A DNA stretch of 64,000 nt, from contig NZ_KE386572.1 of NCBI RefSeq assembly GCF_000427665.1, forward strand, positions 4,030,373 through 4,094,372, written 5' to 3'. Position numbers and translations under genes: made by a program. The notes below the pieces were generated by a model that saw nothing but the letters and a program-made list of their open reading frames with translations, did not search any database and was not told where the DNA came from. Positions 1 to 64,000 of the stretch are shown one piece after another (position 1 is the first letter of the stretch; each line of letters begins with the position of its first letter). The DNA comes from Geminicoccus roseus DSM 18922 (GTDB lineage: Bacteria > Pseudomonadota > Alphaproteobacteria > Geminicoccales > Geminicoccaceae).

Positions 1-2
1 TC

Positions 3-86
3 GACCGGATCGCGCTGCTGGGCGCCACCATCCCGGCGGTGCGCGCGACCGCGCGGGAAATCCTCCTGGAGCTGCGCGGAAGGTGA
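3..86 (+). CDS. 3' end of a truncated gene, possibly IclR-family regulator
   Basis: Only the last 27 codons lie in the window, ending in TGA. The readable tail is DRIALLGATIPAVRATAREI and then a short basic end. This pattern (hydrophobic residue, P, hydrophobic, R, A-A-x-E-I, short helix to the end) resembles the C-terminal helix of IclR-type transcriptional regulators, whose effector domain closes that way. The identification is weak because no DNA-binding or effector motif is visible. It runs directly into the decayed Lrp/AsnC remnant on the opposite strand, so its own 3' end may also be a product of rearrangement. Confidence 0.35.
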   Translation, partial: DRIALLGATIPAVRATAREILLELRGR

Positions 87-375
87 AACGAAAGCGTACT
101 CGCCGGTGACGTCGTCGCATGGCTGGACCTTGGGCGCGGCTGCAAAGCGGGTCTTGGCGGCGTCCAGAGGGTCCAGCCGCTCGCTCTCGACCGCCACCTC
201 CACCACCAGGGTGAGAGGGCGGCCGAGCCTGGCCGGATCGAGCCGGGCGACATTGGCCTGGATGAAGCCGCTCTGCTCCATCCGCCGGATCCGGTGCTGC
301 GGGGTGGCGGTGTCCCGCTGCAGGTCGCCAGGATCCTGCGGTCGGACCGGTCGATGCCGCCCTGTTCAGGTCGGA
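84..375 (-). pseudogene. Frameshifted Lrp/AsnC-family regulator remnant
   Basis: Reading the minus strand from about 375 gives GIDRSDRRILAT, the usual start of an Lrp/AsnC helix-turn-helix domain. Near 330 the frame shifts and continues as LQRDTATPQHRIRRMEQSGF. About 15-20 residues that should carry the recognition helix are missing at that point. The following stretch (LDPARLGRPLTLVVEVAVE, then DDVTGEYAFVS) matches the start of the Lrp effector (RAM/AsnC_trans_reg) domain. It is then cut off near position 84, where the end of another gene begins. A frameshift, an internal deletion and a missing C-terminus make this a clear pseudogene. It lies next to a truncated diaminopropionate ammonia-lyase on the other strand. 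Lrp-type regulators are often divergent from amino-acid catabolic genes, so the two were probably partners. Confidence 0.7.
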
Positions 376-423
376 TGCTTTGGGCGAGGTGCGGGCGTTC
401 CTGGCCTGGACGGGCCGGCCGGG

Positions 424-1020
424 GCGGAAGGCTGGACGGTGGTCTCGGATACGTCCTGGCCGGACTATAAGCGGATCCCTGGCTTGGAGATGCAGGGCTA
501 TGCGCAGATGGCGGAGCCGCCGGCCCGTGTGTTCATTCAGGCCGGGGCGGGCGGGGTCGCCGCAGCGGTGGCGGCGCATCTGCACCAGGTGCTGGGCGAC
601 CGGCGGCCGTTCCTGGTGGTGGCCGGGCCGGCCAGGGCCGCCTGCGTGCTGGCCGCCGCGCAAGCTGGGCGGGTGGGGCGGATCTCCACGGAGGAGCCGA
701 CGGTGATGGCGATGCTGGCATGCGGCGAGACCTCGCCGGTTGCCTGGCGGGTGCTGGCGCGCTTGGCCGACGGGTTCATGGCGGTGGGGGAGGCGGACGC
801 GGTGGAGGCGATGCGCCGGCTGGCCCGTCCGTCGCGCGGCGATCTTTCGGTGGTGGCCGGCCAGAGCGGCGGGGCCGGCCTGCTGCACGCGACGCGCGAC
901 CCGGATCTGAGCGCGGAACCGGGCCTGGACGCCCGGGCGCGGGTCCTGTTGTTCAACACCGAGGGCGCCACCGACCCCGCCCGCTACCGCGAGCTGGTCG
1001 GGTTGGCGCCGCCTGGCTGA
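424..1020 (+). pseudogene. C-terminal remnant of diaminopropionate ammonia-lyase
   Basis: The last about 198 residues of a PLP-dependent 2,3-diaminopropionate ammonia-lyase (DpaL/YgeX type) are intact, beginning at AEGWTVVSDTSWPDYKRIPG. Diagnostic stretches follow: MQGYAQMA, VFIQAGAGGVAAAVAAHL, the conserved MAMLACGETSP, the glycine-rich GQSGGAGLL and the C-terminal FNTEGATDPARYRELV. The family is normally about 400 residues. The N-terminal half, including the PLP lysine and substrate loop, is absent, and the sequence upstream of 424 reads as a degraded Lrp/AsnC gene instead. The enzyme would normally convert 2,3-diaminopropionate to pyruvate and ammonia, but this remnant cannot be functional. 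The reading frame stays open upstream only as non-homologous sequence. The preserved frame of the remaining half suggests a fairly recent deletion. Confidence 0.8.
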
Positions 1021-1029
1021 CCCTGCGGC

Positions 1030-1995
1030 TCAGTCGGCTGCCGGCAGCTCGATCCGGCAGTCCAGCCCGCCCGGGAGCAGCGTGAGCCGGGTCACCGCGC
1101 GCAGGGAGAAGGGCAGGGCCACCTCCAGGAGCTCGAAGCCGTGGCCGCGGCGCTGGCTGGGTTCGGCGGGCAGGTCGAGCCCCTGTTCCTTCCAGTGCAG
1201 CTCCACCCGGCGCTCCGCCCCGCTGCCTCGGGTGCTCCAGGTCACCTCCAGCCGACCGTCGGGCCCGGCGAACGCGCCATGGGCGCAGGCATTGGCGGTG
1301 AGTTCGTGCAGGGCCAGCGCCAGTATCTCCACCTTGGCGTGGGCGACGTTGACCGGGCTGCCGCAGATGGTCACCCGGTCGGCCGGCACGTGCTGGGCGG
1401 TCAGCTCGGAGCGCACCAGCTGGTCCAGCCCGACCTCGTCCCGGCCGCCCCAGTTCACCAGGCCCTGGGCGCGGCTGAGCGCCGCCAGCCGGCCGGCGAA
1501 GGTGGCGGCCGCCCTGCGGTCGGTCAGGGTGCGCAGGGCGATCGAGCGGATGGTGGCGAGCAGGTTGCGGATCCGGTGCTGGTGCTGCTGCTCGTCCCGG
1601 TGCGGCGGCTGCAATTCGTGCTGCAGCGCCATCCAGTGGGTCTGCCTGCCCGCGGCGTCGCAGACCGGGGAGATCGTCCACTCCAGCCGGAACTCCTCGC
1701 CGTTCTTGCGGTAGTTGTAGGCCTGGCCGACGAAGCGCTGCTGGGTCCGCAGGCAGTGCTTGAGCCGGTCGAGCACGGCGCGCTCGGTGCGCTTGCCCTG
1801 CAGCATGCGCGGGGTCCGGCCGATCGCCTCGCGCGCGGCGTAGCCGGTCATCTCCTCGAAGGTCGCGTTGACGTACTCGATCCTGGGACCCGGCTCGTCC
1901 AGCTCCAGGTCGGTGACGACCACGGCCACCCCGGCCGTGTCCAGCGCGGAGGCGAGAATGGCGGCGTCCAGGGCGCCGTCGTCGGGAATATCCAT
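1030..1995 (-). CDS. PAS-domain HWE-family sensor histidine kinase
   Basis: This 321-residue cytoplasmic kinase has no membrane segment. Residues about 15-125 form a PAS domain of LOV-like type (IEYVNATFEEMTGY, GRTPRMLQG, NYRKNGEEF). In photoactive LOV domains the second motif is GRNCRFLQG with a flavin-binding cysteine. Here TPR replaces NCR, so light sensing by that chemistry is unlikely. The kinase part carries the H-box HQHRIRNLLATIRSIALRT, the N-box HELTANACAHGAF and the W-x-E signature as HWKEQG, which together place it in the HWE group common in alphaproteobacteria. The start at ATG 1995 precedes MDIPDDGALDAAI. The gene is divergent from a CheB-type methylesterase gene across about 260 bp, so the two may act together. 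No cognate response regulator is adjacent. Confidence 0.88.
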   Translation of the reverse strand: MDIPDDGALDAAILASALDTAGVAVVVTDLELDEPGPRIEYVNATFEEMTGYAAREAIGRTPRMLQGKRTERAVLDRLKHCLRTQQRFVGQAYNYRKNGEEFRLEWTISPVCDAAGRQTHWMALQHELQPPHRDEQQHQHRIRNLLATIRSIALRTLTDRRAAATFAGRLAALSRAQGLVNWGGRDEVGLDQLVRSELTAQHVPADRVTICGSPVNVAHAKVEILALALHELTANACAHGAFAGPDGRLEVTWSTRGSGAERRVELHWKEQGLDLPAEPSQRRGHGFELLEVALPFSLRAVTRLTLLPGGLDCRIELPAAD

Positions 1996-2187
1996 GGGAG
2001 GGCTCCCCGCCGATCTTCGCCGCGCGTCCGGGCGGACGGCCTCCCCCGGATCCGCCTGCCACCTCGCCGGTGCCCTGAACGATGCATCGGAATCGGCAGC
2101 GACGCCGGGGAAGGCGCTCCTCGCGACACGGGCGTCTTGTGAGGGTCGATCCTACACCCAACGGTTGCCTGCCGTCCGATTATATCG

Positions 2188-2205
2188 CGATCGCCCCGGC
2201 GATCG
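2188..2205. promoter_or_regulatory. 18-bp dyad in the HWE kinase / CheB-like divergent promoter
   Basis: The sequence CGATCGCC-CC-GGCGATCG is a perfect inverted repeat with a 2-bp centre. It ends 54 bp upstream of the CheB-like ATG and lies about 190 bp from the kinase start. The location and symmetry fit an operator for a dimeric regulator, but no known consensus is recognised. The rest of this 263-bp intergenic stretch (1996-2258) holds no gene that I can see. Confidence 0.35.
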
Positions 2206-2258
2206 GACATACTGGCCGCCACCAGGCCGGCCGCGCCTCCAGCGGCAGGGAAGGGCTG

Positions 2259-2870
2259 ATGAGCCAAGCGACCACCATGGCCAGCGGAGCGGCGCCCGCC
2301 AAGCGCTGCATCGCGATCGGCGCGTCCGGCCGTAGCGGGCTCGACGACATCCGCCGGCTGCTGGCGGCCCTGCCGGCGCCGCTGCCGGCGTCGGTGCTGG
2401 CGGTGCTGCACCGGCCGGTCGACGAGATCAGCCACCTGCAGGAGATCCTGGCCCGCGCGACGCGGCTGCCGGTGCGGATCGCGCGCGAGGGCGAGAAGCT
2501 GCAGCCGGGCCGGGTCTATGTGGGCGAGCCCGCCTGGCATCTCACCATGCTGGAAGGCGGGATGGCCGGGATGGTCGCCGGGGAGGACAACCAGTACCGC
2601 AACCGCACCGTCGACATCCTGTTCCGCTCGGTGGCCGAGCATTGCGGCCAGGGCGCGATCGGCGTGGTGCTGTCCGGGTCGCTGGACGACGGGGCGCGGG
2701 GGCTGGCGGCGATCCGCGCCGCCCATGGGACGACCATGGTGCTCACGCCCGAGCGCGACCAGCCGCCCGGCATGCCGGAGAACGCCATCGACCATGACGG
2801 CCCGATCAACGTGATCGGCTCGCCGGCCTTCATCGCGGCCGAGATCGCCCGGCTGCTGGCGCCCGCCTAG
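2259..2870 (+). CDS. Stand-alone CheB-type protein-glutamate methylesterase domain
   Basis: The 203-residue product is essentially a CheB C-terminal domain with no receiver domain. The three catalytic positions of the CheB family can be placed: Ser in CIAIGASGRSG near the N-terminus, His in VLAVLHRPVDE, and Asp in VLSGSLDDGARGL, followed by the family-typical PPGMPENAI. ATG 2259 was chosen because a purine-rich stretch (GGCAGGGAAGGG) lies just upstream and the domain starts directly after it; longer in-frame reading upstream has no homology. In chemotaxis CheB demethylates or deamidates receptor glutamates. No che gene is present here, and the partner is a divergent HWE kinase. A role in a signalling complex rather than chemotaxis is my inference. 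Confidence 0.82.
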   Translation: MSQATTMASGAAPAKRCIAIGASGRSGLDDIRRLLAALPAPLPASVLAVLHRPVDEISHLQEILARATRLPVRIAREGEKLQPGRVYVGEPAWHLTMLEGGMAGMVAGEDNQYRNRTVDILFRSVAEHCGQGAIGVVLSGSLDDGARGLAAIRAAHGTTMVLTPERDQPPGMPENAIDHDGPINVIGSPAFIAAEIARLLAPA

Positions 2871-2885
2871 GCGCGGCTCCAACGA

Positions 2886-2913
2886 AAAAGGGGTGGCCGG
2901 AGCCACCCCTTTT
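2886..2913. terminator. Bidirectional rho-independent terminator between CheB-like gene and rpsA
   Basis: AAAAGGGGTGGC and GCCACCCCTTTT form a 12-bp perfect stem around a CGGA loop. The A-run on one side and T-run on the other let it end transcription from both converging genes: the methylesterase gene stopping at 2870 and rpsA stopping at 2941. Confidence 0.85.
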
Positions 2914-2940
2914 CCATGTTCGACCGTGCGAGCGGACCGA

Positions 2941-4719
2941 TCACTCGGCCTTGGGCTCGGCGGCTTCCGTCTCGGGAGCGGCCTCGGCTTCCGGAGCCGC
3001 CGCCTCGGACTGGCTGCCGGCCTGCTGCTTGCGGCGCAGCGCGGCGCCCAGGATGTCGCCCAGCGACGCGCCGCTGTCCGACGAGCCGAACTCGGCCATG
3101 GCCTGCTTTTCCTCGGCCACTTCCAGCGCCTTCACCGACAGCTGCAGCTTGCGCGACTGGGCGTCGATCGCCTGGACGCGGGCGTCCAGCTTCTCGCCCA
3201 CCGCGAAGCGGTCCGGCCGCTGGTCCTGGCGGTCGCGGGCCAGCTCCATCTTGCGGATGAAGCCAGGCGCGCCGCTGCTGGTCTCGATCTCGAGGCCACC
3301 GGGGGTGACTTCCTTGACCGTGCAGGTGACGCGGTCGCCCTTCTTCACGCCGGCAATGGCTTCCTTGAAGGGGTCGCCGGCCAGCTGCTTGACGCCGAGG
3401 GAGATGCGCTCCTTCTCGATGTCGACCTCGAGGACGACGGCCTTGACCATGTCGCCCTTCTTGTACTGCTGCGCGGCCTGCTCGCCGTCCATCTCCCAGG
3501 AGAGGTCGGTGAGGTGGACCATGCCGTCGATGTCCTCGTCGAGGCCCAGGAACACGCCGAACTCGGTGATGTTCTTGACCTCGCCGTCGACGATCGTGCC
3601 CGCCGGATACTTCTCGGCGAAGCTCTCCCACGGGTTCTGCATGACCTGCTTGAGGCCCAGCGAGATGCGGCGCTTGTCCGGATCCACCTCGAGCACCATG
3701 ACCTCGACTTCCTGCGAAGTCGAAACGATCTTGCCGGGGTGGATGTTCTTCTTGGTCCAGGACATCTCGGAGACGTGCACCAGACCCTCGACACCGGGCT
3801 CCAGCTCCACGAAGGCGCCGTAGTCGGTGATGTTGGTGACGCGGCCGGAGAACTTGGCGCTGACCGGGTACTTGGCGTCGACGCCTTCCCACGGATCCGC
3901 CTCCAGCTGCTTCATGCCGAGGCTGATGCGCTGGGTCTCGCGGTTGAAGCGGATCACCTGCACGCGGACGTTCTGGCCGACCTGCAGGACGTCGGTGGGA
4001 TGCGCCACCCGCTTCCAGCTGATGTCGGTGACGTGCAGCAGGCCGTCCAGGCCGCCCAGGTCGACGAACGCACCGTAGTCGGTGATGTTCTTGACCACGC
4101 CGTCGATGATCTGGCCTTCCTTGAGGTTGGCCAGGAGCTCGTTGCGCTGCTCGGCGCGGCTCTCTTCGAGCACGGCGCGGCGCGACACCACGATGTTGCC
4201 GCGGCGGCGGTCCATCTTGAGGATCAGGAACGGCTCGGGCTTGCCGACCAGGTGGCCGACCTCGCGCACCGGGCGGATGTCGACCTGCGAGCCCGGCAGG
4301 AACGCCACCGCACCGCCCAGGTCGACGGCGAAGCCGCCCTTGACCCGGCCGAAGATGTGGCCCTCGACCTTCTGCTCGGCGGTGAACGCCGATTCCAGAC
4401 GGTTCCAGCTCTCTTCGCGGCGAGCCTTGTCCCGGCTCAGAACGGCCTCGCCGTTCTTGTTCTCGAACCGCTCGACATAGATGTCGACCTGGTCGCCGAC
4501 ATTCACCTCGACCGGCTGGCCCTGGGTGGAGAACTCTTTGAGCGCCACCCGCCCTTCGGCCTTGAGGCCCACGTCGACGATGGCTTCGTCGCCATCGATC
4601 GCGATGATCCGGCCCTTGACGACCGAGCCTTCCAGGCGATCGCCGCGACCGAAGCTCTCGTCGAGCATGGCGGCGAAATCGTCGCGGGAGGCCGACGAAG
4701 CAGAGGAGAGATCCTGCAT
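2941..4719 (-). CDS. rpsA: 30S ribosomal protein S1
   Basis: The 592-residue protein consists of six S1 RNA-binding repeats. Each shows the typical pattern such as [29 protein letters not shown], seen here in parts as [33 protein letters not shown] and [20 protein letters not shown]. It tethers mRNA to the 30S subunit for translation initiation. The length is normal for alphaproteobacteria (about 560-600). The start [19 protein letters not shown] at 4719 precedes the first S1 domain directly. The C-terminal about 35 residues are rich in Ala and Glu and low in complexity. It follows cmk by 75 bp on the same strand in the widely conserved aroA-cmk-rpsA order, and the terminator at 2886-2913 closes the unit. 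Confidence 0.97.
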
Positions 4720-4794
4720 GAAAACTCCGGGGGTAACCGGCTGCCGCGCACGACACCGGGCTCGAGGTTGGTCAAGTGATCCTGAGAAGAACGG

Positions 4795-5436
4795 TCAGCC
4801 GCAAAGGGCGCGGGCCTCGTCGACCATGGCCACCGCCGCCCGGAAGGCGGTTTCGGGATCCATGTCGGTGTTGTCGAGAACCCGAGCGTCCGGCGCAACG
4901 ACCATGGGCGCGACCGCACGACACCCGTCGCGACGATCACGCTCACGCATTTCCTCCAGAACCGAGGGGAAACTAGCGTTTTCCCCCCGCCTTAGCAACT
5001 CCGCGTGGCGGCGGAACGCCCGCTCCTCCACGGTGGCGGTCACCCAGAGCTTCACCGTGGCGTCCGGGCAGACCACCGTGCCGATGTCGCGCCCGGCCAG
5101 CACCGCGCCGGGCGGGGTGGCGGCGAAGCGGCGCTGCGCCAGCAAGAGCGCGGCGCGCACGTCCGGGTAGGCGGCGACCTTGGAGGCGCCGTTGCCGACC
5201 TCCTCGGCGCGCAGGTCGCTGCGCTCGGTGTCGGCGACCCCGACCGTGCCGGCCATCGCCGACGCCCTGGCCGCGTCGCCCAGGTCGGCGCCGGCGTCCA
5301 GCAGCTTGCGGGCCAGCGCCCGGTAGAGCAGGCCGGTGTCCAGGTATTGCAGGCCGAAATGGCCGGCCAGCCGCCTGGCCAGGGTGCTCTTGCCGGACGC
5401 GGCCGGCCCGTCCACCGCGATCACGAGATGGCTCAC
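4795..5436 (-). CDS. cmk: Cytidylate kinase
   Basis: Cmk phosphorylates CMP and dCMP with ATP, feeding nucleotide and DNA synthesis. The 213-residue protein starts [20 protein letters not shown], whose GPAASGKST is the P-loop. It continues with [12 protein letters not shown] for the nucleotide-monophosphate site and ends with [12 protein letters not shown] and [10 protein letters not shown], both typical of the family. The start is GTG at 5436, which overlaps the aroA stop in a GTGA arrangement, pointing to translational coupling. No ATG is available near the P-loop, supporting GTG. It sits between aroA and rpsA. Confidence 0.95.
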
Positions 5437-6764
5437 GCGCCCACCTCCGTGATCCTGGCGCCCAGGCCGTTCATCAGCGGCACGAAGCCCGGGAAGCTGG
5501 TGAGGATCGCCTCCGCCCCCAGCACCTCCACCGGCTGGTCGGCAAGCCCGCCCAGCACCAAGAAGCTCATGGCGATCCGGTGGTCGAGCCTGGCATCGAC
5601 CGTGACGCCGCCGGCCAGGGCCGAGCCGCCGCTGCCATGGACGATCAGGTCGTCGTTCTCGACCTCGACCGTCGCCCCGCAGGCGGCCAGGCCCTCGGCC
5701 ATCACCGCCAGCCGGTCGCTTTCCTTGACCCTGAGCTCGGCCAGGCCGCGCATCCGGGTGGTGCCGCGGGCAAGCGACGCCACCACCGAGAGCACCGGGT
5801 ACTCGTCGATCATCGAGGGAGCCCGGCCCTCCGGCACGTCGACGCCCCGCAGCTCGCCGCCCTCGACCAGCAGGTCGGCCACGACCTCGCCGCCCACGCT
5901 GCGCTGGTTCTGCTCGGTGATCACCGCACCCATCTCGCGCAGGGTGATGAACAGGCCGGTGCGAAGCGGGTTCACGCACACGCCCTGCACCAGCACCCGG
6001 CTGCCGGGCGTGACCGCGGCCGCTGCCACGGGGAACGCCGCCGAGGACGGGTCGGAGGGGACCAGGAACGAGGAGGGGCGCAGTTCCGGCCGCCCGGTGA
6101 TCCGCACGGTCAGCGCGCCGTCCGGCCCGGTCTCGCTGGCGACGGCAGCGCCCATATGGGCCAGCATCCGCTCGGTATGGTCGCGGGACGCCAGGGGCTC
6201 GGTCACGGTGGTCTCGCCCTTGGCGTGCAGCCCGGCCAGGAGGATCGCCGACTTCACCTGGGCGCTGGCGACCGGGCTCTGGTAGGCGAGCGGCAGCAGG
6301 TCGCGGGTGCCGGTGATCGCGGCGGGCAGGCGCTGGCCGGAGCGGCCGGTGAAGGCGGCGCCCATCCTGGCCAGCGGCGCCATCACCCGGGCCATCGGCC
6401 GCGAGCGCAGCGAACCGTCGCCGGTCATGATGCTGGTGAAGGGGTGGCCGGCCAGCAGGCCCATCATCAGCCGCGCGCCGGTGCCGGCATTGCCCATGTC
6501 CAGGACGTCGGCGGGCTCGGCCAGGCCGCCCACGCCCACGCCGTGCACGCTCCAGGCGCCCTCGCCGGTGCGGGCGATCTCGACCCCCAGCTTCTGCAGG
6601 GCATGGGCGGTGGCCAGGACGTCCTCGCCCTCGAGCAGGCCCTCGATCCGGCTCTCGCCGACGGCCAGCGCCGAGAACATCAGGGAGCGGTGGGAGATCG
6701 ACTTGTCGCCGGGCACGCGCAGCGTACCCTCCAAGGCGCCGGTGCGGGCCGCCCGAAGTTGCAT
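5433..6764 (-). CDS. aroA: 3-phosphoshikimate 1-carboxyvinyltransferase (EPSP synthase)
   Basis: AroA joins phosphoenolpyruvate to shikimate-3-phosphate in the shikimate pathway. The 443-residue protein begins [20 protein letters not shown], and the GDKSISHRS motif follows immediately, so ATG 6764 fits. A longer reading upstream to 6902 lacks family homology. Several features match class II (CP4-like) enzymes: GDKS, SAQVK and RDHTE. The PEP-site loop, however, reads GNAGTGAR, keeping glycine where the glyphosate-insensitive CP4 enzyme has alanine (GNAATGCR). The usual class II N-x-T-R appears as NPLR. The catalytic region IDEYPVLSV and the C-terminal [12 protein letters not shown] are intact. 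It overlaps cmk by 4 bp and is divergent from the TIGR02300 gene. Confidence 0.96.
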
Positions 6765-6925
6765 CGCCAGAACATCCGTCCGAGGTTGCCGGCCGCGATG
6801 GGCCGGACGTGATTCATCGTGGCGCGGCGGTTGGCGCGCACGAAATGATTTTTGACAGAGGTGGCGGCCCGTGGCAATCGCGGCCAAGTTTTCCCCTCTC
6901 ACGTCACGTATCCGGAGGCCCCCCG

Positions 6926-7342
6926 ATGGCCAAGCCCGAATGGGGCACGAAGCGCATCTGCCTGAACTGCGGTGCCCGCTTCTATGATTTCAACGCAACC
7001 GAGATCGCCTGCCCGTCCTGCGGGACGCCCTACGACGTCGAGACCGCCAGCCGGGCGCGCAAGGCGCGGCCCAGCCGTGCCGCGGCGATCGACGACGACG
7101 AGAAGAAGATCGTCAAGAAGCCGGCGGTGGTCGACGACGACGCCGATGTCGCCGACGAGGCGGTCGACGACGATGTCGTGGTCGAGGACGACGTGGAGGA
7201 AGAGGCCGACGTCGTGGTCGAGGCCGACGACGACGAGGAAGAGGACGATCCGCTGATCGAGGACGTCGAGGAACTCGGCGACGAGGACGACATGTCCGAC
7301 GTCATCGAGGGCGGCCGGGACGAGGACGAGGAGACCCGCTGA
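6926..7342 (+). CDS. TIGR02300 (FYDLN-type) acidic zinc-ribbon protein
   Basis: This 138-residue protein has an N-terminal zinc ribbon with two CxxC pairs (CLNCG and CPSCG) enclosing FYDFN, the variant here of the FYDLN motif that names the family. After a short basic stretch (ARKARPSR) the rest is almost entirely Asp, Glu and Val, a disordered acidic tail. The family is confined largely to alphaproteobacteria and its function is unknown. ATG 6926 has a GGAGG ribosome site 7 bp upstream and starts MAKPEWGTKRIC, the conserved beginning. It is divergent from aroA and upstream of tRNA-Ala, a commonly seen neighbourhood. The acidic tail makes the codon use locally skewed to GAC, GAG and GTC. Confidence 0.93.
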   Translation: MAKPEWGTKRICLNCGARFYDFNATEIACPSCGTPYDVETASRARKARPSRAAAIDDDEKKIVKKPAVVDDDADVADEAVDDDVVVEDDVEEEADVVVEADDDEEEDDPLIEDVEELGDEDDMSDVIEGGRDEDEETR

Positions 7343-7351
7343 GCCTCGAAA

Positions 7352-7394
7352 GAGCCGGAAGCTGCATTTCCCTCTTGCCAGCAGCTTCCGGCTC
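7352..7394 (+). terminator. Long hairpin after the TIGR02300 gene
   Basis: GAGCCGGAAGCTGC and GCAGCTTCCGGCTC pair perfectly over 14 bp around a 15-nt pyrimidine-rich loop, starting 10 bp past the stop codon. There is no T-run, so it could be a terminator of reduced strength or an mRNA 3'-end stabiliser. It separates the coding unit from the tRNA gene 28 bp further on. Confidence 0.55.
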
Positions 7395-7421
7395 GCCTAT
7401 CTCGCCCCTCGTTCGCCGGGC

Positions 7422-7497
<76 letters not shown>

Positions 7498-7754
7498 TTC
7501 CCCGCGAACGAGTGCAGTAGATTGGTCGAAGCCGGCAGCCCGACAGGGTGCCGGCAAGTTGCCGGAAAGCCTGGCGACCGTTGGGGCAGGCAGCGGGCAC
7601 TGGCGATCGGCCAGACCTTCTCCCGCCTGATCTTTCCCCTGATTACCATGTCGTCGATGATGCCGTCCGTCGAAGCCGCCAGGCGCTGGCCGATGTTGGC
7701 TGCAAGGGTCGCGTCGCCCGTGCTCGCCCCTGGGCGGCGCCCCGGGAGATGGAC

Positions 7755-8894
7755 ATGGCGCAACCCTTCGTGATCGACATTCCCGACCAGCGGCTGGCCG
7801 CGATCATGGCCAGGGTCCAAGCCTATGACTGGAGCCAGCTTCCCGATGCGGGCGGCTGGACGGCCGGGGTCGGCATCGCCGACCTGAAGCGGCTGGTCGC
7901 CTACTGGTGCGACCACTACGACTGGCGCGCGGCGGAAGCCCGCCTGAACCGGCTTCCGCAGTTCCTGGCCAGGATCGAGGGCGAGCCGATCCATTTCATC
8001 CATGTCCGGGGCAACGGCTCCAAGCCGCCGCTTTTGCTGCTGCATGGCTGGCCCGGCTCGTTCATCGAGTTCGAGCAGTTGCTGGCGCCGCTGGCAGCAG
8101 ACGGGCACGACGTGATCGTGCCGTCCTTGCCGGGCTTCGCGTTTTCCAACCCGATCACGCGCGTGACTGGGCCGCGCCGGGCCGCGGGCCTCCTGCACGG
8201 GCTGATGGCCGAGCTGTTCGCAGGACGCCGCTTCATCGTGCAGGGCGGCGACTGGGGCGCCCATATCGCCAGCTGGATGGCCTATCTCGAGCCGGACGCG
8301 CTGCTGGGCTTCCACATCAACATGATGACTGTCTATGCCGAGGACGTGGCGCCTACCACGGCCGAGGAGAAGGAGCTGATCGCCCGGCGCGCGGCGATCC
8401 TGGACTGGGAGACCGGCTACCGCCTGGAGCAGGAGACCCGACCGCAGACGCTGGGCGTGGCGATGGCCGACAGCCCGGTGGGCGCGGCCGGCTGGATCCT
8501 GGAGAAGTTCGGCCAATGGGCGGACCTGCCCAAGCGCGCCGATGGCAGCCCCGACCTGTGGAGCCGGTTCTCGGAAGAGGACCTGCTCACCAACATCATG
8601 CTCTATCTGGCGCCGCCGGCGGTGGTCACGTCGACCTGGATCTACCATGGCCGGCGGCTGGAGGGATCGGACCGGTTCCCGGCCGGGACGCGCATCCGGG
8701 TGCCGATGGGCGGCGCCGCCTTTCCCGACCCGGTGTTCCTGCCGACGCCGCGCTCGATGGTGGAGCGGACCTACAACGTGGTGCACTGGAGCGAGATGCC
8801 GGCCGGCGGCCACTTCGCGGCGCTGGAACAGCCGGGCCTCCTGCTGGCCGACCTGCGCGCCTTCGTGGATACGGTGGCGGGCCTTGGCCGCTGA
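7755..8894 (+). CDS. Epoxide hydrolase (EHN-domain, alpha/beta hydrolase fold)
   Basis: The 379-residue protein matches microsomal-type epoxide hydrolases, with an N-terminal EHN domain (residues about 1-100, FVIDIPDQRLAAIMARV and WCDHYDWRAAEARLN). The hydrolase core contains the oxyanion motif LLHGWPGS, the nucleophile elbow GGDWGA with its catalytic Asp, and the general-base His in MPAGGHFAALEQP. It would open epoxides to diols through an alkyl-enzyme ester. No signal peptide is visible. Two ATGs lie six bases apart. I chose the second (7755) because a GGGAG ribosome site abuts the first but is 6 bp from the second. It is convergent with the zinc operon and seems monocistronic. Substrate cannot be inferred. 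Confidence 0.88.
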   Translation: MAQPFVIDIPDQRLAAIMARVQAYDWSQLPDAGGWTAGVGIADLKRLVAYWCDHYDWRAAEARLNRLPQFLARIEGEPIHFIHVRGNGSKPPLLLLHGWPGSFIEFEQLLAPLAADGHDVIVPSLPGFAFSNPITRVTGPRRAAGLLHGLMAELFAGRRFIVQGGDWGAHIASWMAYLEPDALLGFHINMMTVYAEDVAPTTAEEKELIARRAAILDWETGYRLEQETRPQTLGVAMADSPVGAAGWILEKFGQWADLPKRADGSPDLWSRFSEEDLLTNIMLYLAPPAVVTSTWIYHGRRLEGSDRFPAGTRIRVPMGGAAFPDPVFLPTPRSMVERTYNVVHWSEMPAGGHFAALEQPGLLLADLRAFVDTVAGLGR

Positions 8895-8912
8895 CGACCA
8901 AGGGGCATGGGG

Positions 8913-9800
8913 TCAGGACAGGAGGGCGCCACCCAGCAGCAGCAGGCCGAAGCCGGTGACCAGGGCAGCGCCGGTCAGGTCCAGGGCCCGTTCGGCCCGC
9001 AGGCTTCCTTCGGAACGCCCGACCAGCAGCCGGTTCAGGCCGATGGCGCCCAGGCCCAGCAGGGTCATGGTCAGGGTCATGCCGAGTGCGATCGCCGCGA
9101 CCAGCAGGTAGCCGGCCCACAGCACGCCGTGGGCGAGCGCGAAGCTTAAGATCAGGATCGAGCCGGTGCACGGCACCAGGCCCACCGCGGCGGCCAGCCA
9201 GCCGTTCTCCCGCGGGCTCACCGGCGGGGCCGGGCGGGGGGCGGTGCTTGTTCTGGCCAGGTGGGCCTGGACCAGGGAGGTGCCGGGGTTGACGGGCCAG
9301 GATGGCGGGGGCGGGCGCAGGCGGCGCAAGGCCTGGACCAGCATCCACATCCCGGTCGCGGTCAGGACGGCATAGGCGACGATCCGGATCGCCGGCAGTT
9401 CCACCGGCACGCCGCCGAAGGTGCGCCGCAGCAGGAAGTCGGCAAAGCCCACCACCACGACCGCGGAGACGACATGCATGGTGCCGATCCGGGCGGCCAT
9501 CAGGAAGCCGTACCAGGGCCGGGCGTTGCGGGTGGCGAAGTAGCTGGTGATCACCAGCTTGCCGTGGCCCGGCCCGATCGCGTGGACCGCGCCGTACAGG
9601 AAGGCCAGCACCATGCCGCCCAGCAAAGGCACCAGCGAGCCGCCTTCCTTGAGGTCGCGCATGCCGGCCGCGACCTGGCTGTTCACGTCGCGCTGGAAGG
9701 TGAACCAGGCTGTCACCAGCCCTGGCCCCAGCGACTGCCAGAGCAGGACGGCGACGCCGAACAGGACGGCCAGACCGGCCGCGATCAGGACGAGGCGCAT
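8913..9800 (-). CDS. NicO-family (RcnA-like) metal permease
   Basis: The 295-residue membrane protein has about six to seven hydrophobic segments. Its metal-binding signature HAIGPGHGKLV (about residues 73-83) is typical of the NicO nickel/cobalt transporter family, whose other members move nickel or cobalt. A second charged-poor motif, GLVPCTGSILIL, is also characteristic. A proline-rich cytoplasmic loop (about 165-195) separates the halves. It is the last gene of the zinc operon, and its start overlaps the stop of the DUF1007 gene by 16 bp. NicO and DUF1007 genes often travel together and are sometimes Zur-regulated. The operon context suggests zinc movement, but direction and metal are inferred only. 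Confidence 0.85.
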   Translation of the reverse strand: MRLVLIAAGLAVLFGVAVLLWQSLGPGLVTAWFTFQRDVNSQVAAGMRDLKEGGSLVPLLGGMVLAFLYGAVHAIGPGHGKLVITSYFATRNARPWYGFLMAARIGTMHVVSAVVVVGFADFLLRRTFGGVPVELPAIRIVAYAVLTATGMWMLVQALRRLRPPPPSWPVNPGTSLVQAHLARTSTAPRPAPPVSPRENGWLAAAVGLVPCTGSILILSFALAHGVLWAGYLLVAAIALGMTLTMTLLGLGAIGLNRLLVGRSEGSLRAERALDLTGAALVTGFGLLLLGGALLS

Positions 9801-10417
9801 GTCAGCCGGATCACCGGGGGATGGAACAGGCCGCCCAGCAGGTCGATGTCCGAATCGACGCCGAGCTCGGTCTTGCAGGCGGAGCTGCCTTCCACGGCCG
9901 CCGCCTCCGGCCCGGTCAGGCCGATGTCGACGTAGAAGGTCTCCTCGTAGAGCGCCAGGCGGATCCCGTCGCCGAGCGGCACCGGCTCGGGCAGCGGCAG
10001 CGCGAAACGGTAGGTGACCAGGCGGCTGTCCGGCTCGATGGCGGCGGCAAAGCCGGTCACCGTTTGCAGCGGGATGCGCTGCTCGCCCACCCGCAGGTCG
10101 CTCAAGTAGTCGGTCTCCGCCAGCAGCGAGAAGGCCTCGTCCTGCAGCCTGGCGGTTTCTTCTGGCGAGAAGCGGCCATCGCCGTCCTGGTCATATTCCC
10201 CGGCCAGGAAGTCGCTGAACAGCTCGTCGAAGCGCCAGGTATGCCGGATCTCGTGCAGCCGGTTTTCCGGCGCCGCGAAGGTGACGTCGGCGGTGATCCA
10301 GACATGCGGGTGCGCCTGCGCCGGGTCGCCCGCCAGGACGACGGGCAGCGCCAGGGCCAGCGCCGCGGCCAGGCGGCACGGGTGGTGGCAACCGCGGGGA
10401 GGAGGGATGCTGGTCAT
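9785..10417 (-). CDS. DUF1007 family periplasmic protein
   Basis: This 210-residue protein begins with a signal peptide (hydrophobic stretch LAAALALALPVVLAG, cleavage near AQA-HPH). The mature part opens with HPHVWI, the conserved start of DUF1007 proteins and a plausible metal-binding N-terminus. Residues about 75-90 carry an EF-hand-like DQDGDGRFSPEE. The family has no established biochemical role; it is usually encoded with NicO permeases or zinc ABC systems and is thought to help metal handling in the periplasm. Here it sits between aztD and the NicO permease, 79 bp after aztD, and overlaps the permease start. Confidence 0.85.
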   Translation of the reverse strand: MTSIPPPRGCHHPCRLAAALALALPVVLAGDPAQAHPHVWITADVTFAAPENRLHEIRHTWRFDELFSDFLAGEYDQDGDGRFSPEETARLQDEAFSLLAETDYLSDLRVGEQRIPLQTVTGFAAAIEPDSRLVTYRFALPLPEPVPLGDGIRLALYEETFYVDIGLTGPEAAAVEGSSACKTELGVDSDIDLLGGLFHPPVIRLTCASS

Positions 10418-10496
10418 GTCGCCCGATCCGAAGTGTTGCCGGCACCGTCGGGCCCAAAGCTAGCATCCCTCCGTGCGGGGTGGCGATGCCGGGGCT

Positions 10497-11708
10497 TCAG
10501 TCGTGGTCGTGCGTCTCGCCGGCGCCGCCCACGGCCACGATGTTGAAGGGCATGCCGTCCACGGCGATCTCGCCCGCCTTGGCGAAGCTCTCCGCGTCCA
10601 CCAGGTGCAGCCGGGCGTTCAGCGGGTCGGTGACCACCACCTGGTCGCCGGCGACGGCGACGCGCGGCCGCGGGTCGCTCCAGTGCCCGTCCATGGAATA
10701 GGGATCGGTCACGGTCAGCGACTGGGCAATCTCGGCCTTCAGCACGTCGATCTTGTGCAGCTGGCCGTCCTCGGTGACCACATAGGCGAAGCGCGGGCGG
10801 ATCGGATCGGTGGCGAAATGGACCCGGCGGGTCGGCAGCTGCACGAGCTGGAAGCCCTGCTCGCCCGCGGACGGATCGACCACCAGGATGCGGTCGGGAC
10901 CGTAATTGCCGAGGAAGTACTGCAGGCCCTTGCCGCCGATCAGGGTGGTGGCGTGGCCTTCGGGCAGGGAGGCCGGGTAGGGGAGGTGCTGGATCTGCGG
11001 GGCGCCGCTCTCCTGGCTGATCAGCAGGAGGCCGGTCTCGCAGGCCAGCGCGTACAGGGCGCCGGAGCCGGCGGAGCCGTGAAGGTCGGGGCAGGCCACG
11101 TCCTCGCCGACCTGGTTGCCTGCAAAGTCCACGACCCGCGCGCCGACCGGCAGCTCGGAGGGATCCTGCGGGTGCGGGATCGTGACCACCGCGTGGTTCT
11201 GGTAGGGCACCGCGACGCCATGGTGGGGCGCGCCGATGCCGGCGGTGCGGACCTCGGCGTTGCCGTCCAGGACCGCCTGCTCGGAGGTGAAGCGCGCCTG
11301 GTCCTCGCCGTCGAACCACTGGGCGATCTGGCCTTGCTGCTCCACGAAATGGGCGGGCTTGGCGCCGGCCAGCTTCATGTCGAGCAGGCGGGCTTCCTCG
11401 ACCTCGATGTCGCCATGGTCGCCATGGTCGTGGAAGCTGATCCCGGTCGAGATCGCCGACACCGCGCCGGCCTTGCCCTGGATGGCGAACACGGTCTGGC
11501 CGGATCCGGTGCGGTAGAGCGAGGCCGGCCCGTCGATGTCGAACCGGCCGAGCTGCTGCTGGCCGATCGCGTCGATCACCGTCACCTGCGGTGCTCCGTG
11601 ATCCGACACGAAGAGGCGCCAGGCGGCGACCTCCTCGGCATGGGCCGCGCCCGCCGCAAGCGACATGGACAAGGCGATGGCCGTGGCGGAGGCCAGGCTG
11701 GCCTTCAT
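10497..11708 (-). CDS. aztD: AztD-like periplasmic zinc metallochaperone
   Basis: The 403-residue protein has a clear signal peptide (MKASLASATAIALSMSLAAG, cut near AHA-EE). The mature part is a beta-propeller with repeated strands such as RLFVSDHGAPQVTVID and QVVVTDPLNARLHLVD. A histidine/aspartate segment, FHDHGDHGD, sits at about residue 92, with APHHGVAVPY further on and the C-terminus GETHDHD. These match AztD of the Paracoccus AztABCD zinc system, which passes zinc to the binding protein AztC. It follows aztC by 50 bp and has a CAGGAG ribosome site. The aztA and aztB transporter genes that normally accompany it are absent here. Confidence 0.87.
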   Translation of the reverse strand: MKASLASATAIALSMSLAAGAAHAEEVAAWRLFVSDHGAPQVTVIDAIGQQQLGRFDIDGPASLYRTGSGQTVFAIQGKAGAVSAISTGISFHDHGDHGDIEVEEARLLDMKLAGAKPAHFVEQQGQIAQWFDGEDQARFTSEQAVLDGNAEVRTAGIGAPHHGVAVPYQNHAVVTIPHPQDPSELPVGARVVDFAGNQVGEDVACPDLHGSAGSGALYALACETGLLLISQESGAPQIQHLPYPASLPEGHATTLIGGKGLQYFLGNYGPDRILVVDPSAGEQGFQLVQLPTRRVHFATDPIRPRFAYVVTEDGQLHKIDVLKAEIAQSLTVTDPYSMDGHWSDPRPRVAVAGDQVVVTDPLNARLHLVDAESFAKAGEIAVDGMPFNIVAVGGAGETHDHD

Positions 11709-11758
11709 GGGAATCTCCTGGGTGATGGTCTGGGTGAACGGGGGGAGCTGGCGGGGGC

Positions 11759-12697
11759 TCAGCTTCCGAGGATGGCGCCGCGGATGGTCGTCATGTTGTG
11801 CCGCATCATCTCGACATAGGTGGCGGCCGGGCCGTCCGGGCCGGACAGCGCGTCGGAATAAAGCTCGCCGCCGATGGCGAGGCCGGTTTCCGCGGCAATC
11901 CGCTCGATCAGCTTCGCGTTGGTGACGTTCTCCACGAAGATCGCCGAAGCCTGGTCCTGGCGGATCTGCTCGATCAGCGCCGCGACCTCGGCCGCGGAAG
12001 CCTCGGAGCTGGTGGAGATCCCGTTGGGCGCCAGGAAGGCGAGCCCGTAGGCCTCGCCGAAATAGCGGAAGGCGTCGTGGGAGGTGATGATGGTGCGCCG
12101 GTCGGCCGGGACCGCCGCAAGCCCCGCCCGGATCTCCGCGTCCAGCGCTGCCAGCCGTTCGCCATAGGCGCGGGCATTGGCCCTATAGCCGTCGCAGCCG
12201 GCCGCATCGGCCGCGCAGAAGGCGTCCGCGATGTTGGCCACGTAGACCAGGGCATTGGGCACCGACTGCCAGGCATGGGGATCGTAATCCCCATGGTGAT
12301 GGTGGCCGTGCTCGTCGCCATGGCCGTGGCCGTCGTCCTCGGGATCGCGGAGCAGGTCGCTGTTCTGGGTCAGCTCGACCACCGGCGCCTGCGTGCCGCT
12401 CGCGGCGACCAGGCGCTGCAGGAAGCCCTCGAACTGGAGGCCGTTGACCAGCACCAGGTCGGCGTCGCCGACGGCGATGGCGTCGGCCGGGGTCGGCTCA
12501 TAGACATGGGCGTCGCCGTTGGGGCCCACCAGCGAAACCACCGCGACCCGGTCGCCGCCGACCTGCTTCGCGAAGTCGGCGATGATCGAGAAGCTGGCCA
12601 CCGCGTCGAGCTGCGGCTCGGCGGCCGGGGCCGGGTGGCTGGTGGTGGCCAGAACAGCAAGCGCGGCCAGGCTGAACAGATGCCGGCGCATCATCAT
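11759..12697 (-). CDS. aztC: AztC-like zinc ABC substrate-binding protein
   Basis: AztC is a cluster A-I (ZnuA-like) zinc-binding protein of the periplasm. The 312-residue product has a signal peptide (MMMRRHLFSLAALAVLATTS, cut near APA-AE). It carries the expected ligand regions: NGDAHVYEPTPADA with the first His, a flexible His/Asp loop (DDGHGHGDEHGHHHHGDYDPHA), ITSHDAFRYFG with the third His, and a distal acidic site near GGELYSDAL. The family ends about 300 residues, as here. Its His-rich loop is thought to help capture zinc delivered by AztD. It lies between zur and aztD in the operon. No permease or ATPase gene is next to it. Confidence 0.9.
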   Translation of the reverse strand: MMMRRHLFSLAALAVLATTSHPAPAAEPQLDAVASFSIIADFAKQVGGDRVAVVSLVGPNGDAHVYEPTPADAIAVGDADLVLVNGLQFEGFLQRLVAASGTQAPVVELTQNSDLLRDPEDDGHGHGDEHGHHHHGDYDPHAWQSVPNALVYVANIADAFCAADAAGCDGYRANARAYGERLAALDAEIRAGLAAVPADRRTIITSHDAFRYFGEAYGLAFLAPNGISTSSEASAAEVAALIEQIRQDQASAIFVENVTNAKLIERIAAETGLAIGGELYSDALSGPDGPAATYVEMMRHNMTTIRGAILGS

Positions 12698-12751
12698 GGT
12701 CAGGGAACTCCGGGATCGAAGGAGGTGGGGACGGGCGGGGGCGCCCGGGAG

Positions 12752-13246
12752 CTAGCTGCAGACCAGGCGCCGGGGGCGGGGCGGCGGATCGGCCTGGGTC
12801 GGCGGGCGGGTGGTGGCGAGCTGGCCGTGGTCGGCGCAGCTCCGGCAGGCACCTTCGACCTCGACCACGCTGCTCTGGACCTGGAAGCCGGAAGCCCGGG
12901 CCTCGCCCGCGAGCTGCGCATCCAGCCGCGGCGACAGCTTTTCCTCCACCGCGTCGCAGATCCCGCAGATCAGGAACAGGCGGGCCCCGGCGATGCCCGG
13001 ATGGCGGGTCGCGAGATAGCAGTCCCGGCGCTCCACCCGCACCACCAGCCCCTGTCCGGTCAGCCGGCCGAGCGCCCGGTAAAGGCTGTGCGGCGAGATC
13101 CGCCGCTCCAGCTTCGCCGACAGCATCTGCAGCAGGGCATAGGCGCCGACCGGGCGGCCGGCCTGGCGCAGGAGCTCCAGGAGGGTGGCGGGCAGGGCAG
13201 CGGCCGGAAGCCTGCGCCGGTCGCGCGTCGCCGAGCGCAGGGTCAT
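12752..13246 (-). CDS. zur: Fur-family zinc uptake regulator (Zur)
   Basis: Zur represses zinc-uptake genes when zinc is bound. The 164-residue protein has a winged-helix N-terminus ([20 protein letters not shown], then [18 protein letters not shown]) and a dimerisation domain with the structural zinc cysteines as CGIC and CRSC, and HxP-type ligand ATRHPG. ATG 13246 overlaps the stop of the upstream cobW-type gene as ATGA, so the two are translationally coupled. The C-terminal tail is basic and proline-rich. The context with AztC, AztD and a CobW GTPase makes Zur a better name than Fur or Nur. It probably acts on the palindrome upstream of the operon. Confidence 0.88.
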
Positions 13247-14481
13247 GCGGCCGCGCGCTCCCAGCTGGGGAACGGGTCGGCCAGGTGGCTGTAGTGGGCG
13301 GGGTCGAAGCCGGACCCGTCCTCCTGGCCGACCAGGCAGTCGTCCAGGGCGGCGCTGATCGCGGCCCGGTCCAGGTCCTGGCCGATGAACACCAGTTCCT
13401 GGCGGCGGTCGCCCCAGCCGAGTGCCCAGCGCCCCTGGAGCTGGCGTCGCCAGGCCGGGTCGTCCGGCCATCGCTGGCGCGGCACCGCCGCCCACCACAG
13501 GCCCAGCGGCTCCGTCCGGCAGATGGCGCCGGCCAGGCTCATCTCGCCCACATGGGCCGGCCGCGTCGCCAGCCAGAACAGGCCTTTCGCCCGGATCAGG
13601 CCCGGCCAGGTGGCGGCCAGGAACGCGCTGAACCGTGCTGGATGGAACGGCCGGCGGGCGCGGTAGACGAAGCTGCTGATCCCGTATTCCTCGGTCTCGG
13701 GAACATGGTCGGCAAAGCCGTTCAGCTCCTTGTACCAGAGGGGGTGCTGGTGGGCCCGCTCGAAGTCGAACCGGCCGGTGTCCAGCACCTCGTCCAGCGG
13801 CACCCGGGCGAAGTCGGTCTCGACCAGGCGGGCGTCGGGGTTGAGCGCCCGGACCACCGCGCGGACCGAGGCCAGCCGGTCGGGGGCGACCAGCGAGACC
13901 TTGTTCAGCACGATCACGTCGGCGAACTCGATCTGGTCGACCAGGAGGTCCACCAGGCTGCGCGTGTCGCCCTCGCCGGCGGTCTCGCCCCGGTCGGCCA
14001 GAAGGTCGCTGCTGGCATAGCCCTGCAGCAGGCTGGCCGCGTCGACCACGGTCACCATGGTGTCCAGCCGCGCCACGTCGGAGAGCGAGCGGTCGTGCTC
14101 GTCGCGGAACTCGAAGGTGGCGGCGACCGGCAGCGGCTCGGCGATCCCGGTGCCCTCGATCACCAGATGGTCGAACCGGCCCTCCGCCGCGAGCCGCGCC
14201 ACTTCCTGGAGCAGGTCGTCGCGCAGCGTGCAGCAGATGCAGCCGTTGGTCATTTCGACCAGCTTCTCCTCGGTGCGGGACAGGCCGCCCTGCTCGCGCA
14301 CCAGCGCCGCGTCGACGTTCACCTCGGACATGTCGTTGACGATCACCGCGACCCGCCGGCCCTCGCGGTTGTGCAGGATGTGGTGGAGCAGGGTGGTCTT
14401 GCCGGCCCCGAGGAAGCCGGAAAGCACGGTCACCGGAAGGCGTGGGGCAGGCAACCCGTCGGGCAGCTGTTGGCGCTGCAT
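13243..14481 (-). CDS. CobW/COG0523 zinc-type GTPase
   Basis: The 412-residue protein belongs to the G3E GTPases. It shows Walker [10 protein letters not shown] (about 22-30), the metal-binding CxCC as [12 protein letters not shown], the Mg-binding [12 protein letters not shown], and NKVS in the guanine-specificity position (usually NKxD). The C-terminal CobW domain runs from about residue 260 to 400. Members in Zur regulons (ZigA, ZagA, ZNG1-type) are thought to supply zinc to client enzymes under zinc shortage. It is the first gene of the operon, overlaps zur by 4 bp, and the perfect palindrome at 14537-14550 lies just upstream. Client proteins are unknown. Confidence 0.9.
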
Positions 14482-14536
14482 GCTGCATTCCTTGCGATGA
14501 AAGAAGGATCCGCCCCGGGGGCGGATAAGGTGCCGG

Positions 14537-14550
14537 AACGTTATAACGTT
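14537..14550 (-). promoter_or_regulatory. zur: Candidate Zur box upstream of the zinc operon
   Basis: AACGTTATAACGTT is a perfect 14-bp palindrome, 56 bp upstream of the first gene of the zinc operon, set in an AT-rich island (ending GCATTATTGAATC) within very GC-rich DNA. Zur operators of proteobacteria contain GTTAT...ATAAC half-sites, which match its core. The operon encodes Zur itself, so autoregulation is likely. The remaining part of 14482-14798 shows no gene. Confidence 0.6.
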
Positions 14551-14798
14551 GCATTATTGAATCGGCAATCGCTGTCCTGTGTGCAGCGACCGTATCGAGG
14601 GCCGCATCGGGGGCGGGGGGCGCAGCAGGCCGGGATGGCGGCCCCTCCGGCCTGGAAAAGCCAGTCCCGGGGCAGCTTCGCGTTCATGCTCCCGAAGTGA
14701 TCGCTTTATCCCCTCACACCGTCCCGGTTCGACCGGTCGACCCGAGCTGAAATCGTTGCCATATCCATTCCAGGCGGAACCGGCCGGAGAGGCTTCCC

Positions 14799-16286
14799 AT
14801 GACCATCGTGCGCAGCGTACCCACCCTGAGCATGGCGATGCTCGTCGCGAGCCTGGCATCGCCAGTATCGGCGCAATCCTCCGAAGTGCCGCCCGGGCAG
14901 GTGCCTCGGCCGCAGGCAGCCATCGATGTCCCCGGACCTGTCGCCGGGGCTCCGCTCAGCGGGGAGTATGCCGCCGCCGTGGGGCGGGTGGCCTATCTCT
15001 GGGGATGGCCGCTGGTGAACATGCAGAACCGGCTGAAGCTTTTCGCAGCCGCGCCCGAGCCGGGCCTGCTCGGCGGGGTCCTGCCGGTGGCCCCGACCAA
15101 CCGCCTCGCGATGCTCTCGGACTATCTCGCGCCGGAACAGCGCTTCGTCACCTCGCCCAACCAGGACGTCGTCTATGGCGCCGGGTTCCTCGACCTGGCG
15201 CAGGAGCCGGTCGTGGTGCAGGTGCCGGATTTCGGGGAGCGGTTCTGAGTCTACCAGATCGTCGACCAGCGCAGTGATTCCTTTGCCCGGCTCGGCCGGC
15301 AATACGGAAGTGCTCCCGGCCACTACCTGCTAGTCGGCCCGGACTGGGAGGGCGACGTGCCGGAAGGCATCCGGGCAGTCTTTCGCTCAAGCACCCATGT
15401 CGGCGCCGTCTTCCCGCGCATCTTCATGGACGACACCGCCGCGGACCGGGCGGCGATCCAGCCGCTGGTGGACCAGGTCTCCGCCTACCCGTTGTCCGAA
15501 TACCAGGGCCGGATGACGACCACCGACTGGTCCGAGGCGCCGGTCATCCCGCAACCCGAACAGTCCGGGTCCGGGGAAACCCAGTGGGTGGTGCCGGAGC
15601 GCTTCTTCGAGCAGCTGCCGGAGGTGATGGACCAGGTGCCGCCGCTGCCCGGAGAGGAGGCCCTCTACGCCTGGATCCGGCAGATCCTCGACGCTGCCAA
15701 GGATGACCCGGCGCTGAAGCAGGCGCTGCAGGATGTCGCCGCGACCACGGAGGCCGAGATCGTCGGCCCGATGTTCGAGTTCAGCAACAACGGCGTCGAG
15801 GCCGGCAATGGCTGGCGGACCCAGAAGAACTCGGCTCGCTTCGGCACCGGCTATTTCCAGCGCACCGCGACCGCCAAAGGCAACATGTTCTCGAACGTGC
15901 CCGAGGAGACGCTGTACTACGGCGCCGATTTCGACAGCACCGGCCAGCGGCTCGACGGTGCGCATGCGTATTCCGTCACCTTCGCTCCTGGCCAGACGCC
16001 GCCGGTGCAAGGGTTCTGGTCGCTGACGCTCTACAACCAGGAGCATTTCTTCGCGCCGAACGAGCTGAACCGGTTCTCGCTCGGCACCAAGAACAAGACG
16101 CTGCAGAGCAACCCGGACGGCAGCCTGACGATCCATGTCCAGCAGGCTTCGCCGGGTGCGGACAAGGAGTCGAACTGGCTGCCGGCGCCGGAAGGTCCCT
16201 TTTCCCTCTATATCCGGGCCTACCAGCCTGGTGAGGCTGCCGTCACCGGCGCCTGGGTGCCGCCGCCGATCGTGATGAAGCCCTGA
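14799..16286 (+). pseudogene. DUF1254/DUF1214 family secreted protein interrupted by an in-frame TGA
   Basis: The full frame codes for about 495 residues: a signal peptide (MTIVRSVPTLSMAMLVASLA, cut near VSA-QS), an N-terminal DUF1254 domain (YLWGWPLVNMQNRL, SPNQDVVYGAGFLDL) and a C-terminal DUF1214 domain (GFWSLTLYNQEHFF, SLGTKNKTL, NWLPAPEGPFSLYIRAYQP). At 15246-15248 the codon is TGA in the context DFGERF-stop-VYQIVDQRSDSF. Relatives have tryptophan there, so a TGG to TGA change is likely. Both sides stay in the same frame and otherwise look undamaged. The gene is therefore a very recent pseudogene, a sequencing error or a readthrough case. The family's function is unknown. It has its own promoter region and is convergent with the TetR gene. 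Confidence 0.8.
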
Positions 16287-16341
16287 CCACGCCTGGCCGC
16301 CGAGGTCGATCTGCTGCGGCAAGAACGACCGGCCCCGGAGG

Positions 16342-16932
16342 TCAGGAACGCAGCAGGCCGGCGGCCAGGTGACGGAAGGTCTCGACCGCCTTGGGCAGGA
16401 CGGCATGGGGATCGTCCGAGGCAGCGATCCAGAGCGAGGCGCTGAGCGCGGCGCCGTTGAGCAGGCGCGCGGCGGCCTCGGGGTCGACCGGGCGGATCGT
16501 GTTCTCGTCGATCAGGGCCTGGATGGTCTGGGCGGTGCGGCGCAGGCAGGCGTTCTGGTTCGGCCAGCCGGACGGGTCGCCCAGCACGGCCGGGCCGTCC
16601 AGCAGCATGATGCGCTGGATCTCCGGCTCCAGCGCCATCTCGATATAGGCGATGCTTTCCGCGAGCAGGCCCAGCCAGACCGTTTCCGCCTGGTCGCGGG
16701 CGACCTGCATCCGCGCCAGCATCTCCTCGTCGATCTGGGCCACGACCGCCTGCAGCAGGCCCTTCTTGTCGCCGAAATTGTGGTAGAGCGCGCCGCGCGT
16801 CAGCCCGGCATCGGCGGTCAGGTCGTCCATGGAGGCGGCGGCATAGCCCTTGGCGGCGAACGCCTGGCGCGCCGCCCGGACCAGCTTGGCGCGGGTTTCC
16901 TCGACCATCTCGGCTCGGCGTCGGGGGGCCAC
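16342..16932 (-). CDS. TetR-family transcriptional regulator
   Basis: The 196-residue repressor has a classic TetR DNA-binding domain (RAKLVRAARQAFAAKGYAAA, then LTADAGLTRGALYHNFGDKK) followed by a TetR C-terminal ligand domain. GTG 16932 (VAPRRRAEMVEETR) is the chosen start; ATG 16908 is a possible shorter one. Longer readings run into the operator region upstream. It is divergent from a RidA-family gene, and three CATACG-N3-CGTATG palindromes lie between them at 16955-17021. The arrangement strongly suggests that it represses both itself and the neighbour. The inducer is unknown. Confidence 0.92.
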   Translation of the reverse strand: MAPRRRAEMVEETRAKLVRAARQAFAAKGYAAASMDDLTADAGLTRGALYHNFGDKKGLLQAVVAQIDEEMLARMQVARDQAETVWLGLLAESIAYIEMALEPEIQRIMLLDGPAVLGDPSGWPNQNACLRRTAQTIQALIDENTIRPVDPEAAARLLNGAALSASLWIAASDDPHAVLPKAVETFRHLAAGLLRS

Positions 16933-16954
16933 GGAGCGTCTCCAGAAAGTTTCC

Positions 16955-17021
16955 CATACGCTTCGTATGCCAATTGACATACGAAGCGTATGCGGAAATA
17001 GTCTCACATACGAGGCGTATA
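16955..17021. promoter_or_regulatory. Three palindromic operators in the TetR/RidA intergenic region
   Basis: Three 15-bp sites share the form CATACG-N3-CGTATG: CATACGCTTCGTATG (16955-16969), CATACGAAGCGTATG (16978-16992) and the near-perfect CATACGAGGCGTATA (17007-17021). The first two are exact reverse complements of each other. Sites start 23 and 29 bp apart, about 2-3 helical turns. They lie 23 bp from the TetR start and 64 bp from the RidA start, as expected for a divergent TetR-type operator cluster. Confidence 0.85.
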
Positions 17022-17084
17022 CCAAATCGGCGCGCCGGCCAGAAGATGGTCCGTGCGGCCGCCTCGCCACCCAAGGAGCAGACC

Positions 17085-17483
17085 ATGACCATGCGTGACG
17101 CGATCTTCCCGGCGCGGCGGCAGGACCTCTACGACAAGCATCGCTACTCGGCGGCAATCCGCTCCGGCGACCTCCTGTTCGTTTCCGGGCAGGTGGGCAG
17201 CCGGGAGGACGGCTCGCCGGAGCCGGACTTCCCAAGCCAGGTCCAGCTGGCGTTCGACAATCTCGAGGGGGTGCTCCAGGCCGCCGGCTGCGGCTTCGAC
17301 GACGTGGTGGACGTGACCACCTTCCACACCGACCCGGCCAGCCAGTTCCCGGCGGTTTCGGAGGTCCGGAACCGGATCTTCCCCGACAAGCCCTATCCGA
17401 ACTGGACCGCGGTGGGGGTGACCTGGCTGGCCGGCTTCGACTTCGAGATCAAGGTGATCGCCCGGATCCCGCAGGCGGCCTGA
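17085..17483 (+). CDS. RidA (YjgF/YER057c/UK114) family protein
   Basis: The 132-residue protein follows the RidA fold: YSAAIRSGDLLFVSGQVGSR, QVQLAFDNLEGVLQAAGCGF, VVDVTTFHTD, and the C-terminal WTAVGVTWLAGFDFEIKVIA. RidA proteins deaminate reactive enamine/imine intermediates; the catalytic Arg of that subgroup normally sits near R105, where here the sequence reads TAVGVTW, so this member may belong to a related subfamily with another substrate. ATG 17085 has an AAGGAG ribosome site. It is under the palindromic operators of the divergent TetR gene, suggesting induction by a small molecule. Confidence 0.9.
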   Translation: MTMRDAIFPARRQDLYDKHRYSAAIRSGDLLFVSGQVGSREDGSPEPDFPSQVQLAFDNLEGVLQAAGCGFDDVVDVTTFHTDPASQFPAVSEVRNRIFPDKPYPNWTAVGVTWLAGFDFEIKVIARIPQAA

Positions 17484-17505
17484 CCCCCGGCCCTCGTGCC
17501 AGGCG

Positions 17506-18162
17506 TCAGCGCTCCGCGCGACCCTGGCCGAGCCGGCCGGCCATGCGCACCAGCTCGGCCAGCGAGCCGGCTTCCATCTTCTCCATGACGTGGCGGCGGT
17601 GCACCTTCACGGTGATCTCGCTCAGGCCCAGCCTGGCCGCGATCTGCTTGTTCATCAGCCCGGCGCAGACCAGCCGCATCACCTCCTGCTCGCGCGGGCT
17701 GAGCCCGGCCAGCCGGGCGCGCAGCCCCTCCAGGATCCCGCCGGCCTCGCGGCGCTGGCGGTCGCGCTGCAGGGCGGCCGAGACCGCGTCCAGCATGTCC
17801 TGCTCGCGGAACGGCTTGGTCAGGAAGTCGACCGCCCCGGCCTTCATCGCCCGCACCGACATCGGGATGTCGCCATGGCCGGTCATGAACACGATCGGGA
17901 TCTCGATGCCGGCCTCCGCCAGGCGGTGCTGGAAGTCCAGCCCGCTCACCTGCGGCAGCCGGATGTCGAGCACCAGGCAGCAGGCGGCGTCGGGCAACGG
18001 CCCGCGCACCGAATCCAGCGCGTTGTCGAACAGCGCCACCTCCAGCCCCACCGAGCGGAACAGATGGCCCAGCGCCTCGCGCACCGCCTGGTCGTCGTCG
18101 ACCACCAGCACCACCGGGGCGGCCCGGTCCGAGGTCGGCCATGTCGAGGTCTGGCTGGTCAA
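17506..18162 (-). CDS. FixJ/NarL-type response regulator
   Basis: The 218-residue protein has an N-terminal receiver domain (acidic pocket VVDDDQ, phosphoacceptor Asp in VLDIRLPQVSG, Thr in FMTGHGDIPM, Lys in LTKPFREQD) and a C-terminal LuxR-type helix-turn-helix (LSPREQEVMRLVCAGLMNKQ, ARLGLSEITVKVHRRHVMEK). The linker and HTH resemble FixJ and TodT/StyR proteins. It is divergent from the giant kinase gene, so that kinase and the REC-PAS-kinase are plausible phosphodonors. A close paralogue lies at 33361-34011. Both share MTGHGDIPMSVRAMKAGA. Confidence 0.93.
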   Translation of the reverse strand: MTSQTSTWPTSDRAAPVVLVVDDDQAVREALGHLFRSVGLEVALFDNALDSVRGPLPDAACCLVLDIRLPQVSGLDFQHRLAEAGIEIPIVFMTGHGDIPMSVRAMKAGAVDFLTKPFREQDMLDAVSAALQRDRQRREAGGILEGLRARLAGLSPREQEVMRLVCAGLMNKQIAARLGLSEITVKVHRRHVMEKMEAGSLAELVRMAGRLGQGRAER

Positions 18163-18325
18163 GCCGGGTGCTCCATGATCGCTCGCCCGCGCCTTGAACG
18201 AAGGCCGCTATGTACAAGACCGCCCGGGGCTTCCATGCAAGGGGGCAAGTTCGTGCATCGCCGCCAGGGCGGCCGCGCATGGACCGGCAGGCCGGGCGGA
18301 CGGCGAGCCTTTTCGGGGGCAGGCG

Positions 18326-21300
18326 GTGGACAGGGCGGAGCGCTATCGGGTGGACCTGCCCGGCCACATGCTGGAGCTGCTGCAGGACGAGGACGAGCTG
18401 GTCCTGTTCCGCGCGCGGCGGCGGCACGGCGACGGCTCGGTCCTCCTGCGCATGCCCGCCGCCGACCTGCCAGGCCCGGCCGCCCTCGCGCGGATCGAGC
18501 ACGAGCACGGCCTGGCCGACCTCCTCGATCCCGCCTGGGCGGTGCGGCCCCTGGAGATCGTCCGGCCGGACGGGCGGGTGATGCTGCTGCTGGAGGATCC
18601 GAGCGGCGAGCCGCTGCGCTCGGCCGGCAGCCGGCCGATGGAGCTGGGCGCCGCCCTGGAGATCGCCGCCGGTGCCGCCGCCTGCCTGGCCCGCCTGCAC
18701 CAGGTGGGCCTGGTCCACCAGGATGTCCGGCCGGCCCACCTGATGGCGGATGCCGCCCGCCAGGTCCGGCTGACCGGGTTCGGGATCGCCACGAGGCTGC
18801 CCCGGGTGCGCCAGCCCCTGCTGCCGGTGCAGACCATCGTCGGCAGTTTTCCGTTCATGGCGCCCGAGCAGACCGGCCGCATGAACCGCTCGGTCGACGG
18901 GCGCAGCGACCTCTACGCCCTGGGCGTCGCGCTCTACCAGATGCTGACCGGCACGCTGCCCTTCACCGCGTCCGAGCCGCTGGAATGGATCCACGCCCAC
19001 GTGGCGATGCCGCCGCCGCCGCCCTGCCAGCGCAATCCCGGCCTGCCGCCCATGGTCGGGGCGATCGTCCTGCGGCTGCTCGCCAAGGCCGCCGAGGACC
19101 GCTACCAGACCGCCGCCGGGCTGGAGGCCGACCTGCGCCGCTGCCTGGCCGAGTGGCGGGCGCTCGGCCGGATCGAGCTGTTCCCCCAGGGCGGCCAGGA
19201 CGTGCCCGACCGGCTGCTGGTCCCGGGCGAGCTGTATGGCCGGGCGCGGGAGACCGCCGCGCTGGCCGCCTCGTTCGCCCGGGTCGCCAGGCTCGGCCGG
19301 ACCGAGCTGGTGCTGGTCTCCGGCTATGCCGGGATCGGCAAGTCGTCGATGGTGGCCGAGCTGCACAAGACCATGCTGGCCTCCCAGGGTCTGTTCGCGT
19401 CCGGCAAGTTCGACCAGCACGCCCGCATGGTGCCCTACGCCACCCTGGCCCCGGCCTTCCAGGGCCTGATCCGCCAGATCCTGGGCGGCAGCGACGCGGA
19501 GCTGGAGGCCTGGCGGGGGAAGCTGCAGGCGGCCCTGGGCAGCCATGGCCGGCTGCTGCTCGGCCTGATCCCCGAGCTGGAGCTGGTCACCGGCCCGCAG
19601 CCGCCCTTGCCCGAGGTGCCGCCCCAGGAGGCGAAGCAGCGCTTCCACAAGCTGTTCGTCCAGTTCGTCGGGGTGTTCGCCCGGCCGGAGCATCCCCTGG
19701 TCCTGTTCCTGGACGACCTGCAATGGCTGGACCCGGCGACCCTGGACCTGGTGGAGCTGCTGGCGACCGACCCGCAGGTCCGCCATCTCCTGCTGGTCGG
19801 CGCCTATCGCGACAACGAGGTCGGCCCGGACCATCCGCTCGCCGCCCGGCTGGAGGCGATCCGGGCGGCCGGGGCGCCGGTGGTCGAGCTGGTGCTGGGC
19901 CCGCTGGCCCCCTCCGACATGGCGCGGCTGCTGGCCGACACGCTGCGCGTGCCGGTCGGCCGGGCCTGGCCGCTGGCGCGCCTGGTGCTCGCCAAGACCG
20001 GCGGCAACCCGTTCTTCACCATCCAGTTCCTGGGCACCCTGGCTGAGGACGGCCTGCTGCTGTTCGACCCGCAGGCCCGCGCCTGGGGCTGGGACCTGGA
20101 GCGGATCCGCGCCAAGGACCTGACCGAGAACGTCGTGGAGCTGATGGCGGCCCGGCTGAGCCGGCTGGCGGAGCCGGGCCTGGGGGTCGTGCGGATCCTC
20201 GCCTGCCTGGGCAACCGCGCTTCCGCGCCGGTGCTGGCGCTGGCCTCTGGCCGGCCGGAGGCGGAGGTCCGGGCGGCGCTCGGCGAGGCGCTGGCGGCGG
20301 GGCTGGTGGTGCCTGCGGGCGAGGGCTGGGCCTTCCTGCACGACCGGGTCCAGGAAGCCGCCTACGGGCTGGTGCCGCCGGCCGAGCGGCCGGCCCTGCA
20401 CCTGCGGATCGGCCGGATCCTGGCGGCCCGGCTGGGCGGCGCGCCGGGCTCCGAGTTTATCTTCGAGATCGTGGGCCAGCTGGATCGCGCCCTGGAGCTG
20501 ATCACCGACCCGGAGGAGCGGGAGCGGGTGGCGGCGCTCAACCTGGCGGCCGCCGGGCGGGCGCGGGCCGCCACCGCCTTCGGCTCGGCGGCAGCCTATC
20601 TGCAGGCAGGCCAGCGCCTCCTGCCGGATGAGGCCTGGCAGCGCTGTCCGGGGCTGGCCTTCGACATCGAGCTCCAGCTGGCCGAGTGCGAGTTCCTGAC
20701 CGGCGACCTCGCCCGCTCGGAGCGGCGGCTGGCGGCCCTGGCCGCCCGGGAGCTGGGGCCGCTCGACCGGGCGGCGGTCGCCTGGCTGCAGATCACCTCC
20801 TTCACCGCGCAGGGCCGCTTCGACCAGGCGGTCGAGACCTGCCTTGCGCATCTGCGCGGGGCGGGGATCGCTTGGCAGGCCCATCCGACCCGGGCGGAGG
20901 TGCTGGCCGAGTACGCGCCGATCCGCCGGCAGATCGAGGCGGACGCCATCGGCGACTATGCCGGGTTGCCGCTGCTGACCGACCCGTCGGTGCGGGCCAA
21001 GCTCGACGTGCTGACCGCGGTGCTGCCGCCGGCCTTCTTCACCGACCAGAACCTGGTCTGCCTGGTCCTGTGCCGCATGGTGAACCTGAGCCGCGAGAAC
21101 GGCCTGACCGACGCCTCCTGCCTGGCGATGGCCTATCTGGGCATGGTGCTGGGGCCGCAGTTCGGCGCCTACCAGGCCGGCTACCGGTTCGGGCGGACCG
21201 GGTTCGACCTGGTGGCGGCGCGCGGGCTGACCCGCTTCGAGCCCCGGGTCACCATGTGCTTCGCCTACCATGTGCTGCCCTGGACCCGGCCGATGCGCGA

Positions 21301-23371
21301 GGGCCGGCCCTGGCTGCGCCAGGCGTTCGAGCGGGCCGAGGAGGCCGGCGACCTCACCTATGCCGGGTTCAGCAGCTGCACGCTGATCAGCAACATGCTG
21401 GCGGCGGGCGACCCGCTGGGCGAGGTGCAGCGCGAGGCCGAGCGCAAGCTCGCCTATGTGGTGCGGGCGAAGTTCGGCCTGATCGCCGACATCATCACGA
21501 CCCAGCTCCACCTGGTGCGCAGCCTGCGCGGGCTGACCCCGGTGCTGGGCAGCTTCGACGACGGGCCGATCTTCGAGGAGGCGGCGTTCGAGCGGCACCT
21601 GGAGGCCGACCCGGGCTTGTGCATCGCGGCCTGCTGGTACTGGATCCGCAAGCTGCAGGCGCGCTGCGTGGCCGGCGACGTGGCCGGAGCGCTGGCGGCC
21701 GCGGAGCGGGCGGAGCCGCTGCTCTGGACCACGGGCGGGCACCTGGAGCTGGTGGAGTTCCACGTCCACGCCGCTCTGGCGCGCGCTGCCTGGTTCCGCC
21801 AGGCCCCGCCCGAACGGCGCGCGGCGCTGCGCCAAGAGCTCGGCCGCCATGCCGCCCAGCTCGCCAGCTGGGCCGAGCATGCGCCGGAGAACTTCCGGCA
21901 CCGCTCCCTGCTGGTCGCCGGCGAGATCGCCCGGCTGGACGGGCAGGGGCTGGACGCGCTGCGCCTGTTCGAGCAGGCGATGGCTGAGGCCAGGACCCAT
22001 GCCTTTCCCCAGGTCGAGGCGCTGGCGGCCGAGGCGGCGGCGCGCTGCTGCCAGGCGGAGGCCATGCCGGCCATGGCGCTGGCCTTCCTGCAGCTGGCCA
22101 GGGACGCCTACCGGCGGCTGGGCGCCGAGGGCAAGGTCCGCCAGCTCGACCACGCCATGCCGGGCGCTGCCGCGCGGAGTGCGGCGCCCGCTGCCCGGCC
22201 GGCCAGCCCGGTCGAGCAGCTGGACCTCGCCACCATCCTGAAATCCGCCCAGGCGATCGCCGGCGAGGCGGTGCTCACCCGGCTGATCGACAAGCTGATG
22301 GTGATCGCCCTGGAACATGCCGGGGCCGACCGCGGCCTGCTGGTGGTGCCGCGTGCCGACCAGCTCTGGATCGAGGCGGAGGCGCGCACCGTCCAGGGCG
22401 CGGTCGACGTGCAGTGCCGGCGCAGCCTGCTGGGCCCAGCCGACGCGCCGCCCTCGGTGCTGCACTACGCGATCCGCACCCGGGACAGCGTGCTCCTGGA
22501 CGACGCCCTGACCAGCCCGCCCTTCGCGGAAGACGCCTATATCCGCCAGCGCCGCTGCCGCTCGGTCCTGTGCATCCCGCTGGTCCGCCAGGCGCAACTC
22601 ACTGGCCTGCTCTACCTGGAGAACAGCCAGGCGCCCCACGTCTTCACGCCCACCCGCGGCGCGCTGCTCAAGCTCCTGGCGTCCCAGGCCGCGCTTTCGC
22701 TGGAGAATGCCGAGCTGGAGGAAAAGGAGGCCCTGCTCAAGGAGGTCCACCACCGGGTGAAGAACAACCTCCAGCTGGTCAGCAGCCTGCTCAGCCTGCA
22801 GGCGTCCCATGTCGACGACCCGGCGGTGGCCGAGCTGTTCACCGACAGCCGCAACCGGGTCCGCTCGCTGGCGCTGGTCCACGAGAATCTCTACCGGGCC
22901 GGCAATTTCGCCCGGATCGCCATGGACGAGCACATCAAGAGCCTTTGCGCGCACATCCTGCGCGCCTATGGCTCGCGCGGCCAACAGATCGAGCTGTCCA
23001 CCCGGGTCGACGACCTCCAGCTCGACCTGGACCGGGCGGTGCCGTGCGGCCTGATCGTCAACGAGCTGGTGTCCAACGCCTTGAAGCATGCCTTTCCCGA
23101 CCGCCGGTCCGGCCAGGTGCAGGTCGAGATGCGGCTCCTGGCCGGCCGGCGCTGCCGGCTGAGCGTGGCCGATGACGGGGTGGGGATGCCCGCCGACCCG
23201 GCCCGGAGCGACACGCTCGGCCTGCAGCTGGTCCACGACCTGGTCCAGCAGCTGCGCGGTGAGATCGAGGTGCAGCGCGACCATGGCACCCGCTTCACCA
23301 TCGATTTCGACCTGGAGGGGCACAGGCTGGACGGGCGCCGGCCGGACGGACCTGGCGAGCTGCCGCAATGA
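18326..23371 (+). CDS. Giant pseudokinase / AAA-type ATPase / GAF / HisKA_2 sensor kinase
   Basis: The product is about 1681 residues. Residues about 1-270 form a Ser/Thr-kinase-like domain in which the catalytic loop is HQDVRPAHL instead of HRDLKPxN and the metal motif is GFG instead of DFG; TIVGSFPFMAPEQTGRMN is the usual activation-end pattern. This suggests a degenerate kinase. About 300-580 is an AAA_16/NACHT-like ATPase with Walker A GYAGIGKSS and Walker B LVLFLDDLQWLDP. About 600-1280 is helical repeat-like. About 1310-1465 is a GAF domain. The rest is a HisKA_2 kinase (KEVHHRVKNNLQLVSSLLSL; N-box NELVSNALKHAF). No membrane segments. GTG 18326 (VDRAERYRVDLPGHM) gives a clean domain start; a TTG further upstream is possible. 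It overlaps the next kinase gene by 4 bp. Confidence 0.88.
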   Translation: MDRAERYRVDLPGHMLELLQDEDELVLFRARRRHGDGSVLLRMPAADLPGPAALARIEHEHGLADLLDPAWAVRPLEIVRPDGRVMLLLEDPSGEPLRSAGSRPMELGAALEIAAGAAACLARLHQVGLVHQDVRPAHLMADAARQVRLTGFGIATRLPRVRQPLLPVQTIVGSFPFMAPEQTGRMNRSVDGRSDLYALGVALYQMLTGTLPFTASEPLEWIHAHVAMPPPPPCQRNPGLPPMVGAIVLRLLAKAAEDRYQTAAGLEADLRRCLAEWRALGRIELFPQGGQDVPDRLLVPGELYGRARETAALAASFARVARLGRTELVLVSGYAGIGKSSMVAELHKTMLASQGLFASGKFDQHARMVPYATLAPAFQGLIRQILGGSDAELEAWRGKLQAALGSHGRLLLGLIPELELVTGPQPPLPEVPPQEAKQRFHKLFVQFVGVFARPEHPLVLFLDDLQWLDPATLDLVELLATDPQVRHLLLVGAYRDNEVGPDHPLAARLEAIRAAGAPVVELVLGPLAPSDMARLLADTLRVPVGRAWPLARLVLAKTGGNPFFTIQFLGTLAEDGLLLFDPQARAWGWDLERIRAKDLTENVVELMAARLSRLAEPGLGVVRILACLGNRASAPVLALASGRPEAEVRAALGEALAAGLVVPAGEGWAFLHDRVQEAAYGLVPPAERPALHLRIGRILAARLGGAPGSEFIFEIVGQLDRALELITDPEERERVAALNLAAAGRARAATAFGSAAAYLQAGQRLLPDEAWQRCPGLAFDIELQLAECEFLTGDLARSERRLAALAARELGPLDRAAVAWLQITSFTAQGRFDQAVETCLAHLRGAGIAWQAHPTRAEVLAEYAPIRRQIEADAIGDYAGLPLLTDPSVRAKLDVLTAVLPPAFFTDQNLVCLVLCRMVNLSRENGLTDASCLAMAYLGMVLGPQFGAYQAGYRFGRTGFDLVAARGLTRFEPRVTMCFAYHVLPWTRPMREGRPWLRQAFERAEEAGDLTYAGFSSCTLISNMLAAGDPLGEVQREAERKLAYVVRAKFGLIADIITTQLHLVRSLRGLTPVLGSFDDGPIFEEAAFERHLEADPGLCIAACWYWIRKLQARCVAGDVAGALAAAERAEPLLWTTGGHLELVEFHVHAALARAAWFRQAPPERRAALRQELGRHAAQLASWAEHAPENFRHRSLLVAGEIARLDGQGLDALRLFEQAMAEARTHAFPQVEALAAEAAARCCQAEAMPAMALAFLQLARDAYRRLGAEGKVRQLDHAMPGAAARSAAPAARPASPVEQLDLATILKSAQAIAGEAVLTRLIDKLMVIALEHAGADRGLLVVPRADQLWIEAEARTVQGAVDVQCRRSLLGPADAPPSVLHYAIRTRDSVLLDDALTSPPFAEDAYIRQRRCRSVLCIPLVRQAQLTGLLYLENSQAPHVFTPTRGALLKLLASQAALSLENAELEEKEALLKEVHHRVKNNLQLVSSLLSLQASHVDDPAVAELFTDSRNRVRSLALVHENLYRAGNFARIAMDEHIKSLCAHILRAYGSRGQQIELSTRVDDLQLDLDRAVPCGLIVNELVSNALKHAFPDRRSGQVQVEMRLLAGRRCRLSVADDGVGMPADPARSDTLGLQLVHDLVQQLRGEIEVQRDHGTRFTIDFDLEGHRLDGRRPDGPGELPQ

Positions 23372-24849
23372 CCCCGTCCCGGATCCTGATCGTCGAGGAC
23401 GACCGGGTGGTGGCCCGCGACATCCGGGTGCAGCTCACCCGGATCGGCCACGAGGTGGTCGGCGCCACCGCGCGCGGCGAGGACGCCGTGGCCATGGCGC
23501 TGGAGCTGCGTCCCGACCTCGTGCTGATGGACGTCCGGCTGGAGGGCGACCTGGACGGGATCGACGCGGCCCAGCAGATCCGCGAGCGCTGCCAGATCCC
23601 GGTGGTGTTCCTGACCGCCTATGCCGACGAGGAGACCGTGCAGCGCGCCAGCCGGACCGAGCCGTTCGGCTACCTGCTCAAGCCGTTCGAGGATTCGCAG
23701 CTGCGCACCGCCATCGAGATGGCGGTGCACAAGCATGCGGCGGAGCGGCGGCTGCGCGAGAGCGAGCGCCGCTTCGTGGCGACCCTGTCCAGCATCGGCG
23801 ACGCGGTGATCGCCACCGACGACCAGACCCGAATCACCTTCATGAACCCGGTGGCCGAGGCGCTGACCGGCTGGCCGCAGGCCGAGGCCCTGGGCCTGCC
23901 GCTTTCCACGGTGTTCCGGATCGTCAACGAGGACAGCCGTGCGACGGTCGAGGACCCGGCCGCCAAGGTGCTGCGCTCGGGCAAGGTGGTGGGCCTGGCC
24001 AACCACACCCTCCTGCTGGCCCGGGACGGAAGGGAGATCCCGATCGACGACAGCGGCTCGCCGATCGTCGACGACCACGGCGCCATCATCGGCACGGTGC
24101 TGGTGTTCCGTGACGTGTCCGAGCGGCGGCGGGTCGAGGAGACCCTGCGCCGGGCCCAGGCCGACCTGGCCAGCGTCGCCCGCCTGGCGACCATGGGCGA
24201 GCTGGCCGCCTCGATCGCGCACGAGGTCAACCAGCCGCTCACCGCGATCGTCACCAATGCCGGGACCTGCATCCGCTACCTGGACGAGGCGCGTGCGGCG
24301 GCGGAGCGGATCGTGCGCGACGGGCACCGCGCCGGCGACGTGGTCCGCAGCATCCGCGGCATGGTGCGCAACAGCGCCGTGGAGCCCGCCGCCATCCAGA
24401 TCAACGAGCTGGTGAACGACATCCTGGTGCTGACCCGCGGCGAGGTCCGCCGCCAGTGGGTGACGGTCGAGACCGACCTGGCCAGCGGCCTGCCGGCGGT
24501 CACCGGCGACCGGGTCCAGCTCCAGCAGGTCGTGCTCAACCTGATCATCAACGCGGTGGAGGCGATGGCCGAGCTCGACGACCGCGCCCGCCTGCTGCGG
24601 GTCACCACCCGGGCCGGCGAGGCGGGCGAGGTGCTGGTCGGGGTCGAGGACAACGGGGCCGGGCTGGATCCGGCAGAGGCCGGCCGGATCTTCGACGCGT
24701 TCTTCACCACCAAGCCGAACGGCATGGGCATGGGGCTGGCGATCTGCCGCTCGATCGTCGAAGCGCATGGCGGCAGCCTGTGGGCGCTGCCGCGCAGCCC
24801 GCACGGCAGCCTGTTCCAGTTCAGCCTTCCTGCGGCGGGCCAGGGCTGA
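23368..24849 (+). CDS. REC-PAS-histidine kinase
   Basis: The 493-residue protein begins with a receiver domain (IVEDDRVVARD; Asp in LMDVRLEGDLDG; Lys in LLKPFEDSQ), then a PAS domain (residues about 130-250, FMNPVAEALTGW), a HisKA dimerisation domain (GELAASIAHEVNQPLTAIVT, about 275-335) and HATPase_c (NLIINAVEAM, VEDNGAGLD, GMGMGLAICRSIVEAHGG). The kinase part belongs to the FixL/DctB-like group. Its receiver may accept phosphate from the preceding HisKA_2 kinase, whose gene overlaps by 4 bp. Output could pass to the FixJ-type regulator on the other side of the locus. No membrane segments are visible. Confidence 0.92.
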   Translation: MTPSRILIVEDDRVVARDIRVQLTRIGHEVVGATARGEDAVAMALELRPDLVLMDVRLEGDLDGIDAAQQIRERCQIPVVFLTAYADEETVQRASRTEPFGYLLKPFEDSQLRTAIEMAVHKHAAERRLRESERRFVATLSSIGDAVIATDDQTRITFMNPVAEALTGWPQAEALGLPLSTVFRIVNEDSRATVEDPAAKVLRSGKVVGLANHTLLLARDGREIPIDDSGSPIVDDHGAIIGTVLVFRDVSERRRVEETLRRAQADLASVARLATMGELAASIAHEVNQPLTAIVTNAGTCIRYLDEARAAAERIVRDGHRAGDVVRSIRGMVRNSAVEPAAIQINELVNDILVLTRGEVRRQWVTVETDLASGLPAVTGDRVQLQQVVLNLIINAVEAMAELDDRARLLRVTTRAGEAGEVLVGVEDNGAGLDPAEAGRIFDAFFTTKPNGMGMGLAICRSIVEAHGGSLWALPRSPHGSLFQFSLPAAGQG

Positions 24850-24905
24850 GCCCCGGCGTCCGCCTCAGCCCAGCCTCAGGCCCGTTCCGGCATCGGCCAC
24901 CCTGC

Positions 24906-26243
24906 CTACTGCGCGTCCACGGCCGCTCCCGCGTCGGCCGAGGGGGAGCCCGTGGGCGTCACCCGCCAGATCGTGTTGGCCAGGTCGTCGGCGACGATCA
25001 GGGCGCCCTCCGGATCCACCGTCACCCCGACCGGGCGGCCGCGGGTGTTGCCTTCCGCATTCAGGAAGCCGGACACGAAATCCACCGGGTCGCCGGCGGG
25101 CTGGCCGTCCTGGAACGGCACGAACACCACCTTGTAGCCGGACGGCTCCTCGCGGTTCCAGCTGCCGTGCTCGCCCACGAACACGCCGTCGGCGAACGCC
25201 TCGCCCATGGCCGGGTTCGAGAAGGCCACGCCCAGGGCCGCCACGTGGGAGCCCAGCGCATAGTCCGGGGTGATCGCCGAGGCGACCTTGTCCGGGTCCT
25301 GCGGCCGCACCCGCGGATCGACATGCTGGCCCCAGTAGCTGTAGGGCCAGCCGTAGAAGCCGCCCTCCTGCACGGTGGTCAGGTAGTCCGGCACCAGGTC
25401 CGAGCCGAACTCGTCCCGTTCGTTCACCACCGCCCAGAGCTGGTCGGTGTCCGGCTGGAAGGTCAGCGCGGTCGGGTTGCGCAGGCCGGTGGCATAGGGC
25501 TTGTGCAGGCCGGTCTCGGCGTCGATCTGCCAGATCATCGCCCGGTTGGCCTCGACCTCCAGCCCACGCTCGGTGATGTTGCTGTTGGAGCCGATGCCAA
25601 CATAGAGGAACTCGCCGTCGGGGCTGACGGTCAGCGCCTTGGTCCAGTGGTGGTTGATCTCCGAGGGCAGGTCGGCGAGCTTTTCCGGCGGGCCCTCGGC
25701 CTCGGTCTGGCCGTCGGCATAGGGGAAGCGCACCAGCGCGTCCTGGTTGGCCACGTAGATGTAGCCGTTGGCGAGCGCCAGGCCATAAGGGGCGTTGAGG
25801 TTGTCGGCGAAGACGCCCTGCTGCTCGTAGGTGCCGTCGCCATCGCCGTCGCGCAGCAGGGTCAGCCGGTTGCCGGCCTCCACCTTGCTCTTGCCCAGGC
25901 TCTTGATGAAGCCCGCGACGATGTCCTTGGGCCGGAGTGCGGGCGCGTTGCCGCCGGAGCCCTCCGCGACCAGGATGTCGCCGTTGGGAAGCAAGAGGGT
26001 CTGGCGCGGGATCTTCAGCTCCGTAGCGATCGCCTGGATGGCATAACCCTCCGGCACCGTGGGAAGCTCGTCGCCGAAATTGGCCGGCCGGGGGATGGTC
26101 ATGGCCGGCAGGAGGCCGCGATGCGGCTCGGGCAGGTCGGGGTTGCGGCCGTACTGGACCTGCTGCGCGAAGACCGCCGACCCGCCGATCGAGGCGGACA
26201 GCGCCAGCGCGACGGCGCCGATCACATGGGAGGAGCGCATCAT
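24906..26243 (-). CDS. Secreted PQQ-type sugar dehydrogenase (sorbosone/glucose dehydrogenase-like propeller)
   Basis: The 445-residue protein starts with a signal peptide (IGAVALALSASIGGSAVFA-QQ) and is a six-bladed beta-propeller of the soluble PQQ glucose/L-sorbosone dehydrogenase family. Typical pieces are ILVAEGSGGN, DGTYEQQGVF, HHWTKALTVSPDGEFLYVGI, GLRNPTALTFQP, YGWPYSYWGQHVD and GEHGSWNREEPSGYKVVFVP. The propeller His in NHHWTK corresponds to a conserved catalytic region. Such enzymes oxidise sugars in the periplasm and pass electrons through PQQ to the chain, though many relatives have unknown substrates. The start at 26243 (MMRSSHVIG) overlaps the stop of the DUF2231 gene as ATGA. 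Confidence 0.85.
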   Translation of the reverse strand: MMRSSHVIGAVALALSASIGGSAVFAQQVQYGRNPDLPEPHRGLLPAMTIPRPANFGDELPTVPEGYAIQAIATELKIPRQTLLLPNGDILVAEGSGGNAPALRPKDIVAGFIKSLGKSKVEAGNRLTLLRDGDGDGTYEQQGVFADNLNAPYGLALANGYIYVANQDALVRFPYADGQTEAEGPPEKLADLPSEINHHWTKALTVSPDGEFLYVGIGSNSNITERGLEVEANRAMIWQIDAETGLHKPYATGLRNPTALTFQPDTDQLWAVVNERDEFGSDLVPDYLTTVQEGGFYGWPYSYWGQHVDPRVRPQDPDKVASAITPDYALGSHVAALGVAFSNPAMGEAFADGVFVGEHGSWNREEPSGYKVVFVPFQDGQPAGDPVDFVSGFLNAEGNTRGRPVGVTVDPEGALIVADDLANTIWRVTPTGSPSADAGAAVDAQ

Positions 26244-26671
26244 TCCACCTCTCCGGTGCGGAACCCGGAATAGCCGATCCAGGAGGCGGCCAGCGCCAGC
26301 AGCACCGTCGCCACCGACAGGTACAGCCCCTCGGGCATGGTCGCCCACGCATCCTTGGCGTGGACCAGGGCGTTGAAGAAGCCGACCACCCACATGACGA
26401 GCAGTACCGCGAAGTAGGCGAGCGGGCGCCGCCTGTACCCACGCTCGCTGCGGAACACGTTGATCAGCGCCCAAAGCAGGGCGAAGCCGCCCACCAGCAG
26501 CCCGCCGGCGATGAGCCAGGACGAGAAATTGGCCCACTGGATCTCGAAGGTTCTCCAGTAGGCGATGTCACTGAGCAACGCTCCCAGGAACAGCGGCAGC
26601 GGAAAGGCCAGGAGAATGGAATGTAGCGGGTGAAGCGGCCTCGGCAAATCGAAGGGGGATACGATAACCAC
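26240..26671 (-). CDS. DUF2231 four-helix membrane protein
   Basis: The 143-residue protein has four hydrophobic segments and matches DUF2231 (HPLHSILLAFPLPLFLGALL near the N-terminus, with paired histidines in that motif; LLVMWVVGFFNALVHAKDAW). The function is unknown. In several bacteria such proteins accompany periplasmic oxidoreductases, and the histidines might carry heme, which I infer only from the position. It is co-transcribed with, and overlaps, the PQQ-type dehydrogenase gene, so it could be a membrane partner that takes its electrons. The 146 bp upstream (26672-26817) hold no recognised gene. Confidence 0.8.
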   Translation of the reverse strand: MVIVSPFDLPRPLHPLHSILLAFPLPLFLGALLSDIAYWRTFEIQWANFSSWLIAGGLLVGGFALLWALINVFRSERGYRRRPLAYFAVLLVMWVVGFFNALVHAKDAWATMPEGLYLSVATVLLALAASWIGYSGFRTGEVE

Positions 26672-26817
26672 GGCGTCTCAACTCCTGGATCGGGCCGCGC
26701 AGCTGTGCCCGAGCACAAACGGGCACCCGGTCAACGCGCCAGTCGCCGGCAGGTTGCGAGCGCCGAGCCGATTCCGTTGCCGCCAGCCTGCCGCCGGCGC
26801 CGCCGATGCCGCCCGGA

Positions 26818-29127
26818 TCAGGCCGCGGCGGCGGCTGCCTTGCGGATCCGCACCGGCACCGACTTGTAGGACGGCGTTCCGCTGCGCGGGTCGTGGTCGT
26901 CCAGCGCCACCAGGATGTTGGCCTCGGGGTAGTAGGCGGCGGCCGAGCCCGGCGCGATGTCGTGGGCGACCGCGGTCATCCCGGACAGCACCCGTGGCGG
27001 CCGGGCGCCGGCTTCGGCCGGGTCCACCGCCTCCAGGTCGATCCGCTCGCCATGAACCAGCCCGAGCGCCGCCAGGTCCTGCGCGTTCATGAACACCACG
27101 TCCCGCCGCCCGGTGATGCCGCGGTAGCGGTCGTCCAGGCCGTAGATGGTGGTGTTGTACTGGTCGTGGCTGCGGATCGTGGTGAGGAGCAGCGCCTGCG
27201 GGTCGCGGACGGGCGGGGCCTGGGCGTCGCCCGGGGCCGGCAGGAAGCAGGCCTTGCCGGTGGGCGTGTGCCAGACCCGCTCGGCGGCGGCGACCGGCAG
27301 GCGGAAGCCGCCCGGCTCCAGGATGCGCCGGTTGTAGCCGGCGAAGTCCGGGAACACCGCCTCGATCCGGTCGCGGATCCGGTCATAGTCGGCGATCAGC
27401 CACGCCCAGTCGATCCCGCAGCCGGGCAGGGTGGCCGCCGCGATCCCGGCGATGATGGCCGGCTCGGAGCGCAGCTCCGGCGAGGCCGGCTCCAGCCCGC
27501 CGCGCGAGGCATGCACCATGGACATGGAATCCTCGACCGTCACCGCCTGCGCGCCGGTCTCCTGCAGGTCGATCTCGGTGCGGCCGAGGCAGGGCAGGAG
27601 GATGGTCTCGCCGGCGGTCAGCAGGTGCGAGCGGTTGAGCTTGGTGGCGACATGGACCGCCAGGTCCAGCCGGCGCATCCCGGCGAACACAAGCTCCGGA
27701 TCGGCCATCGCCACCGCGAGGTTGCCGCCCAGGCAGACCATCGCCCGCGAGCGTCCCGCGCCGATCGCCTGGACCGCCTCGACGGCATTGTGGCCCCGCG
27801 CACTGGGCGGGGTGAACCCGAACTCGCGGCCCAGCCGCTCCAGAAACTCGGCGGCCGGCGCCTCGGTGATCCCGACGGTGCGGTCGCCCTGGACGTTGGA
27901 ATGGCCGCGCAGCGGGCAGATCCCGGCACCCTTGCGGCCGATATTGCCGCGCAGCAGCAGGAGGTTGGCGATCTGCTGGACGCTGGAGGTGCCGTGGCGG
28001 TGCTGGGTGATGCCCATGCCGTAGCAGACGATCGCCCGGCTGGCCCCGGCATAGATCGCGGCGGCTTCCCGTAGCCGGGCGCGCGGCAGGCCGGAAGCCT
28101 GCTCGACCGCCTCCCAGGCAAGGCCGGCCAGCTGGTCGGCCAGAACGGCGAAGCCGGTGGTGTGCTGGGCAATGAAGGCCCGATCCAGCAGGCCGTCGCC
28201 GCCTTCGGCGCGCTCGCGCGCGTCCGCTTCCAGCAGCGCCTTCATCATGCCCTGCAGCGCCGCCACATCGCCGCCGACCTTCACCTGCAGGTAGGACGAG
28301 GCGATCCGCGTGGCGCCGAGCGTCAGCATCTCCACCGGGCTCTGCGGCGCGGTGAACCGCTCCAGGCCGCGTTCCTTGAGCGGGTTGAGCACGACGATCG
28401 GCACGCCGCGCCGGGCGGCGGCGCGCAGGGTGGCCAGCATGCGGGGGTGGTTGGTGCCGGGATTGTGGCCGATGCAGAAGATCGTGTCGCAATGCTCGAA
28501 ATCGTCCAGGGACACCGTGCCCTTGCCGACGCCGATCGATTCCGGCAGCCCGACGCTGGTGGCCTCGTGGCACATGTTCGAGCAGTCGGGGAAATTGTTG
28601 GTGCCGAACGCGCGCACGAACAGCTGGTAGAGGAAGGCGGCCTCGTTGGAGGTGCGGCCCGAGGTGTAGAACTCGGCCAGGTCGGGGCTCGGCAGGCGCC
28701 GGAGCGCCCGGCCGATCCGCCCGAACGCCTCGTCCCAGCCGACCGGCACGAACCGGTCGCTGCCATGGTCGTAGGCCAGCGGGTGGGTCAGGCGGCCCTG
28801 GTCCTCCAGCTTGTGGTCGGACCAGCCCCAGAGCTCGGCGACCGGGTGGCGGGCGAAGAAGTCCGGGGTGGCCCGCTTGCCGGTCGCCTCCCAGGACACC
28901 GCCTTGGCGCCGTTCTCGCAGAACTCGAACGACGAGGTGTGCCGGGGGTCCGGCCAGGCGCAGCCCGGGCAGTCGAACCCGTTCGGCTGGTTGGCGCGCA
29001 GCAGGGCGCGGAGGTCGGTGGTGACCGCCATCTGGCTGCGCAGCGCCCGGGCCACCGCCTGCAGGGCGCCCCAGCCCCCGGCCGACCCGCCATAGGGGCC
29101 GACGCCGGGCACGGTGTATTTCGTCAT
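26818..29127 (-). CDS. YdeP/FdhF-like molybdopterin oxidoreductase
   Basis: The 769-residue protein belongs to the molybdopterin oxidoreductase superfamily, YdeP/FdhF-like branch. Landmarks are FDCPGCAWPDP near residue 52, YTSGRTSNEAAFLYQLFVRA, the molybdenum-region NNFPDCSNMCHEATS, IFCIGHNPGTNHPRML and LRGHSNVQGDRTVGI. The C-terminal molydop-binding domain contains TIRSHDQYNTTIYGLDDRYR. It has no N-terminal 4Fe-4S ferredoxin-like cysteine set, and no twin-arginine signal, so it is probably cytoplasmic. YdeP of E. coli is linked to acid resistance, but its substrate is unknown. ATG 29127 has a GGAGG site upstream. No iron-sulfur or cytochrome partner gene is adjacent. Confidence 0.88.
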   Translation of the reverse strand: MTKYTVPGVGPYGGSAGGWGALQAVARALRSQMAVTTDLRALLRANQPNGFDCPGCAWPDPRHTSSFEFCENGAKAVSWEATGKRATPDFFARHPVAELWGWSDHKLEDQGRLTHPLAYDHGSDRFVPVGWDEAFGRIGRALRRLPSPDLAEFYTSGRTSNEAAFLYQLFVRAFGTNNFPDCSNMCHEATSVGLPESIGVGKGTVSLDDFEHCDTIFCIGHNPGTNHPRMLATLRAAARRGVPIVVLNPLKERGLERFTAPQSPVEMLTLGATRIASSYLQVKVGGDVAALQGMMKALLEADARERAEGGDGLLDRAFIAQHTTGFAVLADQLAGLAWEAVEQASGLPRARLREAAAIYAGASRAIVCYGMGITQHRHGTSSVQQIANLLLLRGNIGRKGAGICPLRGHSNVQGDRTVGITEAPAAEFLERLGREFGFTPPSARGHNAVEAVQAIGAGRSRAMVCLGGNLAVAMADPELVFAGMRRLDLAVHVATKLNRSHLLTAGETILLPCLGRTEIDLQETGAQAVTVEDSMSMVHASRGGLEPASPELRSEPAIIAGIAAATLPGCGIDWAWLIADYDRIRDRIEAVFPDFAGYNRRILEPGGFRLPVAAAERVWHTPTGKACFLPAPGDAQAPPVRDPQALLLTTIRSHDQYNTTIYGLDDRYRGITGRRDVVFMNAQDLAALGLVHGERIDLEAVDPAEAGARPPRVLSGMTAVAHDIAPGSAAAYYPEANILVALDDHDPRSGTPSYKSVPVRIRKAAAAAA

Positions 29128-29194
29128 CCAGATCCTCCAAAGGCGCAGGGGCCGCGGCCCGGCGATGCCGGGCGGGCCGGATCCCGCTGGCGGC

Positions 29195-29710
29195 TCAGCC
29201 GCGGCGGCCGGCCTCGAACAGGAACCAGACCCGCCCCTCGGCCTCGTCGATCCAGGGCTCCAGCAGGCTGGCGGTGGCGACGTCGCCATGCTCGTCGCAC
29301 AGCGTGTGCATCGCGCGCATCCGCGCCGCCATGTCGGCATTGTCGGAGCGCAGCTCCGCCAGCATGTCGGCGGGCGTGACGAAGTCCGCGTCGTTGTCGG
29401 CGATCCGCTGCAGCCGGCCGACATGGCCGATCGAGCGGATCGTGGCGCCGCCGAGCTTGCGTCCCCGCTCGGCGATGGCGTCGGTCGTGGCCAGGATCTG
29501 GGCGGCCTGGTCGTCCAGCATCAGGTGGTAGTCGCGAAAGTGCGGCCCCGACACGTGCCAGTGGAAGTTCTTGGTCTTCAGGTAGAGGGCGAACATGTCG
29601 GCGAGCAGGCCGGCCAGCGCCGCCGAAAGGTCGGCTTTGGCATTGGCGCCAAGGCCGCCCGGGGTCTGCAGCGGCGCCATCCGGCGGGTCCTGGCATCGT
29701 CCATGGTCAT
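29195..29710 (-). CDS. dps: Dps-family ferritin-like protein
   Basis: The 171-residue protein has the Dps fold: LSAALAGLLADMFALYLKTKNFHWHVSGPHFRDYH, with the ferroxidase His and Asp/Glu residues in NFHWHVSG and FRDYHLMLDDQA. Further helices are IAERGRKLGGATIRSIG and ARMRAMHTLCDEHGDVATA. Dps proteins oxidise iron with peroxide and protect DNA; the N-terminal extension here (MTMDDARTRRMAPLQT) is short and mildly basic, which may allow weak DNA contact. It follows the YdeP-like gene's upstream region on the same strand, 67 bp before it, so both may be read from the dps promoter. An inverted repeat lies 70-160 bp upstream of the start. Confidence 0.85.
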   Translation of the reverse strand: MTMDDARTRRMAPLQTPGGLGANAKADLSAALAGLLADMFALYLKTKNFHWHVSGPHFRDYHLMLDDQAAQILATTDAIAERGRKLGGATIRSIGHVGRLQRIADNDADFVTPADMLAELRSDNADMAARMRAMHTLCDEHGDVATASLLEPWIDEAEGRVWFLFEAGRRG

Positions 29711-29779
29711 GGGGGTAAGCGCCTTCTCTGGTGGGGGGAGCTCCGGCTCTCGCGGAGCGGGAACAGTCTTGCCCCTGTG

Positions 29780-29872
29780 GGCGCCGCGATCTTGGACGTT
29801 TTGCTGCCGCGCGGGCCGCCCTGGCCGCGGCCGGAACATGCAAAAACCACCGCTCCCTCCAAGATCGGCGCC
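29780..29872. promoter_or_regulatory. Imperfect long inverted repeat in the dps/hydrolase divergent promoter
   Basis: The arm GGCGCCGCGATCTTGGA (29780-29796) faces TCCAAGATCGGCGCC (29858-29872), which is its reverse complement except for one extra C, with 61 bp between. The inner part of the first arm continues as the CTTGGACG motif shared with two other divergent promoters (35608 and 42713). The pair could bind a dimeric or looping regulator for dps and the hydrolase. The other bases of 29711-29974 show no gene. Confidence 0.5.
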
Positions 29873-29974
29873 GGCCGCCGGGCGATACTGTCCCGGCCGG
29901 CCGAGCAGGACCTTCGCCGCAACGGCCGAGGCCCTCGTCCGGCATCCCCCCACGTCCATCCCGAGTGACACAGC

Positions 29975-30964
29975 ATGGCCCCAAGCGATCCGGTCATCCA
30001 ACTCCAGGCGTCCCGGCGCCATGTCCTGGTCGGCGCCGCCGGCCTGATCACGGTGACGAGCCTGCCGCTCCTGGGCTGCGCCGACGGCCTGGAAGCGCAC
30101 GCCCCGCCGGCCTCCGGCCAGAGCCCGATCGCGAGCGGTCCAATGGCCCGCTTCGTCACCAGCGACGGCACCGAGATCGCCTACAAGGACTGGGGCTCCG
30201 GTCCGCCGGTGGTGTTCTCCCATGGCTGGCCGCTCTCCGCCGATGCCTGGGACTCCCAGATGCTGTTCATGGCAGGCAACGGCTTCCGGGTGATCGCCCA
30301 TGACCGGCGCGGCCATGGCCGCTCCAGCCAGACCTGGCAGGGCAACGACATGGATCATTATGCCGACGACCTGGCCCAGCTCCTGGACCATCTGGACGTG
30401 CAGGACGCGATCCTGGTCGGCCATTCCACCGGCGGCGGCGAGGTGGTCCGCTATCTTGGCCGGCACGGCTCCGCGCGGGTGGCCAGGACGGTGCTGGTGG
30501 GGGCGGTGCCGCCGATCATGCTCCAGACCGAGGCCAACCCGGGCGGCCTGCCGATCGCGACCTTCGACGCGATCCGCACCGGCGTGGCGGCCGACCGCTC
30601 GGAGTTCTTCCGGACCTTGAGCGGACCGTTCTTCGGCGCGAACCGGCCGGGCGCCGATCCCGCCGCCGGCCTGCGCGAGGCGTTCTGGGCGATGGGCATG
30701 CAGGGCGACATGAAGGCCGAGTACGACTGCATCCGGGCGTTCTCGGAGACCGACTTCACCCAGGACCTGAAGGCGATCAACGTCCCGACCCTGATCGTCC
30801 ATGGCGACGACGACCAGATCGTGCCGATCGCGGACTCTGCTTACCTGAGCGCCGAACTGGTCCGGGACGCCACCCTGAAGGTCTATCCCGGCGCCCCGCA
30901 CGGCCTGACCATGACGCAACCCGATGCGTTCAACGGCGACCTGCTGGCGTTCGCGAAGGCCTGA
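29975..30964 (+). CDS. Tat-exported alpha/beta hydrolase (chloroperoxidase/arylesterase-like)
   Basis: The 329-residue protein begins with a twin-arginine region [20 protein letters not shown] and a lipobox-like LLGCADG, so it may be a Tat-exported lipoprotein. The core is an alpha/beta hydrolase of the non-heme haloperoxidase/arylesterase group: [25 protein letters not shown], the nucleophile elbow VGHSTGGGE, the acid in [12 protein letters not shown] and the base in GAPHGLT. Such enzymes hydrolyse esters or make peracids. It is divergent from dps with the motif-containing intergenic region between. It ends at a strong terminator. Confidence 0.88.
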
Positions 30965-30990
30965 CCTTCCGCCGCGCCACCACCGGCGCG

Positions 30991-31028
30991 AAGGCCCCGG
31001 ACCAGCCGGTCCGGGGCCTTCTTTTTTT
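30991..31028 (+). terminator. Rho-independent terminator after the hydrolase gene
   Basis: AAGGCCCCGGACC and GGTCCGGGGCCTT form a 13-bp stem with an AGCC loop, followed by CTTTTTTT, 27 bp past the stop codon. Confidence 0.92.
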
Positions 31029-31073
31029 GTGCGCGAAGGGATGGAGCCGGCCGGGATGCCCGGAAAACAGGGC

Positions 31074-31115
31074 AAAAAAAGACCCGGCGGTCGGGGGGAG
31101 GAGGACCGCCGGGTC
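31074..31115 (-). terminator. Rho-independent terminator for the AraC-family gene
   Basis: On the minus strand GACCCGGCGGTC and GACCGCCGGGTC form a 12-bp stem with an 11-nt loop, followed by TTTTTTT. It lies about 55 bp past the stop codon of the AraC-family gene and faces the hydrolase terminator. Confidence 0.9.
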
Positions 31116-31168
31116 GAAAGCACCGATCGTAGGGAGGGGACGACCGGTGGGGAAAGGGGTGGTGCCGC

Positions 31169-32131
31169 TCAGGCCGGCAGCTGGATCCGATCGGAGGCCG
31201 GCAGCAGCGGGGCCGCCTGGAACTGGCTGCGGTGGGAGCGGCGCCAGGCGCCGGGGCTGGTCCCGGTGCTGCGGGCGAACACGCGGTTGAAGTGGCTCTG
31301 GTCGGCAAAGCCGCAGGACAGCGCGATCTCGGCGAGCGGCATGGCCGTCTCGCGCAGGAGTTCCCGGGTGCGCTCGACCCGCTGCTCCAGGAGCCAGCGA
31401 TGCGGGGGCATCCCGGTGCACTGCTTGAAGGCGCGGGCGAAATGGCTGAGCGAGAGGCCGCATTCCGCGGCAAGCCTGGCCAGCGGGATGTTGTCGGCGA
31501 GGTTGGCGCGGATCACCTCCTTGACCCGCCGCTCCTGCCAGGGCGCCAGGCCGCCGGTGGCCGCGGGGGTGGGCCGGGCGCCGCCATAGCGCTGGACGAT
31601 GTGGGCGTGCAGGGCCAGGGCGACATGGTCCACGAAGATGCTGCTGGCCTGTTCCGGCCGGCGCAGGGCCGGCAGCAGGGCCAGCCCCAGCCGGCTGGCG
31701 ACCGGGTCGGGCAGGCTCTGGCCGGGCTGGAACTCCAGCATGGCGGCGCGGCGGCTCCCGGCCCGGCCGCAGGCCTCGTCCAGCGAGGCGCGCGGCAGCT
31801 GGAAGTGCAGCATGTCGAACGGGCTGGACAGGTCGGCGCGCCAGGCCTCGCGCAGGTCGTAGATGGCGAGGCTGCCGTTGGCGAAGGTCCCGGTCTGCAC
31901 TGGGCGGCCGTTGCGCCACAGGCGCAGGCCCGGAAGGTCGCGCAGCTGCAAGGAGACCAGATAGGCGTCCTCGCGCGGGTGCGGGGCGGTCATCCCGTGG
32001 CCCGGCCGATCGCAGGCGATCCGGGTGGCGGCGAGCTGGGCGCCGCGCGGCGTCTGGACCAGGAGCGTCTGGGCGGCCTCGATCCGCATATGGGCGGAGT
32101 ATCGCTTCGTGGGCGTGCAGTTGCTCTTCAC
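31169..32131 (-). CDS. AraC-family transcriptional regulator
   Basis: The 320-residue protein has an N-terminal cupin-like ligand domain of the AraC_binding_2 type (residues about 15-200, HGMTAPHPREDAYLVSLQLR) and two HTH motifs at the C-terminus (IPLARLAAECGLSLSHFARA and MPLAEIALSCGFADQSHFNR, then GTSPGAWRR). ATG 32131 is the only good start. The promoter side holds a 19-bp dyad. Genes of the neighbourhood (hydrolase/dps, EmrAB-like efflux, Old Yellow Enzyme, dehydrogenase operon) share a promoter motif, and this is the only AraC-type regulator among them, so it is a candidate controller. That link is inference. Confidence 0.92.
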   Translation of the reverse strand: MKSNCTPTKRYSAHMRIEAAQTLLVQTPRGAQLAATRIACDRPGHGMTAPHPREDAYLVSLQLRDLPGLRLWRNGRPVQTGTFANGSLAIYDLREAWRADLSSPFDMLHFQLPRASLDEACGRAGSRRAAMLEFQPGQSLPDPVASRLGLALLPALRRPEQASSIFVDHVALALHAHIVQRYGGARPTPAATGGLAPWQERRVKEVIRANLADNIPLARLAAECGLSLSHFARAFKQCTGMPPHRWLLEQRVERTRELLRETAMPLAEIALSCGFADQSHFNRVFARSTGTSPGAWRRSHRSQFQAAPLLPASDRIQLPA

Positions 32132-32332
32132 GGAGGTCGTTTCCCGCGTCTTGGGTTCTCGCGGGGAGACCCCGCCGGCATCAGGGGAAACGCTGGCCGA
32201 GGCCGACGGGATGGCGGCGGCGGATCGCTGGATCCTGCGGCCGGCCCGCCCGTTCGGGGCGCGTTTCCTGATCAGAACTTAGGCCGGTCGGGTGGAGTGC
32301 ATCTATTCTGCGCAGGTTTATCCAGCCAGTGC

Positions 32333-32351
32333 ATAGGTCTGTCCGACCTAT
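32333..32351. promoter_or_regulatory. 19-bp dyad upstream of the AraC-family gene
   Basis: ATAGGTC-TGTCC-GACCTAT is a perfect inverted repeat with a 5-nt centre, about 200 bp upstream of the AraC start. The rest of 32132-32414 contains no gene. Closer to the AraC start, GTCTTGGGTTCTCGC (32148-32162) partly resembles the GTCTTGGACGATTCGC motif of other promoters in the region. Confidence 0.4.
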
Positions 32352-32414
32352 ACCAAGGTTTGCCGGGGCAGGCCGGCCTGGCCCCGGCTGCGCCGCCCGA
32401 GGCGGCGGCCGGCT

Positions 32415-32606
32415 TCACCAGAACTCGAACACGATCCCGGCGCCGTGGATCCAGCCGACCGGGGCGGCGCACAGGCCCAGCACCATGAAGCCGATCGCGC
32501 CCTCGGCCATGCAGCGGGCGACATGCTCGGTCCAGAACCAGATGCCGAGCAGGATCAGGGCGAGGTAGTAGAGCGCACCGATTCGTTCGGAGATGGTATC
32601 GCTCAT
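32415..32606 (-). CDS. Small two-helix membrane protein
   Basis: The 63-residue product begins MSDTISERIGALYYLALILL. It has two hydrophobic segments (ALYYLALILLGIWFW and GAIGFMVLGLCAAPVGWI) joined by a short polar turn with HVARCMAEG. ATG 32606 was chosen because a GGGAG site lies 6 bp upstream; a start 27 bp earlier lacks one. I do not recognise the family. It stands alone, with about 260 bp of non-coding DNA upstream (32607-32866) that includes an AT-rich patch near 32812-32846, and no partner is evident. Confidence 0.6.
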   Translation of the reverse strand: MSDTISERIGALYYLALILLGIWFWTEHVARCMAEGAIGFMVLGLCAAPVGWIHGAGIVFEFW

Positions 32607-32866
32607 GACGATCTCCCGGAACGCCGCCCGCAACGTCGGGAGGGCGGCTGCTGGGGGCAGGGCTGGTCGATCAGGGGCGAAGGACGGCCATGGCCGCCCT
32701 GCCGCCTGCTCCGGGCGCCGGTGCCCCAGGGTGGGGAGCGGGTCCAGGCGGCCGGATCACGCCCGCCGCTTCCCGTCCCAACGCGAGGATCGGCCGTCCC
32801 GTCGCGTCCTCCGTTGAATGACCGTTCGTTAACATTTCATTCATGGATGGACAAGATGCCCGGCCG

Positions 32867-33265
32867 TCAGGCCGACGGATCGGGGTCCTGGCGGCGCAGG
32901 GCCTGCTCCAGGCAGTCGATCATGGCCTCGGCGGGAAACGGCTTGGCCAGGAAGCCAATGGCGCCGGCGCGGAGCGCCTGCTCGCGGATCTGCGGCTCGG
33001 GATAGGCGGTGATGATCACCACCGGCACCGTGACGTGCCGGGCCTGGAGGTGGCGCTGCAGCTCCAGCCCGCTCATGCCGGGCATCTGCACGTCCATCAC
33101 CAGGCAGTCCATGTCCTCCGGCCGCGCCGTGGCGAGAAACTCCTCGGCCGAGGCGAACAGCCGGCAGTCGAACCCAAGCGAGCGGATCAGCCCGCCCATG
33201 GCGGCGCGAACCGAAGCGTCGTCGTCGATGATCGCGATCACCGGGTCTGCGGCCAAGCGGGACAT
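32867..33265 (-). CDS. Single-domain response regulator (orphan receiver)
   Basis: The 132-residue protein is a receiver domain only: acidic pocket IAIIDDDAS, phosphoacceptor Asp in CLVMDVQMPGMSG, Thr in VVIITAYPEPQI and Lys in FLAKPFPAEAM. There is no output domain. MSRLAADPVIAIID from ATG 33265 is the simplest start; ATGs further upstream exist, none with a clear ribosome site. It lies 95 bp after the FixJ-type regulator on the same strand, so it probably belongs to that two-component operon. It may serve as a phosphate sink or a competing acceptor, which is inferred. Confidence 0.85.
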   Translation of the reverse strand: MSRLAADPVIAIIDDDASVRAAMGGLIRSLGFDCRLFASAEEFLATARPEDMDCLVMDVQMPGMSGLELQRHLQARHVTVPVVIITAYPEPQIREQALRAGAIGFLAKPFPAEAMIDCLEQALRRQDPDPSA

Positions 33266-33360
33266 CCTGGGGTGGCGCCGGGCGGACATGCCCGGTCGGG
33301 CGGTAGAAGGGACCGCCCACCCATGGACCTCCGGCGACGGGATGAAAATCATACGGAGGT

Positions 33361-34011
33361 TTAGATGCCGGGACGGCCGGGCCGACTGGGCGCCAGGAGG
33401 TCGGCCATCCGCACCAGCTCGGCCAGCGAGCGGGCGTTCATCTTCTTCATCATGTGGCCGCGATGGATCTTCACGGTGATCTCCTGCAGCCCGACCTCCG
33501 CGGCGATCTGCTTGTTCATCAGCCCGGTCACCACCAGCGCCATCACCTCGCGCTCGCGCGGGGTCAGGGTCGCGTAGGCGGCCTGCAGGCTCGCCAGCAT
33601 GGTCTCGTCGGCCAGCCGTGCGCGGTCGCGCTCGATGGCGGCGGCCACCGCTTCCAGCATGTCCTGGTCGCGGAACGGCTTGGCCAGGAAGTCGATGGCA
33701 CCGGCCTTCATCGCCCGCACCGACATCGGGATGTCGCCATGGCCGGTCATGAAGATCACCGGCAGGTGGATGCCGTCGCGGCGCAGCTGGTCCTGGAAGT
33801 CCAGCCCGCTGGTGCCGGGCAGGCGGACGTCGAGCACGATGCAGCCGGGGCCGGTCACCTTGCGGCGCGGCAGGAACTCGGCGGTGGAATCCAGCAGCTC
33901 GACCTGCAGGCCGACCGAGCGGAACAGGCTGTCCAGCGCCAGCCGCATCGCCCGGTCGTCGTCGACCACGAACACGGTTCCGGGCTGGGCGCTCCCGGTC
34001 GGATCGGTCAT
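33361..34011 (-). CDS. FixJ/NarL-type response regulator
   Basis: The 216-residue protein has a receiver domain (VFVVDDDRAMRLALDSLFRS, Asp in IVLDVRLPGTSG, FMTGHGDIPM, LAKPFRDQDML) and a LuxR-type HTH (LTPREREVMALVVTGLMNKQ, AAEVGLQEITVKIHRGHMMK). Its start ATG 34011 overlaps the stop of the sensor kinase as ATGA, so the pair is translationally coupled and clearly cognate. It is a close paralogue of the regulator at 17506-18162. Confidence 0.94.
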   Translation of the reverse strand: MTDPTGSAQPGTVFVVDDDRAMRLALDSLFRSVGLQVELLDSTAEFLPRRKVTGPGCIVLDVRLPGTSGLDFQDQLRRDGIHLPVIFMTGHGDIPMSVRAMKAGAIDFLAKPFRDQDMLEAVAAAIERDRARLADETMLASLQAAYATLTPREREVMALVVTGLMNKQIAAEVGLQEITVKIHRGHMMKKMNARSLAELVRMADLLAPSRPGRPGI

Positions 34012-35480
34012 GGCGCGGCGTCTCCTTGGACCGGCAGGCTGAACTGGATGGTGGCGCCCGGGCCCGGATTGCAGGAGGCGCTGATCCGCCCGCCATGGGC
34101 CTGGACGATCGAGCGGCAGATCGAGAGGCCCATGCCCATCCCGTCCGGCCGGGTGGTGAAGAACGGCAGGAACAGCCGGTCCAGGATCTCCAGGTCGATG
34201 CCGGTGCCGCGGTCCTCCACCATCACCAGCACCTGGCCGTCCTCCTGGCGCCGGGCGCGGACCCAGAGCTCGCGCGGCCGGTCCGCCACGCCCGCCATCG
34301 CCTGGATGCCGTTGATCAGGAGGTTGATGAGCACCTGCTGGAGCTGGACCCGGTCGCCCTGGACCGGCGGCAGGTCGGCCGGCACCTCGCGGGTCAGCAC
34401 CACCTCGTGGCGGAGCAGCTCGTGCTGCACCAGCGCCAGGGCCTGGTCGATCAGGCAGGCCAGGTCGACGGCGGTGCATTCCGGCATGGCCTTGCGGGAA
34501 AGCTCGCGCAGGCCCCAGATGATGTCGCCGGCGCGTTTGCCGTCGGCGATCATCCGCTCGATCGCGGCGCGCACCTCGCCCAGGTCGGGCTCCTCGCGCT
34601 GCAACCAGCGCAGGCCGGCATGGCCGTTGGTCACGATCGCCGCCAGCGGCTGGTTGATCTCGTGCGCGATCGAGGCGGTCAGCTCGCCGAGCGTGGTCAC
34701 CCGGGTGACATGGGCGAGTTCGGCCTCCGCCTGACGCAGGGCTTCCTCGGCCCGGTGGCGCTCGCTGATGTCGGTGTTGGTCTCCAGCACGCCGGTGGAC
34801 CGGCCGCGCTCGTCCCGCTGCAGCGCCCAGCGGCTGGCCACCGCGATCCGGCTCCCGTCCCGGCGCAGCTGCACCAGCTCGCCTTCCCAGCGGCCGGTGC
34901 GCATCAGCTGGGCCTCGATGGTCCCGGCCGGGGCGGGCAGGGTGGTGCGGGTCAGCTCTGCGAACGGCCGGCCGATCGCCTCGGCCCGGGACCAGCCATA
35001 CATCTCCTCGGCACCCCGGTTCCAATAGACCACCACGTCGTCCATGCCGCGGACCAGGACCGCGTCGTGGGTCAGGTCCAGGAGCTCCGCGCGCTCCTGC
35101 AGGGCCATGCCGGCCGACTGGTAGCGCAGCGCCAGGATCGTGGTCATCAGGATCGCGACCAGGCTCACCGCGGCACGGATGGCGGCCGAGCCGAACCCGT
35201 CGGTGCCGTGGGAGAGCAGATAGCCCAGCACGGTCAAAACGGCGCAGCCGGCCGCCACGGCAAGGACACCCCGGCGGCGCAGGAAGCCCGCCGCGATCAG
35301 CACCACCACGCCGTAGAGGACCGCCACCGCGATCCCTAGGCGGGTGAAGGTGTCGATCGAGAAGATCGCCACCACCAGCAGGCCCGCCGTCGTCAGCACG
35401 GCGGCATGGCTGCGCGACATCCGCGCCGCGAGCCCGCTGGTCGGGGCGGACAGCAAGGGATCGCCGGTGGATTCGCTCAT
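34008..35480 (-). CDS. Membrane PAS sensor histidine kinase (FixL/DctB-like)
   Basis: The 490-residue kinase has about four N-terminal hydrophobic segments (for example AVLTTAGLLVVAIFSI, GIAVAVLYGVVVLIAAGF, LAVAAGCAVLTVLGYLL and VSLVAILMTTILALRY, about residues 25-125). A PAS domain follows (VVYWNRGAEEMYGWSRAEAI), then HisKA (GELTASIAHEINQPLAAIVT) and HATPase_c (NLLINGIQAM, VEDRGTGID, GMGMGLSICRSIVQAHGG). It phosphorylates the overlapping FixJ-type regulator. ATG 35480 (MSESTGDP) is the chosen start; ATGs at 35489 and 35492 are alternatives, since no site is strong. A copy of the GTCTTGGACGATTC motif lies 128 bp upstream. Confidence 0.9.
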   Translation of the reverse strand: MSESTGDPLLSAPTSGLAARMSRSHAAVLTTAGLLVVAIFSIDTFTRLGIAVAVLYGVVVLIAAGFLRRRGVLAVAAGCAVLTVLGYLLSHGTDGFGSAAIRAAVSLVAILMTTILALRYQSAGMALQERAELLDLTHDAVLVRGMDDVVVYWNRGAEEMYGWSRAEAIGRPFAELTRTTLPAPAGTIEAQLMRTGRWEGELVQLRRDGSRIAVASRWALQRDERGRSTGVLETNTDISERHRAEEALRQAEAELAHVTRVTTLGELTASIAHEINQPLAAIVTNGHAGLRWLQREEPDLGEVRAAIERMIADGKRAGDIIWGLRELSRKAMPECTAVDLACLIDQALALVQHELLRHEVVLTREVPADLPPVQGDRVQLQQVLINLLINGIQAMAGVADRPRELWVRARRQEDGQVLVMVEDRGTGIDLEILDRLFLPFFTTRPDGMGMGLSICRSIVQAHGGRISASCNPGPGATIQFSLPVQGDAAP

Positions 35481-35607
35481 GCAGCCCATCATTGCGGGAG
35501 GTTGGGGCGGGGCCGCCGGGATTGCTGCCATCCCGTTGCCGGGCGGCCGGCGGCCTCGCCCGGCACCATGGAGTCTCCGAATCCCTCTAAACCGGGCCGC
35601 CGGGCCT

Positions 35608-35621
35608 GTCTTGGACGATTC
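35608..35621. promoter_or_regulatory. GTCTTGGACGATTC motif, copy in kinase/efflux divergent promoter
   Basis: The 14-bp string GTCTTGGACGATTC occurs here, between the sensor kinase (minus) and the EmrA-like gene (plus), and again without change at 42713-42726. No other feature is recognised in the 294-bp intergenic stretch (35481-35774), which is otherwise very GC-rich. Confidence 0.5.
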
Positions 35622-35774
35622 TACAGCGGCCGGGCCCGGGCAGAACGGCCCGGACCGGGCAGGGGCGGACCGGGTCCGGGATGGCCGGATCGGTCAATCG
35701 GCAGGGGGCAGGCGCGACTAGGTTCGGCCGACCTGTCCATGCCGGCCCGTCCCGCCGGGTTTGCGGAACCCCAG

Positions 35775-36932
35775 ATGCCATCGACGACACCGGATCCCGT
35801 CCCGCCACCTGGCCCTGAACCGGCGGCCGCCCTGCCGGCGGCGCCGGCGCCGGGCGGGCTGCGCCGCCTGGCCGTGCCGGTGCTGGCGGTCCTGACGGTG
35901 CTGATCCTGGTCGGGGCGACCAACGCGCGCTTCGACTCATGGGTGGCATCCTCAGACGTGCAGACCACCGACGATGCCAGCATCGATGCCGACACCACCC
36001 GGCTGAGCGCCAGGGTCGGCGGCAATGTCCGCCGGATCCTGGTCCAGGACTTCCAGAAGGTCGAGCAGGGCCAGCTGCTCCTGGAGATCGACCCGGGCGA
36101 CTACCGGGCGGCGCTCGCCGGGGCCGAGGCCACCGTCCGGGCGACGCAGGCGGGCCTGGCCAACCTCGGCAACCAGGCGGAGCTGCAGGGCGCCCTGGTC
36201 GAGCAGGCGCAGCTCGAGCAGGCGGCGGCGCAGGCGCAGGAAAAGCTGGCCAGCCAGGAAGCCGAGCGGCAGCGCCGGCTGGTGGAAGGCGGCATCGCCG
36301 GCACCCGCCAGCGCCTGGAGCAGGCCACCGCGGCCCATCAGGAAGCCGTGGCCAGCTGGAAGGCCAGCGCCGCCGCGGTCCGCGCCAGGCGCAGCCAGCT
36401 GGCCGTGCTGGACGGGCAGAAGGCGGTGGCGCGCGCCCAGCTGGCGGCGGACCGGGCCGCGCGCGACGCCGCCCGCCTGCGCCTGGGCTACACCCGGATC
36501 ACGGCGCCGGTCTCGGGCGTGGCGGGCCGCTTCCAGGTCCGGGTCGGCGACTATGTCACCGCCGGCACCAGCCTGGTCTCGGTGGTGCCGCTGCCGCGGG
36601 TCTATGTCACCGCCCGCTACAAGGAGACGCAGCTGGCGAGGGTCCGTCCGGGCCAGCCGGCCGAGATCGCCGTCGACAGCTTTCCAGGCCAGGTGCTGCG
36701 CGGCCGGGTCGCCCGGCTGTCGCCGGCCAGCGGCTCGGTGTTCGCGCTGCTGCCGCCGGACAACGCCACCGGCAACTTCACCAAGGTCGTCCAGCGGATC
36801 CCGGTCCGGATCGAGCTGGAGCCGGACCAGCCGCTCCTGGCGGCGCTGCGGCCGGGCATGTCGGTGGTCGCCAGCATCCGGGTGGACGGTTCTGAAGCGG
36901 GGCGGACCGAGGAGGGCGCCGATGGCAGCTAG
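35775..36932 (+). CDS. EmrA/HlyD-family membrane fusion protein
   Basis: The 385-residue adaptor has a short proline-rich cytoplasmic tail, one membrane helix (RLAVPVLAVLTVLILVGAT, near residue 35-53) and a periplasmic part with the lipoyl/biotinyl halves (TTRLSARVGGNVRRILVQDF and RITAPVSGVAGRFQVRVGDY). Between them lies a long coiled coil rich in Ala, Gln and Glu (about 110-230). It would link the inner-membrane pump to an outer-membrane channel. Two ATGs (35739 and 35775) fit; neither has a strong ribosome site, and I chose the latter because it starts the proline-rich MPSTTPDPVPPPGPEP. Its end overlaps the pump gene by 11 bp. No outer-membrane factor gene is nearby. Confidence 0.9.
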   Translation: MPSTTPDPVPPPGPEPAAALPAAPAPGGLRRLAVPVLAVLTVLILVGATNARFDSWVASSDVQTTDDASIDADTTRLSARVGGNVRRILVQDFQKVEQGQLLLEIDPGDYRAALAGAEATVRATQAGLANLGNQAELQGALVEQAQLEQAAAQAQEKLASQEAERQRRLVEGGIAGTRQRLEQATAAHQEAVASWKASAAAVRARRSQLAVLDGQKAVARAQLAADRAARDAARLRLGYTRITAPVSGVAGRFQVRVGDYVTAGTSLVSVVPLPRVYVTARYKETQLARVRPGQPAEIAVDSFPGQVLRGRVARLSPASGSVFALLPPDNATGNFTKVVQRIPVRIELEPDQPLLAALRPGMSVVASIRVDGSEAGRTEEGADGS

Positions 36933-38520
36933 CACCGCCAGCCGGCTCGCCCCCGGGCCCGTCTCGATCGGCCTGCCGGCCAACCGTCCGGTCCTGCTGG
37001 TGGCGGGCGCCCTGCTCGGCGCCTTCCTGGTGAGCTTCGACACGAGGCTGTTCGCGGTGGGCCTGCCCGACCTGCGCGGCGCGTTCGGCCTCGGCGTCGA
37101 CGAGGCGTCCTGGCTCGCCACCGCCGCCACCGCGCCGCAGATCCTGATCGCCCCGGCAATCGCCTGGCTGGTGACGGTGTATGGCGCCCACCGGGTGCTG
37201 ACAGGGCCCAGCATGCTCTACGCGCTCGTCTCGGTCGTGATCCCGCTGGTGCGCGACTACCCGACCCTGATCGCCCTGCACCTGGTCCACGGCCTGCTGC
37301 TGGGCGCGTTCATCCCGGCCACGATCTCGATCATCTTCCGCAACCTGCCGACCCGCTGGTGGATCGTCGGCATCACGATCTACGCCTTCCGCCAGGCGTT
37401 CAGCCTGAATGTCGGCGACTGGATCGTGGGGTTCCACGTGCAGCAGGCCGGCTGGGCGTGGCTGTACTGGCAGGGCGCCCTGGTCGGGCCCCTGATGGGG
37501 CTGCTGGTCTGGCTGGGCACGCCGGACGAGCCGGTCAACCGCCAGCTCCTGGCCAGCGCCGACTGGGGCGGCATGATGCTGCTCGGGGCCGGGGTGGCGC
37601 TGATCTATGCCGGGATGGACCAGGGCAACCGGCTGGACTGGTTCCAGTCCGGCACGGTGACCGCGCTGCTGGCCGGCGGCGCCGCGCTGCTGGCCGGCTT
37701 CCTGCTCAACGAGGCGCTGGTGCGGGAGCCATGGGCCCATGCCAGCGCGATCCTGACCCGCAATGCCGGGATCGGCCTCGTGCTGGTGGTGGCCTACGCC
37801 ACCACCAGCCTGAGCAACGCCCAGCTGGTGCCGGGCTTCCTTGCCGGCGTCGCCCAGATGCGGCCCGAGCAGATCGGCCGGCTCCTGCTGCCCTGGACCG
37901 CCCTGCCGCTGCTGGCGATCATGCCGCTTGCCGCCTGGGCCAGCCGGCTGGTCGACGTGCGCTACCTCCTGGTGGCGGGCCTGACCTGCTTCGCGCTGGC
38001 CGGCTGGATGGGCAGCTTCGTCACCCATGACTGGGCGCTGGCGGACTTCGTGCCGCTGGCGCTGGTCCATGCCTTCGCCCAGGGCGTCACCTTCCTGGCG
38101 ATCGTGGTGTTCAGCGTGGCCAATGTGAGCCCGGCCAGGGCCACCGCGTTCTCGGCCTATCTGCAGGTGGTGCGCCTGGACGGCACCGAGCTCTCGCGGG
38201 CGGTGATGACCACCTGGCTGCGCGTGCGCGAGCAGGTCCATTCCCACCTCCTGGGCCTGCATGTGGCGACCGGCGACGGACAGCCGGGCCATGTCCTGGC
38301 CGGGCTGCGCCGGCCGTTCGAGGCGCTGGGCGGCAGCGCCGGGGCCGCCGAGGCGGCGGCCTTGCAGCGCCTGGCCGACCTTGTCCGGCGCGAGGCGCAG
38401 GTGATGGCCTATGCCGACGGCTTCTGGCTGACGTTCTGGGCGGCGATCGCCGGCCTGCTGCTGGTCTGCCTGCTGCGCGCGCCACCCCCCGGGCCCATGA
38501 CCCCGCCGGCCCGGGGCTGA
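36922..38520 (+). CDS. EmrB-type MFS efflux pump (DHA2, 14-TMS)
   Basis: The 532-residue protein has about 14 hydrophobic segments and begins with the DHA2 pattern ALLGAFLVSFDTRLFAVGLPDL (motif D1-like). Residues DEASWLATAATAPQILIAPA continue the pattern. It should export hydrophobic drugs or metabolites by proton antiport with the adjacent EmrA-like adaptor. ATG 36922 sits 11 bp inside the end of the adaptor gene with a GGAGG site upstream. The region after TMS 13 holds an unusual soluble loop (about residues 415-480, VREQVHSHLLGLHVATGDGQ). The substrate is not predictable. Confidence 0.9.
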   Translation: MAASTASRLAPGPVSIGLPANRPVLLVAGALLGAFLVSFDTRLFAVGLPDLRGAFGLGVDEASWLATAATAPQILIAPAIAWLVTVYGAHRVLTGPSMLYALVSVVIPLVRDYPTLIALHLVHGLLLGAFIPATISIIFRNLPTRWWIVGITIYAFRQAFSLNVGDWIVGFHVQQAGWAWLYWQGALVGPLMGLLVWLGTPDEPVNRQLLASADWGGMMLLGAGVALIYAGMDQGNRLDWFQSGTVTALLAGGAALLAGFLLNEALVREPWAHASAILTRNAGIGLVLVVAYATTSLSNAQLVPGFLAGVAQMRPEQIGRLLLPWTALPLLAIMPLAAWASRLVDVRYLLVAGLTCFALAGWMGSFVTHDWALADFVPLALVHAFAQGVTFLAIVVFSVANVSPARATAFSAYLQVVRLDGTELSRAVMTTWLRVREQVHSHLLGLHVATGDGQPGHVLAGLRRPFEALGGSAGAAEAAALQRLADLVRREAQVMAYADGFWLTFWAAIAGLLLVCLLRAPPPGPMTPPARG

Positions 38521-38539
38521 GGTCTGCGAAGCCGCCGGG

Positions 38540-39667
38540 TCAGGCGAAGGCGGCGCCCAGGCGGCGGCCGAGATCGGCGATCTCAAGGGCGACCGGGCGG
38601 CGCTCGGCACCGTAGGCCAGGAGCGCCGCCACCGGGTCGCCGCCGGCGGCCAGATGCCTGGCCAGGGCCATGGCGTCGCCGGCGGCCTTGGCCACGCCCA
38701 TCGCGGTGTGCGGGCGGACCACCGCGGCGGCATCGCCCAGAAGCGCGATCCGGCCGCGGGCCAGGGCCGGGGCCACATGGTCGAAGATGCCCTGGACGAA
38801 CGGCCGGGGCTCGGCGGCCACCGCCAGGGCGAAGGGCGGCGGCAGCAGCCGCGCCGCGTCCGCCACCAGGGCGTCGCGATCCGCCCGGGCCATGCGCCCG
38901 CGCGGCAGATGGAAGGGGTAGGCTTTGCCGTCGGCATCGGTCAGCGCCCGGGCGAGCGAGCCGTCGGCGACCGGCGCAGGCCGGTACCAGACCCAGTTGT
39001 AGCGCCGCTCCCCGGGCGCCACCGATCCGTCGGGGCCGGCCACCAGATAGCCCAGCGCATGGCAGCCGGGCGCGTCGAAGAAGGCGAAGCGGTCGCGCAG
39101 CACCCGTGCCGCCGGGGCGGGCAGGTCCCGCTCGGGCAGGAGGCCGCGCCAGGCCGCATAGCCGGCATAGTCCGGCGCCGCCACCGGTCCGCCGGCCACC
39201 TCGGCGCGCACCGCCGAGCCCAGGCCGTCCGCCCCGATCACCAGCTCGGCTTCCACCACCCGGCCGTCGGCCAGGCGCAGCCGGGCGGAGGCCTCGTCCT
39301 GTCCGGCGGCGACCACCTCTGCGCCCAACAGGTAGCGGCCTTCGGGCAGGCGCTCGCGAAAGCTGCGGAACAGGCGGTCCCAGGAGATCTGGGTCTGCGG
39401 CTGGGCGACCCGGTCGATGATCCTGCCCGAGCGGTCCAGGAAGATGCGCTCGGCAGCGAGCACGCCGATCCTGGCCAGATGCTCGCAGCCGGCCAGGCGC
39501 ATGATCCGAAACACCTCGCGTTGCGCCACCAGGCCGGCGCCGCGCCCCTCCAGGCCGCCGGCCGAGCGCTCGCACACCACCACGTCGTGGCCGGCGCCGT
39601 GCAGCAGCACCCCGGCGAACAGGCCGCCCAGCGACCCGCCGGCGATCGCGATCTTCCAGGAGGGCAT
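38540..39667 (-). CDS. FAD-dependent aromatic monooxygenase (UbiH/dihydroxypyridine-hydroxylase-like)
   Basis: The 375-residue flavoprotein has the Rossmann fingerprint IAIAGGSLGGLFAGVLL, the arginine VVCERSAGGLEGRGAGLV, the DG fingerprint VIGADGLGSAVRAEV and the second FAD motif GRIALLGDAAAVVRPHTAMG. These place it in group A monooxygenases. PHTAMGVAKAAGDA resembles 2,6-dihydroxypyridine 3-hydroxylase, so a hydroxylated N-heterocycle or phenol is a possible substrate. It is convergent with the efflux pair. The nearby molybdenum dehydrogenase operon would also suit heteroaromatic catabolism, which is inference. Confidence 0.85.
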   Translation of the reverse strand: MPSWKIAIAGGSLGGLFAGVLLHGAGHDVVVCERSAGGLEGRGAGLVAQREVFRIMRLAGCEHLARIGVLAAERIFLDRSGRIIDRVAQPQTQISWDRLFRSFRERLPEGRYLLGAEVVAAGQDEASARLRLADGRVVEAELVIGADGLGSAVRAEVAGGPVAAPDYAGYAAWRGLLPERDLPAPAARVLRDRFAFFDAPGCHALGYLVAGPDGSVAPGERRYNWVWYRPAPVADGSLARALTDADGKAYPFHLPRGRMARADRDALVADAARLLPPPFALAVAAEPRPFVQGIFDHVAPALARGRIALLGDAAAVVRPHTAMGVAKAAGDAMALARHLAAGGDPVAALLAYGAERRPVALEIADLGRRLGAAFA

Positions 39668-39766
39668 CGGGAACTCCTTGGCGGGCGAGGCTGCGGGACG
39701 GCCGCAGCAGGCAAGGCTGCGGCGCGGCGGCTGGGGAGGAAATGCGCGAGACCCGGTCCCTGGCGG

Positions 39767-41455
39767 TCAGGCGCTGCCCGGGTGCAGGAAGCGGTGGATG
39801 GCCTGAACCACCACCGAGCCCTCACCGACCGCGGAGGCGACCCGCTTGACCGAGCCGGAGCGAACGTCGCCCACGGCGAACACCCCGGGCGTGGTGGTGG
39901 CGTACGGGGAGGGCAGGGCCAGGCCGTCCCGGTCCTGGCCGGTCAGGACGAAGCCCTTGGCGTCCAGCGGCAGGCAGTCGCCCAGCCACTCGGTGTTGGG
40001 CATGGCGCCGATCATCACGAACAGGCTGCCGACCTCGCGGGTCTCCTGCTGGCCGCTCTGGCGGTCCTGCCAGGTCACCCGGCGCAACAGCGTGTCGCCC
40101 GCCAGCGCCACCACCTCGGTGAAGGGGTGGACGGTGATCTTCGGCGAGGTTTCGATCCGGCGGACCAGATAGTCGGACATGGTGGCGGCCAGGCCCGGCC
40201 CGCGCACCAGCACGTGGACGTGGGCGGCGGTGCGGGCGAGGAACACGGCGGCCTGGCCGGCCGAGTTGCCGCCGCCCACCACCGCCACCTCCTCCGCCTC
40301 GCACAGGCGCGCCTCCATGGCGGTGGCGGCGTAATGGATGCCCTGGCCCTCGAACCGGTCGTAGTCCGGCAGGTCGAGCTTCCGGTAGCGGGCGCCGGTC
40401 GCGACCACGACCGCGCGGGCCTGCACGCTGGAGCCGTCCTGCAGGTCGATCCGGTAGGGCAGGCTGGCGCAATGGAGTGCCCGGGATGCCCGCGCCAGGG
40501 CCAGGTGCGCGCCGAACTTCTGCGCCTGCGCCTGGGCGCGTCCGGCGAGCGCGGCGCCGGAGATGCCGGTGGGGAAGCCCAGATAGTTCTCGATCCGGGT
40601 GGTGGTCCCGGCCTGGCCGCCCGGCGCCTCCTGCTCGACCACGATGGTGGAAAGGCCTTCCGAGGCGGCATAGACCGCCGCCGCCAGGCCGCCCGGCCCG
40701 GCGCCGACCACCGCCAGATCGAACGGCTCCGCCGCGTCGATCCGCTCGGTCAGGCCCAGCTGCCGGGCCATCTCGTAGGTGGAGGGGTTGCGCAGGACCA
40801 GCCGGCCGGGTGCGATCACCGCGGGCAGGTCGGCCGGGGCGAGACCGAACTCCCGCATCAGGCCGGCGGTGGTCTCGGTGTCCCGCTCGGCGGCCACCGG
40901 GCGGTGCGGGTAGCCGTTGCGGACCAGGAAGCGCTGCAGGCGCAGGGTGCCGCCGTCATGGCTGCCGCCCAAGAGGATCACCCCGCCGAGCCCGTGCCGG
41001 ATGAAGCCGACCCGGCGCAGGATGAAGGCGCGCATCACGATCTCGGCGATGTCGGCCTCGGCCGCCAGGAGGCGGCGGAAGGAGGGCTGGCCGATCCGGA
41101 CCACCCGGCTCTCGACCGCGGCCTGGCAGCTCACCAGGATCTCGCGATCGTTCAGGAGGTTCATCTCGCCGGTGAACTGGCGGGCGCTGTGGGTGGCGAA
41201 GACGTGGCGCCCGCTTTGCGGGTGCTCCTCGAAGACCTCGACCTCGCCCTCCAGCACCAGGAAGAAATCGACCCCGCGCTCGCCCCGCCGGTAGAGCAGG
41301 GTTCCGGCCGGGACGGCTTCCTCGCTGCCATAGGCCGCGATCCGGGCCGCCATCTCCGGGAGGAGGCGCGGAAAGGTCTGGTCCGGACGCAGGTAGGGAT
41401 CGGTGGGATCGCCCGGGTCGTTCCCAAGCGGCGCTGCGGCGGTTGGCTCGGTCAC
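39767..41455 (-). CDS. cNMP-binding domain fused to thioredoxin-reductase-like FAD enzyme
   Basis: The 562-residue protein has an N-terminal cyclic-nucleotide-binding domain (about 30-150, LLYRRGERGVDFFLVLEGEV and ARQFTGEMNLLNDREILVS). A short linker region follows, and then a TrxR-like fold from about residue 250: FDLAVVGAGPGGLAAAVYAA, GQAGTTTRIENYLGFP, VVATGARYRKLDLP, VAVVGGGNSAGQAAVFLA and the closing GVFAVGDVRSGSVKRVASAV. The site that carries CxxC in true thioredoxin reductases reads HYAATAMEA, so there is no redox disulfide. GTG 41455 starts VTEPTAAAPLG with a GAGGAG site 6 bp away. The reaction is unknown; cNMP or another ligand may gate it. Confidence 0.86.
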   Translation of the reverse strand: MTEPTAAAPLGNDPGDPTDPYLRPDQTFPRLLPEMAARIAAYGSEEAVPAGTLLYRRGERGVDFFLVLEGEVEVFEEHPQSGRHVFATHSARQFTGEMNLLNDREILVSCQAAVESRVVRIGQPSFRRLLAAEADIAEIVMRAFILRRVGFIRHGLGGVILLGGSHDGGTLRLQRFLVRNGYPHRPVAAERDTETTAGLMREFGLAPADLPAVIAPGRLVLRNPSTYEMARQLGLTERIDAAEPFDLAVVGAGPGGLAAAVYAASEGLSTIVVEQEAPGGQAGTTTRIENYLGFPTGISGAALAGRAQAQAQKFGAHLALARASRALHCASLPYRIDLQDGSSVQARAVVVATGARYRKLDLPDYDRFEGQGIHYAATAMEARLCEAEEVAVVGGGNSAGQAAVFLARTAAHVHVLVRGPGLAATMSDYLVRRIETSPKITVHPFTEVVALAGDTLLRRVTWQDRQSGQQETREVGSLFVMIGAMPNTEWLGDCLPLDAKGFVLTGQDRDGLALPSPYATTTPGVFAVGDVRSGSVKRVASAVGEGSVVVQAIHRFLHPGSA

Positions 41456-41541
41456 CTGCGTCTCCTCATGGCGGCGGGAGAATGGGCGTCCCGGCGCGGG
41501 ATCCCCGGACGGTCCGCGCCGGGAAGGAAAGGCCAGGCCGG

Positions 41542-42645
41542 TCAGCCGGCGGCGGCATCCGCATGGACCGGCGCGGCGCGCGGATAGTCGGTGTAGCCCT
41601 CCGGCCCCTGGGTGTACCACGTCTCCATGTCGTCCGGGGCCAGTGGGAGGCCGTGGCGGATCCGGTCGGGCAGGTCCGGGTTGGCCAGGAAGCCGCGCCC
41701 GAACGCGATGGCGTCGGCCTCGCCCCGGTCCAGCGCCGCCTGGGCCTTCGGCCCGTCATAGTCGGAGTTGAGCACGAGCGGGCCGGTGAACGCCTGGCGG
41801 ATCGCCGGGTGGACGGGCGGGTGGTCCGGCTTGCCGCGGGTGCCGTCCGGCCCCGGCTCGCGCAGCTCCAGGAACGCGATGCCGATCCGGCCGAGCTCGG
41901 TCGCGGCGGCGCGGAACAGCGGCACCGGATCGGGATCGGTGACGCCCTGGGAATCGCCGTTCGGCGAGAGCCGGACTCCGGTGCGGTCCGCGCCGATGGC
42001 GCCGGCCACCGCCTCGACCACCTGGACCAGCAGGCGCATGCGGTTCTCGATCGAGCCGCCATAGGCGTCGGTGCGGTGGTTGGCGGCGGCGCGCAGGAAC
42101 TGGTCGATCAGGTAGCCGTTGGCGGCGTGGATCTGCACGCCGTCGAACCCGGCGGCCAGCGCGTTGCGGGCGGCCTTGCGGTAGTCGTCCAGGATCGCCG
42201 GGATCTCGTCCACCTCCAGCGCGCGGGCCTGCGCGTGGGGCTGCTTGCCGGCATAGGTGTGGGCGAAGCCCGGCGCGGTGGTGGCCGAGGCCGACACGCT
42301 CTGGCCGCCGTCCAGGAAGCTCGGGTGGACGATCCGGCCCATGTGCCAGAGCTGCGCCACGATCCTGCCGCCCTCGGCATGGACCGCCTCCACGACCGAC
42401 GCCCAGCCGTCGACCTGCTCCTGGTTCCACAACCCGGTGGCATAGGCCCAGCCCAGGCCCTGCTGGCTGATCCCGATCGCCTCGCTGATGATCAGGCCGG
42501 CCGAGGCGCGCTGGCGGTAGTAGTCGGCCATCAGCGGGGTCGGCACATGCGCCCGGGTGCCGCGGCCGCGGGTCAGGGGCGCCATGAACATGCGGTTGGG
42601 AGCCTGGATCTGGCCCAGGCGGATCGGGTCGAACAGCGAGGTCAT
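41542..42645 (-). CDS. Old Yellow Enzyme-family NADH:flavin oxidoreductase
   Basis: The 367-residue FMN enzyme begins SLFDPIRLGQIQAPNRMFMAPLTRGRG, the OYE/NemA opening. It shows the FMN-site QLWHMGRIVHPSF, the substrate motif HAANGYLIDQFLR, GGSIENRMRLLVQVVEA and the phosphate-binding AIAFGRGFLANPDLP. It reduces activated C=C bonds, nitro groups or reactive electrophiles with NAD(P)H. HAANGY replaces the usual H-x-x-N/H; it keeps the His-Asn pair. ATG 42645 (MTSLFDPIRL) is the conserved beginning. It is divergent from the cytochrome c/dehydrogenase operon with a GTCTTGGACGATTC copy between. Confidence 0.92.
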   Translation of the reverse strand: MTSLFDPIRLGQIQAPNRMFMAPLTRGRGTRAHVPTPLMADYYRQRASAGLIISEAIGISQQGLGWAYATGLWNQEQVDGWASVVEAVHAEGGRIVAQLWHMGRIVHPSFLDGGQSVSASATTAPGFAHTYAGKQPHAQARALEVDEIPAILDDYRKAARNALAAGFDGVQIHAANGYLIDQFLRAAANHRTDAYGGSIENRMRLLVQVVEAVAGAIGADRTGVRLSPNGDSQGVTDPDPVPLFRAAATELGRIGIAFLELREPGPDGTRGKPDHPPVHPAIRQAFTGPLVLNSDYDGPKAQAALDRGEADAIAFGRGFLANPDLPDRIRHGLPLAPDDMETWYTQGPEGYTDYPRAAPVHADAAAG

Positions 42646-42712
42646 GCTTGGACTTTCGATCGGGGGACGGGCTCGGATGCCAGGCCGTCTATCCGGCGGC
42701 GGAGCAATCCGG

Positions 42713-42726
42713 GTCTTGGACGATTC
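42713..42726. promoter_or_regulatory. GTCTTGGACGATTC motif, copy in OYE/cytochrome c divergent promoter
   Basis: This is the second exact copy of GTCTTGGACGATTC. It lies 68 bp upstream of the Old Yellow Enzyme start and 132 bp upstream of the cytochrome c start. About 38 bp further on, CTTGTCGG (42764-42771) faces CCGACAAG (42804-42811), a second inverted repeat. No gene is seen in the stretch 42646-42857. Confidence 0.5.
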
Positions 42727-42857
42727 GCTGCCGGCCAAGGTGGCTCGGCCGGAACGGCATGTCCTTGTCGGTAATCAGCAGGATGGTCCAACCAACTCAA
42801 GATCCGACAAGCCGGTTCCGGGCCTACCTGCTCCATCGCATCCAGCACGAGAAGCGG

Positions 42858-44240
42858 ATGGAAACGATGCGGCTGCGACGGTGGATCATGGGAGTCGTGG
42901 CGGCGGGCGCCCTTCTGGTCGGCGGCTTCCTGGTCCTGGCCTGGCGGTTTCCGATCCCGCCGGTCGACCCGCCCGCCGCCTCCGGCTTCGAGCCCGCCCT
43001 GGTCCGCCGGGGCCAGGAGCTGGCGCTGCTGGGCGACTGCCGGACCTGCCACACCGCCAAAGGCGGCCAGGAACTCGCGGGCGGCCTGCCGATGCCGACC
43101 CCGTTCGGCACGATCTATTCCACCAACATCACCCCCGATCCCGCGACTGGCATCGGCAGCTGGTCCGAGGCGGCGTTCGCCAGGGCGATGCGGGAGGGGG
43201 TGAACCGGCTGGGGCAGCATCTCTACCCGGCCTTTCCCTACGACCACTTCACCCGGATCGGCGACGAGGACCTGCGGGCTCTCTACGCCTACGTGATGAC
43301 CCGCGATCCGGTGCAGGCCCTGGTCCCGCCGAACCGGCTGGTGTTCCCGGTCAACATCCGGCTGGTGCTGGCCGGCTGGAAGCTCCTGTTCCTGGACCAG
43401 GGCCGCTTCGTGCCCGACCCGTCCCGGGACGCCGCCTGGAATCGCGGCAAGTACCTGGTCGACGGGCTCGGCCATTGCGGCGGCTGCCACACGCCGCGCA
43501 ACCTGATGGGCGCCGAGGAGGCGGGCCGCGCCCTGGCCGGCGGCCAGGCGGAGGGCTGGGATGCGCCGGCGCTGGGACCGGCCTCGCCGGCACCGGTGCC
43601 CTGGGACGAGGCGGCCCTGCGCCAGTACCTGCGCCAGGGCTTCCACCCGCTGCACGGCAGCGCCCGGGGCCCGATGGCGCCGGTGGTCCGCAACCTGGCG
43701 GACGCGCCCGACAGCGACGTCGCCGCCATTGCCCACTACCTGGCCTCCTTGGGGAGCGGCGCGGGCGGCGCCGGGCCAGGTCCGGCCGGGCCGCACCGGC
43801 CGGTGCCGGCGGGGGATGCCGCGGCGCCCGGGCGCCGGGCGGCTTCCGCGGGCCTGCAGGCCGCCACGCCGGCTGCCCCGGACCAGCCCGGCGCCGCCCT
43901 GTACGCCGCCGCCTGCGCGTCCTGCCACGAGAGCGGCAGGGAGCTGCCGCTGGGGGCGGTGGACCTGGGCCTGTCGACGGCGCTCGCCGGACCGGGCCCG
44001 GCCAACCTGGTGAACCTGGTGCTGGAGGGCGTGCCGGCCGAGAGCGGGCAGGCCGCCCCGGTGATGCCGGGCTTTGCCGGCATGCTGTCCGACGCGCAGC
44101 TGGTCGATCTTGCCGGCTACCTGCGCGGCGCGTTCACCGACAAGCCTGCCTGGACCGGGATCGAGGCCGTGGTCCGCACGGCGCGCGCCGCCGCCAGGCC
44201 TGCCATGCCAACCGCCCATCCGGCCGGAGCGCCCCGATGA
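42858..44240 (+). CDS. Tri-heme cytochrome c subunit of a molybdenum dehydrogenase
   Basis: The 460-residue protein has an N-terminal membrane anchor (IMGVVAAGALLVGGFLVLA) and three CxxCH hemes: CRTCH, CGGCH and CASCH. Each is in a cytochrome c domain resembling the alcohol dehydrogenase cytochrome subunit (VRRGQELALLGDC, AWNRGKYLVDGLGHC, AAACASCHESGRELPLG). The third domain follows a Pro/Ala/Gly-rich linker (about residues 300-345). It would take electrons from the molybdenum subunits to the respiratory chain. ATG 42858 has a GAGAAGCGG site; 42867 is an alternative. Its TGA overlaps the next start (ATGA). Confidence 0.9.
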   Translation: METMRLRRWIMGVVAAGALLVGGFLVLAWRFPIPPVDPPAASGFEPALVRRGQELALLGDCRTCHTAKGGQELAGGLPMPTPFGTIYSTNITPDPATGIGSWSEAAFARAMREGVNRLGQHLYPAFPYDHFTRIGDEDLRALYAYVMTRDPVQALVPPNRLVFPVNIRLVLAGWKLLFLDQGRFVPDPSRDAAWNRGKYLVDGLGHCGGCHTPRNLMGAEEAGRALAGGQAEGWDAPALGPASPAPVPWDEAALRQYLRQGFHPLHGSARGPMAPVVRNLADAPDSDVAAIAHYLASLGSGAGGAGPGPAGPHRPVPAGDAAAPGRRAASAGLQAATPAAPDQPGAALYAAACASCHESGRELPLGAVDLGLSTALAGPGPANLVNLVLEGVPAESGQAAPVMPGFAGMLSDAQLVDLAGYLRGAFTDKPAWTGIEAVVRTARAAARPAMPTAHPAGAPR

Positions 44241-44728
44241 CCATTCTCAACGTCAACGGCCAGGACCATGACGTCCAGGCCAGCCCGGACACGCCGCTGC
44301 TCTACGTGCTGCGCGACGAGCTCGGGCTGAACGCTGCCAAATATGGCTGCGGGCTCGGCCAATGCGGCGCCTGCACGGTGATGCTGGGGGGCGACGCGGT
44401 GTTCTCCTGCGTCACCCCGGTCATGCTGGCGGCTGGCCGCCGGGTCACCACCCTGGAAGGGCTGGGCAGCGCTGCCGAGCCCGGCCCGCTGCAGCAGGCC
44501 TTCATCGACGAGCAGGCGGCGCAATGCGGCTACTGCATCCCCGGGATGATGATGCGGGCGCAGGCGCTGCTGGAACGCGACCCGGCGCCCACCGACCAGG
44601 CGATCCGCGCCGAGCTGGAGCCGCATCTGTGCCGCTGCGGCACCCACATGCGCATCCTGCGCGCGGTGCGGCGCGCCGCCGACGCCATGCAGACCCAGAT
44701 GGCGTTCGAGCTGGGAGCGGAACAATGA
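44237..44728 (+). CDS. 2Fe-2S small subunit of a xanthine-dehydrogenase-family enzyme
   Basis: The 163-residue protein carries the plant-type 2Fe-2S cluster (KYGCGLGQCGACTVML, then FSCVTPV) and the second cluster (QCGYCIPGMMMRA, then EPHLCRCGTHMRI), as in the small subunits of nicotinate dehydrogenase and isoquinoline 1-oxidoreductase. It passes electrons from the molybdopterin subunit to the cytochrome. Its start overlaps the cytochrome stop and its stop overlaps the large subunit start, so all three are coupled. Confidence 0.95.
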   Translation: MTILNVNGQDHDVQASPDTPLLYVLRDELGLNAAKYGCGLGQCGACTVMLGGDAVFSCVTPVMLAAGRRVTTLEGLGSAAEPGPLQQAFIDEQAAQCGYCIPGMMMRAQALLERDPAPTDQAIRAELEPHLCRCGTHMRILRAVRRAADAMQTQMAFELGAEQ

Positions 44729-46983
44729 GCGTGCGGCTGTCCCGGCGCCCGGTCCTGGCCGGGCTCGGCGGGCTGGTGCTGGGCTTCCGCCTGGGGCCGG
44801 CGCTGGCGCAGACTGAGACCGGCAAGGGCGGCGGCCTGCCGGTGCGGGGGCTGCCCGGCAGCCTCGACGACACGCCGCGCCTGGACGCCTGGATCCGGGT
44901 GGACCGGAACGGGGCGGCGACGGTGCTGACCGGCAAGGCCGAGCTCGGCCAGGGCCTCAAGACCGCGCTCCTCCAGGTCGCCGCCGAGGAGCTGAAGCTT
45001 GCGCCCGGCAGCCTGTCCCTGGTCACCGCCGACACCGGGCGCACCCCCGACGAGGGCTACACCGCTGCCAGCCATTCCATGCGCGATTCCGGGACCGCCA
45101 TCCGCCACGCGGCGGCACAGGTCCGCGAGATCCTGATCGGCCGCGCCGCCGCGCGCTGGGGCCTCCCGGCTGCCGGCCTGGTGGCCAGGAACGGCATGGT
45201 GCACGCACCCGATGGCCGGCGGCTGGGCTATGGCGAACTGGTCGACGACCAGCTCCTTTCGGCGGACGCCCAGCCGACGTCGCGGCTGACCGATCCCGCC
45301 GAGTTCACGGTGATGGACCGGCCGCTGCCGCGGATCGACCTTCCGGGCAAGGTCACCGGGGCTGCGGCCTATGTCCAGGACATGCGCCCGGCCGGGATGC
45401 TGCACGCCCGGGTGGTGCGCCCGCCGAGCTATGGGGCGGAGCTGGTCGCGGTTCCGGCCGCCCGGGTGGAGCAGATGGCCGGGGTCGTGCGGGTGGTGCG
45501 CGACGGCCGCTTCCTGGCGGTGGTGGCCGAGGAGGAGTGGACGGCGATCCAGGCGATGCGCACCCTGGCCGCGCTGGCCGAATGGCGGGAGAACGCCAGC
45601 CTGCCGGACCAGGACGCGCTCGCCGCAACCCTGATGGCGCTGCCGGCCGAGGACACCGTGATCCACGATTCCGGGTCGCCCGGGGCCGGCGGGCAGGAGG
45701 TTTCCGGCACCTTCACCCGGCCGTTCCTGGCCCATGGCTCGATCGGCCCGTCCTGCGCGGTGGCGCTGGCCGACGAGGACGGGCTGACGGTCTGGACCCA
45801 CAGCCAGGGCGTGTTCCCGCTGCGCGGCGCGATCGCGGCGATGCTGGACCTGCCCGAGGACAGGGTGCGCTGCATCCATGCCGAGGGGGCCGGCTGCTAT
45901 GGCCAGAACGGGGCGGACGACGTCGCCGCGGATGCGGCCCTGATCGCGCGGGCGATCCCCGGCCGGCCGATCCGGGTGCAGTGGATGCGCGAGCAGGAGC
46001 ATGGCTGGGAGCCGTTCGGCCCCGGCATGGTGGTGGCGCTGCGGGCGGCGGTGGGCGCGGACGGCGCGGTGGCCGCCTGGCACCACGAGGTCTGGAGCCA
46101 GTCGCACATGATGCGGCCGGGGCCGCCCGGCACGCTGCTGGCCGCGCGGCACAAGGCGGATCCCGCCCCGCCGGCCCCGCCCGTGCAGCTGGCGCAGCCG
46201 CAAGGCGGCGGCGACCGCAACGCGATCCCGCTCTATGCCTTCGCCCAGGCCCGGGTGGTGCATCATTTCCTGCCGGACATGCCCCTGCGCGGCTCCTCGA
46301 TGCGCTCGCTCGGCGGCTACCTGAACGTGATGGCGATCGAGAGCAGCATGGACGACCTGGCGCTCCTGTCCGGGCAGGACCCGGTGCAGTTCCGGCTGCG
46401 CCACCTGCAGGACGCGCGCGCCCGGGAGGTGGTGCTGGCGGCGGCCCGGCGGTTCGCCTGGGACAGCCGGCCGGCCGGCCCGGGCGGGACCGGCTGCGGC
46501 TTCGCCTTCGCACGCTACAAGAACCTCGAGGCCTATTGCGCGGTCGCCATGGAGGTCGCGGTGGATCGCGAAAGCGGGCAGGTCGCGATCCGGCGGGTGG
46601 CGGCGGCGGTGGATACCGGCCAGATCGTCAACCCGGACGGGGTGCGCAACCAGATCGAAGGCGGGATCGTGCAGGCGGCCAGCTGGACCCTGTTCGAGCG
46701 GGTGAGCTTCGACCGGACCCGGATCACCTCGGTGGACTGGTCGGCCTACCCGATCCTGCGCTTCTCCGACCTGCCCGACACGGTCGAGGTGGAACTGCTG
46801 GACCGGCCGGGCCTGCCGTTCCTGGGCGTGGCCGAGGCGGCGCAGGGACCGGCCGGAGCTGCCCTGGCCAACGCGATCCGCGACGCGACCGGGCAGAGGC
46901 TGCACGACCTGCCGCTCGACCCGCAGCGGATCCGGACCGCGATCCTGACGGGCCAGAACGACCGCCTGAGTAACAAGCGTTAA
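44725..46983 (+). CDS. Molybdopterin-binding large subunit (isoquinoline 1-oxidoreductase/nicotinate dehydrogenase-like)
   Basis: The 752-residue protein opens with a twin-arginine signal (RLSRRPVLAGLGGLVLG, cut near ALA-QT), so the enzyme works in the periplasm with its small subunit carried along. The fold is aldehyde oxidase/xanthine dehydrogenase-like: TGKAELGQGLKTALLQVAAE, VTGAAAYVQDMRPAGMLHA, the substrate-channel GSIGPSCAVALAD and the C-terminal FLGVAEAAQGPAGAALANAI, with the Glu that takes part in hydroxylation. The closest relatives hydroxylate N-heterocycles or oxidise aldehydes. The exact substrate cannot be read. Genes for molybdenum cofactor insertion (XdhC) are not in the window. 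Confidence 0.9.
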   Translation: MSVRLSRRPVLAGLGGLVLGFRLGPALAQTETGKGGGLPVRGLPGSLDDTPRLDAWIRVDRNGAATVLTGKAELGQGLKTALLQVAAEELKLAPGSLSLVTADTGRTPDEGYTAASHSMRDSGTAIRHAAAQVREILIGRAAARWGLPAAGLVARNGMVHAPDGRRLGYGELVDDQLLSADAQPTSRLTDPAEFTVMDRPLPRIDLPGKVTGAAAYVQDMRPAGMLHARVVRPPSYGAELVAVPAARVEQMAGVVRVVRDGRFLAVVAEEEWTAIQAMRTLAALAEWRENASLPDQDALAATLMALPAEDTVIHDSGSPGAGGQEVSGTFTRPFLAHGSIGPSCAVALADEDGLTVWTHSQGVFPLRGAIAAMLDLPEDRVRCIHAEGAGCYGQNGADDVAADAALIARAIPGRPIRVQWMREQEHGWEPFGPGMVVALRAAVGADGAVAAWHHEVWSQSHMMRPGPPGTLLAARHKADPAPPAPPVQLAQPQGGGDRNAIPLYAFAQARVVHHFLPDMPLRGSSMRSLGGYLNVMAIESSMDDLALLSGQDPVQFRLRHLQDARAREVVLAAARRFAWDSRPAGPGGTGCGFAFARYKNLEAYCAVAMEVAVDRESGQVAIRRVAAAVDTGQIVNPDGVRNQIEGGIVQAASWTLFERVSFDRTRITSVDWSAYPILRFSDLPDTVEVELLDRPGLPFLGVAEAAQGPAGAALANAIRDATGQRLHDLPLDPQRIRTAILTGQNDRLSNKR

Positions 46984-47093
46984 CCTTGAGACATGTTCCG
47001 AGGCCCTGCTGGAGTTTTCCAACGACACCTCGTACATCCCCAACCGTTGCCAAGTCGGGCCGACCGGCCCTCCCACGAGGTGAGCAGAACAGC

Positions 47094-47300
47094 ATGCAGG
47101 ATCGCGCGACCAAGAGCCTTCGGGACAGGATCATCGCTGCGTTCGACGATGAGACTGCCTGGCTACGGAACGAGCGGGAGAAGCACCGGGAGACCAGTCT
47201 CCACCACCCGGCTCCGGAAATGAGCTGGGAGGAACTGGCACGGATGATCGAGACCCGCCGCCACGACCAGGGCCCCGAAATGGCCCCGGCCGCCGGCTGA
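47094..47300 (+). CDS. Small hypothetical protein
   Basis: The 68-residue product starts MQDRATKSLRDRIIAAFDDE and is charged and helical (LRNEREKHRETSLHHPAPEM, SWEELARMIETRRHD). There is no signal or membrane segment and no family that I recognise. ATG 47094 has a GAGGTGAG ribosome site about 9 bp upstream; a longer reading to 46986 has no coding look. It lies after the dehydrogenase operon and before a hairpin, and may be a separate transcript. Confidence 0.55.
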   Translation: MQDRATKSLRDRIIAAFDDETAWLRNEREKHRETSLHHPAPEMSWEELARMIETRRHDQGPEMAPAAG

Positions 47301-47311
47301 CGAAAACGGGA

Positions 47312-47335
47312 CGGCCGGCCCCGAGGGGCCGGCCG
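47312..47335. terminator. GC-rich hairpin between convergent genes
   Basis: CGGCCGGCCCC and GGGGCCGGCCG form an 11-bp stem with a very tight loop. There is no T-run. It sits between the small hypothetical gene and the end of the nuclease-nucleotidase fusion gene and may act as a weak terminator. Confidence 0.4.
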
Positions 47336-47386
47336 CTGGCCCCGGCGCCATCGCGGCACCGGCGGATTTTCTTCAAGGCGCTCCGG

Positions 47387-50300
47387 TCAGGCGACCGCCG
47401 CCATGTCCGGCACCAGGGTCTCGGTGAGACCGGCCGGGTTCATGAACACCCCGTCCTCGCGCAGCGCCAGGTTCTGGATGCGCTCGTCCTGGTCCGCCGG
47501 GGTTTCGGCGATGGCGAACGGCGTTTCGCCGAAGCTCGCCGCCAGGTACTCGGCCAGCGCGTCCTGCTCGGTGCCGTCCGGCGCGAACACCGCGTCGCCG
47601 GTGAGCGCCGGCGCGTCCTCGTCGAACAGGTCGACCCGGTCGGAGATCAGCTCGGGGAAGGGATAGCCGTCCCCGCCATCCGCCAGGAAGGACAGGGTGG
47701 TGACCTTGATGGCCCTTGCGGCGTCGCCCACCACCTCGCCGCCCTGGACCACCTCGTCGACCACCTGGCCGTCCTCGTCCACGATCGCCAGCGACTGGAC
47801 GCGCGCGCCGGGCTCGAGGTCCGGGTCGAAGCTGAACGCGACCCCGCCGACCTGCGGGAACTGGCCGGGCGAGCTGCCCTCGCCGGTGGCGGCCACGCCG
47901 TGCTCCAGGAGCTCCTTCAGCCCCTCGGCGGTGGTGGTGACGATCGAGAGCGCGTTGTTGAAGCGAAGCGAGTTCACGATGTCGAGCTGGGAGACGTCGC
48001 CCGGCTCCTTGCCGGCATCGGGGTTGCCCTGCGGCGGCAGGAGGCTGCCGTCCTGGCCGATCTCGCCGATGAAGGAGCGGATGCCGCCGCCGTTCTTGAT
48101 CGAGACCTGCACCTCCGGGTCGACCGAGCGGGCATAGGCCAGGTTGGCGTCGGCCGAGAGGTCGCCCAGATTGGTTTCCTCGGTGCGGACCAGCTCGCGC
48201 CGGCCTTCCAGGAACACCTCGGTGCTGCCGAACACGTTGCCGTCCTGCTCGGCGACGATGTCGCTCACCGCGTCGACCAGCTCGGCCACCAAGGCGCCCT
48301 TGCTGCCGTCCGCGAACGGATCGGCCTCGCCCCAGATCGCCGCGACGTTGTCGGCGGTGGTGGCGATCGGGCCGTTCATGGCCGGGTCGATGCTGTCCGG
48401 GATGATCACGCCGTCGGCGTCGAAGGTGACGTTCAGGCGGCCGACATAGCTGTACTCGCCGTCGGTGCTGACGATCACCGCGGCATCGCCGTCGGCGTTC
48501 TCGGTGAGGATCGGATAGCCGGCCTCGGCCAGGTCACCGGGATGGAGGGTGTCGTCGGCATCGGCCAGGATCGTGTCCGAGCCGCCGGCGATCACGATGT
48601 CGACCCCGTCCAGCAGGCCGACCAGTTCCTCTTCCAGGCTGATCTGCTGGAGATGCGAGGCCAGCACGATCTTGTCGATGCCCTGCGCCTGGAGCTGGTC
48701 GATCACCGGGTTCAGCACCTCGGCCAGCTGGGCCATGTCGTTGCCGCCGGGCTCGCCCGTGACCGTGACGCCGCCGGTCGAGGAGATCGTCTCGACCAGC
48801 TGGGTGGTGGCGCCGACCACGCCGATCTTCTCGCCGTTGACGTCGACCACGGTGGCCGGCGCCAGCTTGGGCAGGTCCAGGCCGGCTTCGGACTGGTCCG
48901 GGCCGGAGGCGATGTCGGAGGACGGCAGGATCTCGCCGGTGAACAGGCCGGCCAGCGCGCCGTCGCCGCTGAAGTCGAGATTGGCGGAGAGGTAGGGGAA
49001 CTGGGCGCCGACCCAGCCATCGTCGGCGACCCCGTCGGCATCGCCCTGGTCGGCGGCGATGATCGAGGCGAAGGCGCTGGTGCCAAGGTCGAACTCGTGG
49101 TTGCCCACCGCCGAGGCGTCAAAGCCGATCACGTTCATGATCGACACGTCGATCCGGCCGGCCCCGCGCTCCAGGGCCGCATAGCCGTCCGCGTCCAGCC
49201 CAAAGAGCTGGTTGTAGACGCTGTTGAACACGCCGTTCTCGCTGAACACCGGGTCGGCCGCGGCGTTCAGGAAAGGCCCTGGCAGGTAGTTGTCGCCCGC
49301 GGACAGGACCAGGGTGTTGGCCGCCTGCTGCTCCAGGCCCTCCACGATGGCCGCGAAGTTCGGGGCGTTGTCGATCGCCTCGACGCCGCCCTCCAGGTCA
49401 GAGGCGTGCAGGAGCTGCAGCTCGAAGGTCTCGCCGGGCTCGGAGGCCGGCGGGGTGAACTCGTAGAGGGCGGTGGTGCCGCTGATCTCATGCGCCACCG
49501 CGATCATCGGCTTGCCGCTCGGGCTGTCCTCGGCGCTGATGAAGGTCAGGCCCTCGGGCCCGATGTCGCCGGCCTCCAGGCTGTCGATCGGCGCGCTAAA
49601 ATCGCGGCTGTTCATGTAGGTCACGAACTCGGGCGCGTGCGGGTCGCTCAGGTCGAACACCATGATGCCACCGACCCGCTCCAGCCCGACAAAGGCATAG
49701 GGCGTGCCGTCGACCTCGCCGACCGCGATGCCTTCCGGCTCCGGACCCTTGTTGTCGCTGCGAGAGTCGAAGCTGTCGTTCTCTTCGTTGTCGCTGTTGA
49801 AGTATTCGGGCAGGTGCTTCGCGATGATCTGCTCGAACTGGTCGCCGCTGTCGAAGACGATCTTGCCGCTCGCGTCGAGCACCGAGAACGATCGGGCGCC
49901 ATAGGACTGCAGCACGTCGTGGTCGCCGTCGCCGTCGGTGTCGCCGTCGATGCCGGACACGCCCAGCCGGCCGATCTGCTCGTCGGCCTGCAGTTCGTCG
50001 GCATCGGGGAAGGCGGTGGGGTCGAGGTCCAGATCCTTGACCCGCTCGTCCTCGCCGCGGTCGTCGCCCTCGTTGGCGATCACGTAGTAGGTGGCGCCGC
50101 CCGACTGGAAGCTCGCGATGTTGTCCGGCATGTACATGCCGAACACCGGCCAGTTGTCGATCGCGATGCCGTCGTCGCGGTCGCTGGCGTCCAGGCCGTT
50201 GCCGGCCTGGTCGTGGTTTTTCAGCCCGAGCGGCACGATGCCGGTCAACTGCCGGGTCTCCAGGTCCAGGATCGCGACCGCGTTGTTCTCCTGGAGGGTC

Positions 50301-52705
50301 ACCATCGCGGTCTTGCCGTCGGCGGAGACCGACAGATATTCCGGCTCGAAATCGGTGGAGGGCAGGGTGTTGGGGAAGATCCGCACGCCCTGGTCGCGCA
50401 GCTCCTCGACCTTGGCGTCGAAGCCGCCAAAGCCGATCTCGGTGGAAGTCTTCAGGAAGCCCGGCGTCGCCACGTCGACGATCGAGACCGAGCCCTGCGG
50501 GTCGCCGCCCTCGACGGGCTCGCCCTCGTTGGCGGTGAGCACCCTGGTGCCGTCGGGGGTGAACCCGACATGGTCCGGGCCAACGCCGACCTCGGCACCG
50601 CCCTGGTAGGTGCCGTCGGCATCGAACAGGGCGACGAAGCCCTCGGCGGCAGGGTCGGGGTTCTTCACCGCGACGGCGACCAGGCCGTCCTTCACCGCGA
50701 CGCTGGTGACCGAGCCGCCCTCGATCACCTGGTCGACATCGATCGAGAACAGCCGCTCGGGCGCGGTGGGATCGGCGATCGAGACGACGTCGACGCTGCC
50801 GTTTGCGCCGTTGGTGATGAACAGGCGCTGGGTCTCGGGGTCGTGGGCGACGATCTCGGCGCCGGCCGCCTGGGGCAGGCCGCTCTCCGGCGTGATCCGG
50901 CCGACCAGCTCCAGCCGGCCTTCCTCGCTGCCGTCGCCGAAGTCGAAGCGCGCCAGCACCGGGTCGTGGTCGCTGGAGCGACCGCCTTCCGCGAAATCGG
51001 CGTTCAGGTGGACGATGTCGATCTCCGCGCGGCCGGCCAGGCTGGTGGAGACCAGCAGATGGTCGAGCGCCTGGGAATTGCCGTCGAAGTTGAAGCTGTA
51101 GCGGTCGCTCTGCGGCAGCTGGTCCACCAGGTTGGTGAGCTGGTCGCCGGCCAGGATCTTCAGCGTCTCGGAGAACTCGAAATCGTTCATGTCGCCCAGC
51201 ACGACGACGTTGGCGTCGGGCCTGGCCTGCAGCAGGTCGTCCACGAAGTCGTTGACCTCGTCGGCCTGGAACACGCGCTGGGCCAGGGTGTTCTGGAAGG
51301 CCGGCTGGTTCTCGCCGAACAGGGGCTCGTCGCCGGACTTCGACTTGAAGTGGTTGTTGACCAGGAACACGTCCTCGCCCTGGAACTCGAACTGGGCGGC
51401 CAGGGACTTGCGGGTGCCCTCGAAGCCGATCTGCTCGTTCTCGGCGAAGGCCGGGCTGCCGGGATCCACGCGGCCGGGATTGAGCGACAGGCCGGCGCCG
51501 TCCTCGCCGTCCACCACCTGGACCTCGTCGGTGGGACCGGCCTCGCCCTGCGGGACGAAGCCGACCCGCTCGGGGTTGTAGAGATAGGCCACCTGGATGT
51601 TGGCGCCGGGCTGGCCGCCATCCTGGTTGTTCTCCGGGGCGATCTGCACGAACTCGTAGGTCGGGCCGCCGGACTGGGCGATGCCGTCGACCAGGCGCTG
51701 CAGGGTCACCTCGGCATTGGTGACGCCGCTGTCGGTCGGGCCGTCATTGTCCTGGATCTCCTGGACGGCGATGATGTCCGGGCTGTTCAGGCGCTGGACG
51801 ATGTCCTGGGACAGCCGGGTGAGCTGGTCGTCGCTGCCGGGATTGGGCGAACCGTCGGACGGGTCCAGGTTCAGGACGTTGAAGGTCGCGACCGTGAGCT
51901 GGTCGGCGCCGCCGACGAGCTCGCTGCTCTCGCGCTCCAGGCCGCCCGGGCTTGCCGCCGGGAGAGCCTCGGTGTTGAGCAGCTTGAAGTTGCCGAAGCT
52001 GTAGTCGAGCACGCCGGTCACCGGCCCGTCGAACCGGTCGCCGACATTCACCGCGGGCGGGTTCGCCACCAGCGCGTCGTCGACGATGATCCGCTCGGGG
52101 TTGGCGTCGTCCGGGCGAAGGGCGATCCCGCCGGCATCGGTGCGGACACCCGCACCCTCGCCGCCGTCCGGCAGGAGCGCGATCTCGCCGAACGCGTTGG
52201 TCGGGCTCGCCGCCACCGCGTCGCGGACCTCGACCCGCATGCCTTCCATGCTCTCGTAGAAGTCGATGCCGTCGCTGTTCGGATCGAAGCTGGACAGGCC
52301 GTCGTCGTCGATCACCTGGCCCGGCGCCTGGCGGCCATCCTGGCCAATCACGGTGGCCGCCGGCAGGGCGTTGCCGCTGGAGAGCAGCGTGCTGGTGGAC
52401 AGGCTGATCTGGGTGGTGGAGAGGTTGCCGCTGGAAGCGCCGCCAGGCGTGAACTCGGACACCATGCCGGCCACCGAAAGTTCGTCGCCCACCGCCACGG
52501 TCGGGGCGGATCGGGTGAACACGAACACCGCGTCGGAGGTGGCGTCGTCGCCGTCGCCCTGCGGGTCCTGCAGGTAGAAGCCGTTGGAGCTTAAGGCGGT
52601 GACGATGCCGGTCACCTCGACCTGGCGGCCGAGCAGGGGCGAGACATGATCGTCGCCCTGGACGTCCGGAATCGTCCAGGTTTCCTGGTTCGTCGCATCA
52701 TCCAT
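47387..52705 (-). CDS. Extracellular nuclease / choice-of-anchor propeller / 5'-nucleotidase fusion
   Basis: The 1772-residue protein combines three enzymes' parts. Residues about 1-260 are an OB-like ExeM/NucH N-terminal region (VTGIVTALSSNGFYLQDPQG). About 265-580 is an endonuclease/exonuclease/phosphatase domain (TVATFNVLNLDPSD, IAVQEIQDNDG, VFLVNNHFKSKSG, VVLGDMNDFEFS, SSDHDPVLARFDF). About 600-1085 is a choice-of-anchor I beta-propeller. About 1090-1400 is a metallophosphatase (LLHASDLEGGV, SAGDNYLPGP, AVGNHEFDLG) with 5'-nucleotidase C-terminal domain to about 1735 (NLGDLSADANLAYA, SIKNGGGIRS). Very acidic. No Sec signal is visible at MDDATNQETWT, so type I secretion is likely. ATG 52705 has a GGAGG site. 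It may recover phosphate and nucleosides from external DNA. Confidence 0.88.
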   Translation of the reverse strand: MDDATNQETWTIPDVQGDDHVSPLLGRQVEVTGIVTALSSNGFYLQDPQGDGDDATSDAVFVFTRSAPTVAVGDELSVAGMVSEFTPGGASSGNLSTTQISLSTSTLLSSGNALPAATVIGQDGRQAPGQVIDDDGLSSFDPNSDGIDFYESMEGMRVEVRDAVAASPTNAFGEIALLPDGGEGAGVRTDAGGIALRPDDANPERIIVDDALVANPPAVNVGDRFDGPVTGVLDYSFGNFKLLNTEALPAASPGGLERESSELVGGADQLTVATFNVLNLDPSDGSPNPGSDDQLTRLSQDIVQRLNSPDIIAVQEIQDNDGPTDSGVTNAEVTLQRLVDGIAQSGGPTYEFVQIAPENNQDGGQPGANIQVAYLYNPERVGFVPQGEAGPTDEVQVVDGEDGAGLSLNPGRVDPGSPAFAENEQIGFEGTRKSLAAQFEFQGEDVFLVNNHFKSKSGDEPLFGENQPAFQNTLAQRVFQADEVNDFVDDLLQARPDANVVVLGDMNDFEFSETLKILAGDQLTNLVDQLPQSDRYSFNFDGNSQALDHLLVSTSLAGRAEIDIVHLNADFAEGGRSSDHDPVLARFDFGDGSEEGRLELVGRITPESGLPQAAGAEIVAHDPETQRLFITNGANGSVDVVSIADPTAPERLFSIDVDQVIEGGSVTSVAVKDGLVAVAVKNPDPAAEGFVALFDADGTYQGGAEVGVGPDHVGFTPDGTRVLTANEGEPVEGGDPQGSVSIVDVATPGFLKTSTEIGFGGFDAKVEELRDQGVRIFPNTLPSTDFEPEYLSVSADGKTAMVTLQENNAVAILDLETRQLTGIVPLGLKNHDQAGNGLDASDRDDGIAIDNWPVFGMYMPDNIASFQSGGATYYVIANEGDDRGEDERVKDLDLDPTAFPDADELQADEQIGRLGVSGIDGDTDGDGDHDVLQSYGARSFSVLDASGKIVFDSGDQFEQIIAKHLPEYFNSDNEENDSFDSRSDNKGPEPEGIAVGEVDGTPYAFVGLERVGGIMVFDLSDPHAPEFVTYMNSRDFSAPIDSLEAGDIGPEGLTFISAEDSPSGKPMIAVAHEISGTTALYEFTPPASEPGETFELQLLHASDLEGGVEAIDNAPNFAAIVEGLEQQAANTLVLSAGDNYLPGPFLNAAADPVFSENGVFNSVYNQLFGLDADGYAALERGAGRIDVSIMNVIGFDASAVGNHEFDLGTSAFASIIAADQGDADGVADDGWVGAQFPYLSANLDFSGDGALAGLFTGEILPSSDIASGPDQSEAGLDLPKLAPATVVDVNGEKIGVVGATTQLVETISSTGGVTVTGEPGGNDMAQLAEVLNPVIDQLQAQGIDKIVLASHLQQISLEEELVGLLDGVDIVIAGGSDTILADADDTLHPGDLAEAGYPILTENADGDAAVIVSTDGEYSYVGRLNVTFDADGVIIPDSIDPAMNGPIATTADNVAAIWGEADPFADGSKGALVAELVDAVSDIVAEQDGNVFGSTEVFLEGRRELVRTEETNLGDLSADANLAYARSVDPEVQVSIKNGGGIRSFIGEIGQDGSLLPPQGNPDAGKEPGDVSQLDIVNSLRFNNALSIVTTTAEGLKELLEHGVAATGEGSSPGQFPQVGGVAFSFDPDLEPGARVQSLAIVDEDGQVVDEVVQGGEVVGDAARAIKVTTLSFLADGGDGYPFPELISDRVDLFDEDAPALTGDAVFAPDGTEQDALAEYLAASFGETPFAIAETPADQDERIQNLALREDGVFMNPAGLTETLVPDMAAVA

Positions 52706-52870
52706 CGGGCGCCCCTCCTCGACGTGCTGGCCCTGGCGCGTCGCTGGTCGGACGTCGCCGGTCATGATCGGTGGCGAAGCGCTAGCCGATCAGCGTGATC
52801 AGGGCGTGACGGCGCGGGAGGGAAGGGCGGCCGGGCGGATCTTCGGGCCCGGAGCACAGGCAAGAAAAAA

Positions 52871-52894
52871 GCCGGCGGAGCAGGCTCCGCCGGC
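52871..52894 (-). terminator. Rho-independent terminator of the TRAP operon
   Basis: On the minus strand GCCGGCGGAGC and GCTCCGCCGGC form an 11-bp stem with a CT loop, followed by TTTTTTCTTG. It lies 28 bp past the end of the large permease gene. Confidence 0.9.
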
Positions 52895-52921
52895 GGCAGC
52901 AGAAGCGGCGGGATGGCGCCG

Positions 52922-54241
52922 CTAGTTCAGGAATTCCGGCGAGACCAGGCTCGGCAGGAACAGGGTGACCTGCGGCCAGGCGATCACCAGGAACAAGACC
53001 GCCAGCATGGGCACCAGCATGATCATGACCGGGCCGATCACGTCGATCAGCCGGACCTTGGCGATGGCACAGGCGATCAGCAGGCACAGCCCATAGGGCG
53101 GGGTCACCAGGCCGAACGCCAGGGAGATGATCCCGATCATGGCGAAATGGACCGGGTCCATGCCGGCGGAGATGGTGAGCGGCTGCAGGATGGTGCCGAC
53201 GATGATGATCGCCGGGATCGCGTCCAGAAAGCAGCCGACCACCAGGAACACCGCGGCCACGAACAGGCCCATCTCCAGCAGGCTGAGGTCCCACGCGCCC
53301 ACGCCGGCCAGGATCGCCTGCGGGATCTTGTAGTAGGCGAGCAGCCAGCCGAACGCGCTGGCGGTGCCCACGCAGAACAGGGCTACCGAGGCGAACTTAC
53401 CGGTGTCGAGCAGGGCGGTGTAGAAGCCCTTGGGCGTGATCTCGCGGTAGAAGAAGATGCTGAGCGCGCCGGCATAGAGCACGGCGATACAGGCGGATTC
53501 GGTGGGGGTGAACCAGCCGAACACCTTGCCGCCGATGATGATGAACGGCGTGGTGAGCGCCGGGATCGAGATCACCAGCCAGCGCATCAGCTCGCCCCAG
53601 GTCGCGCGGGCATAGGTGGGGTAGCCCCGCGCCTTGGCGTAGGCGTGCACGGTGCCCATCTGCGCGGCGGCGATCAGGAAGCCCGGGATGATGCCGGCCA
53701 GGAACAGGGCGCCGATCGAGGTGGTCAGGATGCCGCCCCAGACGATCATCAGGATCGAGGGCGGGATGATCACCGCGAGCACCGAGGACACCGAGGTGAT
53801 CGCGACCGAGAAGCCGATGTCGTAGCCTTCCTTGGTCTGCGCCGGGATGAAGATCTTGGACTGGCTGGCGGCGTCCGCGGTGGACGAGCCGGAGATGCCG
53901 GCGAAGAAGAACGACAGCACCACGTTGATCTGGGCGAGGCCACCCGGGAAGTGGCCGACCATGGATCGGGAGAGCCGCATCAGCCGGTCGGTGATGCCGC
54001 CGCCGTTCATCAGGTTGGCGGTGAGCAGGAAGAACGGCACCGCCAAGAGGATGAAGGAGTTGTAGGCGTTGAAGGTCTCCTGGAGCAGCGTCATCGAGGA
54101 CAGGCGCGGCTCGATCAGGAGGATGGGCACGGTCGCCAGCGCCAGCGCGAACGCCACCGGCACGCGCATGAACATGGCGACGAAGAACACCCCGAACAGG
54201 ATCCAGGAAGCCTGGCCCGCGGAAAGGAGGGAGCCGGTCAT
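52922..54241 (-). CDS. TRAP transporter large permease (DctM)
   Basis: The 439-residue protein has about 12 membrane segments. It begins LFGVFFVAMFMRVPVAFALA, and has AVPFFLLTANLMNGGGITDRLM, FFAGISGSSTADAASQS, the repeated PPSILMIVWG and VTPPYGLCLLIACAIA of the DctM family. It drives substrate uptake with sodium, together with the DctQ subunit and the DctP binding protein. ATG 54241 overlaps the DctQ stop as ATGA. Confidence 0.95.
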   Translation of the reverse strand: MTGSLLSAGQASWILFGVFFVAMFMRVPVAFALALATVPILLIEPRLSSMTLLQETFNAYNSFILLAVPFFLLTANLMNGGGITDRLMRLSRSMVGHFPGGLAQINVVLSFFFAGISGSSTADAASQSKIFIPAQTKEGYDIGFSVAITSVSSVLAVIIPPSILMIVWGGILTTSIGALFLAGIIPGFLIAAAQMGTVHAYAKARGYPTYARATWGELMRWLVISIPALTTPFIIIGGKVFGWFTPTESACIAVLYAGALSIFFYREITPKGFYTALLDTGKFASVALFCVGTASAFGWLLAYYKIPQAILAGVGAWDLSLLEMGLFVAAVFLVVGCFLDAIPAIIIVGTILQPLTISAGMDPVHFAMIGIISLAFGLVTPPYGLCLLIACAIAKVRLIDVIGPVMIMLVPMLAVLFLVIAWPQVTLFLPSLVSPEFLN

Positions 54242-54744
54242 GGATTCTTTCCGGTCAGGATGCGCATGTCGTCGTAGATCTGCTCGCCCAGGAACAGGAT
54301 CCACGATCCGCCGGCGATCGGCCAGGCGATGTGGATGAGCCAGAGCGGCAGCTCGGCGAGCTCGGAGATGCGGTACCAGGCGAACCGGGTGAAGGTGACG
54401 CCCAGCCACAGGAAGATCAGGCCGATCACCAGGATCGCCACCCGCGCCACCATGCGCAGCGCGGCGTCCCGCTTCGGGCCCATGCGCGGCCACATGTCGA
54501 CGTCGAAATGGCTGTTCTCGCGCACGCCCACGATCGAGCCGATCATGATCGTCCACACGAACAGGAGGCGGGCCATTTCCTCCGTCCAGATGTAGCGCGG
54601 CAGCCAGTCGATGAACCGGGCAAACACCTGGAGGCTGACGGGCAGGACCAGGATCAGGATCGAAACGGCAAGGATGGCACAAAGAAACTGATGGTAGAGC
54701 TCGAGCAGCCTGCGAAAGCCGCCGCGTTCCCTGGTCGTCGCCAT
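54238..54744 (-). CDS. TRAP transporter small permease (DctQ)
   Basis: The 168-residue protein has four membrane segments and the DctQ pattern (LLELYHQFLCAILAVSILIL, IWTEEMARLLFVWTIMIGS, VRENSHFDVDMWP). ATG 54744 (MATTRERGGFR) is chosen because a GGAG site is just upstream. It overlaps DctM by 4 bp. A strong hairpin lies between it and the binding-protein gene. Confidence 0.93.
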   Translation of the reverse strand: MATTRERGGFRRLLELYHQFLCAILAVSILILVLPVSLQVFARFIDWLPRYIWTEEMARLLFVWTIMIGSIVGVRENSHFDVDMWPRMGPKRDAALRMVARVAILVIGLIFLWLGVTFTRFAWYRISELAELPLWLIHIAWPIAGGSWILFLGEQIYDDMRILTGKNP

Positions 54745-54777
54745 GTGATCTCCGCAGAGGTCGATCGAAACGGCAGC

Positions 54778-54802
54778 GGGCCGGGGCGATCCGCCCCGGC
54801 CC
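54778..54802 (-). terminator. Hairpin between DctP and DctQ genes (attenuator-like)
   Basis: GGGCCGGGGCG and CGCCCCGGCCC pair over 11 bp with a 3-nt ATC loop, 20 bp past the dctP stop codon. There is no T-run, so it most likely stabilises the upstream message or only partly stops transcription, giving more binding protein than permease. Confidence 0.6.
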
Positions 54803-54821
54803 GACATGCCATCCGGCGTGG

Positions 54822-55811
54822 TTACTGGATGTTGTTGATCTGCTCGAGGATCTCGGCGGCGCCGATCTCCTCGGCATAGGCCTGCAGGACCGGGTCCACG
54901 GCCGCCTTCATGGCGTCACGGTCGGTGAACTCGATCCGCTTGAGCTTGCCCTCGGATTCCATCGCGTCGAGCTTGGCGGTATCCTCGCCCGATTCGACCT
55001 CGCGGCCATAGGCGCCGGCTTCCTTGCCGGAGCTCAGGATGCACTGCTGCAGGTCCTCGTCGAGCCGGTCGAAGGTCTGGCTGGAGAAGGCCAGCGGGCG
55101 GACGGTGATGGCGTGCTTGGTCATGGCGAGGTTGGGCGCCACCTCGAAGAACCGCATCTGCTCGACGCCGGCCGCCTCGTTCTCGCCGGCCTCAATGACG
55201 TTGTTCTGGATGCCGTTGTACACCTCGTTGTAGGCGATCACGGTCGGCGCCATGCCGGCGGCCTGGAAGGTGCTGCTCCAGATGGGCGCGCCCTGGACCC
55301 GCACGCGCAGGTTCTCCAGGTCCTTCATGTTGGCGATCGGCTTGTTGGCGAAGATGTTGCGGGTGCCGCCGCCGGCATAGCCGATCAGCATGACGTTGGC
55401 GCGCTGGGCGATCTCGTCGGCGACCGGCTTGAACAGGTCCTGGTCGAGGACGGCGTTCCAGTGGTCGAGATCGCGGAACAGGAACGGCGCGTCGATGAAC
55501 GGCGCCGCCTTGGAGAAGGTCGACATGTGCGCCGGGGAAACGATCGCGAAATCGACCGCGGTGCCCTGCGACATGTACTCGAAATACTGCTTCTCGAGGC
55601 CGAGCTCGCTGTTCTTGTGCAGAATGAACTCGATCGGCTTGCCGTAGCACTCCGTGACGAGCTCGCCGAACTTCACCAGGGTCTTGGTGAAGGCGTGCTC
55701 GTCGTTGAACTGCGACGCGCCGTGCAACTGGATGGCGTCCTGGGCCTGCGCCGTCGATGCGGCCGCGAGCAACGCGACACCCGTCAGGCTCTTGACGATC
55801 AGAGCTTTCAA
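54822..55811 (-). CDS. TRAP substrate-binding protein (DctP)
   Basis: The 329-residue protein has a signal peptide (IVKSLTGVALLAAASTAQA-QD). The DctP fold shows KNSELGLEKQYFEYMSQGTA, FIDAPFLFRDLDHWNAVLD, IANMKDLENLRVRVQGAPIW, YNEVYNGIQNNVIEAGENEA and the conserved Arg of RVRVQGAP, which in this family binds a carboxylate. So an organic acid is a reasonable substrate. It is the first gene of the TRAP operon, with a 15-bp inverted repeat upstream. Confidence 0.94.
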   Translation of the reverse strand: MKALIVKSLTGVALLAAASTAQAQDAIQLHGASQFNDEHAFTKTLVKFGELVTECYGKPIEFILHKNSELGLEKQYFEYMSQGTAVDFAIVSPAHMSTFSKAAPFIDAPFLFRDLDHWNAVLDQDLFKPVADEIAQRANVMLIGYAGGGTRNIFANKPIANMKDLENLRVRVQGAPIWSSTFQAAGMAPTVIAYNEVYNGIQNNVIEAGENEAAGVEQMRFFEVAPNLAMTKHAITVRPLAFSSQTFDRLDEDLQQCILSSGKEAGAYGREVESGEDTAKLDAMESEGKLKRIEFTDRDAMKAAVDPVLQAYAEEIGAAEILEQINNIQ

Positions 55812-55856
55812 GTCCTGCCTCCCCTTTCGCCCCGGTTCTGCCTGGGGGCTTGTCGG

Positions 55857-55871
55857 AATAGTATGACTATT
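55857..55871. promoter_or_regulatory. Inverted repeat upstream of the TRAP operon
   Basis: AATAGT-ATG-ACTATT is a perfect inverted repeat, 46 bp upstream of the DctP start, in an AT-rich patch. It could be an operator for the LacI-type regulator encoded next door, or for a GntR-type protein. No gene is seen in 55812-56025. Confidence 0.5.
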
Positions 55872-56025
55872 TCATCGTCGCCGTGGCAAGCACGATATTC
55901 GCCGAAATGGCGTCCTCCGTGTTACTGTGGTTCGGAGCGATCCGTGCTTCGCGGCTCCGCTTATCATGGTTCCTGGGGGCACCGGAACTGTCGATCGGCG
56001 CATCGGCTGTCGGTGCACGCGGCGG

Positions 56026-57045
56026 CTAGTCCCGGCGGGCAGGGGCCAGGCTCCCGCGCTCGATGAAACGGCTGGGCAGGCACAGGTCGTGCCGCTGCGC
56101 CTCGGGCCCGCTCAGGCGCGCCAGCATCGCCCGGGCCGCGGCCTGGCCGATCGCCTGGAAGTCGCGGACGATGCAACTGATCTCCGGCGTCGCCGCCAGC
56201 GCCACGTCGGCGGCGTCGATCCCGATCACCGATACGTCGGCCGGGATGGCAAGGCCGCGGGCGCGGATCGCCCGGATGGTCGCCAGGAGCAGCGGGCTGC
56301 CCTCGGCAATCACCGCGGTGGGCGGATCCGCCCCGCCCAGCAGGATCTCGGCCACGTCCGGCACCGGCTCATGGTCGATCGGCAGGCGGATCGCCCGGAT
56401 CCCGGAAGGATCCAGACCGGCTGCCGCCGCCGCCTCCAGGAAGGTCTCGCGGCGCAGGCGGGCCGGGCGGATCGGCGCGTCGTACTGGACCAGCGCCAGG
56501 CGACGGTGGCCGAGTTCAGCCAGGCGGCGCACTGCCTCGTCCATGGCCGGCGCGTGCTCGGTGAACACCCGGTCGCCTGCGCCGGGCAGGTCGCGGTCCA
56601 GCACCACGACGGGCACATCCAGCCCAGCCACTGCGGTCCGCAGGCCCGGATGGTCCTGGTCGCAGGCATAGAGAATGATGCCGTCGACCTGGCGGGTGCG
56701 CAGGATCGAGAGCGCCTCGATCTCGCGCTCGGGCTGCTGGTCGCTGCTGGCCAGCAGGATGGCGTAGCCATTCTGCGCCAGGGCGTCGACGGCGGCCTGG
56801 GCGACCGCGGCGTTGGGATGGATGGTGAGGCTGGGGACCAGGAAGCCGATGGTGCGGGTGGCGTTGGTGCGCATGGTGCGCGCCGCGAGGTTGGGCACGT
56901 AGCTCAACTCGCGCATCGCCGAAGCGACTTTCTCGCGGGTGGCCGGGATCACCAGGCCGGGCTCGTTGCAGACCCGGGACACAGTGACGGTGGAGACGCC
57001 GGCAAGCCTGGCGACGTCGCGGATGGTCGGGCGGCGTGCGCTCAC
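56026..57045 (-). CDS. LacI-family transcriptional regulator
   Basis: The 339-residue protein opens with the LacI HTH (TIRDVARLAGVSTVTVSRVC, then the hinge YVPNLAARTMRTNATRTIGF). The remainder is a periplasmic-binding-like domain (VPSLTIHPNAAVAQAAVDAL, VDGIILYACDQD, PTAVIAEGSPLLLATIRAIR, ADVSVIGIDAADVA). It lies between the TRAP operon (same strand, downstream) and the phytanoyl-CoA dioxygenase-family gene (divergent), and probably controls both. The likely inducer is the TRAP substrate or a product, which is inference. Confidence 0.94.
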   Translation of the reverse strand: MSARRPTIRDVARLAGVSTVTVSRVCNEPGLVIPATREKVASAMRELSYVPNLAARTMRTNATRTIGFLVPSLTIHPNAAVAQAAVDALAQNGYAILLASSDQQPEREIEALSILRTRQVDGIILYACDQDHPGLRTAVAGLDVPVVVLDRDLPGAGDRVFTEHAPAMDEAVRRLAELGHRRLALVQYDAPIRPARLRRETFLEAAAAAGLDPSGIRAIRLPIDHEPVPDVAEILLGGADPPTAVIAEGSPLLLATIRAIRARGLAIPADVSVIGIDAADVALAATPEISCIVRDFQAIGQAAARAMLARLSGPEAQRHDLCLPSRFIERGSLAPARRD

Positions 57046-57064
57046 CGACCCGGCTCCTCAGCGC

Positions 57065-57080
57065 ATGTTGACGTTTTCAT
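57065..57080. promoter_or_regulatory. LacI-type operator candidate
   Basis: ATGTTGACGTTTTCAT has ATG/CAT ends and a central ACGT, a degenerate palindrome like LacI/cre operators. It lies in the 90-bp gap between the LacI gene and the divergent dioxygenase gene. CGTTTTCAT also occurs near 62491, upstream of the ABC binding-protein gene. Confidence 0.45.
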
Positions 57081-57135
57081 CGAGCAGTACCACGCTTGTT
57101 CTGTTGCGGTGGCGACCAAGAAGGGAAGGCTGGAC

Positions 57136-58029
57136 ATGGCGATGCTGACGCAAGAACAGGTGGAATCCTACGAGCGGGACGGGTTTCTCATTGTCAATAA
57201 TGTGTTAACGCCCGGCGAAGTCCAGGAATTGCGGGCGGTGACGGAGGATCTGGTGGAGAAGGCCCGGCCGCTCACGGCGCATGACGACGTCTACGACCTG
57301 GAGCCCAGCCACTCGGCCGACGAACCAAGAGTGCGCCGGATCAAGTCGCCGCACCTGCAGGCGCCGATCTACGACCGGGTGATGCGCCATCCGAAGATCC
57401 TGGAGATCCTGCAGCAGCTGGTGGCGCCTTCGATCCGCTTCGACACCTCCAAGCTCAACATGAAGGCGGCCGGCTACGGCGCCGCGGTGGAGTGGCACCA
57501 GGACTGGGCGTTCTATCCGCACACCAACGACGACCTGTGCGCGGTGGGCGTGATGATGGACGACTGCGCCATCGAGAACGGGCCGCTTTTGTGCATCCCG
57601 GGCAGCCACAAAGGCCCCGTCCACGACCATCATGCCGACGGCCATTTCTGCGGGGCGATCGATCCCGGCAGCGTCGACCTGCCGTTCGACCAGGCCGTGC
57701 CCTGCACCGGACCTGCCGGCAGCATCTCGATCCACCATGCCAGGACCATCCACGGCTCTGCCCTGAACACGTCCGACAAGATGCGCCGGCTATTGCTGTT
57801 CCAGTACCGCGCCGCCGACGCCTGGCCGCTGTGCGCCGGCGGGCAGATGGACTGGGACTCCTGGCAGGCGCTGATGCTGACCGGCGAGACCGACCCGATC
57901 GCGCCGCGCATGGCCGACGTCCCGGTCCGGCTGCCGCTGCCGCCGGCCAAAAGCCAGGGCTCGATCTACGAGAACCAGCGCGGGCTCAAGCGCAGCTTCT
58001 TCGGCAAGGCCGACACCAAGGCGGCTTGA
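57136..58029 (+). CDS. Phytanoyl-CoA dioxygenase (PhyH) family oxygenase
   Basis: The 297-residue protein is an Fe(II)/2-oxoglutarate-dependent oxygenase of the PhyH family. The iron ligands are visible as HxD in VEWHQDWAFYPH and the distal His in SISIHHARTIHGSALNT, followed by an Arg-rich stretch for 2-oxoglutarate (KMRRLLLFQYRA). The N-terminus is LTQEQVESYERDGFLIVNNV, the family start. It hydroxylates a substrate that cannot be predicted (relatives act on phytanoyl-CoA, ectoine or small acids). ATG 57136 has an AAGGGAAGG site. It is divergent from the LacI gene and near a TRAP importer, so the importer may supply its substrate. Confidence 0.9.
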   Translation: MAMLTQEQVESYERDGFLIVNNVLTPGEVQELRAVTEDLVEKARPLTAHDDVYDLEPSHSADEPRVRRIKSPHLQAPIYDRVMRHPKILEILQQLVAPSIRFDTSKLNMKAAGYGAAVEWHQDWAFYPHTNDDLCAVGVMMDDCAIENGPLLCIPGSHKGPVHDHHADGHFCGAIDPGSVDLPFDQAVPCTGPAGSISIHHARTIHGSALNTSDKMRRLLLFQYRAADAWPLCAGGQMDWDSWQALMLTGETDPIAPRMADVPVRLPLPPAKSQGSIYENQRGLKRSFFGKADTKAA

Positions 58030-58054
58030 ACCGGCCGTTGCGGGCCGCAAGGAT

Positions 58055-58100
58055 GGCGCCGCCGGCCGGACGCTCCAGGAGCGCTCGGGCCGGCGGCGCC
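58055..58100 (+). terminator. Long GC-rich hairpin after the PhyH gene
   Basis: GGCGCCGCCGGCC and GGCCGGCGGCGCC pair over 13 bp around a 20-nt loop that contains a nested GCTCC/GGAGC hairpin, followed by GTTTG. It starts 25 bp past the stop codon of the dioxygenase gene. Confidence 0.7.
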
Positions 58101-58121
58101 GTTTGAGCGGGGAGGGAGCGG

Positions 58122-58964
58122 ATGCTGCGGCGGGTGCTGGCCCTGATGCTGGCGACGGGGTGGGCCGGGGCTGCCGTGGCCTGTCCCGGCGCCGAGACGG
58201 CCTGCGAGGTCGCAGCCGGGTCCTACCTGCTGCGCCTGCCGCAGGGCAGCGAGAGCGGGGGCCCGCTGCCGGCCATGCTGCATCTCCATGGCTGGGGCGC
58301 CACTGCCGAGGGCGTGATGGAGGCCGGCTACACCGAACGGTTCCTGGAGCGGGGCTTCGCGGTGATCGCGCCGCAGGGACTGCCGGGTTCGCCCGGCCGT
58401 CCCACCGACTGGTCGGTCGCCGACGGCCAGCCCGATCCGCGCGACGACCTGGCCTTCGTCGCTTCCGTGCTGGAGGATGCCGCCCGCCGCTTCGGCCTGG
58501 ACCGCGGCCGGGTGCTGCTGACCGGCTTCTCGCGCGGCGGCTCCATGGTCTGGGACATCGCCTGCCAGGCACCCGGCACCGCCAGCGCCTATGCCCCGGT
58601 GGCCGGCGGCTTCTGGGAGCCGGCGGTTACCGCCTGCGCGGGGCCGGTGCGGCTCCTGCACACCCATGGCTTTGCGGACATGACCGTGCCGCTGGAGGGA
58701 CGGCCGTTGAACAACGGCGCCATGGCGCAGGCCGACATCTACCAGGGCCTGCGGCTGTGGCGGCAGGTGAACGGCTGCGGCGCCCGGGCCGGCAGCCACG
58801 TCACCGACGGGCCGATCTGGCGCAAGTCCTGGGACGACTGCCAAAGCGGCACGGTGGAGTTCGCCCTGCATCCGGGCAGCCACGGGGTGCCGGAGGGCTG
58901 GGCGGACCTGGCGATCGACTGGTTCCTCGGCCTGCCGCCCTGGCCGGACCGCCCGCAGGGCTGA
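58122..58964 (+). CDS. Secreted polyhydroxybutyrate-depolymerase/LpqC-like esterase
   Basis: The 280-residue protein has a signal peptide (MLRRVLALMLATGWAGAAVA-CP) and a cysteine immediately after the cleavage region. The core is an alpha/beta hydrolase of the LpqC/polyhydroxybutyrate depolymerase type: LPAMLHLHGWGATAEGVM, VIAPQGLPGS, the nucleophile elbow LTGFSRGGSMVWDIA, the acid region THGFADMTVP and the catalytic His in LHPGSHGVPEGW. Such enzymes release hydroxyacids or ferulic-type acids from esters. It follows the PhyH terminator and is probably a separate transcript. Confidence 0.82.
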   Translation: MLRRVLALMLATGWAGAAVACPGAETACEVAAGSYLLRLPQGSESGGPLPAMLHLHGWGATAEGVMEAGYTERFLERGFAVIAPQGLPGSPGRPTDWSVADGQPDPRDDLAFVASVLEDAARRFGLDRGRVLLTGFSRGGSMVWDIACQAPGTASAYAPVAGGFWEPAVTACAGPVRLLHTHGFADMTVPLEGRPLNNGAMAQADIYQGLRLWRQVNGCGARAGSHVTDGPIWRKSWDDCQSGTVEFALHPGSHGVPEGWADLAIDWFLGLPPWPDRPQG

Positions 58965-58979
58965 GCGGCCGGGGCGACC

Positions 58980-59939
58980 TCAGATCATTTCGCGGACATG
59001 CGGCTCGCGGCCGTAGATCGCGACCAGCACGATGATGGTGGCGCCCATGGTCGCCTGGACCAAGGGCGGCTTCAGGCCGAGGCCGACCAGCACGGTGGTG
59101 AGCTCGATCAGGCACAAGGCACCGGCGATGGTGCCGAGATAGCCGCCCTTGCCGCCGATCAAGGCGGTGCCGCCGATCACCACCGCGGCGATGGTCTGGA
59201 ACAGGTAGGGCTCGCCGACCCGGGCATAGGCGGCGCCGGAGAAGCCCAGCAGCAGGATCCCGGTGAGCGCCGCGAAGCCGGCGCTGATCGCGAAGGTGAC
59301 CGTCCAGATCCGCACCGGGTCGACCAGGGCCAGCCGGGCCGCGCGCGGATTGCTCCCAAGGGCGTAGAGGCGGCGGCCATAGACGGTGCGGGACAGCGCC
59401 CAGATCACCAGGGCTGCCAGGACGATGAAGGACGGGATCAGCCACGGCACCGGGATCGGGCCGATCGTGCCGCCGATGGAAACGAACTTGGTGACGTAGG
59501 AGGGGGCCGCGCCGGTGGGAAAGCCGGCGGTCCACAGCTGCACGGCGCCCTGCAGGGCGGTGCCGGTGCCGAGCGTCACGATCAGCGGGTGGATCGCCAG
59601 CAGGGAGGACAGGGCGCCGTTGAACGCGCCCACCACCATCGCCAGGCCGACCACGATCGGCAGCACCAGCGCGAACGGCATGCCGTCGCCGTAGAGCTGC
59701 GCGGCGGTGACGTTGGCGAACCCGATCACGAACGGGATCGACAGGTCGATGCCGCCGATGATGATCACCAGGGTCTGGCCGATGGCGCCGATGGCCAGAA
59801 GGGTGGTCAGCACCAGCATGGCGCGGATGCCGAACGTGCTGCCGAAGCCCTGGATCAGCAGCATCCCGACCAGGTGGATGGCCAGCGCGATCAGCAGGGC
59901 CGCGACCGGGCGCGGGATCCGGGCGAGGGTCCGGGTCAT
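58980..59939 (-). CDS. RbsC-type ABC permease
   Basis: The 319-residue permease has about 8-10 membrane segments and the branched-chain/ribose BPD_transp_2 pattern (IGAIGQTLVIIIGGIDLSIP, VGAFNGALSSLLAIHPLIVTLGT). It begins MTRTLARIPRP at 59939, overlapping the stop of the other permease gene as ATGA. It pairs with that permease in a heterodimer channel of an RbsABC-like importer. The order on the minus strand is ATPase, ATPase, permease, permease. Confidence 0.92.
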   Translation of the reverse strand: MTRTLARIPRPVAALLIALAIHLVGMLLIQGFGSTFGIRAMLVLTTLLAIGAIGQTLVIIIGGIDLSIPFVIGFANVTAAQLYGDGMPFALVLPIVVGLAMVVGAFNGALSSLLAIHPLIVTLGTGTALQGAVQLWTAGFPTGAAPSYVTKFVSIGGTIGPIPVPWLIPSFIVLAALVIWALSRTVYGRRLYALGSNPRAARLALVDPVRIWTVTFAISAGFAALTGILLLGFSGAAYARVGEPYLFQTIAAVVIGGTALIGGKGGYLGTIAGALCLIELTTVLVGLGLKPPLVQATMGATIIVLVAIYGREPHVREMI

Positions 59940-60886
59940 GCGGGGCTCCCCCGGCGCAGCCACTGGCGCAGCCGGTCGGCGTTGAGCGCGACGGCCACGG
60001 TCAGCACCACGCCGTAGACGATCTGCAGCACGAAGGTGGAGACGTTGAAGAAGGTCAGCGCGGTCTGCAGGAGGAAGATGTCGGCAGCCCCCAGGGTCGC
60101 CGCCACCAGCCCGCCGCGGCCGCCGGCCAGGCTGACCCCGCCCAGCGCCACCGCGGAGATCGCCAGAAGGGTGTAGGTCCCGGCGATGTTGGGGTCGGCC
60201 GAGCCGATCAGGCCGGTCAGGCACAGGCCGCCCACCGAGGCGATCAGCCCGGCCAGCACGTAGGAGAGCCAGCGCACCGTGGTGACCGGGATGCCGGCGG
60301 TGTAGGCGGCGCGGTCGTCGCTGCCGACGCACATCAGCTGCTCGTAGAAGGGCAGGCGCTTGATCAGGAGCCAGGCCAGCGCCACCGCGGCCAGGGGCAC
60401 GATCGAGGTCGGCCCGGCGAACGCCTTGATCCAGTCCGGCGCGGTGCCGATCGGCGAGGGTGCGATGGTCAGGGTGATCCCGGCATAGACCAGGGAGGTG
60501 CCGAGCGTGGCGACGATCGGCTGGATCCGCACCACCGTGGCCAAAAAGCCGTTGAGCAGGCCGGACAGCAGCCCCAGCAGCAGGACCGGCGGGATGATCG
60601 CCAGCGGCGAGGTCCAGCCCAGGCCCTCGCCCAGCCAGCGGACCACCACCACGTTGACCAGGCCCATCAGCGGCCCGACCGAGATGTCGATGCCGCCCCG
60701 CCCGGCCAGGATCGGCGGCATCGAGGCGATCGCCGCCAGGATCAGCCCGGACGCCAGCCCGACCGTGACGCCCAGGCTGGAGGGGGCGAAGCGCAGCGGA
60801 TTGAGGACGATGTTGACCAGCAGCAGGACCACGAACAGGCCTGCGGCCAGGCCCAGATAGGAGCGTTCCGCCAGCCAGCCCTTCAT
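59936..60886 (-). CDS. RbsC-type ABC permease, second subunit
   Basis: The 316-residue permease shows the same fold (ILAGRGGIDISVGPLMGLVN, LLSGLLNGFLATVVRIQPIVATLGT). It begins MKGWLAERSYLG at 60886. Its start overlaps the preceding ATPase stop and its end overlaps the other permease start, both by 4 bp. Two permease genes suggest a heterodimeric channel. Confidence 0.92.
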   Translation of the reverse strand: MKGWLAERSYLGLAAGLFVVLLLVNIVLNPLRFAPSSLGVTVGLASGLILAAIASMPPILAGRGGIDISVGPLMGLVNVVVVRWLGEGLGWTSPLAIIPPVLLLGLLSGLLNGFLATVVRIQPIVATLGTSLVYAGITLTIAPSPIGTAPDWIKAFAGPTSIVPLAAVALAWLLIKRLPFYEQLMCVGSDDRAAYTAGIPVTTVRWLSYVLAGLIASVGGLCLTGLIGSADPNIAGTYTLLAISAVALGGVSLAGGRGGLVAATLGAADIFLLQTALTFFNVSTFVLQIVYGVVLTVAVALNADRLRQWLRRGSPA

Positions 60887-61665
60887 CGGCCCGCCTCCTG
60901 GCCGAACATGGCGGCGATCACCCGGTCCAGGCTCATCGCCTTGCGGTCCAGCTCGGCGAACACGCTCTGCTCGCGGAACACCAGCACCCGGCCGCAGAGC
61001 TGCAGGATCTCCTCGATCTCGGTGGACAGCACCACCAGCGGGATGCCCTGGTCGGCGGCCAGGCGCCGGAACACCTCGTAGAGCTTCATGCGGGTGCCGA
61101 GGTCGACGCCGCGGGTCGGGTCGTTCATCAGCATGACGCCGGGCTCGCGGGCCAGCCAGCGCGCCAGCAGGACCTTCTGCTGGTTGCCGCCGGACAGGGT
61201 GCCGATCGGCGCGTTGGGCGAGCCGTAGACCATGGACAGCTCGCGGGTGAAATGCGCCAGCTTGTCCATGAGGCCGCCCTTGGCGATCACCCCCATGGTG
61301 GCATGCTCGGGCAGGGCGGCGATGGCGAAGTTGTCGAACACCGACAGGCCGCCGAACACCCCGGTGGTCCGGCGGTCGCGCGGCAGGTAGGCCAGCCCCT
61401 GGCCCACCGCCTGGGCGAAGTCGGTGACCGGCCGGGTCTGGCCGTCCTTGCCGGTCAGCTCGATCCGGCCGGCGGCCGGGCGGTGCAGGCCGCACAGGGT
61501 CTCGATGAACGCCTCCTGGCCATGGCCTTCCAGCCCGGCCAGGCCCACGATCTCACCACGGCCCACCGCGAAGTCGATCGGACGGGCGTCGGCGGTCAGG
61601 CGGACGCCTTGCGCGCGGAGCAGCGGCTCGGCCCGGGGGTCCTGGCGCTTCTGCTTCTCAAACAT
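60883..61665 (-). CDS. Split RbsA-type ABC ATPase, C-terminal half
   Basis: The 260-residue protein corresponds to the second half of RbsA-type tandem ATPases, which are normally one polypeptide of about 500 residues. Its Walker A is degenerate (GLEGHGQEAF), as usual for that half. The signature LSGGNQQKVLLARWLA is intact, and Walker B reads MLMNDPTRGVDLG, with Asp-Asn changes at the usual DEPT. It starts MFEKQKRQDP, overlapping the end of the N-terminal half by 8 bp. Together the two give one complete ATP site. The separation may be a stable family variant. Confidence 0.85.
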   Translation of the reverse strand: MFEKQKRQDPRAEPLLRAQGVRLTADARPIDFAVGRGEIVGLAGLEGHGQEAFIETLCGLHRPAAGRIELTGKDGQTRPVTDFAQAVGQGLAYLPRDRRTTGVFGGLSVFDNFAIAALPEHATMGVIAKGGLMDKLAHFTRELSMVYGSPNAPIGTLSGGNQQKVLLARWLAREPGVMLMNDPTRGVDLGTRMKLYEVFRRLAADQGIPLVVLSTEIEEILQLCGRVLVFREQSVFAELDRKAMSLDRVIAAMFGQEAGR

Positions 61666-62398
61666 GTTGGCCCACCGGGATGTGCGTGTCGGGCAGCATC
61701 AGCGAGAGCAGGCGCCGCTCGGTGATCTCGCCGGTCTCCAGGGTCTCGACCACGCTGCCGCTGCGCAGCACGGTCACCCGGTCGGACAGGCGGCGGACCT
61801 CGTCCATCCGGTGCGAGATGAACAGCGCCAGGCGGCCGCCGTCGACAAAGGCGCGGATCGCCTCGAACAGGACGTCGCGGTCGCCAAAATCCAGCGCGGC
61901 GGTGACCTCGTCCAGGATCAGGATGCGCGGCTCGCGCACCAGGGCGCGGGCCAGCACGATCAGCTGCTGCTGGGCCAGCGGCACGGTACCGGCCGGGCGG
62001 TCCAGGTCCAGCGGGTTGCGGGTCACCGAGGCCAGCGCCGCCTCGGCGCGGCGGCGCCGCTCCGCCCGGTCGATCCGGTAGCGGAACAGGCCGTCATAGC
62101 CCATGAACACGTTCTCCAGCACGCTGCGCGCCGGGGCCAGCAGGACCTCCTGGAACACGGTCGCGATGCCCAGGCGCTGGGCGTCGGCGGGACGGGCGAG
62201 CTCGATCGGCCGGTCGTCCAGGCGGATGGTGCCGGCGCTCGGCCGGACCACCCCGGAGAGCAGCTTCACCAGGGTGCTCTTGCCCGAGCCGTTCTCGCCC
62301 AGGATGGTGTGGACATGGCCGCGATCGAAGGTGACGTGGGCATCGGCCAGCGCCACGGTCTCGCCATAGCGCTTGGTGACGCCGGACATGGTCAGCAT
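61658..62398 (-). CDS. Split RbsA-type ABC ATPase, N-terminal half
   Basis: The 246-residue protein corresponds to the first half of RbsA-type tandem ATPases: MLTMSGVTKRYGETVALADA, intact Walker A LGENGSGKSTLVK, Q-loop VFQEVLL and Walker B ILILDEVTAALD. The signature motif is degenerate (VPLAQQQLIVLARAL, normally LSGGQ). It ends with LPDTHIPVGQHV and overlaps the C-terminal half by 8 bp. Its own start MLTMSGV at 62398 is next to the divergent promoter of the binding-protein gene. Confidence 0.87.
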   Translation of the reverse strand: MLTMSGVTKRYGETVALADAHVTFDRGHVHTILGENGSGKSTLVKLLSGVVRPSAGTIRLDDRPIELARPADAQRLGIATVFQEVLLAPARSVLENVFMGYDGLFRYRIDRAERRRRAEAALASVTRNPLDLDRPAGTVPLAQQQLIVLARALVREPRILILDEVTAALDFGDRDVLFEAIRAFVDGGRLALFISHRMDEVRRLSDRVTVLRSGSVVETLETGEITERRLLSLMLPDTHIPVGQHV

Positions 62399-62553
62399 CG
62401 CCTGCGCCCCCCTTCGGCCACCGCGATTATTCCGTTTTCACAGCACCGCGGTTAAGGCTTTGCACTGGTCCGCGCAAGTCCGCGCTGGTATCGTTTTCAT
62501 GATCAACATGTCAGTGCAGCAAAGATGCTGGCAATCGGGGGGTAAATAGAATC

Positions 62554-63741
62554 ATGACGAGATCTCTGTTGCGGCGCGCCTGGCTTCCGGCGCTTGGGAT
62601 CGCGGCTTTCGCCATGGGCGCCGCGGGCAAGGCCTCGGCGGAGGGCCTGAGCGATCTGCCGGAGAACCTGCAGTCTCTCTACACGGACAGCATCCCGGTG
62701 GGCCCGTCGGCCTATGACGACTTCCAGATGCCGGCCAAGCCCTGGAAGTGGTGCCATTCCGAATCCTACATGGGCAATCCCTGGCGGGTGAACGCCGCCA
62801 ACGAGCTGAAGCGCCTGGTCGGCAATGCCCAGGAGCAGGGGCTGGTCGAGAGCTTCGAGATGTCGGATTCCAACGGCGACGTCACCCAGCAGATCGCCCA
62901 GATCCGCGCCTTCATCGACAAGGACTGCAGCGTCATCACCATGATCGCCGGCTCGTCGACCGCGCTGAACGACGTGATCAAGGCCGCCTACGACGCCGGC
63001 ATCCCGGTGGTGACCACCGCCAGCGCCGTGACCAGCCCCTATGCCCTGAACATCCAGCACAACCACAATGTCTGGGGCTACAACATGGGCAAGGGCGTCG
63101 CCGCCTACCTGGACGGCGGCGGCAACGTGCTGGAGGTCGAGGGGATTCCCGGCAGCCCGATCGTCGCCCAGGAGAATGCCGGCGGCGAGCGCGCCTTCGC
63201 CGAGCATCCCGACATCAACGTGCTGGGCCGGGTCAGCGGCAACTGGACCGCCAACGTCACCAAGAGCGTGGTGCTGCAGTTCCTGGCGACCAGCCCCCAG
63301 CCGATCGACGCGGTCTGGACCACCGGCAGCGAGACCCGGGTGATCGCCGAGGCGTTCGAGGAGGCCGGCCGGCCGGTGCCGCTGATCACCGGCTCGATGT
63401 CCGGCGACGCGCTGGGCTACTGGAAGGAGCACCCCGACACCTTCAAGTTCTATGGCGGCGCCATCCTGCCGACGGTCGCCTCGCACAACACCTACCGGGC
63501 GGCGGTGCGGCTCCTGGAAGGCCAGCAGCCGATCGTGAACACGATCATCGTGCCGGTGCCGGAGATCAAGCAGGAGGACCTGGACAAGTGGGCCGCCCCC
63601 TGCATGACCGTGGAATCGGGCTCGATCTTTCCGGTGCCGCCGGCCGATCCGATCAGCGAGGAGATGATGGACGGCTACTTCAAGAACGGTGCCGGCACGC
63701 CCGGCTATGACTTCGCCACCACGCCGGATCCCTGCGGCTGA
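62554..63741 (+). CDS. Periplasmic binding protein of an RbsABC-type importer
   Basis: The 395-residue protein has a signal peptide (WLPALGIAAFAMGAAGKASA-EG) and a periplasmic-binding-protein type I fold (Peripla_BP_4: SDSNGDVTQQIAQIRAFID, IAGSSTALNDVIKAAYDAGI, NVLEVEGIPGSPIVAQENAG, DAVWTTGSETRVIAEAFEEA). It starts at ATG 62554, divergent from the ATPase genes across 155 bp that hold CGTTTTCAT near 62491. Ligand is unknown. The gene downstream is an M24-type hydrolase, which hints at a non-sugar ligand. Confidence 0.93.
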   Translation: MTRSLLRRAWLPALGIAAFAMGAAGKASAEGLSDLPENLQSLYTDSIPVGPSAYDDFQMPAKPWKWCHSESYMGNPWRVNAANELKRLVGNAQEQGLVESFEMSDSNGDVTQQIAQIRAFIDKDCSVITMIAGSSTALNDVIKAAYDAGIPVVTTASAVTSPYALNIQHNHNVWGYNMGKGVAAYLDGGGNVLEVEGIPGSPIVAQENAGGERAFAEHPDINVLGRVSGNWTANVTKSVVLQFLATSPQPIDAVWTTGSETRVIAEAFEEAGRPVPLITGSMSGDALGYWKEHPDTFKFYGGAILPTVASHNTYRAAVRLLEGQQPIVNTIIVPVPEIKQEDLDKWAAPCMTVESGSIFPVPPADPISEEMMDGYFKNGAGTPGYDFATTPDPCG

Positions 63742-63798
63742 GGCGAGGGCGGAGGCGGCCACCGCCGCCTCCGCCTGGATGATTCTTCGGAGGCGATC

Positions 63799-64000
63799 AT
63801 GGACGAGCGACTGGAACGGACGGCACGGGCGGTACGGGAGGCCGGCGCCGACTGGGCGGTCCTGACCAGCCCGGACACGGTGGCCTATGCCACTGGCCAT
63901 GTGGTGCCGATCGAGGCGGGCCCGTCGCCGTTCGCCGGCGGGCCGACCCTGGCGCTGGTCGGCAGGGACGGTGCGGCGGGCCTGGTGGCGGCCAATGTGG
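63799..64000 (+). CDS. Partial M24/creatinase-type hydrolase (N-terminal domain)
   Basis: Only the first 67 codons are in the window. The product begins MDERLERTARAVREAGADWA, then VLTSPDTVAYATGHVVPIEA, the pattern of the creatinase/prolidase N-terminal domain of the M24 peptidase family. The catalytic domain lies beyond the window, so activity (aminopeptidase, prolidase or creatinase) is open. ATG 63799 has a CGGAGGCG ribosome site. It follows the binding-protein gene by 57 bp and is likely co-transcribed. Confidence 0.8.
   Translation, partial: MDERLERTARAVREAGADWAVLTSPDTVAYATGHVVPIEAGPSPFAGGPTLALVGRDGAAGLVAANV

Follow-up and report, generated by a model that had tools for sequence, protein, structure and literature searches.

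Three gaps between divergent genes, located within 13 kb around an araC-type gene, share one asymmetric sequence motif in one orientation and at a near-constant distance from a start codon, and this motif is real, local and probably regulatory. We propose that the sites are bound by the AraC-type regulator encoded among them and that they define a small local regulon, a proposal for which we see the chances as evenly balanced.

The sites and the genes around them

The initial annotation of the window, by which we mean the whole stretch of 64,000 nucleotides analysed, had reported that the 14-mer GTCTTGGACGATTC occurs twice, at 35608-35621 and 42713-42726, and a search of the window found both copies. 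The variant ATCTTGGACGTTTT that it gave at 29789-29802 is also there and has 3 mismatches to the 14-mer, at both ends and at one internal base. A further copy that it had noticed upstream of araC, GTCTTGGGTTCTCGC, is present as described but has only its first 7 bases in common with the others; it is counted here as weak, and araC itself has no clear site upstream. The common form of the three sites is RAAWCGTCCAAGAY when read toward dps, the histidine kinase gene and the Old Yellow Enzyme (OYE) gene, and on the minus strand they read AGCAAAACGTCCAAGAT, GTAGAATCGTCCAAGAC and AGCGAATCGTCCAAGAC, respectively (Table 1). All three have the same orientation and are 67-78 nt from the start codon. 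Each site is asymmetric, and GC precedes the R of RAAWCGTCCAAGAY in two of the three; this GC half is common to sites 2 and 3 and is missing from site 1. Sites 2 and 3 also share CTTGGACGWTTNGCTGCC, which has no other match within 2 mismatches in the genome. Inspection by eye in the plus-strand direction found no -10 element downstream of TTGGAC.

Table 1. Sites and genes of the locus, in window coordinates
Feature	Position	Strand	Remarks
Site 3	29789..29809	-	CGGCAGCAAAACGTCCAAGAT toward dps; 78 nt upstream of ATG at 29710
Site 1	35608..35621	-	GAATCGTCCAAGAC toward histidine kinase operon; 76 nt upstream of start at 35531
Site 2	42713..42733	-	CGGCAGCGAATCGTCCAAGAC toward OYE gene; 67 nt upstream of ATG at 42645
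Weak site	32148..32162	-	GTCTTGGGTTCTCGC on the plus strand; 16 nt upstream of araC GTG start
Second CTTGGAC copy	42647..42653	-	At OYE start codon; 68 bp from CTTGGAC of site 2
Dps/ferritin-like protein	29195..29710	-	Downstream of site 3
Alpha/beta hydrolase	29975..30964	+	Divergent from dps
AraC-type regulator, 320 aa	31169..32131	-	HTH_18 at 220-298; candidate binder
FixJ-type response regulator (receiver + GerE)	33361..34011	-	Rival candidate binder
PAS sensor histidine kinase	34008..35531	-	First gene downstream of site 1
HlyD/EmrA-type membrane fusion protein	35776..36932	+	Divergent from kinase; start by eye
Old Yellow Enzyme, N-ethylmaleimide-reductase-like (below curated cut-off)	41542..42645	-	Downstream of site 2
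Cytochrome c protein	42858..44240	+	Divergent from OYE gene; start by eye

That the sites lie in divergent gaps, as had been stated, holds when start codons are judged from homologues and length, but longer ORFs cross all three sites, and a crude gene caller placed all of them within ORFs; their gap status thus depends on the judged starts of dps, the kinase gene, the OYE gene and their divergent partners. For araC the GTG start is favoured because annotated plasmid homologues start 12-18 residues upstream of the position of the inner ATG. Since all three gaps are divergent, the plus-strand genes could also be targets. A search for sigma-70 promoters found none in 29000-44000, an uninformative result as shuffled sequences gave only 0.5.

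The gene identities in the initial annotation agree with Pfam, which assigned ferritin-like (Dps), alpha/beta hydrolase, AraC HTH_18, PAS histidine kinase, HlyD/EmrA-type, FMN oxidoreductase (the OYE) and cytochrome c families. The AraC-type protein has a C-terminal HTH_18 domain (E 2e-28) that is matched by the AraC, Rob and RamA chains. Its residues 1-194 gave no Pfam match, and the N-terminal part is predicted to be rich in strands as far as residue 113 (mean pLDDT 68, pTM 0.50). The kinase, the FixJ-type regulator and a single receiver make up a second local candidate system. This FixJ-type regulator has a paralogue at 17506-18162; the two share 77% identity over 577 bases and include one stretch of 53 bases without a difference.

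Two other repeats were noticed in the window. An inverted repeat, ATAGGTC-5-GACCTAT, is at 32333-32351, with araC on one side and on the other a small ORF (32415-32603) that resembles a membrane protein; it is possibly the operator of another regulator. At 16955-17021 three near-identical palindromes, CATACGNNNCGTATR, stand in tandem (the third recognised by eye) and adjoin an apparent minus-strand regulator gene; this row is likely an operator array.

Chance expectation and distribution of the motif

This window is rich in G+C and has many exact 14-mer repeats, among them 404 directly repeated 14-mers, and therefore the pair alone proves little. By improbability it ranks 14 among 3200 exact repeats of the window and first among the gap-to-gap matches. 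When sets of gaps were simulated with an order-2 model of the gaps, an equally improbable pair was found in 9 of 400 sets in one run and in 163 of 6000 in the other. A third gap that matches the 14-mer with no more than 3 mismatches adds little, as 7 of the 9 extreme sets in the 400-set run had one. A third gap matching one copy at 18 of 20 bases, which the real window has, was present in none of the 6000 sets, all these statistics having been devised after the sites had been seen.

In the 5.7 Mb genome, base composition predicts 0.17 copies of TCTTGGACGWTT; 3 were found, which are the three sites and are all in one orientation, and the reversed control pattern was found once. For the suggested refuting condition, that the motif be equally common inside genes, the outcome is mixed: there are no more exact copies in genes or elsewhere, but near matches are not in excess over the reversed control. 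With up to 2 mismatches, GTCTTGGACGWTT matched 122 places in the genome against 150 for the reversed control. Outside the window there are 7 one-mismatch places, 5 of them in coding frames and 2 in gaps, with L202 counted as coding and L200 as a gap after crude gene calls were checked. The other gap match, L198, is upstream of a gene that reads as atpH from its translation, and the sister genome G004 does not conserve this site. In L200, around 1501-1513, GAACGTCCAAGAC is in a divergent gap between ArsR-methyltransferase-like and mlaA-like genes, named from their translations; this match is possibly an extra target and possibly chance.

Across 387 genomes of the class, GTCTTGGACRWTT matched 120 places, in 97 of the genomes, compared with about 135 for the reversed control (hand count). 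The matches inspected in G181, G071, G304 and G236 and in L189 of the genome itself are all in coding frames. In G156, a genome with an AraC homologue, the two matches are coding or ambiguous and neither is at its AraC. Because near matches are not in excess in the genome or the class, nothing points to a large regulon. Within the family, beyond which the order contains no genomes, an 18-base pattern matched with at most 1 mismatch in 2 of 31 genomes, namely this one and one with a coding match. The AraC-type protein was found at E <= 1e-30 in only this genome among the 31 (and among the 22 of good quality). In 19 family loci with cluster-like DNA, TCTTGGACGWTT was not found within 1 mismatch, and 5 of them had 2-mismatch matches.

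Two other readings of the sites were rejected. A repeat element was discarded because the four gap sequences can be aligned only at the sites and because the 20 repeat families listed, of at least 60, lack the sites. For sigma-54 promoters, the -24/-12 consensus was used as the yardstick; GG-N10-GC is in two sites and absent from site 1, and by eye the elements are off consensus.

Homologous loci and the site in Acidisoma

Homologues of the AraC-type protein elsewhere (about 31-47% identical) neighbour hydrolase genes, kinase and fixJ pairs, an OYE gene (L034) and dps (L042), and because of these recurring neighbours the shared gene company is probably not accidental. At such distances true orthologues may have gone unseen. 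Conservation of the motif upstream of orthologues, which had been suggested as a check, was not found in most homologous promoters examined, with the exception of Acidisoma; the upstream regions of most araC, hydrolase, OYE, kinase and fixJ homologues do not have it. In 86 such regions TTGGAC/GTCCAA occurs at 0.41 per kb against a background of 0.28, but the count of 21 behind this figure is inflated by L046, which was clipped to almost the whole locus, and omits the Acidisoma site, the start of the hydrolase gene having been extrapolated incorrectly. No common spaced word was clearly above shuffles in 57 homologous upstream regions (best 7 vs 6), and in 18 homologue loci the best gap-to-gap words were, by eye, unlike the motif.

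Of 111 homologue loci, three have exact AAWYGTCCAAGAY: L034, L049 and L071. The L071 site is within coding DNA and was discounted as regulatory. In L049 (Burkholderiales), AATTGTCCAAGAC is flanked by a cupin-like gene and by an AraC gene whose product differs in its N-terminal part; it was set aside as a coincidence or a distant echo. When the loci were divided by residues of the second helix-turn-helix, exact sites were in 3 of 45 HFNR loci (L071 included) and in 0 of 66 others, a test that is biased because FADQSHFN had been a search seed. Azospirillum L040 has TTCTTGGACGATTCC in the gap beyond fixJ, and it was not seen in L037.

L034 is Acidisoma cellulosilyticum, whose AraC is 45% identical to that of the window. 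Among homologues with readable helices (the pattern left many loci at greater distance, and L262, unread) it is the only one in which both recognition helices, SHFARAFK and ADQSHFNRVF, are identical to those of the window protein. In Acidisoma AATTGTCCAAGAC is 87 nt upstream of the ATG of the clustered alpha/beta hydrolase gene, in the same orientation as in the window, and its fourth base is T, unlike in the window. The 6.0 Mb Acidisoma genome has AAWYGTCCAAGAY in two places, this promoter and one within a gene read as acyl-CoA synthetase; the reversed control was found once. A site with at most 1 mismatch to the window consensus is expected 0.0005 times per 350 bp in one orientation and 0.05 times per whole Acidisoma locus, figures for one genome that was noticed after the fact. 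Neither of two OYE genes near the Acidisoma AraC has an exact site, and one has a two-mismatch match across its start codon. In the family of Acidisoma the AraC is found at E <= 1e-50 in 12 of 397 genomes, Acidisoma included. Twelve other AraC loci of that family, searched about 1.5 kb on each side, had no match within 1 mismatch, and in the 11 of these with readable helices the two were never both identical.

The proposed regulator, its rivals and known systems

The initial annotation had read the motif as the binding site of a shared regulator and had named the AraC-type protein as the obvious candidate. The shared site is well supported in three gaps by its uniqueness, clustering, orientation and distance from the start codon. 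That the AraC-type protein is the binder can reasonably be inferred, and one independent hint, the identical helices and the hydrolase site in Acidisoma, supports it; against it are the absence of a clear site at araC itself, the GC half missing from site 1, the lack of an excess of near matches and the little conservation. In our model the AraC-type regulator, probably ligand-controlled, would bind the sites, its two helix-turn-helix motifs contacting DNA adjoining or over the -35 region. Once bound, and presumably in response to an inducer, it would switch on the minus-strand genes, namely dps, the kinase operon and the OYE gene, which would be the controlled members of the divergent pairs. 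The outcome would be a small local regulon for stress or electrophile detoxification. A broader idea, possible but rather doubtful, is that a detoxification cluster of patchy distribution brings along both an AraC-type regulator and the operator of that regulator, so that this genome and Acidisoma share the helices and AAWYGTCCAAGAY upstream of cluster genes while the operator is otherwise scarce in gaps.

The main named rival is the FixJ-type regulator at 33361-34011, which would bind site 1 to autoregulate the kinase operon and would also act at the remaining two gaps. Two-component systems commonly regulate themselves, the kinase operon does have a site, and homologues of FixJ and the kinase recur beside AraC homologues. 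Yet by eye the motif is not clearly palindromic, GTAMGTAG is absent from the window, TTGGAC/GTCCAA is missing from 13 of 13 fixJ and 6 of 7 kinase upstream regions, and the paralogue at 17506 has no 14-mer match within 2 mismatches nearby; we consider this reading quite unlikely. Binding of the three sites by an unrelated regulator whose gene lies in another part of the genome is unlikely. In its favour, the comparative data link the motif firmly to no protein, and two of the seven places with one mismatch beyond the window, L198 and L200, are in gaps; against it, every exact site is within 13 kb around araC, and G004 does not conserve the atpH site. Chance similarity without function is distinctly improbable. 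It gains from the frequency of exact 14-mer repeats in the window, the 163 null sets with an equally improbable pair, the ease with which a third gap within 3 mismatches arises, the lack of a genome-wide excess of near matches, the little conservation and a statistic picked after the sites had been seen; on the other side are the absence of a third gap at 18 of 20 bases from all null sets, the fixed orientation and spacing, the Acidisoma site and the three copies of TCTTGGACGWTT where 0.17 are expected, although the reversed pattern was found once.

A literature search by motif letters found, judged by titles, no paper on the motif, and a search for papers joining AraC with XapX, DoxX and similar proteins also found none. 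The AraC subgroup concerned is uncharacterised, and in several soil bacteria its members are found next to hydrolases, Old Yellow Enzymes, Dps and FixJ-type systems. If the AraC-type regulator is the binder, the sites provide this subgroup with an operator that is ready for use, and hence a route to its inducer. In other respects this would be a routine local regulon, and local gene control of this type is commonplace.

Among known systems, the FixJ regulons of Alphaproteobacteria resemble the cluster in having a FixJ-type regulator and a PAS kinase. PMC4999443 gives FixJ sites as imperfect 18-bp palindromes or GTAMGTAG/GTAGTTTCCC, and the window motif does not fit the motifs given there. Local AraC/XylS-type regulators with an N-terminal sensor are alike in HTH_18, in a predicted beta-rich N-terminal part and in a gene amid likely targets, but residues 1-194 of the window protein are without a Pfam match. 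The MarA-SoxS-Rob class is alike in its AraC-family DNA-binding domain and its stress genes and appears to be alike in its non-palindromic site of fixed orientation near the promoter; it differs in that the window motif has, by eye, at least 3 mismatches to the marbox GCAnnwwntgnnaaa, and the window regulator is longer, has an N-terminal part and would have a local regulon. According to PMC12052159, MarA class II sites are non-palindromic, in forward orientation and overlap -35, and by this comparison the layout of the sites appears to resemble a forward class II marbox more closely than FixJ sites.
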